Below, piece by piece: positions 1 to 64,000 of a DNA stretch of 64,000 bases. How positions within the stretch are numbered: position 1 is the first letter of the stretch; every line of letters starts with the position of its first letter. Below the pieces are notes generated by a model. It was given only the letters and a program-made list of their open reading frames with translations, did no database searches and was not told the origin of the DNA. Origin of the DNA: Onthophagus taurus (taxonomy: Eukaryota; Arthropoda; Insecta; Coleoptera; Scarabaeidae); assembly GCF_036711975.1 (NCBI RefSeq), contig NC_091968.1, positions 26,211,001 to 26,275,000 on the forward strand, written 5' to 3'. Position numbers and translations under genes: made by a program.

Positions 1-1400
1 AAATTAATTTTTGTTTTATCTCTCAAAGTCCTATTTTTTTACTTCGTCGTTGTTAATTAATTAACAAAGAGTGATTTGAATGATTCAAATTCCTTATTCG
101 TCTGAATCGGAGGTCAGACACGTTTCAAACGTGTGTCGATTGTGTGGGATTGTTTTCTGTTTGATCTTTCTATACGTACAACGTATGTTGTCTTGTGTGG
201 GATTGTTTTCGACGTTTTACCTACCACGCAGGGGTTTCGCCTACCTCTCTTCATCTATCGAGTTTTAGCCTACATTCCCTTTTACTTCAACACGTCGACT
301 TTTACGGTAACAATCGCAAAATGACCGGTTAATGACTAATCAACAACCACATTAAGAAGTAGGCAATGGGAAATGTTTAAATAGGGCATATAAATCATTT
401 TTTAATTCTTTTCACTAGAAAAAGAAATATACATCGTCAAATCATTCAATATGATAGTAACCCTATAAAGGAATAAAGGAGATATTAACCTAATTAAATC
501 CTTGGAAAAGTCGAAAAGGGAAAAAATAGAGCAATAGTCAGATCCAGAATTGAACATGCTTTGTGCCTATTCCTAAAATTTTGATAAATAAGCTACAGGT
601 AATGTGCTATGAAGCCTATAAAGCTAAAGCTTATAAGCCAGAAGAAAGAAGAAAGTATATAATACAAGAGTCAGTGGAAATTTTGTAGTTTGAGCATGAT
701 ATGAACGAATATTTCGAACTCCAAAACCTAACCAGATCTCAATCAATCAATTATTACGTTCATTTTTCTTAATTAAAATATTTAAAAAACTAATTAAGAT
801 TAATTAGTACTTACAAATCGTTTTTATATTTTGCACTTTAACTTACACACAGCATCAAGTTGAATAAACACTAATTTTTGACACATTTAAATACCAACCT
901 AAATAAACAAATTTTGATATAATTTAATAACTTTTATAAAATTTACCGATTAAATCTAATAATAATAAATTACCTTAAAAATATTTCTACAGTTTTATAC
1001 ATATAATAAATATCTTAATATAAATAAATAAATTCTCAATAACATTTTTTGATTACACCCTTTTTTTGACATATTTGGTTAAAAACTTAACCTAAAAATT
1101 TGTTACCAACCTCTAAAATTTTTTAATTTTTTTAATAATTATTAATTATTATAACGGTTTTTATCAAAAGTGAAGTATAATAAGTAAAATTGTACGATTG
1201 GGAAAAAGAAAGTTCATTTTATAATAGTAGTCGTTTTGAATATTTAATTTTTTAAAGTGCGTGGGCGATCCGTTCTGGACACAGTTTCATTCATATGCAA
1301 GTGATGGTTGCGAAATCACGCGCCAAATGGTGTGTTAACGCACAGTTGCTGTCGCTGTAACTCGGTTATAACACTTTTTCTTCTTAACTTGATGAGGAAC
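1..1400. other. AT-rich intergenic DNA, no gene seen
   Basis: Only short open frames of about 60 codons occur (for example 80-324), with no protein-like composition. The stretch 115-290 is somewhat GC-richer and repeats a short phrase (tgtgtgggattgtttt at about 145 and 196). I see no recognisable transposon or RNA gene. Confidence 0.6.
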
Positions 1401-1423
1401 ATATGGAGGGAATTTAATGATTT

Positions 1424-4400
1424 AAAAAGATTTTGGGATAGTTTTAATTAAAAAAATAAGTCACTATTGCGATTATGTTCATAAAAATATTGATTTAATT
1501 ACAAGTTTTAAAATAAATATTAATTAATTTAAAAAAAATCAATTAAATGAACTAGCGACATCTATGTATAATTAATAGTATTAATAATTATTTTTATTTT
1601 ATGCAATTTAACCAAATTTTGTTTAAATTTTAATGTAAAATTATATTTAATTTATTCACTTTTTAATTTTATTAATAATCGTTATTTTTTTGCTAAAATT
1701 ATTTCAAAAATTAAAAAACAATACGTAACGACATCTTTAATTAATAACTTCATGTAAAAGTAGATTGAGTTGCCTAATTTATATTAATATATATTTAAAC
1801 AGATATAAACAACTACTTAAGAATAATTATTTTTATCTAGTTTTATCAAGTGGGAAAATTTAGACAATGACTCGTTTATTTCAAGTGGATTCGATAAGAT
1901 TATCGGATTATTTTTGTTGGATTAAATGCAATTGGATGCACCTTTTTAATTTATTCGTGAGGTTATTTTCGTTTTGCAATTTGATACCTTGGCGCCACTG
2001 TCACATGTCATTTCTACTTATTTATTGATTAGGTTTAAAAAGATTTTGGGATAGTTTTAATTAACAAAATAAGTCACTATTGCGATTATGTTAATAAAAA
2101 TATTGATTTAATTACAAGTTTTGAAATAAATATTAATAAATTAAAAAAATCTATTAAATCAACTAGCGACATCTATGTATAATTAATAGTATTAATAATT
2201 ATTTTTATTTTATGCAATTTAACCAAATTTTGTTTAAATTTTAATGTAAAATTATATTTAATTTATTCACTTTTTAATTTTATTAATAATCGTTGTTTTT
2301 TTGCTAAAATTATTTTAAAAATTAAAAAACAATAAGTAACGACATTTTTGACTTATAACTTCATGCAAAAGTAGATTGGGTTGCCTAATCTAAAGTAATA
2401 TATATTTAAATAGATATAAACAACCACTCAAAGATAATTATTTTTATCGAGTTTTATCAAAAATTTAAATAATGTCTTGTTTATTTCAAGTGGATTCGAT
2501 AAGATTGTCGGATTATATTTGTTGGATTAAATGTAATTGGATGCACCTTTTTAATTTATTCGTGAGGTTATTCTCGTTTTGCAATTTGACACGTTGGCGC
2601 CACTGTCGCATATCATTTCTACTTATTTATTGATTAGGTTTAAAAAGATTTTGGGATAATTTTAATTAACAAAATAAGTTACTATTGCGATTATATTAAT
2701 AAAAATATTGATTTAATTATAAGTTTTAAAATAAATATTAATTCATTTAAAAAAAAAAAATTAATTAAATCAACTAGCGACATCTATGTATAATTAATAA
2801 TATTAATAATTATTTTTATTTTATGTAATTTAAGCAAATTTTGTTTAATTTTTAATGTAAAATTATATTTAATTTAATCACTTTTTAATTAATAACTGTT
2901 GTTTTTTTTGTTAGATTTATTTCAAAAATTAAAAAACAATAAGAAGCGACCTCTTTGATTTATACTTCATGTAAAAGAAGATTGGGTTGCCTAATTTAAA
3001 GTAATATATATTTAAATAGATATAAACAACCACTCAAAGATAATTATTTTTATCGAGTTTTATCAAAAATTTAAATAATGTCTTGTTTATTTCAAGTGGA
3101 TTCGATAAGATTGTCGGATTATATTTGTTGGATTAAATGTACTTGGATGCACCTTTTTAATTTATTCGTGAGGTTATTCTCGTTTTGCAATTTGACACGT
3201 TGGCGCCACTGTCGCATATCATTTCTACTTATTTATTGATTAGGTTTAAAAAGATTTTGGGATAATTTTAATTAACAAAATAAGTTACTATTGCGATTAT
3301 ATTAATAAAAATATTGATTTAATTATAAGTTTTAAAATAAATATTAATTCATTTAAAAAAAAAATTAATTAAATCAACTAGCGACATCTATATATAATTA
3401 ATAATATTAATAATTATTTTTATTTTATGTAATTTAAGCAAATTTTGTTTAATTTTTAATGTAAAATTATATTTAATTTAATCACTTTTTAATTAATAAC
3501 TGTTGTTTTTTTTGTTAGATTTATTTCAAAAATTAAAAAACAATAAGAAGCGACCTCTTTGATTTATACTTCATGTAAAAGAAGATTGGGTTGCCTAATT
3601 TAAAGTAATATATATTTAAATAGATATAAACAACCACTCAAAGATAATTATTTTTATCGAGTTTTATCAAAAATTTAAATAATGTCTTGTTTATTTCAAG
3701 TGGATTCGATAAGATTGTCGGATTATATTTGTTGGATTAAATGCAATTGGATGCACTTTTTTAATTTATTCTTGAGGTTATTTTCGTTTTGCAATTTGAC
3801 ACCTTGGCGCCACTGTCACATGTCATTTCTACTTATTTATTGATTAGGTTTAAAAAGATTTTTGGATAGCTTTAATTAACAAAATAAGTCACTATTGCGA
3901 TTATGTTAATAAAAATATTGATTTAATTACAAGTTTTAAAATAAATATTAATTAATTAAAAAAAAATCAATTAAATCAACTAGTGACATCTATGTACAAT
4001 TAATAATTATTTTTATTTTATGTAATTTAAGCAAATTTTATTTAATTTTTAATGTAAAATTATATTTAATTTATTCAATTTTTATTTAATAATTGTATTT
4101 TTTTGCTTAATTTATTTCAAAAATTAAAACACAGTAAGTAGCGACATTTTTGATTTATACTTCATGCAAAAGAAGATTGGGTTGCCTAATTTAAAATATA
4201 TTTAAATAGATATAAACAACCACTTAAAGATAATTATTTTTATCGAGTTTTATCAAGTGAGAAAATTTAAATAATGACTTGTTTATTTCAAGTGGATTCG
4301 ATAAGATTGTCGAATTATTTTTATTGGATTAAATGCAATTGATGCACTTTTTTATTCTTGAGGTTATTTTCGTTTTGCAATTTGACACCTTGGCGCCACT

Positions 4401-4437
4401 GCCACATGTCATTTATGCTTATTTATTGGTTAGGTTA
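1424..4437. repeat. tandem satellite, ~606 bp unit, 5 copies
   Basis: Each unit opens with a phrase like tttaaaaagattttgggat, at about 1424, 2031, 2638, 3240 and 3846, giving spacings near 606 bp. Each unit contains a short GC-richer block (ggcgccactgtcacatgtc) near its end. Units 3 and 4 are almost identical over their whole length, while units 1, 2 and 5 are more diverged, so the latest expansion was in the middle of the array. The array stops about 65 bp before the IDH3A start codon, so it forms the upstream region of that gene. Confidence 0.9.
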
Positions 4438-4501
4438 CCACATCCCGTCAGTATTAAAATAATACCAAAAAAATACCGTTTAATTTCAAGTAAGAACGGA
4501 A

Positions 4502-7500
4502 ATGGCAACAACTAGATTATTAAAAAAGTTCGTAAGTACCAAAGAAACCAAAAAGAAATCCTAAAAGCTCAAGATTCGTAAGAAAACGTGGCTATGAGTA
4601 TTACATAATTCGCTTTATAAAAATATTTTTTTTGTGTTTAAAATTATAAAAATAGTTCCTATTTAACTTAAAAATAAACCGGTTTCAAAAAAAGTTTAGT
4701 TACGTAATTGTTTTTTTTCATATCTGTGTTTTTTGGCAGGTAAAAAAAAGTTAGGTTAGGTTTTGTGACTCATCCAATATTTTTAAACATTTAGACTCCA
4801 AATGGGATTCGTTTTTATGGGAGCGATGTTAAAAAATGTACTCTTATCCCAGGAGATGGTATTGGACCGGAAATATCAGCAGCAGTTCAAAAAATTTTTA
4901 CCGCAGCTAAAGTTCCAGTAGAATGGGAAAGTGTTGATGTTACACCAGTTAGGGTAAATAAATAAATCAAATTTAAACAAAACCAAAACAAAAATTGAAT
5001 CAATTTAGGGTCCTGATGGTAAATTTGGTATCCCACAAGCAGCAATTGACTCCGTTAATAAAAACAAAGTTGGTTTAAAAGGCCCTTTAATGACACCGGT
5101 TGGTAAAGGACATCGTTCTTTAAATTTAGCATTGCGTAAAGAATTTAATTTATACGCAAACGTTCGTCCTTGTAAAAGTTTGGATGGATATAAAACGCTT
5201 TATGATCATGTTGATGTTGTAACAATAAGAGAAAATACCGAAGGGGAATACTCTGGAATTGAACATGAAATTGTTGATGGTGTCGTACAAAGTATAAAAT
5301 TAATTACAGAGGATGCGTCAAGACGCGTTGCCGAATTTGCTTTTCAATACACCAAAGATAATAATAGAAAAAAGGTTACTGCGGTTCATAAAGCTAATAT
5401 AATGTAATTTTTTTTTAATATTTTTTTAATTGAAGTATTAATTTTATTTTAATTTTAAATAGGAGAATGTCCGATGGTTTATTTTTGAGATGTTGTCGCG
5501 AAATGGCAGAAAAATACCCTGATGTTAAGTTTGAAGAGAAGTATTTAGACACGGTTTGTTTAAATATGGTTCAAGATCCAACTCAATATGATGTTTTGGT
5601 GATGCCCAATCTTTATGGTGATATTTTATCTGATATGTGCGCCGGATTAGTGGGCGGATTGGGGTTAACTCCATCAGGAAATATTGGAATTAGCGGTGCT
5701 TTATTTGAATCGGTGAGAATTTCGTTTAATTAAATTATTCTGTCACAAATTATCGTATTCTCTTTACAATTTGTCCCAAATTATGGTATACAAATCTTTG
5801 AAAACTGTTTTATTGTATTTGTAAAATTAATATTTCAATTTGTAACTTAATTTAAACATACATTAATGAAAATTTTACACATTTAAACACAATTTTGTGA
5901 AAAATTGCAATCAGCTAAAAATAAAATAGTGTTGTCAAAGGAATTAAATTTACAGTTTCCTGTAAATTACGATACTATAATTAAAAATTAAAAAAACATA
6001 TTTTTCCAATCCAAAACAAATCCATTAAATATTTCCGTATTAACAGTTGTTGTAATAAACATAATTATTTGTAAAAGTTGTCAACTTTTTAGATTTTATC
6101 TACCGCTCCGTAATTTACAGGAAACTGTAAATTTCATTTCTTCGACGTCATTACTATCCGTGCAAAAAGTCAAGGCCCCTCACTTTAGAGGTCAATATCT
6201 TCGTAACCGCTCGATAAAAAAAATTGCGGTAAAGTTTATTGTAATCAGTGAACATTTCTGCGTATCACATGTCAATTTGGAAATTTCCGGGTACGCGGTT
6301 TTTCTTTTATCGCGAGTTAAGTGAAAAAAAAACCCGATTTTTGAGAGTGTCAGCTACTTCGTCTACTTTGAAATTTTTTTTCTCCAAAACTATTTGACGA
6401 AAAAACTTCAAATTTGAACTGGTGGTAAACCGCTGTGTTCTTAATGTGGGGCATATTTTATTTTATCGATATTCCATATAGTTTCGCGGTTTGTGAATCA
6501 TAAATTAAAAAGAAACAAAAATAAGGTCTGTGGGGAGAGGGGGGTTCTGTCCAATCGAAAAGATGGTGCGTTCCAGACAGTACGTCGCGCCTTTATCTTA
6601 CCTACATAAAGAAATAAGGCGCGCCGTCCTGTCTTTGGAACACACACCATGACTATCTTTTCCGATTGGACGAAACCCTCCTCTTCCCGCATGGCTTATT
6701 TCTGGTCTTTCTTCTTTTGGGTCATTTCCTATCGATTAAAGAAAAAATCATAGATTTTTATGCCACAATTCTTGATGTATGCCAAATTGCGGATCCGAAA
6801 ATTTTCAAATTAACATACGCGAGTACAGGGTGGGCAAATTTGGGTGTTATTATAGGCTATCTCAGAAACTATAAGAGATACGAGAAAAATAAGTGCCATG
6901 TCCCGGTCTCTTTTTTCGAAACTAACCCAATCTCGCAAACACCAAACCTCTATCTTCTTTTGTTTTCAAGTTATAGCCAAAAAGTCAAATTTTCGTGATT
7001 TCAAAAAATGCTCATATTTCGTTTATTTTTGAAATTAGAGAAATGAGGTTGATACGTTCTTAAGACACTTTTTTAAGTAGAATATACTGCCGTTGAAAAA
7101 TTTTAAACATACTTGATGATTTTTAAGATACAACACAAAGTTGTATTTTTTTAAATACAAACTATACTTGATTATTATGTTACTGAAAAGAATATATTAA
7201 TAATAGAATGTATTAACACCATTTCACTAATTTCAAAAATAAACGAAATATGACCTTTTTTGAAATCGCTAAAATTTGACTTTTCGGCTATAACTTAAAA
7301 ACAAAAGAAGATCGAGATTTGTTCTTTGCGGGATAGGATTAGTCTCGGAAAAAGAGACCGAGGCATGGCACCTACTTTTTTCGTATCTCTTATAATTTCT
7401 GAGATAGCCTATAATAACACCCAAATTTGCCCACCCTGTACAGGTGGTTCAAATTCGATGTCCGAATAGGCTAAGTCGGAAACTATAAGAGTTAGAAAAA

Positions 7501-10500
7501 AAGTAGCTTACATGTCATGATCTCGTTTTTCGAGAAACTGCTAATGCCGAAAACCTCATAGCGCTATCGTCTTTTGTTTTTCCGCTAGAGGCTAAAATTG
7601 AAAATATCGTAAAACCAGCAAACGCAATTATCTTGGTTATTATTATAGCTGGAGTATTATAACTAAGACATTATATGGACACTTTTTTACAGAGAATTTG
7701 ATGATGTAGACAAAAAAATTTTTTTTGTTTTAGATTTTGAGATATCATGACAATTTTCATTTTTTTAAATGGAAACAACCACCGATTATTCGCTTATTAA
7801 ATTCTTTATTTTTTTCTAATTACAAAAATATAGAGTTCGAAAGGTCTATTTCTTATTGTTTTAGAATAAAGCTAAAAATAAACTTTTTTTATAAAATTTC
7901 CATCTAGTGTCATCGACGAAATTAAATTTACAGTTTCCTGTAAATTACGGTACTATAACTAAAAATTATTCTACTAAAAATTTATATAAAATTTACTTTA
8001 TTTTCTAATATGTAACATTCTAACATGTTAAACTTTTCGTAATTTTCGTAATCCATCTTAAAAAACAGGATTTTTAAAGTGACACTTCAGAAAATTTTTG
8101 CATACAAACAAATGTTGCTACGTTTATTTGAATTCAAAAAAAAAAAAACATGGCGCCATCTATCAATAATTTATTAAGTCATTTAAGAATAATATTAAAT
8201 ATTAATAAAAAATGTGAAATTATGCAATCTATTCCAACTTTTGTATAATTACATATATAAATTAAATAGTTCAACAAATATATTTGTTTCAAATATCAGA
8301 AATATGTTTTTTTAATTTTTAATTATAGTACCGTAATTTACAGGAAACTGTAAATTTAATTTCTTGGAAGACACTAAAAGAAAAGTTAATTTTTAGCTTT
8401 ATTCTAAAACAATAAGAAATAGACCTGTCAAACCCTATATTTTTGTAATCAGAAAAAAATAACGAATTTAATAAGTGAATAATCAGTGGTTGTTTCCATT
8501 TAAAAAAACGAACATTGTGATAATATCTCAAAATCTAAACCCGAAAAAATTTTTTTGACTACGTCATCAAATTCTCTGTAAAAAAGTGTCCATATAATGT
8601 CTTAGTTATAATACTCCAGCTATAATAATAACCAAGATAATTGCGCTTGCTGGTTTTACGATATTTTCAATTTTAGGCTCTAGCGGAAAAACAAAAGACG
8701 ATAGCGCTATGAGGTTTTCGGCATTAGCAGTTTCTCGAAAAACGAGATCATGACATGTAAGCTACTTTTTTTCTAACTCTTATAGTTTCCGAGTTAGCCT
8801 ATTCGGACATCGAATTTGAACCACCCTGTACATACGGGTAACATAATAGTAATGGCACACTAGGCTAGATATCCATATGATATGTGTGCATTTTTCAAAA
8901 AACCCTAATTATCTTCCAAACGAATGAGACACCGAAGACGACTAAGTAATAAAATATGGGGGTTCCAAATTTAGAAAGTTAACGTGCCATAGTAAAGCGA
9001 CCAAACGTTCTAGACAGCCGTTCTCGGCACCAAAACATACTCCATCGTGTTGTTTAAGCATGTTCTGAATCATAAATTGATATCCCAAAAATCGAGCGTG
9101 CTCTGATTTTTTGAACAAATGTCTGCTGGAGCAGATTTTTTTAGAAAAAATCGAATAACTCGAGAACGGCCGAATCAAATTGCAAAAAGTAAAGTTATTT
9201 ATAAATCTTGAGAACAGACAAATCCAAAATATGTAAAATTATATGGGTGTTCCATTTAAAAAAATTAAGTAGATGGCGACTTCCGGTATAACCGGAAGTG
9301 CTAGAAATCTGAAAATATTTTAGTCAAAGAGAACGCAATTGATAATACTTAAATGTGAAGTCTCAAATTTTTATTTTGGCCAGAACCCGAGAAACGTCTA
9401 ATGACCCGTCTCGCTGAGACACCCTGTATGATAACTAACTTCAGGTTTAAAATGTCAACCTTAATTTTGACATATTTATAATCTTCATTAAAAATCCTTT
9501 AAAATGAGTACAAACACGACATATTTATCTTCAATATTAATGAAGTTATGGTTAACTTCCGGTTAAGAATGTCAACCTCAATTTTGACATATTTATAATC
9601 TTAAAATCCTTTAAAATGAGTCCAAACATGATACGTTTAATTCCAATATTACTCAGCGTATAAGTAACTTTCGGTTTGAAATGTCAATGTCACTTTGACA
9701 TATTCTTAATTTTTTATGAAGTTGACAAACATTGAAAATGTTGAAAAAATGGATTGGTAGATATGGTCCGCGACCATGGCCGCCAAGAAGTCCGAATTTA
9801 TCTATTATGGATTTTTATTTTTGGGGTTATGTAAATCAAAAAGTGTACACTGAAAATTTTAATAACAATTTAGACCGTTTAAAACAAAAAATTTAAACTG
9901 TTATATTAGAAAAAGTTATAAACAAGGTCGGAAAAGGGTTGAATTATGTGTTAGTGTTGGAGGTGGTATCATTGAATAAGCTTTTATGTTAATTTAGCTT
10001 AAATCGAAAATGTTTTGTTAATCTTATGATTTAAAAATCTGCATTTTGCTTTTGTATCCTAAATTAATAAAATTAGGCATATCGCTATAATTTAACATAA
10101 CAAATATTTTATCTTAATCAATTTTGTTGTACATTGCTCAGAAAGACCACTTTACCTGCAACGGTTCACAAACTTCTTGTTTTAACTTTGGTACTTTGAG
10201 GAAATTAAAAAATATAGGGTCAATCAATTTTAAAAAACTTAACCTCCCTATTATACCTTACGGGGACACAATCCGGGGACACACTGTATATACCGAACTA
10301 ATAACTAACAAAAAAATAAAAAGAATTAAAATTAACATTTTGATTCTTGTTCGCCGAGAAGTCTGCGCTTCAGAGTGCGCTTCATTGTACGGTCTATTTC
10401 TTATTATTTTAGAATAAAGCTAAAAATAATCTTTTTTTAAGGGTCGTCGAAGAAATTAAATTTACAGTTTCCTGTAAATTACGGTACTATAAATAAAAAT

Positions 10501-11248
10501 TAAAAAAACATATTTCTCCAATCCAAAACAATGCAATCCATTAAATATTAACATAATTATTTGTCTTTAAATACTAGAAGTTATCTTCTTATTTAATTGT
10601 CAACTTTTTAGCGCTCCGTAATTTACAGGAAACTGTAAATTTCATATCTGCGACGTCACTAGATTTCGGCGGTGTTTAAAAATTTTATAAAAAAATTAAT
10701 AAAAGCCTATCTAGTGTTGCAAAATCAAATAAAACCGAAACTGACAAATTGTGGATTTGGGATTTGACGGCTTTTGATTCTAATTGTCGGACAAATTGAC
10801 ATTTCTCAACTGACACATGCGTTTTTACGTTGACAACTTACTGTTGACGTAAAATCATAACGTTGGGTACGATAATTTAATTAATTAACACACTGTAGAT
10901 TATATTAAATGGATTAAAACTCGTTAATTCTCCAAACTTTCCTTAATCCATAAATTTTACAGAAATGTATGCGATAATTTGCGACATAGGGAGTAATTTT
11001 TATTAATTTCGTGATTGTAGGTTCACGGAACGGCTCCGGATATTGCCGGAAAAGACAAAGCGAACCCAACGGCTTTATTATTATCGGCGGTTATGATGCT
11101 CAAATATATGGGTTTAAATGATTACGGGAATAAAATCGAAGCTGCTTGTTATGACACGATTAAAGAAGGAAAATATTTAACGGGAGATCTTGGCGGGAAG
11201 GCGAAGTGTTCCGAATTTACGAACGAAATATGCAGCAAAGTTGCGTAA
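4502..11248 (+). CDS. IDH3A: NAD-dependent isocitrate dehydrogenase alpha subunit, mitochondrial
   Basis: Catalytic subunit of the TCA-cycle enzyme that oxidises isocitrate to 2-oxoglutarate with NAD in the mitochondrial matrix. I read five exons: 4502-4531, 4795-4953, 5009-5403, 5463-5712 and 11021-11248. All junctions are GT/AG and the phases agree, giving 353 residues, close to the family length of about 350-366. Visible family blocks are the N-terminal [13 protein letters not shown], the substrate block [14 protein letters not shown], the signature [17 protein letters not shown], and [14 protein letters not shown] in the last exon. Exon 1 ([10 protein letters not shown], then a GTAAGT donor) is basic and hydroxylated, as expected for a mitochondrial presequence; it is the least certain exon because it is so short. 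Intron 4 is 5,308 bp and full of transposons; the other introns are 55-263 bp. Stop is TAA; an AATAAA lies at 11512. Confidence 0.96.
5930..6155. mobile_element. MITE copy 1 with palindromic termini (IDH3A intron 4)
   Basis: About 225 bp bounded by inverted copies of attaaatttacagtttcctg. Each end is itself a short palindrome (AATTTACAG, four-base loop, CTGTAAATT), so the element can fold at both termini as well as end to end. It has no coding capacity. Related copies lie at 10440-10660 and 7910-8375 in the same intron. Confidence 0.75.
6155..6670. repeat. dispersed repeat with terminal hairpin (IDH3A intron 4)
   Basis: Begins with tccgtgcaaaaagtcaaggc and ends in a hairpin at about 6545-6668: an arm reading gtccaatcg...gatggtgcgttcc pairs with a downstream inverted copy across a loop containing taccta. 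The same family is present twice in direct order inside the foldback at 60.1-61.8 kb (about 60645 and 61137). No coding signal is seen. Confidence 0.65.
6826..7442. mobile_element. foldback element with acagggtggg termini
   Basis: About 617 bp. The left end reads acagggtgggcaaatttggg and the right end is its inverse at about 7442; the inverted arms extend for roughly 190 bp on each side. The centre (about 7020-7260) is AT-rich and itself partly inverted. No transposase is encoded, so it is a non-autonomous inverted-repeat transposon of undetermined superfamily. Confidence 0.75.
7441..8835. mobile_element. large foldback element, ~450 bp arms around a MITE
   Basis: The left arm (about 7441-7905, starting caggtggttcaaattcgatg) is repeated in inverse at about 8378-8833, which ends with ttgaaccaccctgta. 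The centre between the arms is a member of the palindromic-end MITE family. Arm identity is high by eye, with scattered substitutions. The whole structure could form a hairpin of nearly 1.4 kb inside the IDH3A primary transcript. Confidence 0.8.
7910..8375. mobile_element. MITE copy 3, at the centre of the foldback
   Basis: The same palindromic ends as the copies at 5930 and 10440 (cagtttcctgtaaattacgg and its inverse), but with a longer, different interior of about 400 bp that is AT-rich and contains ggcgccatctatcaa near 8151. The sequence just outside it (attctaaaacaataagaaat and its inverse) also flanks the copy at 10440, so element plus flank moved as a unit. Confidence 0.7.
9240..9427. 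mobile_element. short element with gggtgttcc / acaccctgt ends
   Basis: About 185 bp running from gggtgttccatttaaaa to gagacaccctgtat. The ends are short and inverted, in the style of the other acaccctgt-ended elements in the window. An internal palindrome (cttccggtataaccggaag) sits near 9280. No coding frame is present. Confidence 0.5.
9430..9720. repeat. three imperfect tandem units of ~110 bp
   Basis: Each unit contains a phrase like aatgtcaaccttaattttga followed by catatttataatctt and ttaaaatgagt. Copies start near 9440, 9552 and 9668, and the third is the most diverged. It lies just upstream of the transposase relic at 9745. Confidence 0.65.
9745..9897 (+). pseudogene. IS630/Tc1-mariner-type transposase, C-terminal relic
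   Basis: One frame reads [18 protein letters not shown] followed by [15 protein letters not shown]. This matches the block around the second and third catalytic acidic positions of insect DDE transposases (typically W-P-x-R-S-P-D-L-T-P-L-D-F-x-x-W-G). The Asp of the SPDL motif is Asn here, and the frame ends in a stop soon after LDRLKQKI. Nothing recognisable is upstream, so it is a dead fragment in IDH3A intron 4, sense to the gene. Confidence 0.75.
10440..10660. mobile_element. MITE copy 2 with palindromic termini (IDH3A intron 4)
   Basis: About 220 bp. The left end is gaagaaattaaatttacag and the right end is its inverse, followed by cgacgtcac. The interior shares the phrase aaaacatatttctccaatcc with copy 1 at 5930, so these two are full siblings. 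It ends about 360 bp before the last IDH3A exon. Confidence 0.75.
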
Positions 11249-12463
11249 TAAATAATGTAACGAGGAAGATCGTTACCTCTCTATTAAAATTAAAAATAGT
11301 GTGTTTGTAATTGTACAAATTTGAGTTTTAGAAAATAAGATCGATCCAAACTTATCCCCCCCGTCCTTAATCATCGATTCTTCCTTTTTTTTTAATGTAA
11401 TTTATTACGATTGTTGTTACCCTTTAAACAGAAATAGTGATTTTATTTATGTACTAGTCCTCAAATTATTAAATTTATTTTTAAAATAATACAGTATTGG
11501 AATTTAAATGAAATAAACAAATAATAAAAGCAAAATCAATTTTTTTTCATTTATTGTTTAGTAAGTATTTTTCAATTTTACTTTTAGTACACTTCCGACT
11601 CATTTTGGAACCTATTTCTACATTTACTTTTAGTTATTTTCAGCGATAGATTGTATATTTTTATTAAGTTATAACATATCGAAGTTTTACTACGTATAAT
11701 GTGTCAAAATGATTCAAATTTCAAAGATAGACGTTTTGCGTGACCAACCTACGGCACAAATTACTAGATATGGGGAAAAAGTGCTACCAATCGACTCTTA
11801 TTTCATCGATAGCAATCATACCGCCAAAAACAGTTTGTAAAACTGTGAATATTTGTTATCCTCCCGATAAGTTAATATATTTTTAAGAGATTTGACTTCT
11901 CATTAATATATTTTCATGAACAATGATTCATAACAAGAAAGTATAGATTCAGTGGGGGAAAAAGATCAACAAAGAATCTATTGGATTGGAAGAACTGGGG
12001 AATAGCAATAAAAGAAGAACTTTTTAATTATACAAAGACAGGAAACGTTTTAAAACTTAAAAAGCCAAAGTCGTGTAAAGACGAAATTAGCTTCTGTATG
12101 ACGGTTGGTATGATTAACAGGGAATTTTGGTTATATCATGTTTTTAAGTTAATGTGTCATTTTGAAATTTGAAGTTTCATTATTAAAGAAAATTTTATTT
12201 TTGGTTTTATATTTATTAAGAAATAATTGGAATCAAATTTACGTGAAAAAGGCGTAATTTATTTAGAGTTATTGAAAATGTTACTAAAAATCAAAATAAT
12301 AATATTCATTTAGCTTTAATACCAACAGAAAAAAGAAAAATTTGAATTTGACTGATTTGACTTTGACAGGTATTATAGAAAAAAAAAATAAGGTTATAAT
12401 TTATATTTTTTTATATACATATAATAAAACGATACATAAATCTTTTTAATTAATAAATTTTAT
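11249..12463. other. intergenic region between convergent IDH3A and GH35 A; poly(A) signal
   Basis: IDH3A 3'UTR, with AATAAA at 11512-11517 followed by further A-rich sequence. The rest is AT-rich spacer. A 63-codon open frame at 11981-12172 has no recognised relatives. The part 12095-12410 recurs at 36205-36475, where it is joined to a broken piece of a GH35 gene; this shows that the spacer and the 3' part of the gene were duplicated together. Confidence 0.6.
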
Positions 12464-14368
12464 TTATTGAAAAATTGGTTCCTTACAAAAAGATATTTTA
12501 TTAGAACCACTAAAATGTTCGAAAATTAAAATGACGTTCTCTCCGTTTTTTAAAAATGGAGCAGGTAAATACAAAGTTTTTTGAGGTCCAAATTTAAAGT
12601 ATCTCCCCAAAACGAAACCGTTTATAATAACAATTCCTTTCGTCCAATCTCTCATATCAATATAAGTATCTTTCTTGTTGTTTTCATCGACGTTTAAAAT
12701 TCCTTTGTATAATTTCGGTCCATCAGCAGTTAACAATTTTTTCGTTGGATTTAAAGAATTGTTGAAACTCCTCGCGAAATGTAAAGGATAAATCGTCCAA
12801 TTTCTTAACGGGTGTACATCCAAATAAATTTGATCTTCATCCATACCTTTATGTTGATTAAATTGATACAATTTACCATAATTAATTCGTCCAAAATTTT
12901 CCACGACGATATCCAAGACTGCATTTGTAATTTCAGGAAGATTTAAAGTTGAATTATTTAATTTCCAGTAACCAAAGTTATTTAAATCGTCCATTGAGGT
13001 TAATTTTGGCGAAATTAATTGATGATTTATTAAAACCATGACTGTATCTCTAACATGTCCGGCTATCTTTAGAATAGAACCTTTGGGAATTGTTAAATTT
13101 GTTTTTCTATAAACGATGTAACCATAATTTTGGCCTAATTTTTCCATATATGTTGTTGAAACATAATTGTATTTTTCAAAAACGTTTTGCAATAAATCAT
13201 CTAAATCCATACATTTAGTTATTTCAATATAATCATAAGCAACTCTTCCTGGTAAAAAGGGAATTAGTGGGGTGTTAAAATTAATTTTAGAGTATTTCTC
13301 GATCAATTCTTTGATTGAAAAATATTTTTCGCCATAATCACCATTTTCGGCTATTGGAGCGTCATAATCGTAACTTGTTGTATCTAATTTAATGTTGCTA
13401 TTATCGTTTTCATCATTTTCAACATTCGCCCCGTTCATAAATCCCCAATTAGTACCCCCATGAAACATATAAAAATTAACTGAGGCTGGATACTGAATAA
13501 TTTCAAGTAAAGTATCCGAAATATCTATGTTTCTTCTAGTTTCGTGTTTATCACCCCAATGATCGAACCAACCCGTCCAAAATTCCATAACCATACACGG
13601 TTTATTGGGCTGATACGATTTTAAAATATCCAATTCTTTTTTAGCATCAATTTGAAAATTGGCGGTATATAAAACGTCAGGTAAACTACCGTCTTTGCCG
13701 TTAGATGGCGTATCGGACGTAAATAATAATTCTTTTATCCCATTTTTAAGGTAAATTTCTTTTAAAAATTCTAAATATTTAGTGTCGATTGGTTGATTTT
13801 TCTCTTTAACATTTCCGTATTCGTTTTCGATTTGAAACGCAATAATTGGGCCACCATTCGTGAATTGGTACGGAGATAAAACCTCGAAAAGCTTCTTAAA
13901 GTAATTTTCAACCTTCTTCATAAATCCTACATAATGTGTTCGAATATCAGACGATTGCAATGAACCAGCTAAAAGCCATGGTGGTAAACCACCAAACTCC
14001 CATTCTGCACAAATATAAGGCCCTGGTCTGATTATAACAAGTAAATCTAATTCTTTTGCAATTTCTAAGAACTTTCCAATATTACAAAATTCTTGAAAAT
14101 CCGTTTTTGATGTACCAAACTCAAATAAGTTCTGTTTTGGTTCGTGTAAATTCCATGGAACGTATGTTTCGACGCAAATCAAACTTGCAGCTCTTAATTT
14201 ACTTAATCTATCGTACCAATAATCAGGGTGTACCCGAAAGTAATGTATCGCACCACTATAAATTGTTATTGTTTTTCCATTCAACTCAAACTTATTACCT
14301 TCAGCTTTTAACCCGGATTTAATACCACCTTTAGTGTAATAATCGTAAACGGTTGGAAAATAATCCAT
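12464..14368 (-). CDS. GH35 beta-galactosidase-like enzyme, copy A
   Basis: Glycoside hydrolase family 35, nearest in layout to beta-galactosidase-1-like protein 2; expected to release terminal beta-galactose. The 634 codons match the family length of about 630-650. The TIM barrel fills roughly residues 25-350. The acid/base Glu is E183 in QIENEYG and the nucleophile is E262 in MVMEFWTGWFDHWG; HYFRV, ETYVPWNLHEP and RPGPYICAEWEFGGLP are also present. Beta domains with an RDW-like block (MRDWTKGIVIINGFVLGRYF) end the protein. There are no introns in this stretch. The frame stays open for 7 codons above this Met (VTLLVST) up to a good acceptor (ttttactcttttag) at 14390, so a first exon with a signal peptide probably lies upstream; I could not place it. 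AATAAA overlaps the stop. Copy B at 39258 is the paralogue. Confidence 0.94.
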   Translation of the reverse strand: MDYFPTVYDYYTKGGIKSGLKAEGNKFELNGKTITIYSGAIHYFRVHPDYWYDRLSKLRAASLICVETYVPWNLHEPKQNLFEFGTSKTDFQEFCNIGKFLEIAKELDLLVIIRPGPYICAEWEFGGLPPWLLAGSLQSSDIRTHYVGFMKKVENYFKKLFEVLSPYQFTNGGPIIAFQIENEYGNVKEKNQPIDTKYLEFLKEIYLKNGIKELLFTSDTPSNGKDGSLPDVLYTANFQIDAKKELDILKSYQPNKPCMVMEFWTGWFDHWGDKHETRRNIDISDTLLEIIQYPASVNFYMFHGGTNWGFMNGANVENDENDNSNIKLDTTSYDYDAPIAENGDYGEKYFSIKELIEKYSKINFNTPLIPFLPGRVAYDYIEITKCMDLDDLLQNVFEKYNYVSTTYMEKLGQNYGYIVYRKTNLTIPKGSILKIAGHVRDTVMVLINHQLISPKLTSMDDLNNFGYWKLNNSTLNLPEITNAVLDIVVENFGRINYGKLYQFNQHKGMDEDQIYLDVHPLRNWTIYPLHFARSFNNSLNPTKKLLTADGPKLYKGILNVDENNKKDTYIDMRDWTKGIVIINGFVLGRYFKFGPQKTLYLPAPFLKNGENVILIFEHFSGSNKISFCKEPIFQ

Positions 14369-14392
14369 TGTTGAAACTAATAAAGTGACCTA

Positions 14393-14850
14393 AAAGAGTA
14401 AAATGAAACAAACAAGAGTTAATATCGATGATACCAACAGTAGGAAGTTAAAATTTAAAAATAAAGTGATAAATTTTATTTAATAACAACAAAGTTTACA
14501 TTCGATATTAAATTATATGCGTCATCACGGTGACCTTTAAAATTCATTATTTGCTTTTATGATTGAAAAAAGTCGGCTTGTCACAAACTTGTGAATCATC
14601 AAAAAAAGTTATCGTTTAAACTTTACATAAGAAATCAAGTTTTAATATATTTTCTTACTAAAATTGCACTATGTTTAGTACTTGAGCTATTTTATCGCTT
14701 TATCTGATAACAAATAATTGTTTTTAATAAAAAGTACATAATATTAATTCTGTTTTAAACAATAATATCAGATTGTATTGTTCTGTTCTAATTTCCGCCT
14801 GAAAAAAACAATTAGATATCAAAGTACATCATAAAAAAGTGGATTTTTTT
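14393..14850. other. upstream region of GH35 A
   Basis: AT-rich. It should contain the promoter and perhaps a short first exon of GH35 A on the minus strand. Several Met codons occur, but none gives a convincing signal peptide with a donor in the right phase. No TATA/initiator pair as clear as that of copy B is seen. Confidence 0.4.
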
Positions 14851-14854
14851 GCTT

Positions 14855-16875
14855 ATGTTGCTCAAAATGATGTTGATTTCATCTTGGTTAATCTACAAAA
14901 TAAAAAATGTTACAAAGTTATTATTAAAATGTTGCAAATAGATGTTATGGACATCTTTAGAAGATTGTTTTTGATTATCCACCCCTATTTTTTTATAAAA
15001 AATTGCCATAAAATCCAATTAAACACCATCATAAACACAGAATTAATAACTGTCAGATTAACTAACCTAAAAGTGTCAAAATTTGACATTTAATTTTAAT
15101 TTAAAAGAGATAATTAATATTATTACATAAAAAAAGTATATTTTATAAATTAAACTTTATTTCATAGAAATTTTCCATCATTTATCATGTTTATATCTTA
15201 AATGATGTTGATTTCATCTTGGTAGATCTACAAAATAAAAAATGTTATAAAGTTATGATTAAAATGTTGCAAATAGATGTTATGAACATCTTTACAAGAT
15301 TGTTTTTGATTATCCACCCCTATTTTTTTTTTTAAAAGCCATAAAATCCAATTAAACACCATCATAAACACAGAGTTAATAACTGTCAAATTAACTAACC
15401 TAAAAGTGTCAAAATTTGACATTTAATTTTAATTTAAAAGAGATAATTAATATTATTACATAAAAAAAGTATATTTTATAAATTAAACTTTATTTCATAG
15501 AAATTTTCCATCATTTATCATGTTTATCTTAAATGATGTTGATTTCATCTTGGTAGATCTACAAAATAAAAAATGTTACAAAGTTATGATTAAAATGTAG
15601 CAAATAGATGTTATGAACATCTTTACAAGATTGTTTTTGATTCTCCACCCCTATTTTTTTATAAAAAATTGCCATAAAATCCAATTAAACACCATCATAA
15701 ACACAGAATTAATAACTGTCAGATTAACTAACCTAAAAGTGTCAAAATTTGACATTTAATTTTAATTTAAAAGAGATAATTAATATTATTACATAAAAAA
15801 AAGTATATTTTATAAATTAAACTTTATTTCATAGAAATTTTCCATCATTTATCATGTTTATATCTTAACTGATGTTGATTTCGTCTTGGTAGATCTACAA
15901 AATAAAAAATGTTACAAAGTTATGATTAAAATGTTGCAAATAGATGTTATGAACATCTTTACAAGATTGTTTTTGGTTATCCACCCCTATTTCTTTATAA
16001 AAAATTGCCATAAAATCCAATTAAACACCATCATAAACACAGAATTAATAACTGTCAGATTAACTAACCTAAAAGTGTCAAAATTTGACATTTAATTTTA
16101 ATTTAAAAGAGATAATTAATATTATTACATAAAAAAAAGTATATTTATTTTATAAATTAAACTTTATTTCATAGAAATTTTCCATCATTTATCATGTTTA
16201 TATCTTAAATGATGTTGATTTCATCTTGGTAGATCTACAAAATAAGAAATGTTACAAAGTTATGATTAAAATGTTGCAAATAGATGTTATGAACATCTTT
16301 ACAAGATTGTTTTTGATTATCCACCCCTATTTTTTTATAAAAAATTGCCATAAAATCCAATTAAACATCATCATAAACACAGAGTTAATAACTGTCAAGT
16401 TAACTAACCTAAAAGTGTCAAAATTTGACATTTAATTTAAAAGAGATAATTAATATTATTATATAAAAAAAGTATATTTATTTTATAAATTAATTTTTAT
16501 TTCATAAAAATTTATCATGTTTATATCTTAAATGATGTTGATTTCATCTTGATAGATCTACAAAATAAGAAATGTTACAAAGTTATGATTGAAATGTTGC
16601 AAATAGATGTTATGAACATCTTTACAAGATTGTTTTTGATTCTTCACCCCTATTTTTTATTTACCATAAAATGTATTTATTTATGTTGGATAACAAAAAA
16701 GTCCAATTAAACACCATCATAAACACAGAGTTATTAATTAACCTAAAAGTGTCAAAATTTGACATTTAATTTTAATTTAAAAGAAATAATTAATATTATT
16801 ACATAAAAAAAGTATATTTATTTTATAAATTAATCTTTATTTCATAGAAATTTTCCATTATTTATCATGTTTATA
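14855..16875. repeat. tandem satellite, ~337 bp unit, 6 copies
   Basis: Units start with tgatgttgatttcatcttgg, at about 14868, 15201, 15533, 15868, 16208 and 16533. Each holds the palindrome gtgtcaaaatttgacat. Copies are over 90% alike by eye and differ mostly by small indels; the last is the most diverged. Open frames of 60-84 codons recur once per unit and are an effect of the repeat, not genes. A lone diverged copy lies at 19240-19560 beyond the next satellite. Confidence 0.92.
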
Positions 16876-17429
16876 TCTTGAAAATAAATACACTCGATTT
16901 TATTTTTGTTTTGAAATCCTACTAAAGTTGTATATGAGTGTCCTTGATGTTTCTTATCTCCCGGTTCCACTTCAACGTGAGTTTAATCGTTAAAATCATC
17001 TAATGCTGTCTTGTCATTGAATGCAAATAAATTGGATGTGACTTGAGAGGCCATTTTCTTGTTTTGAAAAGTTTTAATAACTCCTATTACTGCTTACAAA
17101 GCTGTTAAATATAGAAATGAATTGGCATATCAATTATTAATTTAATGAATTATTGCGATTATTAGATATACAACTCAGAATGATATGGTTTAATATTCGA
17201 TATTGTATTTTTTGCAAGTTATACAGGTGGTCAGAAATGTGCGTCAAATTTCCATATTTCGAAAAGTCAAAAACTTAATTTTTTTAAATTGCAACCCCAC
17301 TTTTTTCCTTCACCAGCGTGTTGAAAAATAAGAAGACTTTACATATAGACTCAGCTTATCGAGACAGACCCTTTACAGTCACAAATGGGACTTAACTAGA
17401 AACAGAAAAGTCCATAACGTTAGTAGTTT
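16876..17429. other. spacer between two satellites
   Basis: Non-repetitive in this window. At 17223 the phrase tacaggtggtcagaaatgtg looks like the end of a transposon of the tacagg-type seen elsewhere, and may be the left edge of the unit carrying the 173 bp satellite. No gene is seen. Confidence 0.4.
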
Positions 17430-18995
17430 TTGGCCAAAAACGTACTTATGCAAGCACTTGATCGACGCGTGTTATACACCATTAGAAAGAGCAGAAAATT
17501 TTCGATATGATAGATATGGTTCTAGAGTTTTCTCCTGGTGATATAAGAAAGTTATCGACCCGACAAGCTTTAAAAGTGGCCAAAAAGTGTGAATTTAGTT
17601 GTTTTTGGTCAAAAACATACTTGTGCAAGCACATGGTCGCCGTGTGTTATGCACCATTAGAAAGAGCAGAAAATTTTCGATAAGATAGATATGGTTCTAG
17701 AGTTTCCTCATGGTCATATAAGAAAGTTATTGGCCCGACAAGGTTTAAAAGTGACCAAAAAGTGTAAATTTAGTGGTTTTTGACCAAAAACATACTTGTG
17801 TAAGCTCGTAATCGCCACGTGTTATGCACCATTAGAAAGAACAGAAAATTTTGGATAAGATAGATATGGTTCTAGAGTTTTCTCCTGGTCATATAAGAAA
17901 GTTATCGACCCGACAAGGTTTAAAAGTGACCAAAAAGTGTAAATTTAGTGGTTTTTGACCAAAAACATACTTGTGTAAGCTCATGATCGCCGAGTATTAT
18001 CCACCATTAGAAAGAGCAGAGAATTTCCGATAAGATAGATATGGTTCTAGAGTTTTCTCTTGGTCATATAAGAAAGTTATCAACCCGACAAGGTTTAAAA
18101 GTGGATAAACGTGAATTTAGTGGTTTTTGGTCAAAAACATACTTGTGTAAGCTCGTAATCGCCACGTGTTATGCACCATTAGAAAGAACAGAAAATTTTG
18201 GATAAGATAGATATGGTTCTAGAGTTTTCTCCTGGTCATATAAGAAAGTTATCGACCCGACAAGGTTTAAAAGTGGTTAAAACGTGAATTTAGTAGTTTT
18301 TGGTCAAAAACATCCTTGTGTAAGCTCATGATCGTCGCGTGTTATACACCATTAGAAAGAGCAGAAAATTTCTGATAAGATAGATATGGTTCTAGAGTTT
18401 TCTCCTGGTCATATAAGAAAGTTATCAACCCGACAAGGTTTAAAAGTGGTTAAAACGTGAATTTAGTTGTTTTTAGCCAAAAACATCCTTGTGTAAGCTC
18501 ATGATCGTCGCGTGTTATACACCATTAGAAAGAGCAGAAAATTTCTGATAAGATAGATATGGTTCTAGAGTTTTCTCCTGGTCATATAAGAAAGTTATCA
18601 ACCCGACAAGGTTTAAAAGTGGCCAAAAAGTGTGAATTTAGTTGTTTTTGTCCAAAAACATACTTGTGTAAGCTCGTAATCGCCACGTGTTATATACCAT
18701 TAGAAAGAACAGAAAATTTTGGATAAGATAGATATGGTTCTAGAGTTTTCTCCTGGTCATATAAGAAAGTTATCGACCCGACAAGGTTTAAAAGTGGTTA
18801 AAACGTGAATTTAGTTGTTTTTAGCCAAAAACATCCTTGTGTAAGCTCATGATCGCCGCGTGTTATACACTATTAGAGAGAGCAGAAAATTTCTGATACG
18901 ATAGATGTGGTTCTAGAGTTTTCTCCTGGTCATATAAGAAAGTTATCGACCCGACAAGGTTTAAAAGTGGCCAAAAAGTGTGAATTTAGACATCC
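17430..18995. repeat. tandem satellite, ~173 bp unit, 9 copies
   Basis: Each unit contains atagatatggttctagagtt, then catataagaaagttat, then gacccgacaaggtttaaaag. Starts are about 173 bp apart (ggtttaaaag at about 17570, 17742, 17918, 18091 and on to 18960). The array has alternating variant types (cgccacgtgttatgcacc versus cgtcgcgtgttatacacc), so it expanded in blocks. It is unrelated in sequence to the 173 bp satellite at 24 kb. Confidence 0.9.
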
Positions 18996-19239
18996 AAACC
19001 TCTCTAACTTTTCAACCAACAAACCATGGTATAAGCTATCAAAAGCTTATGAAAAGCCAGTAATTCACCTGCCCTCAACAATCTAGTGCATTCGATACAT
19101 ACTGAGGAAAGCTGAGTAGATTTGTGGATTTGTAAAAGCTATGTTGCTGGTTAGATATATGGGCCATAGTGAAAATTCGATTTTGCGTGTCATGGCCAAT
19201 AATTTGTTTTCAAACATTTCGAGCTAATAACAAATTAGG

Positions 19240-19560
19240 ACATGTTGTTCAAAATAATCTTGGTAGATCTACAAAATAGGAAATGTTAGTTACAAATATA
19301 TGTTATGAACATCTTTATAAGTTTGTTTTTGATTATATCTTATTCACCACCCCTATTTGATGATTGTAATAGAAGTAATTAAACATCTTTATAAACGCAA
19401 AGAAAATAACTGTCAAACTAAATACACCTAACCTAAAAATGTCATAAAATTTGACATTTAATTTTAATTAATTTTTAATTTAAAAACATTTATGATTAAT
19501 ACTTTTTGATTAACATAAAAAGAATATATTTATTATATTTACAGAAATATTGGATATAAT
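19240..19560. repeat. solitary diverged copy of the 337 bp satellite
   Basis: Starts with aatcttggtagatctacaaa and retains the cacccctatt, aacctaaaa and atttgacatttaattttaat blocks of the array at 14.9-16.9 kb, with several deletions. It shows that the 173 bp array and its flanks were inserted into, or grew within, the older 337 bp array. Confidence 0.8.
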
Positions 19561-19898
19561 GTAAAGTTATATAATGAGAAGAAAAATGATTATTTTTTAA
19601 ACATTATTTACAAAAGTAATAATCAAATAAATGCGTCAAGGATTCGAATAAGGTAATATAAAAGCATAAACAACGTTATTTTCCATCGTTTCTATTTTTA
19701 GATATTAAATTGAGGACGTGAAATTAAAAAATTGCGGCGCAATTTCTTATCTCTTACGCTGAATAAGAGATGTCGCTGAGTCTAGATATTTGTTTATTGG
19801 TAAATCCCGTTTTAAAAGTTGTTATCTTATCTTTTTTGCTATTAATAACAACGTTAATAACAAAACGGTGATAATTTCGAAACGATAAGTAACGTTGG

Positions 19899-19905
19899 TA
19901 TAAAT
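19899..19905 (+). promoter_or_regulatory. TATA box of the PNRC-like gene (candidate)
   Basis: TATAAAT at the left edge of a GC-richer leader (about 19920-20290) with no satellite content. A donor-like GTGAGT at 20222 suggests a leader exon ending near 20221 and an intron before the coding exon. Promoter assignment is an inference from position and composition. Confidence 0.45.
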
Positions 19906-20442
19906 ATTATCGTTTTAGTCGCTTAGCGATTTATTTAACGCGAGTCGTTGGTGGGAGAAAGACAGAGAGACGCCGAGACTGAGTTTTGTGTGGGGCAGTT
20001 ATCGATTGACGCAGCTGTGAGCTGTGAAAGTTGTTGAGTGTGTGTGAAAGGAAAGCAGTGAGAACAAGATTTCTAGAAGTAAATCCTCGTTTTTAGATCA
20101 GAAAATTTTGGGGAATTAATCGTTGAGAAAAAGCGACGCGGCTCAGAACGTCTAAAGTACGAGTATTTTTAATAATAATTCGTGGATACGTTCTTTAAAC
20201 TTCAAACCCGACTTGCATATGGTGAGTGGTGACTCCTTTGTTAGTAAACGGCCGCCATCTTGTCATCATCATCGGATATTGTAGCCGCGAAGACTTTTTA
20301 ATCCAGAATTGTAGTGTTTTATTGAAGAAACGAAGAATAATAATAAAACGACGGATTTCTCGAGTGTTTTTACTTAAAATTTGATGAGAAATTGTGTTTT
20401 AAAAAAGTATCTACCTAAGAACAATTATCTTTTCTGTTGAAT

Positions 20443-20730
20443 ATGGCACGATCTCGAATGTCGAAATCCCCCGAAAAAGGTGCCGCCACGAAATGGTTCA
20501 AAACAATAAGCCCCCCGAGTACACCGATGGGACCAAGTCCCGGTACCAGTCCGAGAACATCACCGGGTTTATTAGCTGGTCATTACGCCGGATGTAAATT
20601 TACTGAACCCCCGGCACCATCAGCCCTACCTCAACCGCCAAAACATTGGACGCAGGGCTTTGTATTCCGCGATCATCAATCTTTCGACATTGCGCACCAA
20701 TTAAAGGTGCTATTAAAGGTGCAGGCCTGA
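20443..20730 (+). CDS. PNRC-like protein (proline-rich nuclear receptor coactivator family)
   Basis: A 95-residue protein. The C-terminal third carries the family hallmarks in order: YAGCKFTEPPAPSALPQPP KHW (residues ~46-66; SH3-binding-like proline block ending in P-x-H-W) and a terminal QLKVLLKVQA, which matches the C-terminal helix of PNRC1/2. In vertebrates PNRC2 links nuclear receptors and, in P-bodies, decapping and NMD factors; this role is carried over from the family, not shown here. The N-terminal half is basic and Ser/Pro-rich (MARSRMSKSPEKG, then TPMGPSPGTSPRTSPG). I chose the ATG at 20443; two codons upstream is only TTG. Single coding exon. Family members are often longer (about 130 aa), so this is a compact form. 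Confidence 0.8.
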   Translation: MARSRMSKSPEKGAATKWFKTISPPSTPMGPSPGTSPRTSPGLLAGHYAGCKFTEPPAPSALPQPPKHWTQGFVFRDHQSFDIAHQLKVLLKVQA

Positions 20731-20949
20731 TATGGGTCATCCAACGAACGCACGAACTCTCCTAATGTAATTTTAAGATTTGGAAGCGAGTGAACACGAC
20801 AATATTTAATAATTGTATTTTGAAACAAAAAAGTTTTAAATAATTAACGAAACCCAGTTAAAAAATTTTCATTTTTTTTAAATCTTATTAATTCTTTTTG
20901 TATCAATTGATGTTCGATCTTCTATTTTATGTAATTTTAAAACCATATT

Positions 20950-22110
20950 AGATTTAAGTGGGAATTATTTTATTTAAAAAAATAATTTTACATCAAAAGT
21001 GAGGTTAAAAAAAATTTTGAAACGTCACTTTTTATATTTTGAGGTTAGTAAAATTTTTTTAAACGTCACTTTTTATATTTTGAGGTTAAAAAAATTTTTT
21101 TAAACGTCACTTTTTAAATTTTGACGTTTTTATAATTTGAAATTAAATTTTTTTTTGTGTAATTTAATTACATTTTCGGATCTTCAATGTTATTATAAAA
21201 CAATGAATCGAAATTTAAAAGAATTTCGAAAATAATTGTTAATAGGAAGTGAGGTTATCTGCGTAAATAACCTCCCCGATTTTGCTGTTTAATTTTTAAC
21301 AATTATTTTAAACTTAAAATAATTAAGTGGTATTGATGGTCCCGTTTATGTAATAATATCCATTTAAATCTTATTTAAAAAAAATAATTTTGAATCAAAG
21401 TCAGGTTAAAAAAAATTTTGACACATCACTTTTTATATTTTGAGGTTGGTAAATTTTTTTAAACGTCACTTTTTAAATTTTGACATTATTATAATTTGAA
21501 ATTAAATTTTTTTTTGTGTAATTTAATTACATTTTCGGATCTTCAATGTTATTATAAAACAATGAATCGAAATTTAAAAGAATTTCGAAAATAATTGTTA
21601 ATAGGAAGTGAGGTTATCTGCGTAAATAACCTCCCCGATTTTGCTGTTTAATTTTTAACAATTATTTTAAACTTAAAATAATTAAGTGGTATTGATGGTC
21701 CCGTTTATGTAATAATATCCATTTAAATCTTATTTAAAAAAAATAATTTTGAATCAAAGTGAGGTTAAAAAAAATTTAGAAACGTCACTTTTTATATTTT
21801 GAGGTTAAAAAATTTTTTTTAAACGTCACTTTTAAATTTTGTGGTTTTAATTTGAAATTAACAATTCTTTTTTGTTATAAACGTTACATCTTCGGATCTT
21901 CAATGTTATTAATAAAATAATGAATCGAAATTTGAAGCGGATTTGAAAGGATTTCGAAAATAATTGTTAACAGGAAGTGAGGTTATGTACATAAATGAAA
22001 CGAAACCTCCCCAATTTGCCGTTTAACTCTTAACAATTATTTTAAACTTAAATAATGAAGTATTGTTGACGATCCCGTTTATGTAATAATATCCATTTAA
22101 GTCTCATTAA
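20950..22110. repeat. three ~360 bp tandem units downstream of the PNRC-like gene
   Basis: Units contain gtgaggttaaaaaaaa...aacgtcactttttatatttt, then cggatcttcaatgttattat and tggtattgatggtcccg. The middle two junctions (ggtcccg at 21338, 21698) are 360 bp apart and nearly identical; the third is diverged. Inside each unit, a shorter phrase (tttttaaacgtcacttttta) is itself repeated two or three times. It may be part of a long 3'UTR or simply intergenic. Confidence 0.8.
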
Positions 22111-23690
22111 GTTTTTAAAACTATATAAAGTAAGATTACCATTAATAAGTACAAATCGTGACAAAATAATGTAAAAGAGAAAAGAAATGATTGTCCTGTT
22201 CAGCCGCTCTGTGATATTTAGATTTAAAACGACGGTTTTAGAAAAAAAAATATTTCTAGTTATCGAGACTTCTCTAGATGAACGAAAAAATGAAAAAATT
22301 TCTAAATAAGTCTATTAACAATACAATTATATATTATATTATTATATAAACGGCATATATGTGATTTTCCCAACTCGGAAAATTAAGAAAATAATTCAAC
22401 GGGGACTATTCCCAACGAAATCGCTCAACGTCGCTCAAAACGATCTCAAAATTTCAATTTTAAGAGGATTTCGATGCGAAAGTGTTCCGTTGATTTATAT
22501 ATCTTTTAATTTTTTAATTGAATTGTATAAAAAAAAGAATAGAATAACTTTCCGGGTTGGTATTTTTGTTAAGATGAAGTACAAATCAATAATCACGGAA
22601 AAAATATGTGTGTAAAAAAGTATGTAGTTTTAAGATCCAGCATTTAAACAAAAAAGTCGATTTTTTTGTTTAATAATTTTTGCAATGTTATTTTTACTTT
22701 TATTATTATTATTTTTTATTTTTGAAGCATCAATTTGCGATCCTTCGCTTCATAATTAAATGTGAAAGTGAGTTTTTTTTTTATTTAAAGCGGAGTTTGG
22801 TCGCAAATTGGCTTCGAAAACGACCCCAACCCTAAATTTATGAACATTACGCATCATTAAAATGTTTGTTTTTTGAGGCAATCGAATCGAGTCTTCCTCT
22901 TTCCAAAGCAAAGAGTTTAACTTAAAAAAATGTTGAAGAGAAATCATTTTGTGATGTGCAATACAAAGAAGTCATTTTTAGTTTATTAAAAAAAAACTCG
23001 AAAAGAAAGATTAAAATAAGAACCTTTCCATCCTTTTTTAATTTCGAATTTTTTCTCGGACGAATTTAATAAATAAAATCAAATTTCTTATTAAGGGACT
23101 TATTTTTTTCTTTTTTTTATATTAATTAATTGTGTATAAAAAGATTAAATCATACAGTTTTAGTTTTTAAGCCGTTTTTTTTTTTGGATCTCAACTTTAT
23201 GTAACGGCTTGTTTTTCGAAAAGCCGATTCTCTGTAATTTTTGAAAATAATTATTTCGTTTTCGCCATAAAAAAGAACACCGACACGATATCATGTAAAG
23301 AAAAAAATTAACTAACAACAACAACAAATTCATTGTCCATCCTTTTATCTGTGATACCTCTATCCTTAACCCGAATATATCCCTTCTCAAAAATAATTAA
23401 AACAAAAAAAAAAAAGAAAAAATCACTAATGTGTAATAATCCTTTTTTTCCATATTAATTCCCAATAAAATCCCATCCCAATTTTTTCCCGGGGTTTCTT
23501 AACCCCCACCAAATTTTTAAAGATAAAGAACTTATTCGAATATTACCAAGCAAGTTTTGGAGCCATCCAAGCAAGAAGGATTAGGATAAAAAAGGTTAAA
23601 GTACTAATTGAGGATTCGTTATTAATCGATCTTTTTTTAGGTGTCTTACAAAAACTCGTCCCCATCACAAACCACTCGTGGACTTGATCA
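22111..23690. other. AT-rich intergenic DNA, no gene seen
   Basis: Short open frames (for example 22361-22615 and 23160-23390 minus) have no protein-like pattern. Long A and T runs occur throughout. No transposon ends recognised. Confidence 0.5.
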
Positions 23691-24010
23691 TACTTGGCTA
23701 GAAACCACAATGTTACTTGCAGACACTGTATATTACTAACAGAGGTGACTAGATACTGCTTATGGAAGAGTAAATACTGTTGGTAAAAAATTAGATAGTT
23801 CAGGTAGAAGACCAACTACTGCTTGTAGAAGATTATATGGCTTGTAGAAGAATTTATACTCTTGGCAGCAGATGGGATACTCCAGGTAGAAGACTAGACT
23901 GCTTGTACAAAACTAGATACTGCGTACATAAGATTAGATACTGCTTGCACAGACTAGATATAGCTTGTTTAAGAATACATACTTTTGGCAGAAGACCAAC
24001 CAGATGAGAT
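23690..24010. repeat. minisatellite, ~25-30 bp units, left block
   Basis: Degenerate units of the form tagatactgcttgtagaaga, about ten in a row. The same minisatellite resumes at 27030-27335 on the far side of the 173 bp satellite, so the large array sits inside it. Confidence 0.7.
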
Positions 24011-24164
24011 CCACCATTGGGATCTCAGAAACCATAAGAAATGCAGAAATGGTTAAATGGGGGCAAAGTTGCGTATCTTAGAGGTCATCATTTTTCAACT
24101 AATTTTTTGGATCTAGCCGTTTTAGTTTTTAAAATATGGCCGAAAAACAAAAAACTTACTTTTT

Positions 24165-26960
24165 CGTTTTTTAAATAATAAAATCAACTATAATATGAAT
24201 ATTAAAACTGATGGAGAAAAATGTTGTGAATAAAAAATATTCCTAATGTATCAAGAAATCATAATCCACACTTATTTCATACTTATCTCTCACCAGTTTC
24301 TAATGATATGATATAAATCATAAAATGTCAAAATTGGACGATTTTTCTTAATAAAATCAACTATAATATAAATATTAAAACTGATGGAGAAAAATTTTAT
24401 GAATAAAAAATATTCCTAATGCATTAAGAAATCATAATCCACACTTATTTCATACTTATCTCTCACCAGTTTCTAATGATATGATATAAATCATAAAATG
24501 TCAAAATTGGACGATTTTTATTAATAAAATCAACTATAATATAAGTACTAAAACTGATGGAGAAAAATGTTATGAATAAAAAATATTCCTAATGTATCGA
24601 TAAATCATGATCAACACTTATTTCATAGTTATCTCTCAACAGTTTCTAATGATATGGTATAAATCACAAAATGTCAAAATTGGACGATTTTTCTTAATAA
24701 AATCAACTATAATATAAATATTAAAACTGATGGAGAAAAATATTATGAATAGAAAATATTGCTAATGCATCAAGAAATCATAACTCACACTTATTTCATA
24801 CTTATCTTTCACCAGTTGCTAATGATATGGTATAAATCACAAAATGTCAAAATTGGACGATTTTTCTTAATAAAATCAACTATAATATAAATATTAAAAC
24901 TGATGGAGAAAAATGTTATGAATAAAAAATATTCCTAATGCACCAAGAAATCATAATCCATAGTTATTTCATTTTTATCTCTCACCAGTTTCTAATGATA
25001 TGGTATAAATCACAAGATGTCAAAATTGGACGATTTTTCTTAATAAAATCAACTATAATATAAATATTAAAACTGATGGAGAAAAATTTTATGAATAAAA
25101 AATATTCCTAATGCATCAAGAAATCATAATCCACACTTATTTCATACTTATCTCTCACCAGTTTCTAATGATATGGTATAAATCACAAGATGTCAAAATT
25201 GGACGATTTTTCTTAATAAAATCAACTGTAATATAAATATTAAAATTAATAGAGAAAAATGTTATGAATAAAAAATATTCCTAATGCATCAAGAAATCAT
25301 AATCCACACTTATTTCATACTTATCTCTCACCAGTTTCTAATGATATGGTATAAATGATAAAATGTCAAAATTGGACGATTTTCCTTAATAAAATCAACT
25401 ATAATATTAATATTAAAACTTATGGAGAAAAATTTTATGAATAAAAAATATTCCTAATGCATCAAGAAATCATAATCCATAATTATTTCATTTTTATCTA
25501 TCACAAGTTTGTAGTGATATGGCATAAATCACAAAATGTCAAAATTGTACGAATTTCTTAATAAAATTAACTACTAAAAGTGATGGAGAAGGACGTTATG
25601 AATAAAAACTATTCCTAATGTAACGATAAATCATAATCAACACTTATTTCATACTTATCTTGTTGTATTATGTAGTTTATAAATAAGAATAAAAGTAGAA
25701 AACTACCTTACCGACAGACAGATCGAGACACAATGGCGCACAAGCGTGCTTAACAGTATTCTTACAATCAGAGCTTATTATCTTGTAATTAAGGTAGAAC
25801 TGGGTTATTTCAAATATATTATTTTAAACAATTTACAAGTGATTGATTTATAACATATCTATCACCAGTTTCTAGTGATATGGCATAAATCACAAAATGT
25901 CAAAATTATACGATTTTTCTTAATAAAATTAACTACTAAAAGTGATTGAGAAGGACGTTATGAATAAAAACTATTCCTAATGTATCGATAAATCATAATC
26001 AACACTTATTTCATATTTATTTTGTTGTATTATGTAGTTTATAAATAACAATAAAAGTGGAAAACTACCTTACCGACAGACAGATCGAGACACAATGGCG
26101 CACAAGCGTGCTTAACAGTATTCTTACAATCAGAGCTTATTATCTTGTAATTAAGGTAGAACTGGGTTATTTCAAATATATTATTTTAAACAATCTACAA
26201 GTGATTGATTTATAACATATCTATCACCAGTTTCTAGTGATATGGCATAAATCACAAAATGTCAAAATTATACGATTTTTCTTAATAAAATTAACTACTA
26301 AAAGTGATTGAGAAAGACGTTATGAATAAAAACTATTCCTAATGTATCGATAAATCATAATCAACACTTATTTCATATTTATCTTGTTGTATTATGTAGT
26401 TTATAAATAAGAATAAAAGTAGAAAACTACCTTACCGACAGACAGATCGAGACATTATGGCGCACAAGCGTGCTTAACAGAATTCTTACAATCAGAGCTT
26501 ATTATCTTGTTATTACGGTAGAACTGGGTTATTTCATTTTTTTATTTTAAACAATCTACAAGTGATTGATTTAAAACATATCTATCACCAGTTTCTAGTG
26601 ATATGGCATAAATCACAAAATGTCAAAATTGTACGATTTTTCTTAATAAAATTAACTACTAAAAGTGATGGAGAAGGACGTTATGAATAAAAACTATTCC
26701 TAATGTATCAATAAATCATAATCAACACTAATTTCATATTTATCTTGTTGTATTTTGTAGTTTATAAATAAGAATAAAAGTAGAAAACTACCTTACCGAC
26801 AGACAGATCGAGACACAATGGCGCACAAGCGTGCTTAAGAGTATTCTTACAATCAGAGCTTATTATCTTGTTATTAAGGTAGAACTGGGTTATTTCAAAT
26901 ATATTATTTTAAACAATCTACAAGCGATTGATTTATAACATATCTATCACCAGTTTCTGT
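24165..26960. repeat. 173 bp satellite with a 361 bp higher-order section
   Basis: The basic unit (about 173 bp) includes aaaactgatggagaaaaatg, ttatgaataaaaaatattcc, aagaaatcataatccacac and aaaatgtcaaaattggacg. From 24165 to about 25660 it repeats as simple monomers (about 8-9 copies). From 25661 to 26960 each monomer carries a 195 bp insert, giving a period of about 361 bp over four copies. The same satellite family occupies 32.4-35.1 kb. Confidence 0.92.
25661..25855. mobile_element. solo LTR (copia-like ends) captured by the satellite; copies at 26023, 26385, 26746
   Basis: 195 bp starting TGTTGTATTATG and ending TTATAACA, so TG...CA ends, flanked by a 5 bp direct repeat TATCT at 25656-25660 and 25856-25860. 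Removing the insert and one TATCT restores the normal satellite phrase ttatctatcaccag. TGTTG...AACA ends and 5 bp duplications are typical of Ty1/copia LTRs. Further copies lie at 26023-26217, 26385-26578 and 26746-26940, all at the same place in the monomer. No internal retrotransposon sequence is present. Confidence 0.78.
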
Positions 26961-27029
26961 GAGTGATATGGCATATATTACAAAATGTCAAAAATTTGGA
27001 TACTGACAGATATTTAAATTTTATTTATG

Positions 27030-27335
27030 TCAAGCTAGATACTGCTTGCACAAGACTATGCTGCTTATTGAAGAGTAAATACTATTGGTAGAAAATTGGA
27101 TAGTGGAGCTAGAAGACTAGATACTGCTTGTACATGATAATATGGCTTGCAGAAGAATACATAGTCTTGATGGAAGATTGGATACTGCAGGTAGAACATT
27201 AGATGCTGCTTGCATAATATTAGAAGTTCTGTTCGCAGAAGACTAGATACTGTTTGCATAAGACTAGATATGGCTTGTTCAAGAATACATAACGTTGGCA
27301 GAAGACTATATATTGCTAGTAAAGACTAGATAGTG
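27030..27335. repeat. minisatellite, ~25-30 bp units, right block
   Basis: Continuation of the block at 23690-24010 with the same tagatactgcttg / gaagaatacata phrases. It shows no coding signal in any frame. Confidence 0.7.
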
Positions 27336-27339
27336 CTCA

Positions 27340-27735
27340 TCGTTTCAAAGCACGATATAAAATACCGTCTCTATTAATGATGACACTCTATTAATCATTC
27401 TAAGGCTAGTTTAATGGCATTCATAATAACCAGATTAAAATTGATTCGATTCTTTCATTTGAGGAGATTTGAAAGTGAAAGTTTGTCAAAAAAGAATTGA
27501 TACAGCAAAATAAGACTCTTAGATATTGTCGACTTTGGCCAGAACACTGGTTAAATCATTAATTACTTCTTGTCATTTATTATTTTGAATAATAATGTAC
27601 TAGTTGATGTAAAAGTGGTTGCCTACACATTTAGTTATTTAAATTTTTAAATATTTTATTGGAAACCAACGATAACAAGAAACAGACAACATACAATTTA
27701 AATAATTCTTATAAATAATAAAATTTGAGTTTAAT
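27340..27735. other. 3' region of glycine-rich gene A
   Basis: No gene seen. On the minus strand an AATAAA (27655-27660 as tttatt) lies about 75 bp below the stop codon of gene A and is the likely poly(A) signal. Confidence 0.55.
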
Positions 27736-28685
27736 TTAACAATGGTCATGACCACCATAACCGCCGCCGCCACCATGACCGCCGTAATCTCCAATGTGAC
27801 CACCGCCGTGACCCCAATCATGGCCGCCATCGTCTCCACCATGGCCCCAACCGTAACCACCATCATCATGGCCACCATAATCTCCACCGTGACCACCGTA
27901 ATCACCTCCATGACCACCGTAATCACCTCCATGGCCACCGTAATCACCACCATGACCTCCACCACCACCTCCTCCATGTCCTCCACTACCTCCGCCATGA
28001 CCTCCACTGCCACCACCTCCGTGGCCTCCTCCTCCGTATCCGCCATGTCCTCCACCGCCTCCACTACTTCCACCATGACCTCCACCGCCACCACCTCCAT
28101 GGCCGCCTCCTCCTCCATGTCCACCACCACCACCTCCGTGCCCGCCGCCTCCGTAACCACCATGGCCTCCTCCTCCACTTCCTCCATGTCCTCCACTACT
28201 TCCGCCATGACCTCCTCCGCCACCACCTCCGTGTCCTCCTCCTCCATGTCCTCCGCCACCTCCACCGTGTCCACCACCACCTCCGTGTCCTCCACCGCCT
28301 CCTCCTCCATGCCCACCACCTCCGTATCCACTATGACCTCCTCCGCCACCACCTCCGTGACCTCCACCGCTTCCTCCTCCGTGTCCACCGCCTCCATATC
28401 CACCATGACCTCCTCCGCCACTACCACCGTGACCTCCACCGCCTCCTCCTCCGTGTCCACCGCCTCCGTATCCACCATGACCTCCTCCGCCACTACCACC
28501 GTGACCACCACCGCCTCCTCCTCCATGTCCACCGTGTCCTCCGCCGCCACCACCTCCGTGACCTCCACCACCTCCTCCTCCATGTCCACCGCCTCCGTAT
28601 CCACCATGACCTCCTCCGCCACCACCACCGTGACCACCACCGCCTCCTCCTCCATGTCCACCGCCACCACCTCCATGTCCGCCAC
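27736..28685 (-). CDS. glycine/histidine-rich protein A (last exon)
   Basis: The frame that reads as a protein is G-rich: blocks of 3-7 Gly separated by His or Tyr (GGHGGGGG, GGYGGGGH and similar), ending in WGHGGGHIGDYGG...YGGHDHC and TAA at 27736. That is about 315 residues. Glycine-rich, His/Tyr-punctuated proteins of this kind are common insect cuticle or secreted matrix proteins; the role here is inferred. The frame meets TAA directly above the first GGT, and a pyrimidine-rich acceptor (aattctttttaag) ends at 28686, so an upstream exon in phase 1 must supply the start and signal peptide. I could not find it between here and gene B. Unit-length variation suggests slippage. Confidence 0.6.
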
Positions 28686-28899
28686 CTTAAAAAGAATTGA
28701 AAATAAAAATTAAGTCAACTTGGCGTGACTCGTTTTGGCAAATATAATAATAATAATAATATATGTTTATTGATGATGTGACAATAATAATTAAAATAGT
28801 ACAATTCAAAACAAAATAGCTTTAACCTTATTACTTATTATATACATAATGAGTTTTACAATATACTCAACAAGCACATCATCAAAAATCAAAATTAGT

Positions 28900-29381
28900 C
28901 GTGTTAAGTACAAAATTTTTTGTAATTCGCTACGGTAATGGAAGCTATAACAGTACTCAAACGGGTGCTGTAATGAGACTCCTTACAGCATCCGATGCTG
29001 TAATGAGATTTTAGTAACATTTTATGGAACCAGTTCAAGTTGGTGACATTGGGTCATTAATTTTTCTAGTTGTCAATGTGACAATTTTTGTCTATGGATG
29101 TTTAAACACGTTCTTAGCATCGAATACAAGGTCCACAATGATGAGGACATTGACTCTGAGCAATTTCTCTTATTTTGGGAGGTGTACATCAAACATTTTT
29201 TTCAGGTGAATATATTTTGTGTTTTGACAGTTTCTAATTGTCAATTCAAAGTTTCTATTTTCAAGTGTTCCGGTGTTACCAACTGCTGCATACCTATTTC
29301 CCTACATTGCCAAAATTTACTTTATTTTTGTTAAAAAAAAGTATAAAAACGCGAATTACAAAAAATAGCATAAAAAACACG
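28900..29381. mobile_element. non-autonomous inverted-repeat element, ~482 bp
   Basis: The left end is cgtgttaagtacaaaatttt plus ttgtaattcgc; the right end is the inverse (gcgaattacaaaaaatagc...aacacg) with a few mismatches, so about 31 bp of inverted terminus. The interior has short open frames (29024-29334) without recognisable domains. The same left-end phrase gtgttaagtacaaaatttt recurs at 30003 next to another element. Confidence 0.55.
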
Positions 29382-30016
29382 TTTCATAAGACTTAAAGCA
29401 CTCATTCATTAAAAAACTCGTGGCTTCGCCACTCGTTTTTCAACTTGAATTCGTGCATTTCAAGCGTGTCTTACGAAACTTGTTTTTTAATATACTATTA
29501 CCTAATTCCGTTATGAAATCGTTATTTATATTACAAGTGGGCTAGAAACATAATTACTGTACGAGTGTGGTAATCACACGAGTACTGTAATTATGCTCTA
29601 GCACACGTGTGATATACAACATTTTATCTACGACTGCTAAAAATTACTTAAAAATCAATTTTTTTAAAAAGGTCTATTTTGACATTGACATATAAAAATA
29701 TTTTGAAATGATTGTTGACAATTTTGAATTAATGTCAGTTTCAATAACACGTTTATTCATCTGGAATAAGTGTTTCGAAATGTAAAAACATAACAATTAA
29801 TGTTTATAATAAATAGTCTTGTTCTAATTAGGCTAATGAACTTCATTATATAACTCAAATCACCTCAAATGAGTGTGGTAATGATAACTTATCCAAGCAG
29901 TCGTAGATAACAGTTATTTATGCAACCAGTTATGAAAAGACTAATTTTTCGAAGCGAGTTTTGCAAATTACGCGAGTTAAACAAAATTAGACGTTTCATA
30001 ACGTGTTAAGTACAAA

Positions 30017-30271
30017 ATTTTATCTAATTCCATTGAAAAAGTAATTTTTATTCAAAATTTGACTTATTACGTAATGATTTCATTACATCACTAGTTATAA
30101 AAAAAGTAACTATTAATTTTTTATAACTAGTAATGTAATGATTTTATTACATCACTAGTGATGTAATGAATTCCATTACCTGACTACAAATTGATAAATT
30201 GACATCTGTCACTAATAGAATATGTCAAATTTTGAAGAAAAATTCCTTTTTTCAATGGAATTAGATAAAAT
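30017..30271. mobile_element. MITE, 255 bp, ~45 bp inverted ends
   Basis: Starts attttatctaattccattg and ends with the inverse caatggaattagataaaat. The match runs inward to caaaatttgac / gtcaaattttg. The centre is a second palindrome set (ttacatcactagtgatgtaa at about 30148). Non-coding. Confidence 0.75.
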
Positions 30272-30635
30272 AAATTAATAAATAAAATAATTTTATAGAA
30301 ACGTTTCGTAATAGAACATGATCGATATTAATTAGATTGCTCAATTTCTTTGGCGTTAAGTAACCGATTTAGAAAAAAAAAATTTAGTAATTGAAACTGG
30401 AACTAAAATGTAAAACATAACGGTGATCTAATAAAGTTAATAAAACAAAGGAAATTAATATCTCTACTTGAAGGTTGCACTTTTTGCATTAATAATACTG
30501 TATTAATGCAAATTAAACCGTAATTTTAATAAAGTGAGTCATAAATAATAAGAAATTGGTTTATAATTAAAATTATGTATATTCCTTCATTGTTGAAATA
30601 CAAGATTAATTTTATAATAATTTGTTTAAATTTAT
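30272..30635. other. AT-rich 3' flank of glycine-rich gene B
   Basis: No gene seen. An AATAAA on the minus strand overlaps the stop codon of gene B (30631-30636). Confidence 0.5.
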
Positions 30636-31598
30636 TTAATGCTTACCACCGCCTCCGTGGCCACCCCCTCCTCCGCCTCCACTGCTTGATTCATCGCTAT
30701 GACTATTTCCCCATTTTTTATGCCCGGAGTCACCACCTTTCTTTCCATATTTCTCACCGTGGGAATAACTTTCTTCATGTCCACCACCATTTTTATGTCC
30801 TTTATCGTCATGATAATGTCCCCCTTTTTCATGATGTCCCTTTTTGCCATAATGATCTTCGTGATGTCCTCCTTTAGAATGTCCTCCTTTCTGTTCACCT
30901 CCCTTCTTGTAACCATCTTCATGGTGGAAACCACCTCCTTTTTCGTGATGTCCTTCGTCGTGATCTTCGTCGTAGAAATGAGTTTCTTTTTTATAAGCTT
31001 CCGATTTCTTTATTTGATGTCCTCCATTGGTGCTGTGTCCTTTTTTGTATTCACCTTTTTCGCCGAAATCGCTTCCTTTTTCACCCTTTTCACCTTTTTC
31101 GTGATGGGCATGATAACCATCGTCGTGGTGGCTCCCTTTTTTGCTACCACCTTCTTCGCCATAATGTCCTTTATGTCCTTCTTTGTCATGGTGACCTTTT
31201 TCACCTTTTTCATAATCATGGTAACCTTTATAACCTTTTTCTCCTTTATCACCTTTTTCACCGAAATGACCAGAATGATTTTCGCTACCTCCTCCGTGTT
31301 TGAATGATGAGGAACCTCCTCCACCACCACCACCACCTCCTCCATGACCTCCACCACCTCCTCCGTGACCTCCACCACCTCCTCCATGTCCTCCACCACC
31401 TCCTCCATGTCCTCCACCGCCACCTCCTCCATGTCCTCCACCGCCACCTCCTCCTCCATGTCCTCCACCTCCTCCTCCTCCATAACTACTAGCAGATGCA
31501 ATTAAATCATCTCTTTTTTGTCTAGTAATTTCTTTAGATGAAACTAGATAAATTGTGGTGGCTAAAAGACCAAAAACTAATAGTTTTTGGTGGTTCAT
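30636..31598 (-). CDS. secreted glycine/histidine/lysine-rich protein B, insect family
   Basis: 320 residues. MNHQKLLVFGLLATTIYLVSS is a clear signal peptide, followed by a basic RQKR site. Residues ~38-105 are Gly runs broken by His (GGGGGGGHGGGG). The rest is a Lys/Glu/His/Gly-rich region with collagen-like G-x-y phrases (GEKGDKGEKGYKGYHDYEKG, EGHKGHYGEEGG), closing in GGGGHGGGGKH. The EKGEKGYKGYHDYEKGEKGHHDKEGHKG core is one I recognise as conserved across insects, with no assigned biochemical role; a cuticle or extracellular-matrix job is an inference. The frame stays open for 45 codons upstream, but the TATA box at 31656 places transcription start near 31628, just above this ATG, which settles the start. 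Gene A is its neighbour on the same strand. Confidence 0.85.
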   Translation of the reverse strand: MNHQKLLVFGLLATTIYLVSSKEITRQKRDDLIASASSYGGGGGGGHGGGGGGGGHGGGGGGGHGGGGGGHGGGGGGHGGGGGGHGGGGGGGGGGSSSFKHGGGSENHSGHFGEKGDKGEKGYKGYHDYEKGEKGHHDKEGHKGHYGEEGGSKKGSHHDDGYHAHHEKGEKGEKGSDFGEKGEYKKGHSTNGGHQIKKSEAYKKETHFYDEDHDEGHHEKGGGFHHEDGYKKGGEQKGGHSKGGHHEDHYGKKGHHEKGGHYHDDKGHKNGGGHEESYSHGEKYGKKGGDSGHKKWGNSHSDESSSGGGGGGGHGGGGKH

Positions 31599-31655
31599 GT
31601 TTGCAGTGAACTGCTTCAAGTTGAATACTGATTTGTATTTGAAAGATTTTGTGAA

Positions 31656-31661
31656 TTTATA
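31656..31661 (-). promoter_or_regulatory. TATA box of glycine-rich gene B
   Basis: Reads GATATAAATTC on the minus strand. About 30 bp downstream is an initiator-like TATTCAAC (near 31625), then about 30 nt of leader to the ATG at 31598. Confidence 0.6.
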
Positions 31662-32370
31662 TCGCCCGTTTTGGTCGGAAAAAGATGACAAAAAATCCAA
31701 CAATTTCTTAGTTGATCTCATTGCTTTCACCACGCTCCAATTTTACGCCCAACAACGATTCTGGTTGGGCAGGTGTACGGACGGAGTGTGCAATACGCGG
31801 ATTTCACGCTTGTTTATCGATTAGTCGTTTTGTTTTTAAGTAATAATTACGTTTTCTTGAAACGATATTCGTTTTTGGACAGTTATTAGGTTGTAGGCAT
31901 ATTAAAACAAATTTTAAAGGAAATTAAACCGGTTGTGAATTAATAATGAAAGGAAATCGGTATGTAAGTTGTGTTTATATGAGTGTGGATTTGTCGAGAT
32001 TAGATCGTAGAAAGGGATATGGAACTAATCGAAAATTGATGGATTGTGGGAAAGTATTTTATTAAAATTTGTGTTAAGTTTAAAAATAAAAATGTTTTGG
32101 TTTGAAAAATTTTTACTTAATAGATTAGAGTTACATAAATTTAAATTTTATTGTGTTTCTTGTCCATAACCGTCATGGTGTTTCTTAATTCTCCGTTATT
32201 AATTTGCGGAAAATTCTCGATTTGTTTTGTCCCAATAGTTTTGCTCAATAAGTCGATCATATTTTGTAAAGTCAATTTTGTAAAGTTATTGTAAAAAAGT
32301 CTATTTGAACAAGAACAATAAACATCTCAATTTTATTTTCTTATCGTTTATACTATTATCAGAGATTATT
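31662..32370. other. upstream region of gene B, no other gene seen
   Basis: 31662-31830 is GC-richer and may hold upstream promoter elements (cgcccaacaacgattctgg). The rest is AT-rich and unremarkable up to the satellite edge. Confidence 0.5.
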
Positions 32371-32374
32371 AACA

Positions 32375-34602
32375 TAAAACACAAAGTGTCAAAATTTGAC
32401 CATTTTTCTTAATAAATTGAACTACTTATAACGTAAGTACTAAAACTGATGGAGAAGAACGTTATGAATAAAAAATATTGCTAATGCATCAAGAAATTAT
32501 AATTCATAATTATTTCATAGTTATCTATCATCAGTTTTTAGTGATATAGCATAAATCACAAAATGTCAAAATTAGACGATTTTTCTTAATAAAATTAACT
32601 ATAACGAATGTACTAAAAGTGATGGAGAAAAATGTTATGAATAAAAAATATTGCTAATGCATCAATAAATCATAATGCATAATTATTTCATATTTATCCA
32701 TCACCAGTTTTTAGTGATATGGCATAAATCACAAAATGTGAAACTTGGGCGATTTTCCTTAATAAAATCTATTATAATATGAGTAGTAATATTGATGGAG
32801 AAAATCGTTATGAATAAAAAATATTCCTAATACATCAAGAAATCATCATCCATAATTATTTCATATTTATCTATCATCAGTTTTTAGTAATATAGCATAA
32901 ATCACAAAATGTCAAAATTGACGATTTTTCTTAATAAAATGAACTACTTATGTATAACGTAAGTACTAATACTGATGGAGAAGAATGTTATGAATAAAAA
33001 ATATTGCTAATGCATCAAGAAATCATCATCCATAATCATTTCATATTTATTTATCATCAGTTTTTAGCGATATAGCATAAATCACAAAATATCAAAATTG
33101 GACAATTTTCCTTAATAAAATCAACTATAACGTATGTACTAAAAATGATATGAATAAAAAGTATTCCTACTGCATTAAGAAACCATAATCCATCATTATA
33201 TCATATCTATTTATATTCAGTTTCTAATGATATAGCATAAACCACAAAATGCCAAAATTGGACGATTTTCCTTAATAAAATCTACTATAATATGAGTAGT
33301 AATATTGATGGAGAAAAATGTTATGAATAAAAAATATTCATAATGCATCAAGAAATCATAATCCACACTTATTTCATACTTATCTCTTACTAGTTTCTAA
33401 TGATATGATATAAATCATGAAATGTCAAAATTGGAAGATTTTTCTTAATAAAATCAACTACAATATAAATATTAAAACTGATGGAGAAAAATATTATGAA
33501 TAAAAAATATTCCTACTGCATCAAGAAACCATAATCCATAATTATATCATATCTATTTACATTCAGTTTCTAATGATATAGCATAAATCACAAAATGTCA
33601 AAAAAAGACGATTTTTCTTAATAAAATCAACTATAATATAAATATTAAAACTAATGGAGAAAAATGTTATGAATAAAAAATATTCCTAATGCACCAAGAA
33701 ATCATAATCCACACTTATTTCATACTTATCTCTTACTAGTTTCTAATGATATGATATAAATCATGAAATGTCAAAATTGGACGATTTTTCTTAAAAAAAT
33801 CAACTATAATATAAATATTAAAACTGATGGAGAAAAATGTTATGAATAAAAAATATTCCTAATGTATCGATAAATCATGATCAACACTTATTTCATATTC
33901 ATCTCTCACCAGTTTTTAATGATATGGTATAAATCACATAATGTCAAAATTGGACGATTTTTCTTAATAAACTCAACTATAATATAAATATTAAAACTGA
34001 TGGAGAAAAATGTTATGAATAGAAAATATTGCTAATGCATCAAGAAATCATAACCCACACTTTTTTCATACTTATCTTTCACCAGTTTCTAATGATATGG
34101 TATAAAACACAAAATGTCAAAATTGGACGATTTTTCTTAATAAAATCACCTATAATATAAATATAAAAAAATGATGGAGAAAAATGTTATGAATAGAAAA
34201 TATTGCTAATGCATCAAGAAATCATAACCAACACTTATTTCATACTTATCTTTCACCAGTTTCTAATGATATGGCATAAATCACAAAATGTCAAAATTGG
34301 ACGATTTTTCTTAATAAAAGCAACTATAATTATAAGTACTAAAACTGATGGAGAAAAATGTTATGAATAAAAAGTATTTCTAATACACCAAGAAATCATA
34401 ATCCACACTTATTTCATACTTATCTCTCACCAGTTTCAGTATAAATCACAAAATGTCAAAATTGGACGATTTTTCTTAATAAAATCAACTATAATATAAA
34501 TATTAAAACTGGAGAAAAATGTTATGAATAGAAAATATTGTTAATGCATCAAGAAATCATCATCCATTATTATTTCAGATTTATCTATCACCATTTTCTA
34601 GT
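32375..34602. repeat. 173 bp satellite, second array (~13 copies)
   Basis: Same unit as at 24.2 kb (aaaactgatggagaaaaatg, ttatgaataaaaaatatt, aaaatgtcaaaattggacg). Monomers in the first 900 bp are more diverged and variable in length; from about 33300 they are close to those of the first array. A partial monomer continues at 35046-35115 after the inserted MITE. None of the monomers here carries the LTR insert. Confidence 0.9.
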
Positions 34603-34610
34603 GATATAGC

Positions 34611-35045
34611 CTTTGATTATATATAATATGGATTGAGCTAACTGAATATATCTACTAACAAAAATGTGTCTCAAGGTGAATAGACGCAGATGGAAAGCGA
34701 TAATGTGAAAGTGTAACAAAGATGGACATAAAACGGTACTAAACAGACGGGCACATACGCACAAAAGTGTCAAACCTCTTCCATTTGACGTTTATCGTTT
34801 TGTTGTGTCACAGCCAGTCACACCGTTATGTTTAAAAATGTATTGTTTCGTGTGCAAAGTTCGCGATAATACAGTTTCACATCACCTGTAAGTATTATAA
34901 ATGTTACTTCTAATTGATAGTTTTTTATCTTATAAATTAACGCACGCCCATTATATGTCAGTACGCTTCTATGTCTATCTCGGTTCGATCACCTTGCGCA
35001 AGCTATCTCTCTCGTTGGCTCAATCCATATTATATATAATCAAAG
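34611..35045. mobile_element. non-autonomous DNA transposon, 435 bp, 8 bp target duplication
   Basis: Perfect 28 bp inverted ends starting CTTTGATTATATATAATATG. It is flanked by the 8 bp direct repeat GATATAGC at 34603-34610 and 35046-35053. The satellite monomer is interrupted exactly there (gatatagc then ataaa resumes), which proves insertion. An 8 bp duplication points to the hAT or P superfamily. Short open frames inside have no domain. Confidence 0.88.
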
Positions 35046-35119
35046 GATATAGCATAAAATCCAAATGGTCAAAATTTGACGATTTTCTTTAATAAAATCT
35101 ACTATAATATATAACAACC

Positions 35120-35600
35120 AAGTTCAAGTGAAAACATGTTAACAGAAGAAATTAGAAATGAAACAACGATTAAAAGGCAGTTATATGAAGGAGTCGTAAA
35201 TGGGGCTGTTACTCCTAAAGCCTATAAAAATTTCTGTCAGTAAAACACAGAAATTGAAAGATCAAAAAAGGCTTCGTATACTAACTATATTGAAAATTCT
35301 ATATTAATGCATTCAGGAGATGCAAAAAATCAAATAATTATTTTGATCTAAACGTATTTCGACTAGTGTATGAAAATGATATAGGTAGATGTACTTAATG
35401 CTGCTAATGCATATTTCATAAATAGTGTATAAATTTCTTTCGCATTTTATTTAAGTGATGCAATAGAACTTCTTTTCTGATGCTCTCTCTGAACCATTGA
35501 GTAATGTTATCAATTTGTCCTTTTCTACGGGCGTTTTTCCAGCAAGCGTTAAAAAAACAGTAATTAAACCATTGTATAAGAAAGAAGATCGATATTGTAA
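35120..35600 (+). pseudogene. non-LTR reverse transcriptase relic
   Basis: Near 35490-35595 one frame reads EPLSNVINLSFSTGVFPASV followed by KKTVIKPLYKKEDR. This is the conserved block at the start of the fingers region in jockey/CR1-type reverse transcriptases (S-x-G-x-F-P ... K-P-L-Y-K-K-x-D). Upstream frames such as RQLYEGVVNGAVTPKAYKNF and KKASYTNYIENSILM may be decayed linker sequence, but are weaker. No catalytic YADD is left. Confidence 0.6.
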
Positions 35601-35608
35601 GTAGAAAA

Positions 35609-36081
35609 TTAATCAAGCTTTTTAAAGTAATCCGTAATTTTCTTTTGGCTTAAAGTGGACAACCGCTCTTTGTCGAAAAAATCTTCTATTAAATGTAAAG
35701 AATTATGAATATTATTTGGAACATTCTCTCTTGATTATACAAAGGTTTCAAGCTTTCTAAGAGACGAATAAGCTTCATCAAATGTAGGCATAACCATAAG
35801 TATTTCATTTTCAAGATTCTCACCCTCATCTCATTCTGAAACAATAAGAACGTTAGGTTTGTTTTGGTTCAAGAGTCTGTAGTTTCTGAGTCTATGTGGT
35901 TTGATTCTGTAGTTAAAATTACTTACAGAGCGGATTCGAATATTTTATTCTTTACTAAATTCGACTTATAGAAGTAAAATTCGAAGGAAACACATTTGAA
36001 ACCTAATCAAATGCTTGAGCTTATGAAAATTATATAAGGATAATTCGAGATATAGAAGTTCGAGTTAGGGGAATTTCACTG
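35609..36081 (-). mobile_element. pogo/Tigger-like element relic
   Basis: The right end (minus-strand 5' end) reads CAGTGAAATTCCCCTAACTC next to TA, as in pogo/Tigger ends that insert at TA. In minus-strand frame, 35609-35860 reads MPTFDEAYSSLRKLETFV, a stop, then SRENVPNNIHNSLHLIEDFF and ITDYFKKLD, the style of Tigger/CENP-B-type transposase C-termini. The helix-turn-helix and DDE core are missing, so the copy is internally deleted and dead. Confidence 0.6.
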
Positions 36082-36189
36082 TACTTATAACGTCAATAGT
36101 AATTAGATCTTCTTCATTATCTCCAATATTAATTTAAAATTTTATAAAAACCGTTTTTTATTTTGATTTTTTGACAATACCTGTCAAAT

Positions 36190-36545
36190 TTGTATAAATT
36201 TGGTGACGGTTGGTATGATTAACAGGGAATTTTGGTTATATCATGTTTTTAAGTTAATGTCTCATTTTGACATTTGAAGTTTTTAAAGAAAATTTTATTT
36301 TTGGCTTTATTATTTATTAAGAAATAATTGAAATCAAATTTACGCGAAATAGGCGTAATTTATTTAGAGTTATTGAAAATGTTACTAAAATTAGAATAAT
36401 AATATTCATTTAGGTTTAATACCAACAGAAAAACGAAAAATTTTAATTTGACTTTAGGTTGTATAATTTATATTTTTTCAATTTCTTAACGGACGTAAGT
36501 CCAAATAAATCTGATCTTCATCAATACCATTATGTTGATTAAATT
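36190..36545 (-). pseudogene. GH35 fragment with deleted 3' coding part
   Basis: 36205-36475 matches the spacer below GH35 A (12095-12410). It then jumps straight into coding sequence matching 12797-12865: on the minus strand FNQHNGIDEDQIYLD...LRN, compared with FNQHKGMDEDQIYLD in copy A. About 390 bp, including the last roughly 110 codons and the stop, is missing. It is therefore a remnant of a third GH35 copy on the minus strand. Confidence 0.8.
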
Positions 36546-36625
36546 GTTGACTTAAGTTTAGTGTGTTCTAGTTTTAGTTTAACAAAAAATATAACGTTTA
36601 AATTATTTAAATTCTCAAATTAATT

Positions 36626-36880
36626 AATAAGTATTTAATAAATACCTAAATTAAATCCTGTTGGGCCGGAATTTTCGAACCAAAATCGATCCCCAGCTCG
36701 CGTTCTGTAGAATTGTTCGGTTAAAATACATAAAAATGTTGGTCCTGATAAGGTACCGGGTACCAAAAGATAAAGATAAAGATTTGCCAATCTATTTACG
36801 TTCTAAAACAAGAAAGATTTGCGTTAAGACACAATATTATTGAAATAAAAAAATTAAATTTAAACATAACCTGTCAAAAT
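36626..36880 (-). pseudogene. duplicated exon 5 of the heme peroxidase, decayed
   Basis: Near-identical to 41645-41935: it keeps both splice sites and the WFENSGPTGFN end, but the coding middle that specifies LYESVDDIDLTVGGSLEI is replaced by a short agataaagataaag run. The copied block continues past the exon into the adjoining 400 bp satellite. It cannot encode the exon, and it lies upstream of GH35 B on the opposite strand. Confidence 0.88.
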
Positions 36881-36954
36881 AATAATTTGACATATTATTG
36901 TGAAGTTGGTGATTATTGGTGACAATTCATTTATGTCACTTTGACGTTATTTAA

Positions 36955-38985
36955 AAAGATAACATCATTAACTCGTTAAACGATATGGTATTTTAGCTCA
37001 ATTAAACTTATTTCTTCACAAAATTTAATAATTCAAGCAAGAAATGTAATGGCAGGGTTTAAATGTCAAAACTGACTTAATATAGATGATTGCCGCTAGA
37101 TGGGGTGAGCAAATATTTAAAAGAAAAGCAATTTTTAAGATAAAAAAATTTTAATTATAAAAGTTTGAAATCTTTACCTGAATGAAGATTAATGTTTCCT
37201 TATTATCTTAAAAAAATTGTTAATTAATGTTTTTTTCTAAAAAATAAATTAAATCCTCAAAAATTTTAGTGACAGATAAAAGTTAGGTTATGTTTTCTTC
37301 AATTTCGGGAAAAAATCACTTCTTAGAGTCCATAACCACTGTAAATAAATGATTCTGATGTGGATTTTAGCTCAATTAAACTTATTTATTGATAAAATTT
37401 AATAATCTTAGCAAGAAATGTAATCGTAGGGATTAAATGTCAAAACTGACTTAATATGGATGGTTGTCGCTAGATGGGGTTAACAACCATTAGAAAAGAA
37501 AGAATTTTTAACGATAAAAAAGATAATAATCATAAAACTTTGAAATCTTTACCTGAATGAAGATTAATGTTTCCTTATTATCTTAAAAAAATTATTTAAT
37601 AAATTGTTTTTCTAGAAAATAAATTAATTCCTCAAAAATTTTAAAGTTACAGATAAAAGTTAGGTTATGTTTTCGTGTTTTCTTCAATTTCGGGAAAAAT
37701 CTCCTTAGAGTCCATAACCACTGTAAATAAATGATTTGCGAGTCCAAAAATGTATTTTGATAGGAATTTAGGATCAATTAAACTTATTTTTTCGCAAAAT
37801 TTAATCATTTTAGCAAGAAATGTAATCGAAGGATTTAAATCTCAAAACTGACTTAATATAGATGGTTGCCGCTAGATGGAGCGCGCAATTATTTAGAAGA
37901 GAAGAAATTTTTAAGATAAAAAAAATAATAATCATAAAAATTTGAAATCTTTACCTGAATGAAGATTAATGGTTCCTTATTACCTTAAAAAAATTATTTA
38001 ATAAATTCTTTTTCTAGAAAATAAATTAAATCCTCAAAAATTTTAAAGTGACAGATAAAAGTTAGGTTATGTTTTCATTTCTTCTTTAATTTCGGGGAAA
38101 GATCACTTCCTAAAGTCAATAATCACTATAAATGATTAGTTTGAGAGTCCAAAAACGTATTCTGATGTGGATTTTAGCTCAATTAAACTTATTTATTGAT
38201 AAAATTTAATAATTTTAGCAAGAAATGTAATCGTAGGGATTAAATGTCAAAACTGACTTAATATGGATGGTTGTCGCTAGATGGGGTTAACAACCATTTA
38301 GAAAAGAAAGAATTTTTAACGATAAAAAAGATAATAATCATAAAACTTTGAAATGTTTACCTGAATGAAGATTAATGGTTCCTTATTATCTTAAAAAAAT
38401 CATTTAACAAGTTTTTCTTCTAGAAAATAAATTAAATCCTCAAAAATTTTAAAGTGACAGATAAAAGTTAGGTTATGTTTTCATTTCTTCTTTAATTTCG
38501 GGGAAAGATCACTTCTTAAAGTCAATAATCACTATAAATGATTAGTTTGAGAGTCCAAAAACGTATTCTGATGTGGATTTTAGCTCAATTAAACTTATTT
38601 ATTGATAAAATTTAATAATTTTAGCAAGAAATGTAATCGTAGGGATTAAATGTCAAAACTGACTTAATATGGATGGTTGTCGCTAGATGGGGTTAACAAC
38701 CATTTAGAAAAGAAAGAATTTTTAACGATAAAAAAGATAATAATCGTAAAACTTTGAAATCTTTACCTGAATGAAGATTAATGTTTGTTATTATATTAAA
38801 AAAATTATTTAATAAATTTTTTTTCTAGAAAATAAATTAATTCCTCAAAAATTTTGAAGTGACAGATAAAAGTTAGGTTATGTTTTCGTGTTTTCTTCAA
38901 TTTCGGGAAAAAATCTCTCCTTAGAGTCCATAACCACTGTAAATAAATGATTTGGGAGTCCAAAAACGTATTTTGATGGGAATTT
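36955..38985. repeat. 400 bp satellite, array 1 (~5 copies)
   Basis: Each unit (380-410 bp) contains gaaatctttacctgaatgaa, ccttattatcttaaaaaaat, gtgacagataaaagttaggt, gagtccaaaaacgtattttg and tgccgctagatggggtgagc. The acctgaatgaag phrase falls at about 37180, 37555, 37955, 38360 and 38768. The direct phrase aaatataacgtt...aaattatttaaatt occurs on both sides (36586 and 38988), as if the whole block was inserted there. Confidence 0.9.
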
Positions 38986-39195
38986 TGAAAAAATATAACG
39001 TTGTTTAAATTATTTAAATTCGAGTTAGAACAATAGTTTGAGTCATTGTATTTAATGAATTCTCTTATAAATAAATTTGTTGTATATTCAAGTTCAATGT
39101 TTTATTAATAAGAATTCTTCAAGGACAAAATACCGTTATTGAAAAAGTATTTTTAAACCTATCTTTATCTGACCACTTATTGGTTATCGACGCGT

Positions 39196-39230
39196 TATAA
39201 AACTTAACTCAAAACATCCTTACAATCAGT
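39196..39230 (+). promoter_or_regulatory. core promoter of GH35 B (TATA + initiator)
   Basis: TATAAAA at 39196-39202 and the arthropod initiator TCAGT at 39226-39230, with the A at 39228 lying 32 bp from the TATA start. This predicts a 30 nt leader to the ATG at 39258 and no upstream exon. Confidence 0.78.
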
Positions 39231-39257
39231 TGAGTTTAAGTTAACTAGAAATAAACA

Positions 39258-41177
39258 ATGAGTTTACCAACTCTATATCAACACTACACAAGCGGTGGAA
39301 TAACGGAAGGTTTGAACACAAACCAACCTTATTTCACCCTCAACCAAAAAAATATAACTTTATACAGCGGCGCGTTACATTATTTTCGAGTTCCTCAAGA
39401 ATATTGGCGCGATCGTCTCCGCAAAATGAAAGCGGCCGGAATAAACACGGTCGAAACTTACGTCCCGTGGAATTTACACGAACCAGAACCGGGTTTGTAC
39501 GATTTCGGCGCCGGAGGAAGCGATTTCCAAGAATTTTTAGACATCGAAAAATTCTTAAAAATGGCTCAAGAAGAGGATATGTTGGCGATTGTTAGACCTG
39601 GACCTTACATTTGTTCCGAATGGGATTTCGGCGGTTTACCATCGTGGTTATTAAAAGAGAAAGGAATCAGAGTGAGGACATCGGATGAGAAATTCATGAA
39701 TCACGTAACGAGGTTCTTTAATACTTTATTAACACTTTTGGCAGCGTTGCAATTCACTAGAGGGGGCCCGATTATTGCGGTACAAATCGAAAACGAATAT
39801 GGAAGCGCTAATTCGATCGATTACCCAATTGACATGGATTATATGGAACAATTAAGGGGGTTAATGAAAAATAACGGGATCGTTGAGTTATTTGTAACAT
39901 CAGATGGGCCATCTTACGGGAATTTGAGTCAAATGGAAGGGGTTTTATACACGGGGAATTTCCAAGATAACCCCGAACACGAATTAGGATTAATTGAAAA
40001 ATATCAACCGGGAAAACCAATCATGGTTATGGAATTTTGGACCGGTTGGTTCGATCATTGGTTAGCTAACCATCAAACGAGACCCCTCGATAAATTTTTA
40101 AGCGTCCTCGAAACGATTTTAGATTACCCCTCATCCGTTAATTTCTACATGTTCCACGGAGGAACCAATTTTGGATTCACAAACGGCGCAAACATCCTCG
40201 GTTTAACCGACGGGGGTAACAAACACGACACAACAAGTTACGATTACGACGCCCCACTCTCAGAAAACGGCGATTACACCGAAAAATACTTCGCTTTAAA
40301 AGAAGCGATTTCAAAACGATCCAACCCGCAACTTTATTTACCCCCCATGCCCGAATTAACCCCAAGAATCGCGTATAATCCAATAGAAATAACCGGGGAA
40401 TTAAGAATCTCCGATTTATTAAAATCCGAGTCTTACGTTGAAAGCGAAAATGTAATTTCAATGGAAAATATCGATATTAATAACGGAGGGGGTCAAAGAT
40501 TCGGTTATGTCGTGTATAAAAAAGAAAATTTAAACATCAAATCCGATTCGATTTTAAAAATTGAGGGGCGAGTTTACGATACGATTTTAGTTTTAATCAA
40601 TGGGGAATTAAAATCGAAAATTTTAACCTCAGAAAGCGACGTAAACGGATTCGGTTATTGGAGGGTTAAAGACGCTTCGTTGAATTTGGGATTAGAAAGT
40701 TACGAAGACGCAACTTTGGAATTAATCGTTGAAAATTCGGGGCGAGTTAACTTCGGTACTCTCAATCAATTTAATCAACAAAAAGGTTTATTCCAAGGGA
40801 ACGTGTTATTAAACGACGAAATTATTTTAAATTGGAAAATACACTCGTTGGAGTTTAAAAAGAATTGGACGAATTCTTTAACCGGTTGGGAAACCCCCAC
40901 TTTTAAAAACGGCCCTGCTTTATATCGAGGGGTTTTAAACGTTGAAAATCCCGATAAAGATACCTACATTGATTTGAGAGATTGGAGAAAAGGGGTTGTT
41001 ATTGTAAATGGTTTTGTATTATCGAGACATTTTCGAGTTGGCCCTCAATTGGCCGCTTATCTTCCAGCCCCGCTTTTAAAATCGGGCGATAATGAGATTA
41101 TTTTCTTTGAACATTTTGTAGGGAATGATAAAATCAACTTTTTAAGTGATATGGTTTATGGAGGATTCGACGATTAG
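39258..41177 (+). CDS. GH35 beta-galactosidase-like enzyme, copy B
   Basis: 639 residues, intronless, full family length. Acid/base E180 in QIENEYG, nucleophile E259 in MVMEFWTGWFDHW, plus HYFRV, NTVETYVPWNLHEP, RPGPYICSEWDFGGLP, YDAPLSENGDYTEKY, and the C-terminal RDWRKGVVIVNGFVLSRHF. The start is fixed by an in-frame TAA two codons upstream and by the promoter at 39196. There is no signal peptide (MSLPTLYQHYTSGG), unlike most secreted or lysosomal members, so it is either cytosolic or non-classically exported; that is an inference. The coding region is GC-richer than its surroundings. Against copy A the identity is moderate, so the duplication is not recent. AATAAA at 41184. It is convergent with the peroxidase gene, 166 bp between stops. 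Confidence 0.95.
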   Translation: MSLPTLYQHYTSGGITEGLNTNQPYFTLNQKNITLYSGALHYFRVPQEYWRDRLRKMKAAGINTVETYVPWNLHEPEPGLYDFGAGGSDFQEFLDIEKFLKMAQEEDMLAIVRPGPYICSEWDFGGLPSWLLKEKGIRVRTSDEKFMNHVTRFFNTLLTLLAALQFTRGGPIIAVQIENEYGSANSIDYPIDMDYMEQLRGLMKNNGIVELFVTSDGPSYGNLSQMEGVLYTGNFQDNPEHELGLIEKYQPGKPIMVMEFWTGWFDHWLANHQTRPLDKFLSVLETILDYPSSVNFYMFHGGTNFGFTNGANILGLTDGGNKHDTTSYDYDAPLSENGDYTEKYFALKEAISKRSNPQLYLPPMPELTPRIAYNPIEITGELRISDLLKSESYVESENVISMENIDINNGGGQRFGYVVYKKENLNIKSDSILKIEGRVYDTILVLINGELKSKILTSESDVNGFGYWRVKDASLNLGLESYEDATLELIVENSGRVNFGTLNQFNQQKGLFQGNVLLNDEIILNWKIHSLEFKKNWTNSLTGWETPTFKNGPALYRGVLNVENPDKDTYIDLRDWRKGVVIVNGFVLSRHFRVGPQLAAYLPAPLLKSGDNEIIFFEHFVGNDKINFLSDMVYGGFDD

Positions 41178-41343
41178 ATTAAAAATAAATTGATAAATAC
41201 TTTTGAAATGTTTATGTACATTTTTAATCATAAATAATAACTAATTATCGCACCTTTGTGTTATTTTAATAATATCCTTAAAAACCTATTTTATTATTCT
41301 ACCTACTTAACGTTATTTAATATTTACATAATTAAATTAATCT

Positions 41344-44300
41344 TTATTTCTTATAATAAAAGTCGTGTGGGTTTTCTAATGTAAATTGAGACCCTGAATT
41401 TGAAGAATCCCTCCACAAATTCAAATTAACCGATGGTATTTGTTCGCAAGAAACGACGGGGTTTCTAAAATCATAAAAATATCATATTTATCCTTAATTT
41501 GTTTAAATTTTGACTTACGAATCGGAAATTTTAATAAACCCTCTTGGTTGCATGCTTCTCACGTTTGCGTTGTCGCAGAAAAGTCTTGCTAAGCTCGTTT
41601 TTCTAATTTCGTTGAGTTGATCTATAACGAAAAAGAATTTGAATCAAATTAATTAATAAGTATTTAATAAATACCTAAATTAAATCCTGTTGGGCCGGAA
41701 TTTTCGAACCAAAATCGATCCCCAGCTCGCGTTCTGTAGAATTGTTCGGTTAAAATACATAAAAATGTTGGTCCTGATAAGGTGCCGGGTACCAAAATTT
41801 CTAAAGATCCACCGACTGTTAAATCGATATCGTCGACTGATTCATAAAGATTGGCCAATCTATTTACGTTCTAAAACAAGAAAGATTTACGTTAAGACAC
41901 AATATTATTGAAATAAAAAATTAAATTTAAACATAACCTGTCAAAATAGTAATTTGACATATTATTGTGAAGTTGGTGATTATTTAAAAAAGATAACATC
42001 ATTAACTCGTTAAATGATATGGTATTTTAGCTCAATTAAACTTATTTCTTCACAAAAAATTTAATAATTTAAGCGAAAATGTATTCGTAGGGTTTAAATG
42101 TCAAAACTGACTTAATATAGATGATTGCCGCTAGATGGGGTGAGCAAATTTAAAAGAAAATCAATTTTTAAGATAAAAAAATTTTAATTATAAAAGTTTG
42201 AAATCTTTACCTGAATGAAGATTCATTTTTCCTTATTATCTTAAAAAAAACGTTAATTAATAAGTTTTTTTCTAAAAAATAAATTAAATCCTCAAAAATT
42301 TTAGTGACAAATAAAAGTTAGGTTATGTTTCCATTTCTTCTTTAATTTCGGGGAAAGATCACTTCTTAGAGTCAATAATCACTGTAAATAAATGATTTGG
42401 GAGTCCAAAAACGTATTTTGATGGGAATTTTGGTTCAATTAAACTTATTTTTTCGCTAAATTTAATAATTTAAGCAAGAAATGTAATCGTAGGGTTGAAA
42501 TGTCAAAACTGACTTAATATAGATGGTTGCCGCTAGATGGAGCGCGCAATTATTTAGAGAGAAATTTTTAAGATAAAAAAAATAATAATAAAAATTTGAA
42601 ATCTTTACCTGAATGAAGATTAATGTTTCCTTATTATCTTAAAAAAATCATTTAACAAGTTTCTTTTTCTAGAAAATAAATTAAATCCTCAAAAATTTTA
42701 AAGGGACAAATAAAAGGTTATGTTTTCATTTCTTCTTTAATTTCGGGTAAAGATCACTTCTTAGAGTCAATAATCACTATAAATAAATGGTTTGGGAGAC
42801 CAAAAACGAATTTTGATAGGAATTTTGGCTCAATTAAACTTATTTTTTCGTAAAATTTAATAATTTTAGCAAGAAAAGTAATCGAAGGATTTAAATGTCA
42901 AATCTGACTTAATATAGATGGTTGCCGCTAGATGGAGCGCGCAATTATTTAGAAAAGAAGAAATTTTTAAGATAAAAAAATAATAATCATAAAAATTTGA
43001 AATCTTTACCTGAATGAAGATTAATGTTTCCTTATTATCTTAAAAAAATCATTTAACAAGTTTATTTTTCTAGAAAATAAATTAAATCCTCAAAAATTTT
43101 AAAGTGACAAATAAAAGGTTATGTTTCCATTTCTTCTTTAATTTCGGGGAAAGATCACTTCTTAGAGTCAATAATCACTATAAATAAATGGTTTGGGAAA
43201 CCAAAAACGAATTTTGGCTCAATTAAACTTATTTTTTCGCAAAATTTAATAATTTTAGCTAGAAATGTAATCGAAGGATTTAAATGTCAAAACTGACTTA
43301 ATACAGATGGTTACCGCTAGATGGAGCGCGTAATTATTTAGAATAGAAGACATTTTTAAGATAAAAACAATAATAATCATAAAAATTTGAAATCTTTACC
43401 TGAATGAAGATTAATGTTACCTTATTATCTTAAAAAAATCATTTAACAAGTTTTTCTTGTAGAAAATAAATTAAATCCCCAAAAATTTTAAAGTGACAGA
43501 TAAAAGTTAGGTTATGTTTTCTTCAATTTCGGGAAAAAATCACTTCTTAGAGTTCATAATCACTGTAAATAAATGATTAGGGAGTCCAAAAACGTATTCT
43601 GATGGGAATTTAGGCTCAACTAAACTTATTTTTTCACAAAATTTAATCATTTTAGAAGAAATGTAATCGTAGGGTTTAAATGTCAAAACTGACTTATATG
43701 GATGGTTGTCGCTAGATGGGGTGAGCAACTATTTACAAAAAAACTTCCTAGATTATCGAAGTATAGCCGTTTGCCGCCATTTTGGCTCAAAAGTGAAGCG
43801 GGAAATTTAAAACTATGTTGATAAAATTACGCCAAATTTCCTTTATTTTTTTTTCGCGTGGTACTATGAAGAGTCGAAAGCCCTTCTTACTGATCAGTAA
43901 ATTCCTTAAAAGCTGCGAGTGCAAAAGTTAAAATTAATTACATGTTGCGAACACTACCAGATTCATTGAGTTATATTGGACATTTGGTTGATGTTTTAAA
44001 AGAAGAGGATCAGGCCGTAGAGCATTTAAAAAGTAAAATAAGCTTGTTCAAATTAAAAGTTAAATGCTTTTTTTATAAAGAAAAGTCAGTAAAGGAGTTG
44101 CAAAGTTGATATTGCATGAGGATATTTTTTGGGTAAAAGTTTCAAAGTTTTATCAACTGGAAGGAGATAAACCAAGGTTAAGCCAAGTAGTTGAATGCTT
44201 TTATGAAAGGGAAGTAAAAAAACTTTTTAATTAAGAGAAGGCAAATAAATCCAATCCATCGTGCTGCAAATATTTCTAGATCCAAATTTTAATGGAATTC

Positions 44301-47300
44301 ATCTTAATAGAGAAGAACAAATACAAAGAACAGACTTTATAGACAATATGGCTACTGTAACAAGCCCAGATGGGTCTGTAGCGATAATGGCAGAATTAGC
44401 TCTTTATCGATCCAAAGAAGGGTTATTTGGAAAATTATGTTTTAAAATTCGTGGAAAAACTACATCCCGTTGTATGATAATACGCTTGCGTCGAGTAAAT
44501 AAGATAAATAAAATAAGTTTTATTGCTCATAATTTAAAATGATTAGATTCTGCCACCAATGTGGAGGTTTATGAACGTAATGAAGACCTTCCTGATATTA
44601 AAATAATTAAATGCAGTGATTTGGAAACTTTTCCAGAACCGTCTGAAAATTCATTAGATAAAATATATTCTAAACATCATAAATAAGTCCATAAATATGA
44701 ACCATACCACGTTACAGCCATCGAATTTTCCAAGCTGTATTTGTATTTAAATGCTTGTTCTCAAAAAATTCGCAAAATCGAGAATATTCTTCTATTTTTC
44801 TTTTTCTCGAGAATTTTCCATCTCTAGTTAAGATACAATATTATTGAAATAAAGAATAAAATCTAAACATAACCTATCAAAATAGTAAATTGTTAAATTA
44901 TTGTGAAGTTGGTGATAATTGGTGACAGTTCATTTATGTCACATTGACGTTTAAACTTTCGTTGTTTAAAAAGATAAAATTTAATTTTTTTTTTAAATGA
45001 AAACACTAAAAATTTTACCTTTACAGGTATTATAGTAAAAAAGTATTTTAATCAGTGGCGGCTTTAGGGTAAATAACCTATCAAAATAGTAAATTCAAAT
45101 TGACAAATGATTGTGAAGTTGGTGACAGTTTATTTATGTCACATTGACGTTTAAACTTTCGTTGTTTAAAAAGATAAAATTTAAATTTTTTTTAAATGAA
45201 AACACTACAAATATGCTATATACTCTATTGCTAATTAGCACTACCTAGCTTGTCACTAGAACTAACACTAGACTAAGAACTAGAAACCCAAATATTTATT
45301 GTTCTAGATCTAATATTAGTTCTACTTCTAGTACAATAACCTGATGCTGAATAACAAGTAAAATTACGTTTACTTCTTTTGATATCGATAATTTTTATAG
45401 GGACAATTACTTTTATAAATAAATTTGTATAATAACTTACATCTTTAGTCATAACATCAAGTAAATCATCAAAACTAGAAGCTTTTCCCAATCCACAAAA
45501 CTGTCTAACATCATTATAAGAAGCCAAACCATGATCACGATTTCTTTGTATACAAATAGCCTTCAAATCTTGACCGAAAAATTGTCCCATTCTAAATAAA
45601 AATTGTGTTATTTCGCTATCGTGGAATCGATCGGATTTTAATTCGGGTTGCGAAGCCATTCCGCGAGTTAAATCGTCGAAATTTGTGCCTTGTTCGAGAA
45701 CAGCTGGGCGATTAAACCAGTCACTCATACGAATGTTACCCATGTTATTTCTATATTCTCCGACGAGACTAAAAAAATAATTAAAATGAATTAATACACG
45801 GTGTTAATTAATTATCGTACCCAAAGTATGCAACCAAATGCGCAAATCGTGTATTGCAATACCGATACTGTGATATGGGTTGCATACGCTGTATATTTAA
45901 GAAATAAAAATAAATAATTACTCTAAATGTCCGGCGATTAACGAATGGAAAAATCTAAAAGCAGCGGTGGCGTGTTCGTTAATAACGGTTGGATCAACGT
46001 TTTCGTCGTAATCGTTAACGAAATCTTTGGTGTCCCAAATGATTCTATTTTTTAACGAATTTCCAACGCCAATAAAAATCGGTAACCATTCGTAATAAGA
46101 AATAAATTGATGCTGGGCTATATTAATTTTTCTCGCTTCTTGATACAAAGTTTCGTCATCCCAGTGTGGATTAATTTTAGATAACGAATCGGCTAAACGA
46201 TTATGTTCCCTAAACAATATAATTTGAAGAATGGTTAATTGAGGATTTTGATTAACTCGGACATCCCCGGCTGCGTAACACGCTTCTTGAGGGTTTAGAC
46301 GTAAATCGCAAACACCGGATGCGTTGTTATTTCTTGGTAACCATTCTTGGCCGTTCCGGAATTCCCCGGTTAATCTACCACCTTGGAACAATCGGACTTG
46401 CGCGCTAACTTGGTCTGTATTTCCATAAACGACGGATAAATCTAAGAAATGATTTACGGCGGAGATTTGTTCCGCTGGTTGGCTACCTCCAACGCAATTT
46501 CTATCACGATCTGTTATCGTTCTAACAAAACTCATACAATTTTGAGGTTGTAGCGTATTTTGATTAATTGGGTCATCTCTTGCTATCGTTAATGGGAAAC
46601 AATGTTCTGGGGAGTTTGCTAACTCTAATAATTGCCCCGTTGGTGAACAACACTTTGTATCATGTGGTTCTAAAAGGAAATTATTAAATTAAACCATGAC
46701 GAATTAAAAATAAATATTTACGCGCTTGTGTGCTTCCAGCAATCATACTCATATCGTGAGTAATAATTTGTCCATATTGCATAGCTGCAACTGTAAATTT
46801 AGGATCTTCAACTGGAACATCCGGGTATAAAATTAAACTTAAAGATCTTGCGGGGGGTAGTTCATTTCCAGATCGAGCTCTCGTTGGGGTACTAATTCCA
46901 TCTCCATAATTCGGAGGAACCAATCTGTTAAATCTCGTTTGTGGGATTCCCAACCCAGGGTTTCTTAAGTTATTACAAGAACCATCCAAAGTGCGATATC
47001 TAGATGGTTGGCAAGAAGCCGGAGCGGTTCCGCACCCCAAAGTGGCGGGATCTGGAGTCGTTGTTTGAAATTGGGGTTGAAATTGTTGTTGAAATTGCGG
47101 AAAATTAGGTTGAAATTGAGGTTGTGCTTGGCTAAAATAAAATAAATAAGATTTATTAGAAACGAAATAAAACCACAAAGTTATTTGTTGATGTTAAATG
47201 AGTTTTTTATGATTTTTACCCAAATCCCGTAGAATAAATCGGATTATTGGGTTGATTGAATGCGTGTGGACGTTGATAAACGGAATTTAAATTAATGTCA

Positions 47301-47392
47301 TACGGATTTCCGAAGTTGCTGAACATGTCTTCGTATAAGGCCGACGTTGAGATTATCAGAAACTGTATTAATACAGCTTGATATTCTCGCAT
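41344..47392 (-). CDS. secreted animal heme peroxidase (chorion peroxidase/peroxinectin-like)
   Basis: Seven coding exons: 47392-47220, 47131-46722, 46669-45922, 45768-45441, 41870-41675, 41621-41519, 41464-41344. All are GT/AG with matching phases, giving 692 residues. A leading hydrophobic stretch (MREYQAVLIQFLIISTSALY) is the signal peptide; a Gln/Phe/Pro-rich linker covers ~59-80. Peroxidase core: distal His183 (QYGQIITHDMSM), catalytic Arg332 (GDVRVNQNPQL), REHNR at 348-352, proximal His436 (AFRFFHSLI), IQRNRDHGLASYND, GGSLE...GPTFLCILTEQF. Compared with myeloperoxidase, the heme-ester residues Asp94 and Glu242 fall on Thr182 and Gln335, so covalent heme attachment is probably absent. 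The enzyme uses peroxide to oxidise substrates outside the cell. An acceptor at 47402 suggests an untranslated first exon upstream. Intron 4 (3,570 bp) is full of repeats. AATAAA overlaps the stop. Confidence 0.95.
41985..43740. repeat. 400 bp satellite, array 2 (inside peroxidase intron 4)
   Basis: Four to five units of the same satellite as at 36955, with the acctgaatgaag phrase at about 42209, 42607, 43009 and 43407. On the strand of peroxidase transcription each unit reads cttcattcaggtaaagattt, which contains a consensus-quality donor site. Confidence 0.9.
43945..44690 (+). pseudogene. hAT-type transposase relic (antisense in peroxidase intron 4)
   Basis: Pieces in shifting frames: MLRTLPDSLSYIGHLVDVLK (about 43945), then LHEDIFWVKVSKFYQLEGDK followed by PRLSQVVECFYE (44108-44210), then HRAANIFLDPNFNGIHL-like sequence (44262-44330) and DNMATVTSPDGSVAIMAELA. 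The order W-x-x-V ... EGDKP ... HP-x-H-x-AA-x-x-L-x-P is the mid-to-C-terminal layout of hAT transposases. Two or more frameshifts and stops break it; no DDE start or BED finger is seen. Confidence 0.6.
44830..45210. repeat. two direct copies of the peroxidase-intron flank
   Basis: 44870-45010 and 45070-45205 share aaactttcgttgtttaaaaagataaaattt and related phrases, and both resemble the sequence just outside exon 5 (41925-41990) and its copy at 36870-36960. They record earlier tandem duplication within this intron. Confidence 0.65.
45247..45342. repeat. degenerate CTAG-rich palindrome
   Basis: Left arm cactagaactaacactagac and an imperfect inverse (attagttctacttctag) with about 20 bp of AT-rich centre. 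The arm sequence is the same as in the palindrome cluster at 50957-51535, but the ggtttagccg core is gone. It is about 100 bp inside intron 4 from exon 4. Confidence 0.7.
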
Positions 47393-47401
47393 TTTGAAAT
47401 C

Positions 47402-49020
47402 CTAAAAAAAAAATTATTAAATTAATAAAATTATTACTTTAACCTGATAGTTGGATTATATGTCAGAATATACGCATTTTCTTGGTAAGTTACGATGTTT
47501 TCTTTCATTTTTAAGACGTGGTAATCAGAATAATTAAATTTAAATTCTTATATTAAATATTTAAAACGTCACTTTTGACGTTTTAATCGTCCATTTTAAT
47601 TAATTTGACATTTCAATGTGACCAACCTTAAATAAATAAAATTTTGAAATCTACAAACGTCATTTTTGACATTTCACAACAAACTATTTTTTAGCAATTA
47701 ATTTTTATTTTTAAACGTATCAATAAACTAAAATTGGTAAATACATTATTTAAAAGAAAACTATTTAGGTGAATTTGAAAATTCTCGTTGCAAAATTCGT
47801 TCTAGATTCGTTTCTTTTTTGAGACTTGACCAAGGTTCTTACTTCTCCTACCAAAAGAACGATAATTGCTAGTCTTGAAATGGGTTGGGTTTTCATTGCC
47901 CGTGCTTTAAAATAAAAGACGGCAATTTGCCAACTGACGTGAATGACGATGGCGTTTAGGAAAAGCTGGCACAATTAAAATAGCAGGTGTCATTTCGTGT
48001 CATCTTGTCTTGTAGTTGTTGAACGAAATAAAAAAATGTGGGTTTTCTCTTACAGAGAAAGTCCCTTATCTTAACATTTACTAGGTATTTAAATTTAATT
48101 TTCGTTGTTTTGAAAAAAAACCTCTTAAAGAGAAACGTATTTGATCATACGCAAAAGAAAAAGTTGTATAATTTATAGGGTTTATGGATCGGCATTGTAT
48201 GCAAATTCTTTCTTCATCATACGATGCCGAGAATGAAACCGAGAATGAAATCGAGATTGAAAGCGGGAACGAAACCGCCAACTAAACCGAGAACGAAACC
48301 AAGAAAGAAACCGAAAGGTGTGGAAGTATGTTCTTCCCACAAACACGTAACAAGAAATTGGCGCCTAACAATAACAAAATTGAACCATTCAACCTCTTTT
48401 CATTTCCTGTTTGATTAATTCAAACTACATATTAATATTTTTTTTTTATCTTAACCTCTTGAACCTCGCTATTTCTCTTTGATGTTATTTTCTAAAACGT
48501 GATCTCATATATTCAAATTGAATTGATTACATAGGTGCAAATTCCCACAAGAAAGTTGCCTCCTTTTTTCACCTTTAGAAACTACACTTTCCCATTAATA
48601 TAGAAATAATTTATAACAAGTTTCATTCATTGTTTTTCTAATACGGCCCTGTTTTAATTTACAAGCGACAGTATTGAACGTCTTTGAAAGGTAACAAACG
48701 TGTGTTGTACGAGATTGATCGAGATTCCTGAATCTATCACGATTCCAAATGGGCATAAAAAAATGAAAACACGAGAGAACGTGGTACGCGACTTTAACCG
48801 CATTTACGAAGAATAAATACTCTATAAATTATGTTTAAACGTTTGATGCAATTTCACTTCTAATTAGTTTATTTTATCGGTTTCAAAACAGCTTTAACCA
48901 TGAGATATGGGCGGGTTTTTTCTGGCATTATATTGAGCTAAAATTAGAATAACACTAACACTATAATTTGTACATAAAGTTAGCACTAAATATCAACTGA
49001 AAGTAGAGCTAACATAAAGT
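47402..49020. other. upstream region of the peroxidase gene, no further gene seen
   Basis: A 5'UTR exon of the peroxidase should lie here or beyond (an acceptor sits at 47402), but I cannot place it. 48220-48325 is a 12 bp minisatellite (units like gaatgaaaccga). It gives a Lys/Pro/Arg-rich 60-codon open frame that I do not believe in. 48945-49015 contains ctaaaattagaataacacta and related phrases resembling half-arms of the CTAG palindromes. Confidence 0.45.
48220..48325. repeat. 12 bp minisatellite
   Basis: About eight imperfect copies of gaatgaaaccga / gaacgaaaccgc. The period is a multiple of three, so a spurious open frame of K/P/R-rich codons results. Confidence 0.7.
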
Positions 49021-49024
49021 ATGA

Positions 49025-50935
49025 AATCTATAAAAGTTTGAAATCTTTACCTGAATGAAGATTCATTTTTCCTTATTATCTTAAAAAAATCGTTTACTAA
49101 TAAGTTTTTTTTCTAAAAAATAAATTAAATCCTCAAAAATTTTAAAGTGACAGATAAAAGTTAGGTTATGTTTTCGTTTCTTCTTCAATTTCTGGGAAAA
49201 TTGCTTCTTAGAGACCATAATCACTATAAATAAATAGTTTGGGAGCCCAAAAACGTATTTTGATGGGAATTGTGGCTGAATTAAACTTATTTTTTCACAA
49301 AATTTAGTAATTTTAGCTTAAAATGCAATCGTAGGGTTTAAATGTCAAAACTAACTTAACATGGATGATTGCCACTAGATGGGGTGAGCAAATATTTAAA
49401 AGAAAAGCAATTTTTTAAGGTAAAAAAATATTAATTATAAAACTTTGAAATCTTTACCTGAATGAAGATTCATTTTTCCTTATTATCTTAAAAAAATCGT
49501 TTATTAATAAGTTTTTTTTCTAAAAAATAAATTAAATCCTCAAAAATTTTAAAGTGACAGATAAAAGTTAGGTTATGTTTTCGTTTCTTCTTCAATTTCT
49601 GGGAAAATTGCTTCTTAGAGACCATAATCACTATAAATAAATAGTTTGGGAGCCCAAAAACGTATTTTGATGGGAATTGTGGCTCAATTAAACTTATTTT
49701 TTCACAAAATTTAGTAATTTTAGCTTAAAATGCAATCGTAGGGTTTAAATGTCAAAACTAACTTAACATGGATGATTGCCACTAGATGGGGTGAGCAAAT
49801 ATTTAAAAGAAAAGCAATTTTTTAAGGTAAAAAAATATTAATTATAAAAGTTTGAAATCTTTACCTGAATGAAGATTCATTTTTCCGTATTATCTTAAGA
49901 AAATCGATTACTAATAAGTTTTTTTCTAAAAAATAAATTGAATCCTCAAAATTTTTAAAGTGACAGATAAAAATTAGGTTATGTTTTCGTTTTTTCTTCA
50001 ATTTCGGGGAAAGATCATTTCTTAGAGTCCATAATCACTATAAATAAATAGTTTGGGAGCCCAAAAACGTATTTTGATGAGAATTGTGACTCAATTAAAC
50101 TTATTTTTTCGCAAAATTTAATAATTTTAGCTATAAATGTAACCGTAGGGTTTAAATGTCAAAACTGACTTAACATGGATGATTGTCACTAGATGGGGTG
50201 AGCAAATATTTAGAAGAAAAGCAATCTTTTAAGATAAAAAAATGCTAATTATAAAAGTTTGAAATCTTTACCTGAATGAAGATTCATTTTTCCTTATTAT
50301 CTTAAAAAAATCGTTTATTAATAAGTTTTTTTCCAAAAAAAAATTAAATCCTCAAAAATTTGAAAGTGACAGATAAAAGTTAGGTTATGTTTTCGTTTTT
50401 TCTTCAATTTCGGGGAAAGATCATTTCTTAGAGTCCATAATCACTATAAATAAATAATTTGGGAGCCCAAAAACGTATTTTTATGGGAATTGTGGCTCGA
50501 TTAAACTTATTTTTTCGCAAAATTTAATAATTTTAGCTATAAATGTAACCGTAGGGTTTAAATTTCAAAACTGACTTAACATGGATGATTGTCACTAGAT
50601 GGGGTGAGCAAATATTTAGAAAAAAAGCAATTTTTTAAGATAAAAAAATATTAATTATTAAAGTATGAAATCTTTACCTGATTGAAGATTTATTTATCCT
50701 TATTATCTTAAAAAAATCGTTTATTAATAAGCTTTTTTCTAAAAAATAATTTAAATCCTCAAAAATTTGAAAGTGACAGATAAAAGTTAGGTTATGTTTT
50801 CGTTTTTTCTTCAATTTCGGGGAAAGATCACTTCTTAGAGTTCATAATCACTATAAAAAAATAGTTTGGGAGCCCAAAAACGTATTTTTATGGGGATTGT
50901 GGTTCAAATAACTTATTTTTCGTAAAATTTAAAGA
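49025..50935. repeat. 400 bp satellite, array 3 (~5 copies)
   Basis: Same family as the arrays at 36955 and 41985, with acctgaatgaag at about 49049, 49458, 49870, 50272 and 50678 (the last as acctgattgaag). The first two units are nearly identical. Its right edge is only about 20 bp from the palindrome cluster. Confidence 0.9.
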
Positions 50936-50956
50936 TTGTTGTATAATTGTCATTAA

Positions 50957-51535
50957 ACTAGAACTAAAACTAACACTAGATCTAGAACTAGGATCATTCG
51001 GGTTTAGCCGTCTTGAGAGACGTGCGGCTAAATCCGAATGTTCCTAGTTCTCGGTCTAGTGTTAGTTCTAATTTTGCACTAGAACTAACACTAGACCTAA
51101 AACTAGAATCATTTGGGTTTAGCCGTCTTGAGAGACGTGCGGCTAAACCCGAATGATTCTAGTTGTAGGTCTAGTGTTAGTTCTAGCTTTACACTAACAG
51201 AATCACTAGAACGAATACATGATCTAGAACTAGAATCGTTGGGGTTTAGCCGCACGTCTCTCAAGACGGCTAAACTCGAATGATTCTAGCTCTCGGTCTA
51301 GTTTCAGTACTAGTTTTGTACTAGAACTAACACAAGACCTAGAACTAGAATCATTCGGGTTTAGCCGCACGTCTCTCAAGACGGCTAAATCCGAATGATT
51401 CTAGTTCTAGGTCTTGTGTTAGTTCTAGTGATAGTGCCAGTGTAAAACTAGACCTAGAACTAGAAACATTCGGGTTTAGCCGTCTTAAGAGACGTGCGGT
51501 TAAACCCGAATGTGTCTAGTTCTAGTTTTAGTATA
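50957..51535. repeat. cluster of five long palindromes with a two-orientation core
   Basis: Palindromes at about 50957-51071, 51078-51186, 51203-51316, 51320-51429 and 51447-51532. Each arm (about 47 bp in the second copy, only two mismatches) runs cactagaactaacactagac - aactagaatca - gggtttagccg. The loop is about 14 bp. The loop reads tcttgagagacgtg in copies 1, 2 and 5 and its reverse complement in copies 3 and 4. Arms differ between copies but are matched within a copy, which implies within-copy pairing or correction. GC content is well above the surroundings. No coding frame. Confidence 0.92.
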
Positions 51536-51539
51536 TACA

Positions 51540-52860
51540 CAAACGCCATCTGTAAAAATCTATTAACACTAAAAATATTTAAATGTGATACATATTGTAA
51601 TTAAATAGCTTGTAACGCATCAATTTTTCGTATCAAATCAGTTCAAGATCAATGCAAAAAAAAGAGAAATAAAGATTTCAATCGTTGTTTGTTGTGGTTT
51701 CAAAATGAAACGAGTTTCTTTAAATGGTAAAAATGCGGTACGAGATTCCTTCGTGTTTAAATTAATCCATAAAAAAAGTGTTTCAGTTAGAAGTCAAGGT
51801 GAAGTCAAGATTCTATTTCTACAGTTCTTCTTCTATTTGTATTTTGTATCTTAATTGTGTACTTATTACTAAGTAAATTCTAGACTATTACTAAATAAAT
51901 AATGTGAGATAATCCGGCGATTACTCATCGAAAGTAGCAGTTATTGACGGATAATTTATTGCATTAAAGCAATAATTGAGCAATTTAATACGTTTTGCTG
52001 ATTCAATTTGCAATTTACATCTGTAATAGGAGCACTCAGACACACCTTCTCTGTTTATAATGGCGTGAAAAATACTATTATTCTGTTAACATTGTTATTT
52101 CTTAACTAAGAAAAAAAAATAAATTAAAAAAGAAATTTAAGTTCGCGTTAAAGTGTTATTCCGGTTCTTTTATTGTCAATTTAGTCTTTTTTGGCAACAA
52201 GGACACTTTTTGCGGAGGTTATTGCGTAGGTTGTTTTAGTCACGGTTTTTTCCCCAATTTCGATTTCAATTTAAAGATTTATCATAAATGTGTTAAATTT
52301 TTTGGGTTATTTTTACCTTTCCAACGAAATTTATAGACACAAAGCACAAAAAATGAAGAACGTATCCTGCAAAGCCGTTGTTGTGTAAACAAATACCACA
52401 AGCACTACTGTATCCCTGATATACATTTGACCGCCCTCTTATAGATTTCGCGGAGCGAGAGAAAGTATTATTTTAACCAAGTACGACCACAACACTGGTT
52501 ATTGTCAGTTATATTGGTCGTTTTGTGTCAAAATTTTAATAAAACCATGTTTTTACTTTTTTTAATTGAGCAAAAAATTCATTAAATAAAAATTGTTCTC
52601 TTTGTTTATTCAGTCGATTCATAAAATGAGCTAACTCAATTATTTTCATCTGCTTGGCAGAAAGGTGAAATGATGTTCAACTAACCGTGGCAAATCCATT
52701 GATCATCGCGCGTTTCATTGTTAAATGGCAATTATCTTCGGTATAAATAAAGTGTTTAAGTTTAAGTGATCGATTTTCAGTGTAAGTATTTGAAATTCCT
52801 ATTTCAAAATGTTGCAAGAAACATTTCCTGATATAAAAGCAACAAAGTAACAAATTTTAT
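51540..52860. other. AT-rich intergenic DNA, no gene seen
   Basis: No convincing open frame. 52370-52480 is GC-richer (tttcgcggagcgagagaaag) without an identifiable feature. Confidence 0.5.
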
Positions 52861-52864
52861 ATCT

Positions 52865-53135
52865 TTTTATTGCATTATTAAAGCGAGTCATAAAATAAAC
52901 GCTTTTTTTTTTTGGCAAAAATGTTCACGCGAACCATAACGCTTATTTATGCTTCTTGTTAGATCAGAAGGAATGCCTTTTACTTGAGAATATAAAAATT
53001 GTGAGTTGGGTAATATCTACGCTCAAAATGGGTCTTTAAAGATTAAAACATTATGTAATGATCTTAAAAACTGAAACAATAACTTAATCTTTTTTTTAAT
53101 GAGGAGAACTAAATCTAAGTTTAAAACTATTCTTA
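52865..53135. repeat. left direct repeat flanking the 361 bp satellite
   Basis: Contains ttattgcattattaaagcg, cgcttatttatgcttcttgt, ttaaaacattatgtaatgat and gaggagaactaaatctaag. It is matched in the same order and orientation by 58318-58605, with substitutions and short indels. Confidence 0.8.
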
Positions 53136-53154
53136 GATATTTCCTTCAAGAAAT

Positions 53155-56100
53155 TAATTTTATAGCGAATTTTGAAAATCATCGATGAAAATTGCAACAT
53201 CGAAAATTTTATCAAAGCTTCAAATATTGTTTTCTCAAAAACTAAGAGCTATTTTTAAAAACGGGTTGGTTCATTGGAAAGAGGACACTTTTATTAATAC
53301 TTTGGGAAATTTTCATACTCATATTCCAAGAAATGCATTTTATACGAATTTTTAAAACTTAATCGGCGAAAATTGCAAAATTCGAAAAAATTGTCGATTA
53401 TTTCAAAATTTATTTTTCAAGAACTAAAAATGATTTTTCAAAACGGCTTTTTGCATTAAAAAGAGGATACTTTAATTAATAATTGGTGATATTTCCACAC
53501 CGATCCTTCAAAAAATTAATTTTATAGCGAATTTTCAAAGTTATCGACGAAAATTGCATCATCGAAAATTTTATCAAAGCTTCAAATATTGTTTTCTCAA
53601 AAACTAAAAATTATTTTACAAAACGGGTTGGTTCATTGGAAAGAGGACACTTTTATTAACACTTTGGGAAATTTTCATATTCATATTCCAAGAAATGGAT
53701 TTTATACGAATTTTTAAAACTTAATCGGCGAAAATTGCAAAATTCGAAAAAATTGTCGATTATTTCAAAATTTATTTCTCAAGAACTAAAAGTGATTTTT
53801 CAAAACGGTTTTTTGCATTAAAAAGAGGATACTTTAATTAATAATTGGTGATATTTCCACACGGATCCTTCAAAAAATTAATTTTATAGCGAATTTTGAA
53901 AGTTATCGATGAAAATTGCAACATCGAAAATTTTATCAAAGCTTCAAATATTGTTTTCTCAAAAACTAAAAATTATTTTACAAAACGGGTTGGTTCATTG
54001 GAAAGAGAACACTTTTATTAACACTTTGGGAAATTTTCATACTCATATTCCAAGAAATGCATTTTATACGAATTTTTAAAACTTAATCGGCGAAAATTGC
54101 AAAATTCGAAAAAATTGTCGATTATTTCAAAATTTATTTCTCAAGAACTAAAAGTGATTTTTCAAAACGGGTTGTTGCATTAAAAAGAGGATACTTTAAT
54201 TAATAATTGGTGATATTTCCACACGGATCCTTCAAAAAATTAATTTTATAGCGCATTTTGAAAGTTATCGATGAAAATTGCAACATCGAAAATTTTACAA
54301 AATTTCAAATATTGTTTTCTCAAAAACTAAGAGCTATTTTTAAAAACGGGTTGGTTCATTGGAAAGAGGACACTTTTATTAATACTTTGGGAAATTTTCA
54401 TACTCATATTCCAAGAAGTGAATTTTATAGGAATTTTTAAAACTTAATCGGCGAAAATTGCAAAATGTGAAAAAATTGTCGATGATTTCAAAAATTTATT
54501 TCTTAAGAACTAAAAATGATTTTTCAAAACGGTTTGTTGCATTAAAAAGAGGATACTTTAATTAATAATTGGTGATATTTCCACAAGGATCCTTCAAGAA
54601 ATGAATTTTATGGCAAAATTTGAAGATTATCGATGAAAATTGCAACATCGAAAATTTTATCAAAATTTCAAATATCGTTTTCTCAAAAACTAAGAGCTAT
54701 TTTTCAAAACGGGTTGGTTCTTTGGAAAGAGGACATTTTTATTAACACTTTGGGAAATTTTCATACTCATATTCCAAGAAATGCATTTTATACGAATTTT
54801 TAAAACTTAATCGGTGAAAATTGCAAAATTCGAAAAAATTGTCGATTATTTCAAAATTTATTTCTCAAGAACTAAAAATGATTTTTCAAAACCGCTTGAT
54901 GCATTAAAAAGAGGATACTTTAATTAATAATTGGTGATATTTCCACACGGATCCTTCAAAAAATTAATTTTATAGCGAATTTTGAAAGTTATCGATGAAA
55001 ATTGCAACATCGAAAATTTTATCAAAATTTCAAATATTGTTTTCTCAAAAACTAAGAGCAATTTTTAAAAACGGGTTGGTTCATTGGAAAGAGGACACTT
55101 TTATTAACACTTTGGGAAATTTTCATACTCATATTCCAAGAAATGCATTTTATACGAATTTTTAAAACTTAATCGGCGAAAATTGCAAAATTCGGAAAAA
55201 TTGTCGATTATTTCAAAATTTATTTCTCAAGAACTAAAAGTGATTTTTCAAAACGGGGTTTTTGCATTAAAAAGAGGGTACTTTAATAAATAATTGGTGA
55301 TATTTCCACACGGATCCTTCAAAAAATTAATTTTATAGCGAATTTTGAAAGTTATCGATGAAAATTGCAACATCGAAAATTTTATCAAAGCTTCAAATAT
55401 TGTTTTCTCAAAAACTAAGAGATATTTTTCAAAACGGGTTGGTTCATTGGAAAGAGGACACTTTTATTAACACTTTGGGAAATTTTTATACTCATATTCC
55501 AAGAAATGCATTTTATACGAATTTTTAAAACTTAATCGGCGAAAATTGTAAAATTCGAAAAAATTGTCGATTGTTTCAAAATTTATTTCTTAAGAACTAA
55601 AAGTGATTTTTCAAAACGGGTTTTTGCATTAAAAAGAGGGCACTTTAATTAATAATTGGTGATATTTCCACACGGATCCTTCAAAAAATTAATTTTATAG
55701 CGAATTTTGAAGATTATCGATGAAAATTGCAACATCGAAAATTTTATCAAAATTTCAAATATTGTTTTTTCAAAAACTAAAAGTTATTTTTCAAAACGGG
55801 TTGGTTCATTGGAAAGAGGACACTTTTATTAACACTTTGCGAAATTTTCATACTCATATTCCAAGAAATGTATTTTATACGAATTTTTAAAACTTAATCG
55901 GCGAAAATTGCAAAATTCGAAAAAATTATCGATTATTTCAAAATTTATTTCTCAAGAACTAAAAGTGATTTTTCAAAACGGCTTAATGCATTAAAAAGAG
56001 GATACTTTAATTAATAATTGGTGATATTTCCACAAGGATCCTTCAAGAAATGAATTTTATGGCAAAATTTGAAGATTATCGATGAAAATTGCAACATCGA

Positions 56101-58067
56101 AAATTTTATCAAAATTTCAAATATTGTTTTCTCAAAAATTAAAAGTTATTTTTCAAAACGTGTTGGTTCATTAGAAAGAGGACACTTTCATTAACACTTT
56201 GGGAAATTTTCATACTCATATTCCAAGAAGTGGATTTTATAGGAATTTTTAAAACTTAATCGGCGAAAATTATAAAATTCGAAAAAATTGTCGATTATTT
56301 CAAAATTTATTTCTCAAGAACTAAAAATGATTTTTCAAAACGGCTTTTTGCATTAAAAAGAGGATACTTTAATTAATAATTGGTGATATTTCCACAAGGA
56401 TCCTTCAAGAAATGAATTTTATGGCAAAATTTGAAGATTATCGATGAAAATTGCAACATCGAAAATTTTATCAAAGCTTCAAATATTGTTTTCTCAAAAA
56501 CTAAGAGCTATTTTTCAAAACGGGTTGGTTCATTGGAAAGAGGACACTTTTATTAACACTTTGAGAAATTTTCATATTCATATTCCAAGAAATGGATTTT
56601 ATACGAATTTTTAAAACTTAATCGGCGAAAATTGCAAAGTTCCAAAAAAATGTCGATTATTTCAAAATTTATTTCTCAAGAACTAAAAATGATTTTTCAA
56701 AACGGCTTAATGCATTAAAAAGAGGATACTTTAATTAATAATTGGTGATATTTCCACACGGATCCTTCAAGAAATGAATTTTATACCGAATTTTGAACAT
56801 TATCGATGCAAATTGCAACATCGAAAATTTTATCAAATCTTCAAATATTATTTTCTCAAAAACTAAACGTTATTTTTAAAAACGGGTTGGTTCATTGGAA
56901 AGAAGACACTTTTATTAACACTTTGGGAAATTTTCATACTCATATTCCAGGAAGTGGATTTTATAGGAATTTTTAAAACTTAATCGGCGAAAATTGCAAA
57001 ATTCGAAAAAATTGTCGATGATTTCAAAAATTTATTTCTCAAGAACTAAAAGTGATTTTTCAAAACGGCTTTTTGCATTAAAAAGAGGATACTTTAATTA
57101 ATAATTGGTGATATTTCCACACGGATCCTTCAAAAAATTAATTTTATAGCGAATTTTGAAAGTTATCGATGAAAATTGCAACATCGAAAATTTTATCAAA
57201 ACTTCAAATATTGTTTTCTCAAAAACTAAGAGATATTTTTAAAAACGGGTTGGTTCATTAGAAAGAGGACACTTTCATTAACACTTTGGGAAATTTTCAT
57301 ACTCATATTCCAAGAAGTGGATTTTATAGGAATTTTTAAAACTTAATCGGCGAAAATTGCAAAATTCGAAAAAATTGTCGATGATTTCAAAAATTTATTT
57401 CTCAAGAACTAAAAGTGATTTTTCAAAACGGCTTTTTGCATTAAAAAGAGGATACTTTAATTAATAATTGGTGATATTTCCACAAGGATCCCCCAAGAAA
57501 TGAATTTTATAGCAAATTTTGAAGATTATCGATGAAAATTGTAACATCAAAAATTTTATCAAAATTTCAAATATTGTTTTCTCAAAAACTAAGAGCTATT
57601 TTTCAAAACGGGTTGGTTCATTGGAAAGAGGACACTTTTATTAACACTTTGGGAAATTTTCATATTCATATTCCAAGAAATGGATTTTATACGAATTTTT
57701 AAAACTTAATCGGCGAAAATTGCAAAAATCGAAAAAATTGTCGATCATTTCAAAAATTTATTTCTCAAGAACTAAAAATGATTTTTCAAAACGGTTTGTT
57801 GCATTAAAAAGAGGATACTTTAATTAATAATTGGTGATATTTCCACACGGATCCTTCAAAAAATTAATTTTATAGCGAATTTTGAAAGTTATCGATGAAA
57901 ATTGCAACATCGAAAATTTTATCAAAGCTTCAAATATTGTTTTCTCAAAAACTAAAAATTATTTTACAAAACGGGTTTGTTCATTGGAAAGAGAACACTC
58001 TCATTAACACTTTGGGAAATTTTCGTACTCATATTCCAAGAAGTGGATTTTATATGAATTATTCGGG
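53155..58067. repeat. satellite, 361 bp dimeric unit, ~13.6 copies
   Basis: Each unit is two diverged halves of about 180 bp. Half A has gaaaattgcaacatcgaaaa, aaaacgggttggttcattgg and aaagaggacacttttatt. Half B has gaaaattgcaaaattcgaaa, ttgcattaaaaagaggatac and ggtgatatttccacacggat. The parallel gaaaattgcaa..., ctcaagaacta/ctcaaaaacta and aagagga[ct]ac phrases show that A and B come from one ancestral monomer. The phrase acttaatcggcg returns every ~361 bp from about 53357 to about 57703. An occasional 60-codon open frame (for example 54258-54440) is incidental. Confidence 0.93.
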
Positions 58068-58074
58068 TTGATAT

Positions 58075-58317
58075 AATGCCTCGGCCGCAAGCGACCTCGG
58101 TTTAAGCAACTCAAACATTCTTAAAAACTAGTGACGATGTATTTTACTTACACGTTTTTAACAAATAATCATGTTTTCATCGATATGGTTTTCTTGTAAT
58201 GCCTCGGACACAAGCAATCTCGGCTTAAGTAAGTCAAATGTCGTTGAAATCATCCCGATTTTTCTTAAATTTGATGGCGAGATAGCGCCTCGGCCGCTAT
58301 CTTTTCTTCATCAACTT
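58075..58317. repeat. CCTCGG-box repeats, first block
   Basis: Two units with gcctcggccgcaagcgacct / gcctcggacacaagcaatct, each followed by cggtttaagcaa or cggcttaagtaa and a catcgatatggtttt-type tail; a third box at 58281 (cctcggccgct). The family recurs at 59940, 61867, 63690 and to the end of the window. Confidence 0.75.
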
Positions 58318-58605
58318 ATTTTTATTGCATTATTAAACCGAGTCGTAAACTAAATGATTTTCATTGGTAAATTTTTTCTCGGAAAAAAGTTTACGCGAAC
58401 CATATCGCTTATTTATGCTTCTTGTTAGATCTCCTTTTACTTAAGGATATAAAAATTGTGAGGTTGGTAATGTTTTCGCTTAAAATGGATCTGTAAAAGA
58501 TTAAAACATTATGTAATGATCTAAAATTGTAACGATGAAATTGAAAAAATGAAACAATAAGTTAATTTTCTTTAATGAGGAGAATTAAATCTAAGTTTAA
58601 AACAA
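58318..58605. repeat. right direct repeat flanking the 361 bp satellite
   Basis: Second copy of 52865-53135 (ttattgcattattaaaccg, acgcgaaccatatcgcttat, attaaaacattatgtaatga, gaggagaattaaatctaag). Confidence 0.8.
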
Positions 58606-60095
58606 TTTCAAGGATAATTATCCGCGTTAAAATAGAAAAAAAAATGTCTCAACACTACGAATTGAGTCAACTAAATCAACCACGTGAAGATATTTAAAGA
58701 ATCTAATTTGAAGAAAAAAAAAAAAGAAATTTAATCAATTTTAAAAGAAAGTCAAAAAATGATATCTTAACGACTTCCTAAACATATTTATTAAAAGGTC
58801 ACAAAACGAATCTGAATTTGTTTAAGATTTGTGGCTTTCACGCTTGATGGGAGAACGATTTTTTTGAAATTAAAAAAAAATGAAACTAAGTTTTTACGCA
58901 ATAATGAAATATTATAATTTTAACCTTTTTACTCCAATTTATTTGACCCCGTTATTAATGCATTCATCTCTTAATTAATTCCATTTCGAAAATCAAAATC
59001 AGCTTCATTAATTTTTCAGTTAAGAAATCTTAAGGAATTTTTGTTTCTCGTGTATTTCTTAATAGCTCAATTACCAAAGTTATTTCAACATAAGCTTTGC
59101 GATTAAATGACACTGCACCTGAATAATATTTCAACGCTTCTTAATATTTCTATTCGCGAGATGTGTGTTTTTTTAAGTATTTATACAACTTTAAATGATT
59201 TTATAATTAATTATGTCGCAATCCAAGCTGTTTACACATAAGAAATAAGTAATGGAAATAAAATGTATTCTCGCATTGCAGTAAAACCTGATTTTCCACA
59301 ATTTTTTGAACTCCCCCAAAATAAAAATGAACTCGTTTGAATCAATTAACCTTTAAGATTGATTAAAAATCAAAAAAGAAAAGTCTAGGCGTTAACAGTA
59401 CGTTAAGTACGAAATAAAAATGTTCTCACGTGCATTATATCACACGAAAATTTATTTGGAACAGATTTAGAAACTCATCACTACCTTTCTATAAAAAAAA
59501 ACTCAAAAGATCATTCATCTTCAACCATAACGAAGTGTCCCCAATTATGTAATATATCGAGTTACCAAAAAAGAATGTATTGTGAGAGGATTTTAATAAG
59601 CATTTATTACATAATTTTTTATGTATACAGGGTGTTTAGGTAAATAGAGAGAATTTCTCAATGTTTACTATTAACCCATAAAGTAACACGACCTGTGGTG
59701 ACCAGCAAGAAAAGAGGAGTAAAATTATTTATATAAAGGCACATGACATCTGAAATTAATTTCTACGATGATAGCTCAGTACCAACATTAAAAAGTAACA
59801 AATAAGATATAGACCAAGTTTTCATGTCAAAGTTGTAGTTAGTAATGATAACATTTGCCGAAAAATGGATGAGGTACTTAGGCAAATATGTTTAGTGCAT
59901 AAAGCATACAACACAAAGCTGCTATAACCTATTGGTTCTAGCGCCTCGGCCGCAAACGACCTTGGCTTGATTTACTTAAGCGTCATTGCAAATTCAGGTT
60001 TCTCATCGATATGGTTTTGTTGTAATACCTCGGCGTTATTAGATGATATCGTTCATTTGATATCATGGAAAGTAAACCAAGCGCACAAGTGTTGA
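58606..60095. other. AT-rich intergenic DNA with scattered repeat fragments
   Basis: No gene seen. At 59630 a tacagggtgtttaggtaaat phrase marks a transposon end of the acagggtg type. At 59935-59975 is an isolated CCTCGG-box unit (ggttctagcgcctcggccgc). Confidence 0.5.
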
Positions 60096-60099
60096 AGGA

Positions 60100-61829
60100 G
60101 AAATTAATTATCCTGAATGGAAACTCCTATTTCTATAAGAGATACAGGAAAAATGATATCAGTGTCTGAGGATCGATTCTTATAAGAAACTTAATGGCGA
60201 AAGCCGCATATCGATATCTCTTACGGTTTCAGAGATACAGGGTGTTTTTTTTTTCGTCACATTTTTCCAAGAACCATTGGCAAAAATTCATGCGCCGTTC
60301 AAGACCTCCTGGTCTGAGATAATAAATGAGACTTAAATCCGGCTTAAATATGAATTGTTTCAAAATCCGTCTAGAATAATAATCTTCTAAAAATATCATT
60401 AAAAAGTTGCAGCCTCTCTGGATATCGTTCATGATATAAATTTCCTGCATTCTCCTCAGATTGTATAAAACGTACTATCATGTCCCATTCTTCATAATTT
60501 TTATATGACATTATTTTGAAAGTTGATGACAACTAAGTAATATTCTAACGATAAGTACTAACACTTACAACTTGAATCAAAATTTGACAGATAGATACTC
60601 ATAAACAATGCATTTGTTTTATCAAAACGTCGTCAAAGCCCACTACTATCCGTGCAAAAAGTCAAGGCCCCTCACTTTAGAGATCGATATCTCTACCATA
60701 TCAGGTACCCGATTTTTGAGAGTACCAGCAACTTTGCGATTTTTTTTTCTCGAAAATTATCGTACGAAAAAATTTGAATTTTGAACACGTGGTAGCCTGA
60801 TGTGTTCTTAATGAGTGGCATATTTTATTTTTTCGATAATTCATACAGTTTCGCGGAAAATCGCGGTTTAGTAAGACGCCGTCATGTCGAAAACGGCTGG
60901 GTGGATTTGACCAAAATATGTCAAATAATGTCGTTGGTCGGATTCCGTTACCAGTTTTTCAAAATTAGAGCTCTCTAATTTTTTAAAAACGATTTAATAG
61001 AATTACAAATTAAAGAGAAACAGAAATAAGCTCTGAGGGGTGACGTGGGTTTTGTCCAATCGGAACAGATGGTGTGTCCCAGACAGGACGTCGCGCCTTA
61101 TTTCTTTATGTAGGTAAGATAAAGGCGCGACGTTGTAATCACTGAACATTTCTACCTAACAAATATGTTAATTTGAAAATTTTCGGTTTTCTTTTTATCG
61201 CGAGTTAAATGAAAAAAGTACCCGATTTCTCGAAAACTATTTGACGAAAAATTGCAAATTTGAACTGGTGATAAACCGATGTCTTCTTAATATAGGGCAT
61301 ATTTTATTTTTTCGATATTCCATATAGTTTCGCGGAAAATCGCGGTTTAGTAGGTTGCGGTTATTTCGAAAACGACCTGGCGGATTTTGACGTGGTTTTT
61401 ACCAAAATATCTCAAATAATGTCGGTCGTCGAATTCCGTCATTAGTTTTTCAAAATTAAGGTTCCTTAATTTTTTAAGAGCGATTTAATGGAATTACAAA
61501 TTAAAGAGGAACAGAAATAAGCTATGCGGGGAGAGGAGGGTTCCGTCCAATCGGAACAGATGGTTCGTCTCAGACAGTACGTCACGCCTTTATCTGACCT
61601 ATATAAAGAAATAAGAAATATAGATAAGAAAAAAGTTATGACGACTTTTCGAAAATGAACTTTTTTAAAAAACACCCTGTATCTCTGAAACCATAAGAGA
61701 TATCGATATGCGGTTTTCGCCATTAAGTTTCTTATAAAAATCGAGCCTCAGACACTGATATCATTTTTCCTCTATTTCTTATAGAAAGAAGAGTTTCCCT
61801 TTTAAAGTGTCCAATTTGACCCACCCTGT
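60100..61829. mobile_element. foldback element, ~1.7 kb, ~150 bp inverted arms
   Basis: The left arm (about 60105-60250) includes aaaaatgatatcagtgtctg, acttaatggcgaaagccgca and cagagatacagggtgttttt. The right arm (about 61668-61815) is the inverse, with few mismatches, and extends to ccaccctgtatagc at 61829. The interior holds two direct copies (about 60645 and 61137) of the dispersed repeat also found at 6155-6670, each ending in the gtccaatcggaacagatgg hairpin. It has no intact gene. Confidence 0.75.
60290..60450 (-). pseudogene. transposase relic (IS630/mariner-type), short
   Basis: The minus strand reads LRPGGLERRMNFCQWFLEKC. This resembles the R-R-x-x-F-C-x-W-x-L block before the catalytic core of insect IS630/mariner-like transposases. 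Only this block is recognisable; the upstream part of the frame is probably unrelated. It is inside the left half of the foldback element. Confidence 0.4.
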
Positions 61830-61904
61830 ATAGCAGTTAAATGAGAAATCGTTTATCCTCATTCTGCCTCGCCCGCAAGCGACCTCGGCAATAGTTGTGT
61901 CGAG

Positions 61905-63672
61905 ATAGCAGAAGAGGAGATCGAAGCAGTGCTTAGGGGATTGAAGAAGGGAAAGGCGCCAGGGGAAGATGGCATCCAGAACGAGGTATGGTTGGAAGCA
62001 TCAAGGGTGGTGAGAGTGAAGTTGTTGGAGGGGATGAATAGCGTATGGAGAGGGGGGGGATTCCGGAGGGATGGAAAGTGGGGGTAATTTGCCCAGTATA
62101 TAAAAAGGGTAATAAGGGAAGGGTAGAAAGCTACAGAGGAATTAACCTACTAGACTGGGCATACAAGGTATACACGAAGATACTGCTGGGAAGACTGGAG
62201 GAGGAGAGGGGAATTTTGCCGGATGGGCAGGCAGGCTTTCGGAAGGGAAGGGGAGCAATCGACAACGTGTACGTGTTAAAGCATCTGGCAGATAGAGAGC
62301 TGTATAAGAAGGGAGGGAAATTGTACGCCCAGTTTATAGATTTGAAGGCGGCTTTTGATAAGGTGGATAGGGGAAAGTTGTGGGAGGAGATGGGGAGGAG
62401 GGGGATCACGGAACACCTAATTGCGAGAGTGAAGGAAATATACATGGAGACTATGGCGATAAGCTGAGCGACGTGTTTTGGACGACGAAGGGACAGAGGC
62501 AGGGATGTCCGCTGAGCCCAAGTCTGTTTGCACTGTATACGGCGGACCTGGAGGATAGATTGAGGAAGGGGCAAATGGGAGGGTTGGTGGTGGGAGGTAG
62601 AAAGGTGCATATGTTAGCATACGCGGATGACATCGTGGTCATGGCGAGAGAAGTGGCGGAGATGAAAGATATGATAAAGACATTGGAAAGATATTTTAGG
62701 GGGAAGGGGCTGGAAGTGAATGTGGGGAACACAAGGATGATGAAGTTTTGTAAGGGGGGGAGAAAAAGAACAGAAAACTGGAGATGGGAGGGAAAAGAGA
62801 TCGAGGAGGTTAGGGAGTATACTTACTTGGGGTATGTGTTCAGGGAGGACAACAGGGAGGGGTCGCATGTGATAGCAATGGCAAAAAAGGCGAATAAGGT
62901 GATGGGACAAGTATGGGGTTGGGGGAAGAGAGTCTTTGGAAGGAATGTGGCAGCGAGGAAGATTATGTTTGAAGGTCTGGTTAGCAGTGTGATGATGTAT
63001 GGAGCAGAGGTATGGGGATGGAGAGAGCAGGCAATGCTGGAGGACGTGCAAGCTAGATACTGGAGATGAGTGCTTGAGGTGGCGAGAGGAACACCGGGAT
63101 ATATAGTGAGGGAAGAGGTAAAGGTGGATAAAGTCAGAGTGGAGGGGGGCAGGAGAGCAGTGAAATATGAAGAAAGAATAGAAGGGAGGCCAAACTGCGG
63201 GATCTTGGGGGAGTGTTGGAGGGAAAGATCAAATATGGGAAAGGAGACAGAGACAACTATTATAGACGAGCGGGCTACTCGGTAACTGAGATAAATAGTA
63301 GACGAAGGGTGGGTAGGGAGATGTGGAGGGAGTTGAGAGATAGGGACCGAGATATGCAGAGACAGGAAAGAAGGACACAAATAAAAGAGGGGAGGTATAA
63401 CGAAAGGTACAGGGACATAATGACGGAGGGGCTGCCTAGATACTTGTTATTGGAAGGAGATGAGGAATTGAAGAAGTTGGTGGCTAGGTTCCGTTGTGGA
63501 AACGAGGAGAGAGCGAACAGATACTGGATGGCCGATGAGGAGAGGTGGTGTAGGCTATGCAGGGAGGAATGGGAAACGTTGGAACATATGTTGAATGGGT
63601 GCAGTGAGTTGTGGGAGGAGGAGTTGGACCGAGGGCAGATCTTAGGAGAGCGGGGAGAGGGGAACGATGGAT
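61905..63672 (+). pseudogene. non-LTR retrotransposon (LINE) reverse transcriptase, broken
   Basis: Starts in the RT domain (EEEIEAVLRGLKKGKAPGED), then PVYKKGNKGRVESYRGINLL, LPDGQAGFRKGRGAIDNVY, FIDLKAAFDKVDR, GQRQGCPLSPSLFALY, the catalytic YADD (62620-62631), YTYLGYVF, and a C-terminal Cys-His knuckle CX2CX8HX4C (63549-63602). The endonuclease domain is absent, so it is 5'-truncated; the 3' end stops without an A-tail. Breaks: a frameshift in the G-run 62052-62059, another near 62460, an in-frame TGA at 63067, and a third frameshift near 63210. Its purine-rich, GC-richer sequence stands out against the AT-rich surroundings. Both ends abut CCTCGG-box repeats. I cannot name the clade with confidence. 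Antisense open frames here are shadows. Confidence 0.9.
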
Positions 63673-63684
63673 ATACTATTGGTT

Positions 63685-64000
63685 CTAGCGCCTCGCCCGC
63701 AAGCGACCTCGGCGATATTAGATGATATTGTTTATTTGATGTCTTGGAAAATGAACCATGTGTACAGCAGTTAAATCACACATTCTTGTAAACTATTTTG
63801 TATGGAGATAATCAATGTCAACGCAAAACTACCTCTGCTTAATTAAGCCATGTAATCTTGAAAACTGTCTTATATCAATGTAGCGCCTCGGAGCAACCTC
63901 GGCTTAATTAAGTCGCACATTCTTGAAAATTATTTTGTATCGATGTTACACTTCGGTCACAAAGCTACCTCCGCTTAATTAAGCCAAACATTCTTGAAAA
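63685..64000. repeat. CCTCGG-box repeats, second block (runs off the window)
   Basis: Four units of about 80-100 bp. Each has a box (gcctcgcccgcaagcgacct; gcctcggagcaacct; a decayed cttcggtcacaaagctacct) followed by cggcttaattaag and cattcttgaaaa. The last three units are the most regular, so the array probably continues beyond 64000. Confidence 0.75.

Follow-up and report, generated by a model that had tools for sequence, protein, structure and literature searches.

A palindromic satellite of Onthophagus taurus, probably dispersed by a transposon and subject to occasional microinversion at the hairpin centre

We analysed a five-unit palindromic array within a 64-kb stretch of DNA (hereafter the window, C3:26,211,001-26,275,000, within a 290.8-Mb assembly of 33 contigs), together with related repeats sampled across the genome. 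The explanation that we consider likely is a transposon-dispersed palindromic satellite in which the hairpin centre has occasionally undergone microinversion. For the family, in-place inversion of the hairpin centre with breakpoints inside the arms is supported by the comparison of sibling units, decisively at one locus (L014) and with good evidence at two others (L013 and L038). The array of the window is probably a local, truncated copy of this dispersed palindromic satellite travelling with a transposon, and for an inner inversion of its own copies 3 and 4 the evidence is suggestive only. The sequence can be explained without any cellular function.

Under this explanation, a nonautonomous pogo/Tigger-like (Tc1/mariner-related) transposon would have spread the copies, and tandem duplication would have multiplied them in place. 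From time to time the palindrome may fold back during replication or repair, and a segment between two points of the arms, holding either the core or the linker, would then be copied from the opposite strand and end up inverted. Occasional conversion between the arms may add a weak match within copies.

The five-unit array of the window

The array and its immediate surroundings comprise the following features (positions are those of the window, with the strand after the coordinates).

50957..51540, no strand assigned: palindromic array of five units, the subject of this analysis
50962..51073, +: copy 1, with arms at 50962-51010 and 51025-51073 and core at 51011-51024 (+)
51079..51186, +: copy 2, with core at 51126-51139 (+) and arm limits taken from the predicted fold
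51205..51314, -: copy 3, with arms at 51205-51252 and 51267-51314 (75% paired) and core at 51253-51266 (-), candidate for inner inversion
51320..51429, -: copy 4, with arms at 51320-51367 and 51382-51429 (98% paired) and core at 51368-51381 (-), weaker candidate
51447..51532, +: copy 5, with arms at 51447-51482 and 51497-51532 and core at 51483-51496 (+), which reads TCTTAAGAGACGTG
50933..50956, no strand assigned: junction stretch to the 407-bp satellite, by eye like the internal spacer of other copies
49029..50932, no strand assigned: 407-bp satellite array adjoining the palindromes on the left, given as context and outside the palindromic unit

The cores, which start at 51011 (+), 51126 (+), 51253 (-), 51368 (-) and 51483 (+), are spaced 115, 127, 115 and 115 bp apart. 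As single strands all five units fold far better than their shuffled counterparts, with z values of -12.4, -16.4, -5.8, -20.1 and -10.4 for copies 1 to 5 (200 shuffles each, 0 of them as good), which establishes the five tandem palindromes first proposed in a sequence-only reading of this DNA. That reading had also described the pairing of the arms as almost complete, which holds for copy 4 (98% over 48 nt) and nearly so for copy 1 (88%, 49 nt) and copy 5 (89%, 36 nt), but not for copy 3, where only 75% of 48 nt pair; the stems of copies 2 and 4 are near-perfect in the predicted fold. Its account of the loops, with one sequence in copies 1, 2 and 5 and the exact reverse complement in copies 3 and 4, is right for the first four copies, but the core of copy 5 is one base off. 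The 14-nt loop is predicted to half-fold on its own as TCT-TGAG-AGA, so that the asymmetric part would come down to a short bulge and four loop bases.

Dispersal of the family across the genome

The exact core TCTTGAGAGACGTG occurs 4,932 times in the 291-Mb assembly (2,471 and 2,461 on the two strands), and its reversed control 0 times. A search of the genome with the whole array yielded at least 303 matches, with 40 of 4,452 candidates scored. To sample arrays, 10 of the first 68 loci were dropped for overlap, resulting in 58 distinct loci (L009 being the window, and L011 and L024 still overlapping in part) with 366 units. Sampled loci contain up to 28 units, whose spacing is mostly 115, 121 or 127 bp and so varies by multiples of 6 bp; the repeat is a satellite in that its monomers stand head to tail in tandem, in many short dispersed arrays. 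Each unit has a short asymmetric core between two arms that are nearly complementary; the linker from one unit to the next is also short and asymmetric, and it too lies between complementary arms.

Of the 58 distinct loci, 14 have a CAGTAAAACCTCGATATAACGGA-like end (at most 5 mismatches in 23 positions) close to the repeat, of a kind that suggests a pogo/Tigger-like (Tc1/mariner-related) element; this fraction is not a genome-wide share because 10 of the 14 come from 30 loci chosen by a half-palindrome. All 14 ends face outward, with the array or half-palindrome inside, and 11 of them have TA just outside. The scan of the 58 loci found both ends at none of them, a second, shortened end at L062 being recognised by eye only, and the array of the window has no CAGTAAAACCTCGATATAACGGA-like end beside it. 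No transposase could be linked to these ends: the assembly has 150 matches to DDE_1 (PF03184), and between the 64 listed on C1-C3 and the 100 listed of the 205 exact ends the shortest distance is 5.6 kb. As for a foldback element, arrays and palindromes are present, and in the loci examined no element was resolved that was complete, with an array in each of its two arms and with a target duplication. By eye, L010 and L028 have flanking sequence in common to the left and to the right of the array, and from these shared flanks arrays also seem to travel inside a larger repeated segment.

The half-palindrome GTCTGAAGACGCACGGCTAAACC, related to the repeat, has 155 + 137 exact copies genome-wide. 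On C1, 35 of its 49 copies lie within 5 Mb of a contig end, versus 11.1 expected (about three-fold enrichment); the presumed pogo-like transposon end, used as a yardstick on the same contig, is not enriched (12 of 50, versus 11.3 expected). An exact five-fold repeat of TCAGG, the beetle telomere motif, was not found in the assembly. Outside this genome, an exact 30-mer of the repeat had 0 matches in viral contigs, and a 19-mer had 3 bacterial matches in prokaryote contigs, about what chance would give in 257 billion bases by our own estimate.

Two further sequences mark sharp edges of related repeats. At L041, L058, L063 and L067, near position 1500, the repeats stop abruptly at GTCTGAAGACGCACGG beside unrelated DNA; GTCTGAAGACGCACGG is the tip of a second palindrome type, and the fragments look as if broken or started at the hairpin tip. 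GTCTGAAGACGCACGGC often abuts unrelated DNA at a sharp boundary, as the end of a separate mobile element might, but in other places it forms the middle of a second palindrome type.

Orientation of cores, arms and linkers

Cores within the sampled arrays keep one orientation over long runs, interrupted by isolated flips: among 272 pairs of neighbouring units at most 135 bp apart (58 loci, 366 units), 244 share their core orientation and 28 differ. Whole arrays are likewise found in both orientations genome-wide. When 335 units (from 55 sources) were aligned with their cores the same way round, side-specific bases emerged in the two arms, at positions 9, 17, 28 and 34 counted from the core, as well as in the linker. 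Of 214 informative units at position 17, 7 were out of phase with the core and 207 agreed with it; at position 34, 207 of 216 were in phase and 9 out. The linker markers were out of phase more often than either, with 171 of the 190 units with unlike sides in phase and 19 out, corresponding to an in-phase share of about 96% of informative units for the arm markers and 90% for the linker; units outside these counts have sides that are alike or unclear. Counts from this set, as from the sets of 33 and 365 units below, include related neighbours and do not represent independent events. Since arrays lie both ways and the arm markers are mostly in phase, much of the variation across the genome is in the orientation of entire units or arrays.

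For inversion of the core alone, the fit of a unit to its nearest sibling was compared with the whole unit turned and with only the centre turned. Opposite-core units, with a core oriented against most cores of their array, numbered 33 (copies 3 and 4 of the window, as L009, are counted here); of these, 19 fitted better by a centre-only turn, 12 tied (including units of L010, L012 and L056) and 2, in L069 and L070, fitted better by a whole-unit flip. The like-for-like control kept the core and turned the outer arms of 365 majority units; 17 fitted better out of phase, 264 tied and 84 gave the opposite result. A gain of at least 5 bases was seen in 7 of the 33 opposite-core units versus 1 of the 365 majority units. 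The outer arms of opposite-core units tend to remain in register with the rest of the array. An earlier control, in which 0 of 365 majority units came nearer after inner re-inversion, was not counted, being nearly automatic in that it also reverses a correct core.

The clearest case is unit 1775 of L014 (116 bp), which differs from its nearest sibling by 16 mismatches as it stands, by 10 after a whole-unit flip and by 0 after a centre flip. Mismatches are zero for any flipped central half-width of 22-40 bp (a tract of 44-80 bp), and a base that the siblings carry on the right is found in the left arm of this unit. Unit 1908 of L013 goes from 19 mismatches to 11 by a whole flip and 3 by a centre flip, and unit 1908 of L038 from 17 to 4 and 2 respectively. 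A hairpin-centred microinversion is a segment between inverted repeats that has been inverted in place with its flanks in register, which is what unit 1775 of L014 presents and what the excess of centre-only turns (19 of 33, versus 17 of 365) points to, so that the inversion at a hairpin suggested by the sequence-only reading is supported at the level of the family. The remaining 16 of the 19 centre-turn units weigh less, as they are diverged and keep 9 or more mismatches to their siblings even at best, and L014, chosen because its row stood out, is an existence proof and not a measure of rate. Linkers flip too: among the linkers between two cores of the same orientation, 233 of 249 scored agree and 16 are opposite (14 more were unscored), the opposite ones coming from six loci (L008, L023, L038, L050, L052 and L058) and several of the 16 being tandem duplicates of one another.

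In the window itself, copy 3 has 18 mismatches to the nearest other copy of the array with its centre turned versus 22 with the whole unit turned, and copy 4 has 9 versus 12. Against 341 distinct units sampled elsewhere, copy 3 has 11 mismatches out of phase versus 13 in phase and copy 4 has 2 versus 3; copies 1 and 2 lie 5 and 3 mismatches from their nearest sampled unit, in and out of phase alike, and copy 5 is diverged, with 18 versus 19 mismatches. Copy 3 has a - core, yet its outer arm marker at position 34 is in the + sense, and both adjacent linkers are + by eye. These differences remain suggestive because the array is diverged and because, when each sampled unit was left out in turn, 34 of the 341 also fitted better out of phase, mostly by 1-2 bases. 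That copies 3-4 arose from copies 1-2 by one inversion was considered and rejected: identity is 85% inverted versus 74% direct, and by our own estimate the cores account for most of the difference.

A reading in which every change of orientation affects a whole unit or several units, produced by insertion or duplication either way or by recombination between palindromes, with no inversion of the centre alone, would account for the markers in phase at positions 17 (207 of 214) and 34 (207 of 216), for the 12 ties among the 33 opposite-core units and for the whole-unit flips preferred in L069 and L070. At L012, moreover, the neighbours of unit 1654 also have altered facing linkers, a pattern expected from a longer inversion. 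We regard this reading as unlikely, as it does not predict that a centre-only turn is better in 19 of 33 opposite-core units versus 17 of 365 majority units, nor that unit 1775 of L014 matches its sibling exactly only with the centre turned (0 mismatches versus 10). The flipped units might instead be sequencing or assembly errors at hairpins, given that long hairpins are difficult templates and that all flip evidence comes from one assembly, where an assembly or consensus error is in principle possible. We think this quite improbable: opposite-core units occur in 19 tested loci with differing arm variants, and the flip in L014 involves a reciprocal exchange of the arms over at least 44 bp, both observations being indirect as to read support. 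Occasional microinversion at the hairpin centre of a dispersed satellite is therefore the reading that we prefer. A stronger version of it, in which core and linker loops flip recurrently at an appreciable rate and the satellite, with its approximately 4,900 exact cores, is a natural replicated record of hairpin-mediated microinversion, we put forward tentatively and with some doubt; if it were true, one genome would allow estimates of how often inversion occurs, how long the tracts are and how far the process depends on arm pairing.

The sequence-only reading had also held that arms match mostly within a copy, and had named arm-to-arm conversion beside inversion as a source of this match. With arms of 46 nt, left and right match at 41, 44, 34, 45 and 33 positions within copies 1 to 5 of the window, and the true pairing is the only one of the 120 possible left-right pairings to reach the total of 197 (mean 189). 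The within-copy match thus stands for the array, with an average advantage of about 2 bases per arm, but copies 3 and 5 are poorly matched. In the sampled arrays, 39.52 of 46 bases match within a unit versus 39.40 between neighbours (of 244 pairs, 54 favour the unit itself, 22 the neighbours and 168 neither), and the array means differ by +0.51 of 46 bases (33 arrays: 19 positive, 8 negative, 6 zero; p 0.01). An association between left and right arms is seen at position 9 (p 0.003), and none at position 17 (p 1.0) or 34 (p 0.84). Arm-to-arm conversion is weakly supported, and with so small an excess within units and an association at position 9 only, it is at most a minor process by these measures. 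Slightly better matching within units than between neighbours, along with the near-perfect stems of copies 2 and 4, would also be expected if the palindromes were kept as transcribed hairpin RNAs that feed a small-RNA pathway, with arm matching under selection; hairpin RNAs are known in Drosophila (PMC10292708). For the present repeat we consider such a putative role very improbable, given that the markers at positions 17 and 34 are no better matched within units, that the arms of copies 3 and 5 match poorly and that a scan of the window against Rfam yielded no family at the gathering score.

Related systems and other features of the window

Tiny hairpin inversions are known from chloroplasts and apes, and their setting inside a repeated array is what differs here. 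In the hairpin microinversions of chloroplast loops, which flip in a similar way (Kelchner and Wendel 1996, cited in PMC2903610), and in those between human and chimpanzee (PMC8755829), as in the present repeat, a short segment between inverted repeats occurs in both orientations; unlike them, the hairpin here is the monomer of a tandem, dispersed repeat, and so there are many replicates in one genome. The inverted segments in PMC8755829 measure 17-33 nt, whereas the tract of L014 spans 44-80 bp and includes part of the arms.

How minute inversions at inverted repeats originate is unsettled. Human-chimpanzee microinversions flanked by inverted repeats have been attributed to template switching, a process described in apes in PMC7954356; PMC8755829 holds it insufficient for many of its cases and proposes microhomology-mediated break-induced replication. 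In birds, two microinversion hotspots without stem-loops (PMC3123225) indicate that hairpins are not always involved. Our data do not separate these mechanisms. In a tandem palindrome family, near-identical neighbouring units of the same genome serve as the reference for locating an inverted tract and its breakpoints, and inversions could be counted against arm identity, stem length and age.

The Tetris foldback transposon and TIR-220 satellite of Drosophila virilis (PMC4079207) are similar in that repeats of a nonautonomous DNA transposon build satellite-like arrays. Tetris has TIRs of up to 1,735 bp, internal repeats of 220 bp and target duplications of 8-10 bp; the monomer here is palindromic and about 115-127 bp long, and the outer ends look TA-flanked. 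Satellites with macro-dyad symmetry in Tribolium madens (PMC13081366) likewise have arrays that change orientation and could form hairpins, but their inverted subarrays extend over several kilobases with conserved inversion sites, while single loops or linkers flip inside units of 115-127 bp in the present family. Palindrome P6 of the human Y chromosome undergoes arm-to-arm conversion and, more rarely, inversion, which was detected by the phase of arm variants (PMC3723533), as it was in our analysis; P6 stands alone as one large palindrome, with 56 conversions versus 3 inversions in the phased set, and in our repeat arm conversion is barely visible. A literature search by sequence words of the repeat gave no title on this repeat among the matches listed, and among the titles listed in further searches, which lay largely outside subscription papers, none dealt with the flipping of loops within a palindromic satellite.

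Elsewhere in the window, satellite-like arrays with periods of about 173-180, 333-362 and 395-407 bp lie between gene-like ORFs (at 14865-16879, 17420-18989, 24176-26993, 32373-34610, 37352-38986, 42015-43740, 49029-50932 and 53142-58060). By eye, the long ORFs at 12464-14368 (-) and 39258-41177 (+) resemble family-35 beta-galactosidases, and the ORF pieces at 45273-47178 (-) resemble exons of an animal haem peroxidase. Two stretches are strongly repetitive (27639-28713 and 30636-31733), the second coinciding with a glycine-rich ORF on the - strand that is cuticle-protein-like by eye. Remains of a LINE-type reverse transcriptase were recognised by eye at 62045-63725 (+), and GC skew is strong, at 0.50, over 62001-64000.
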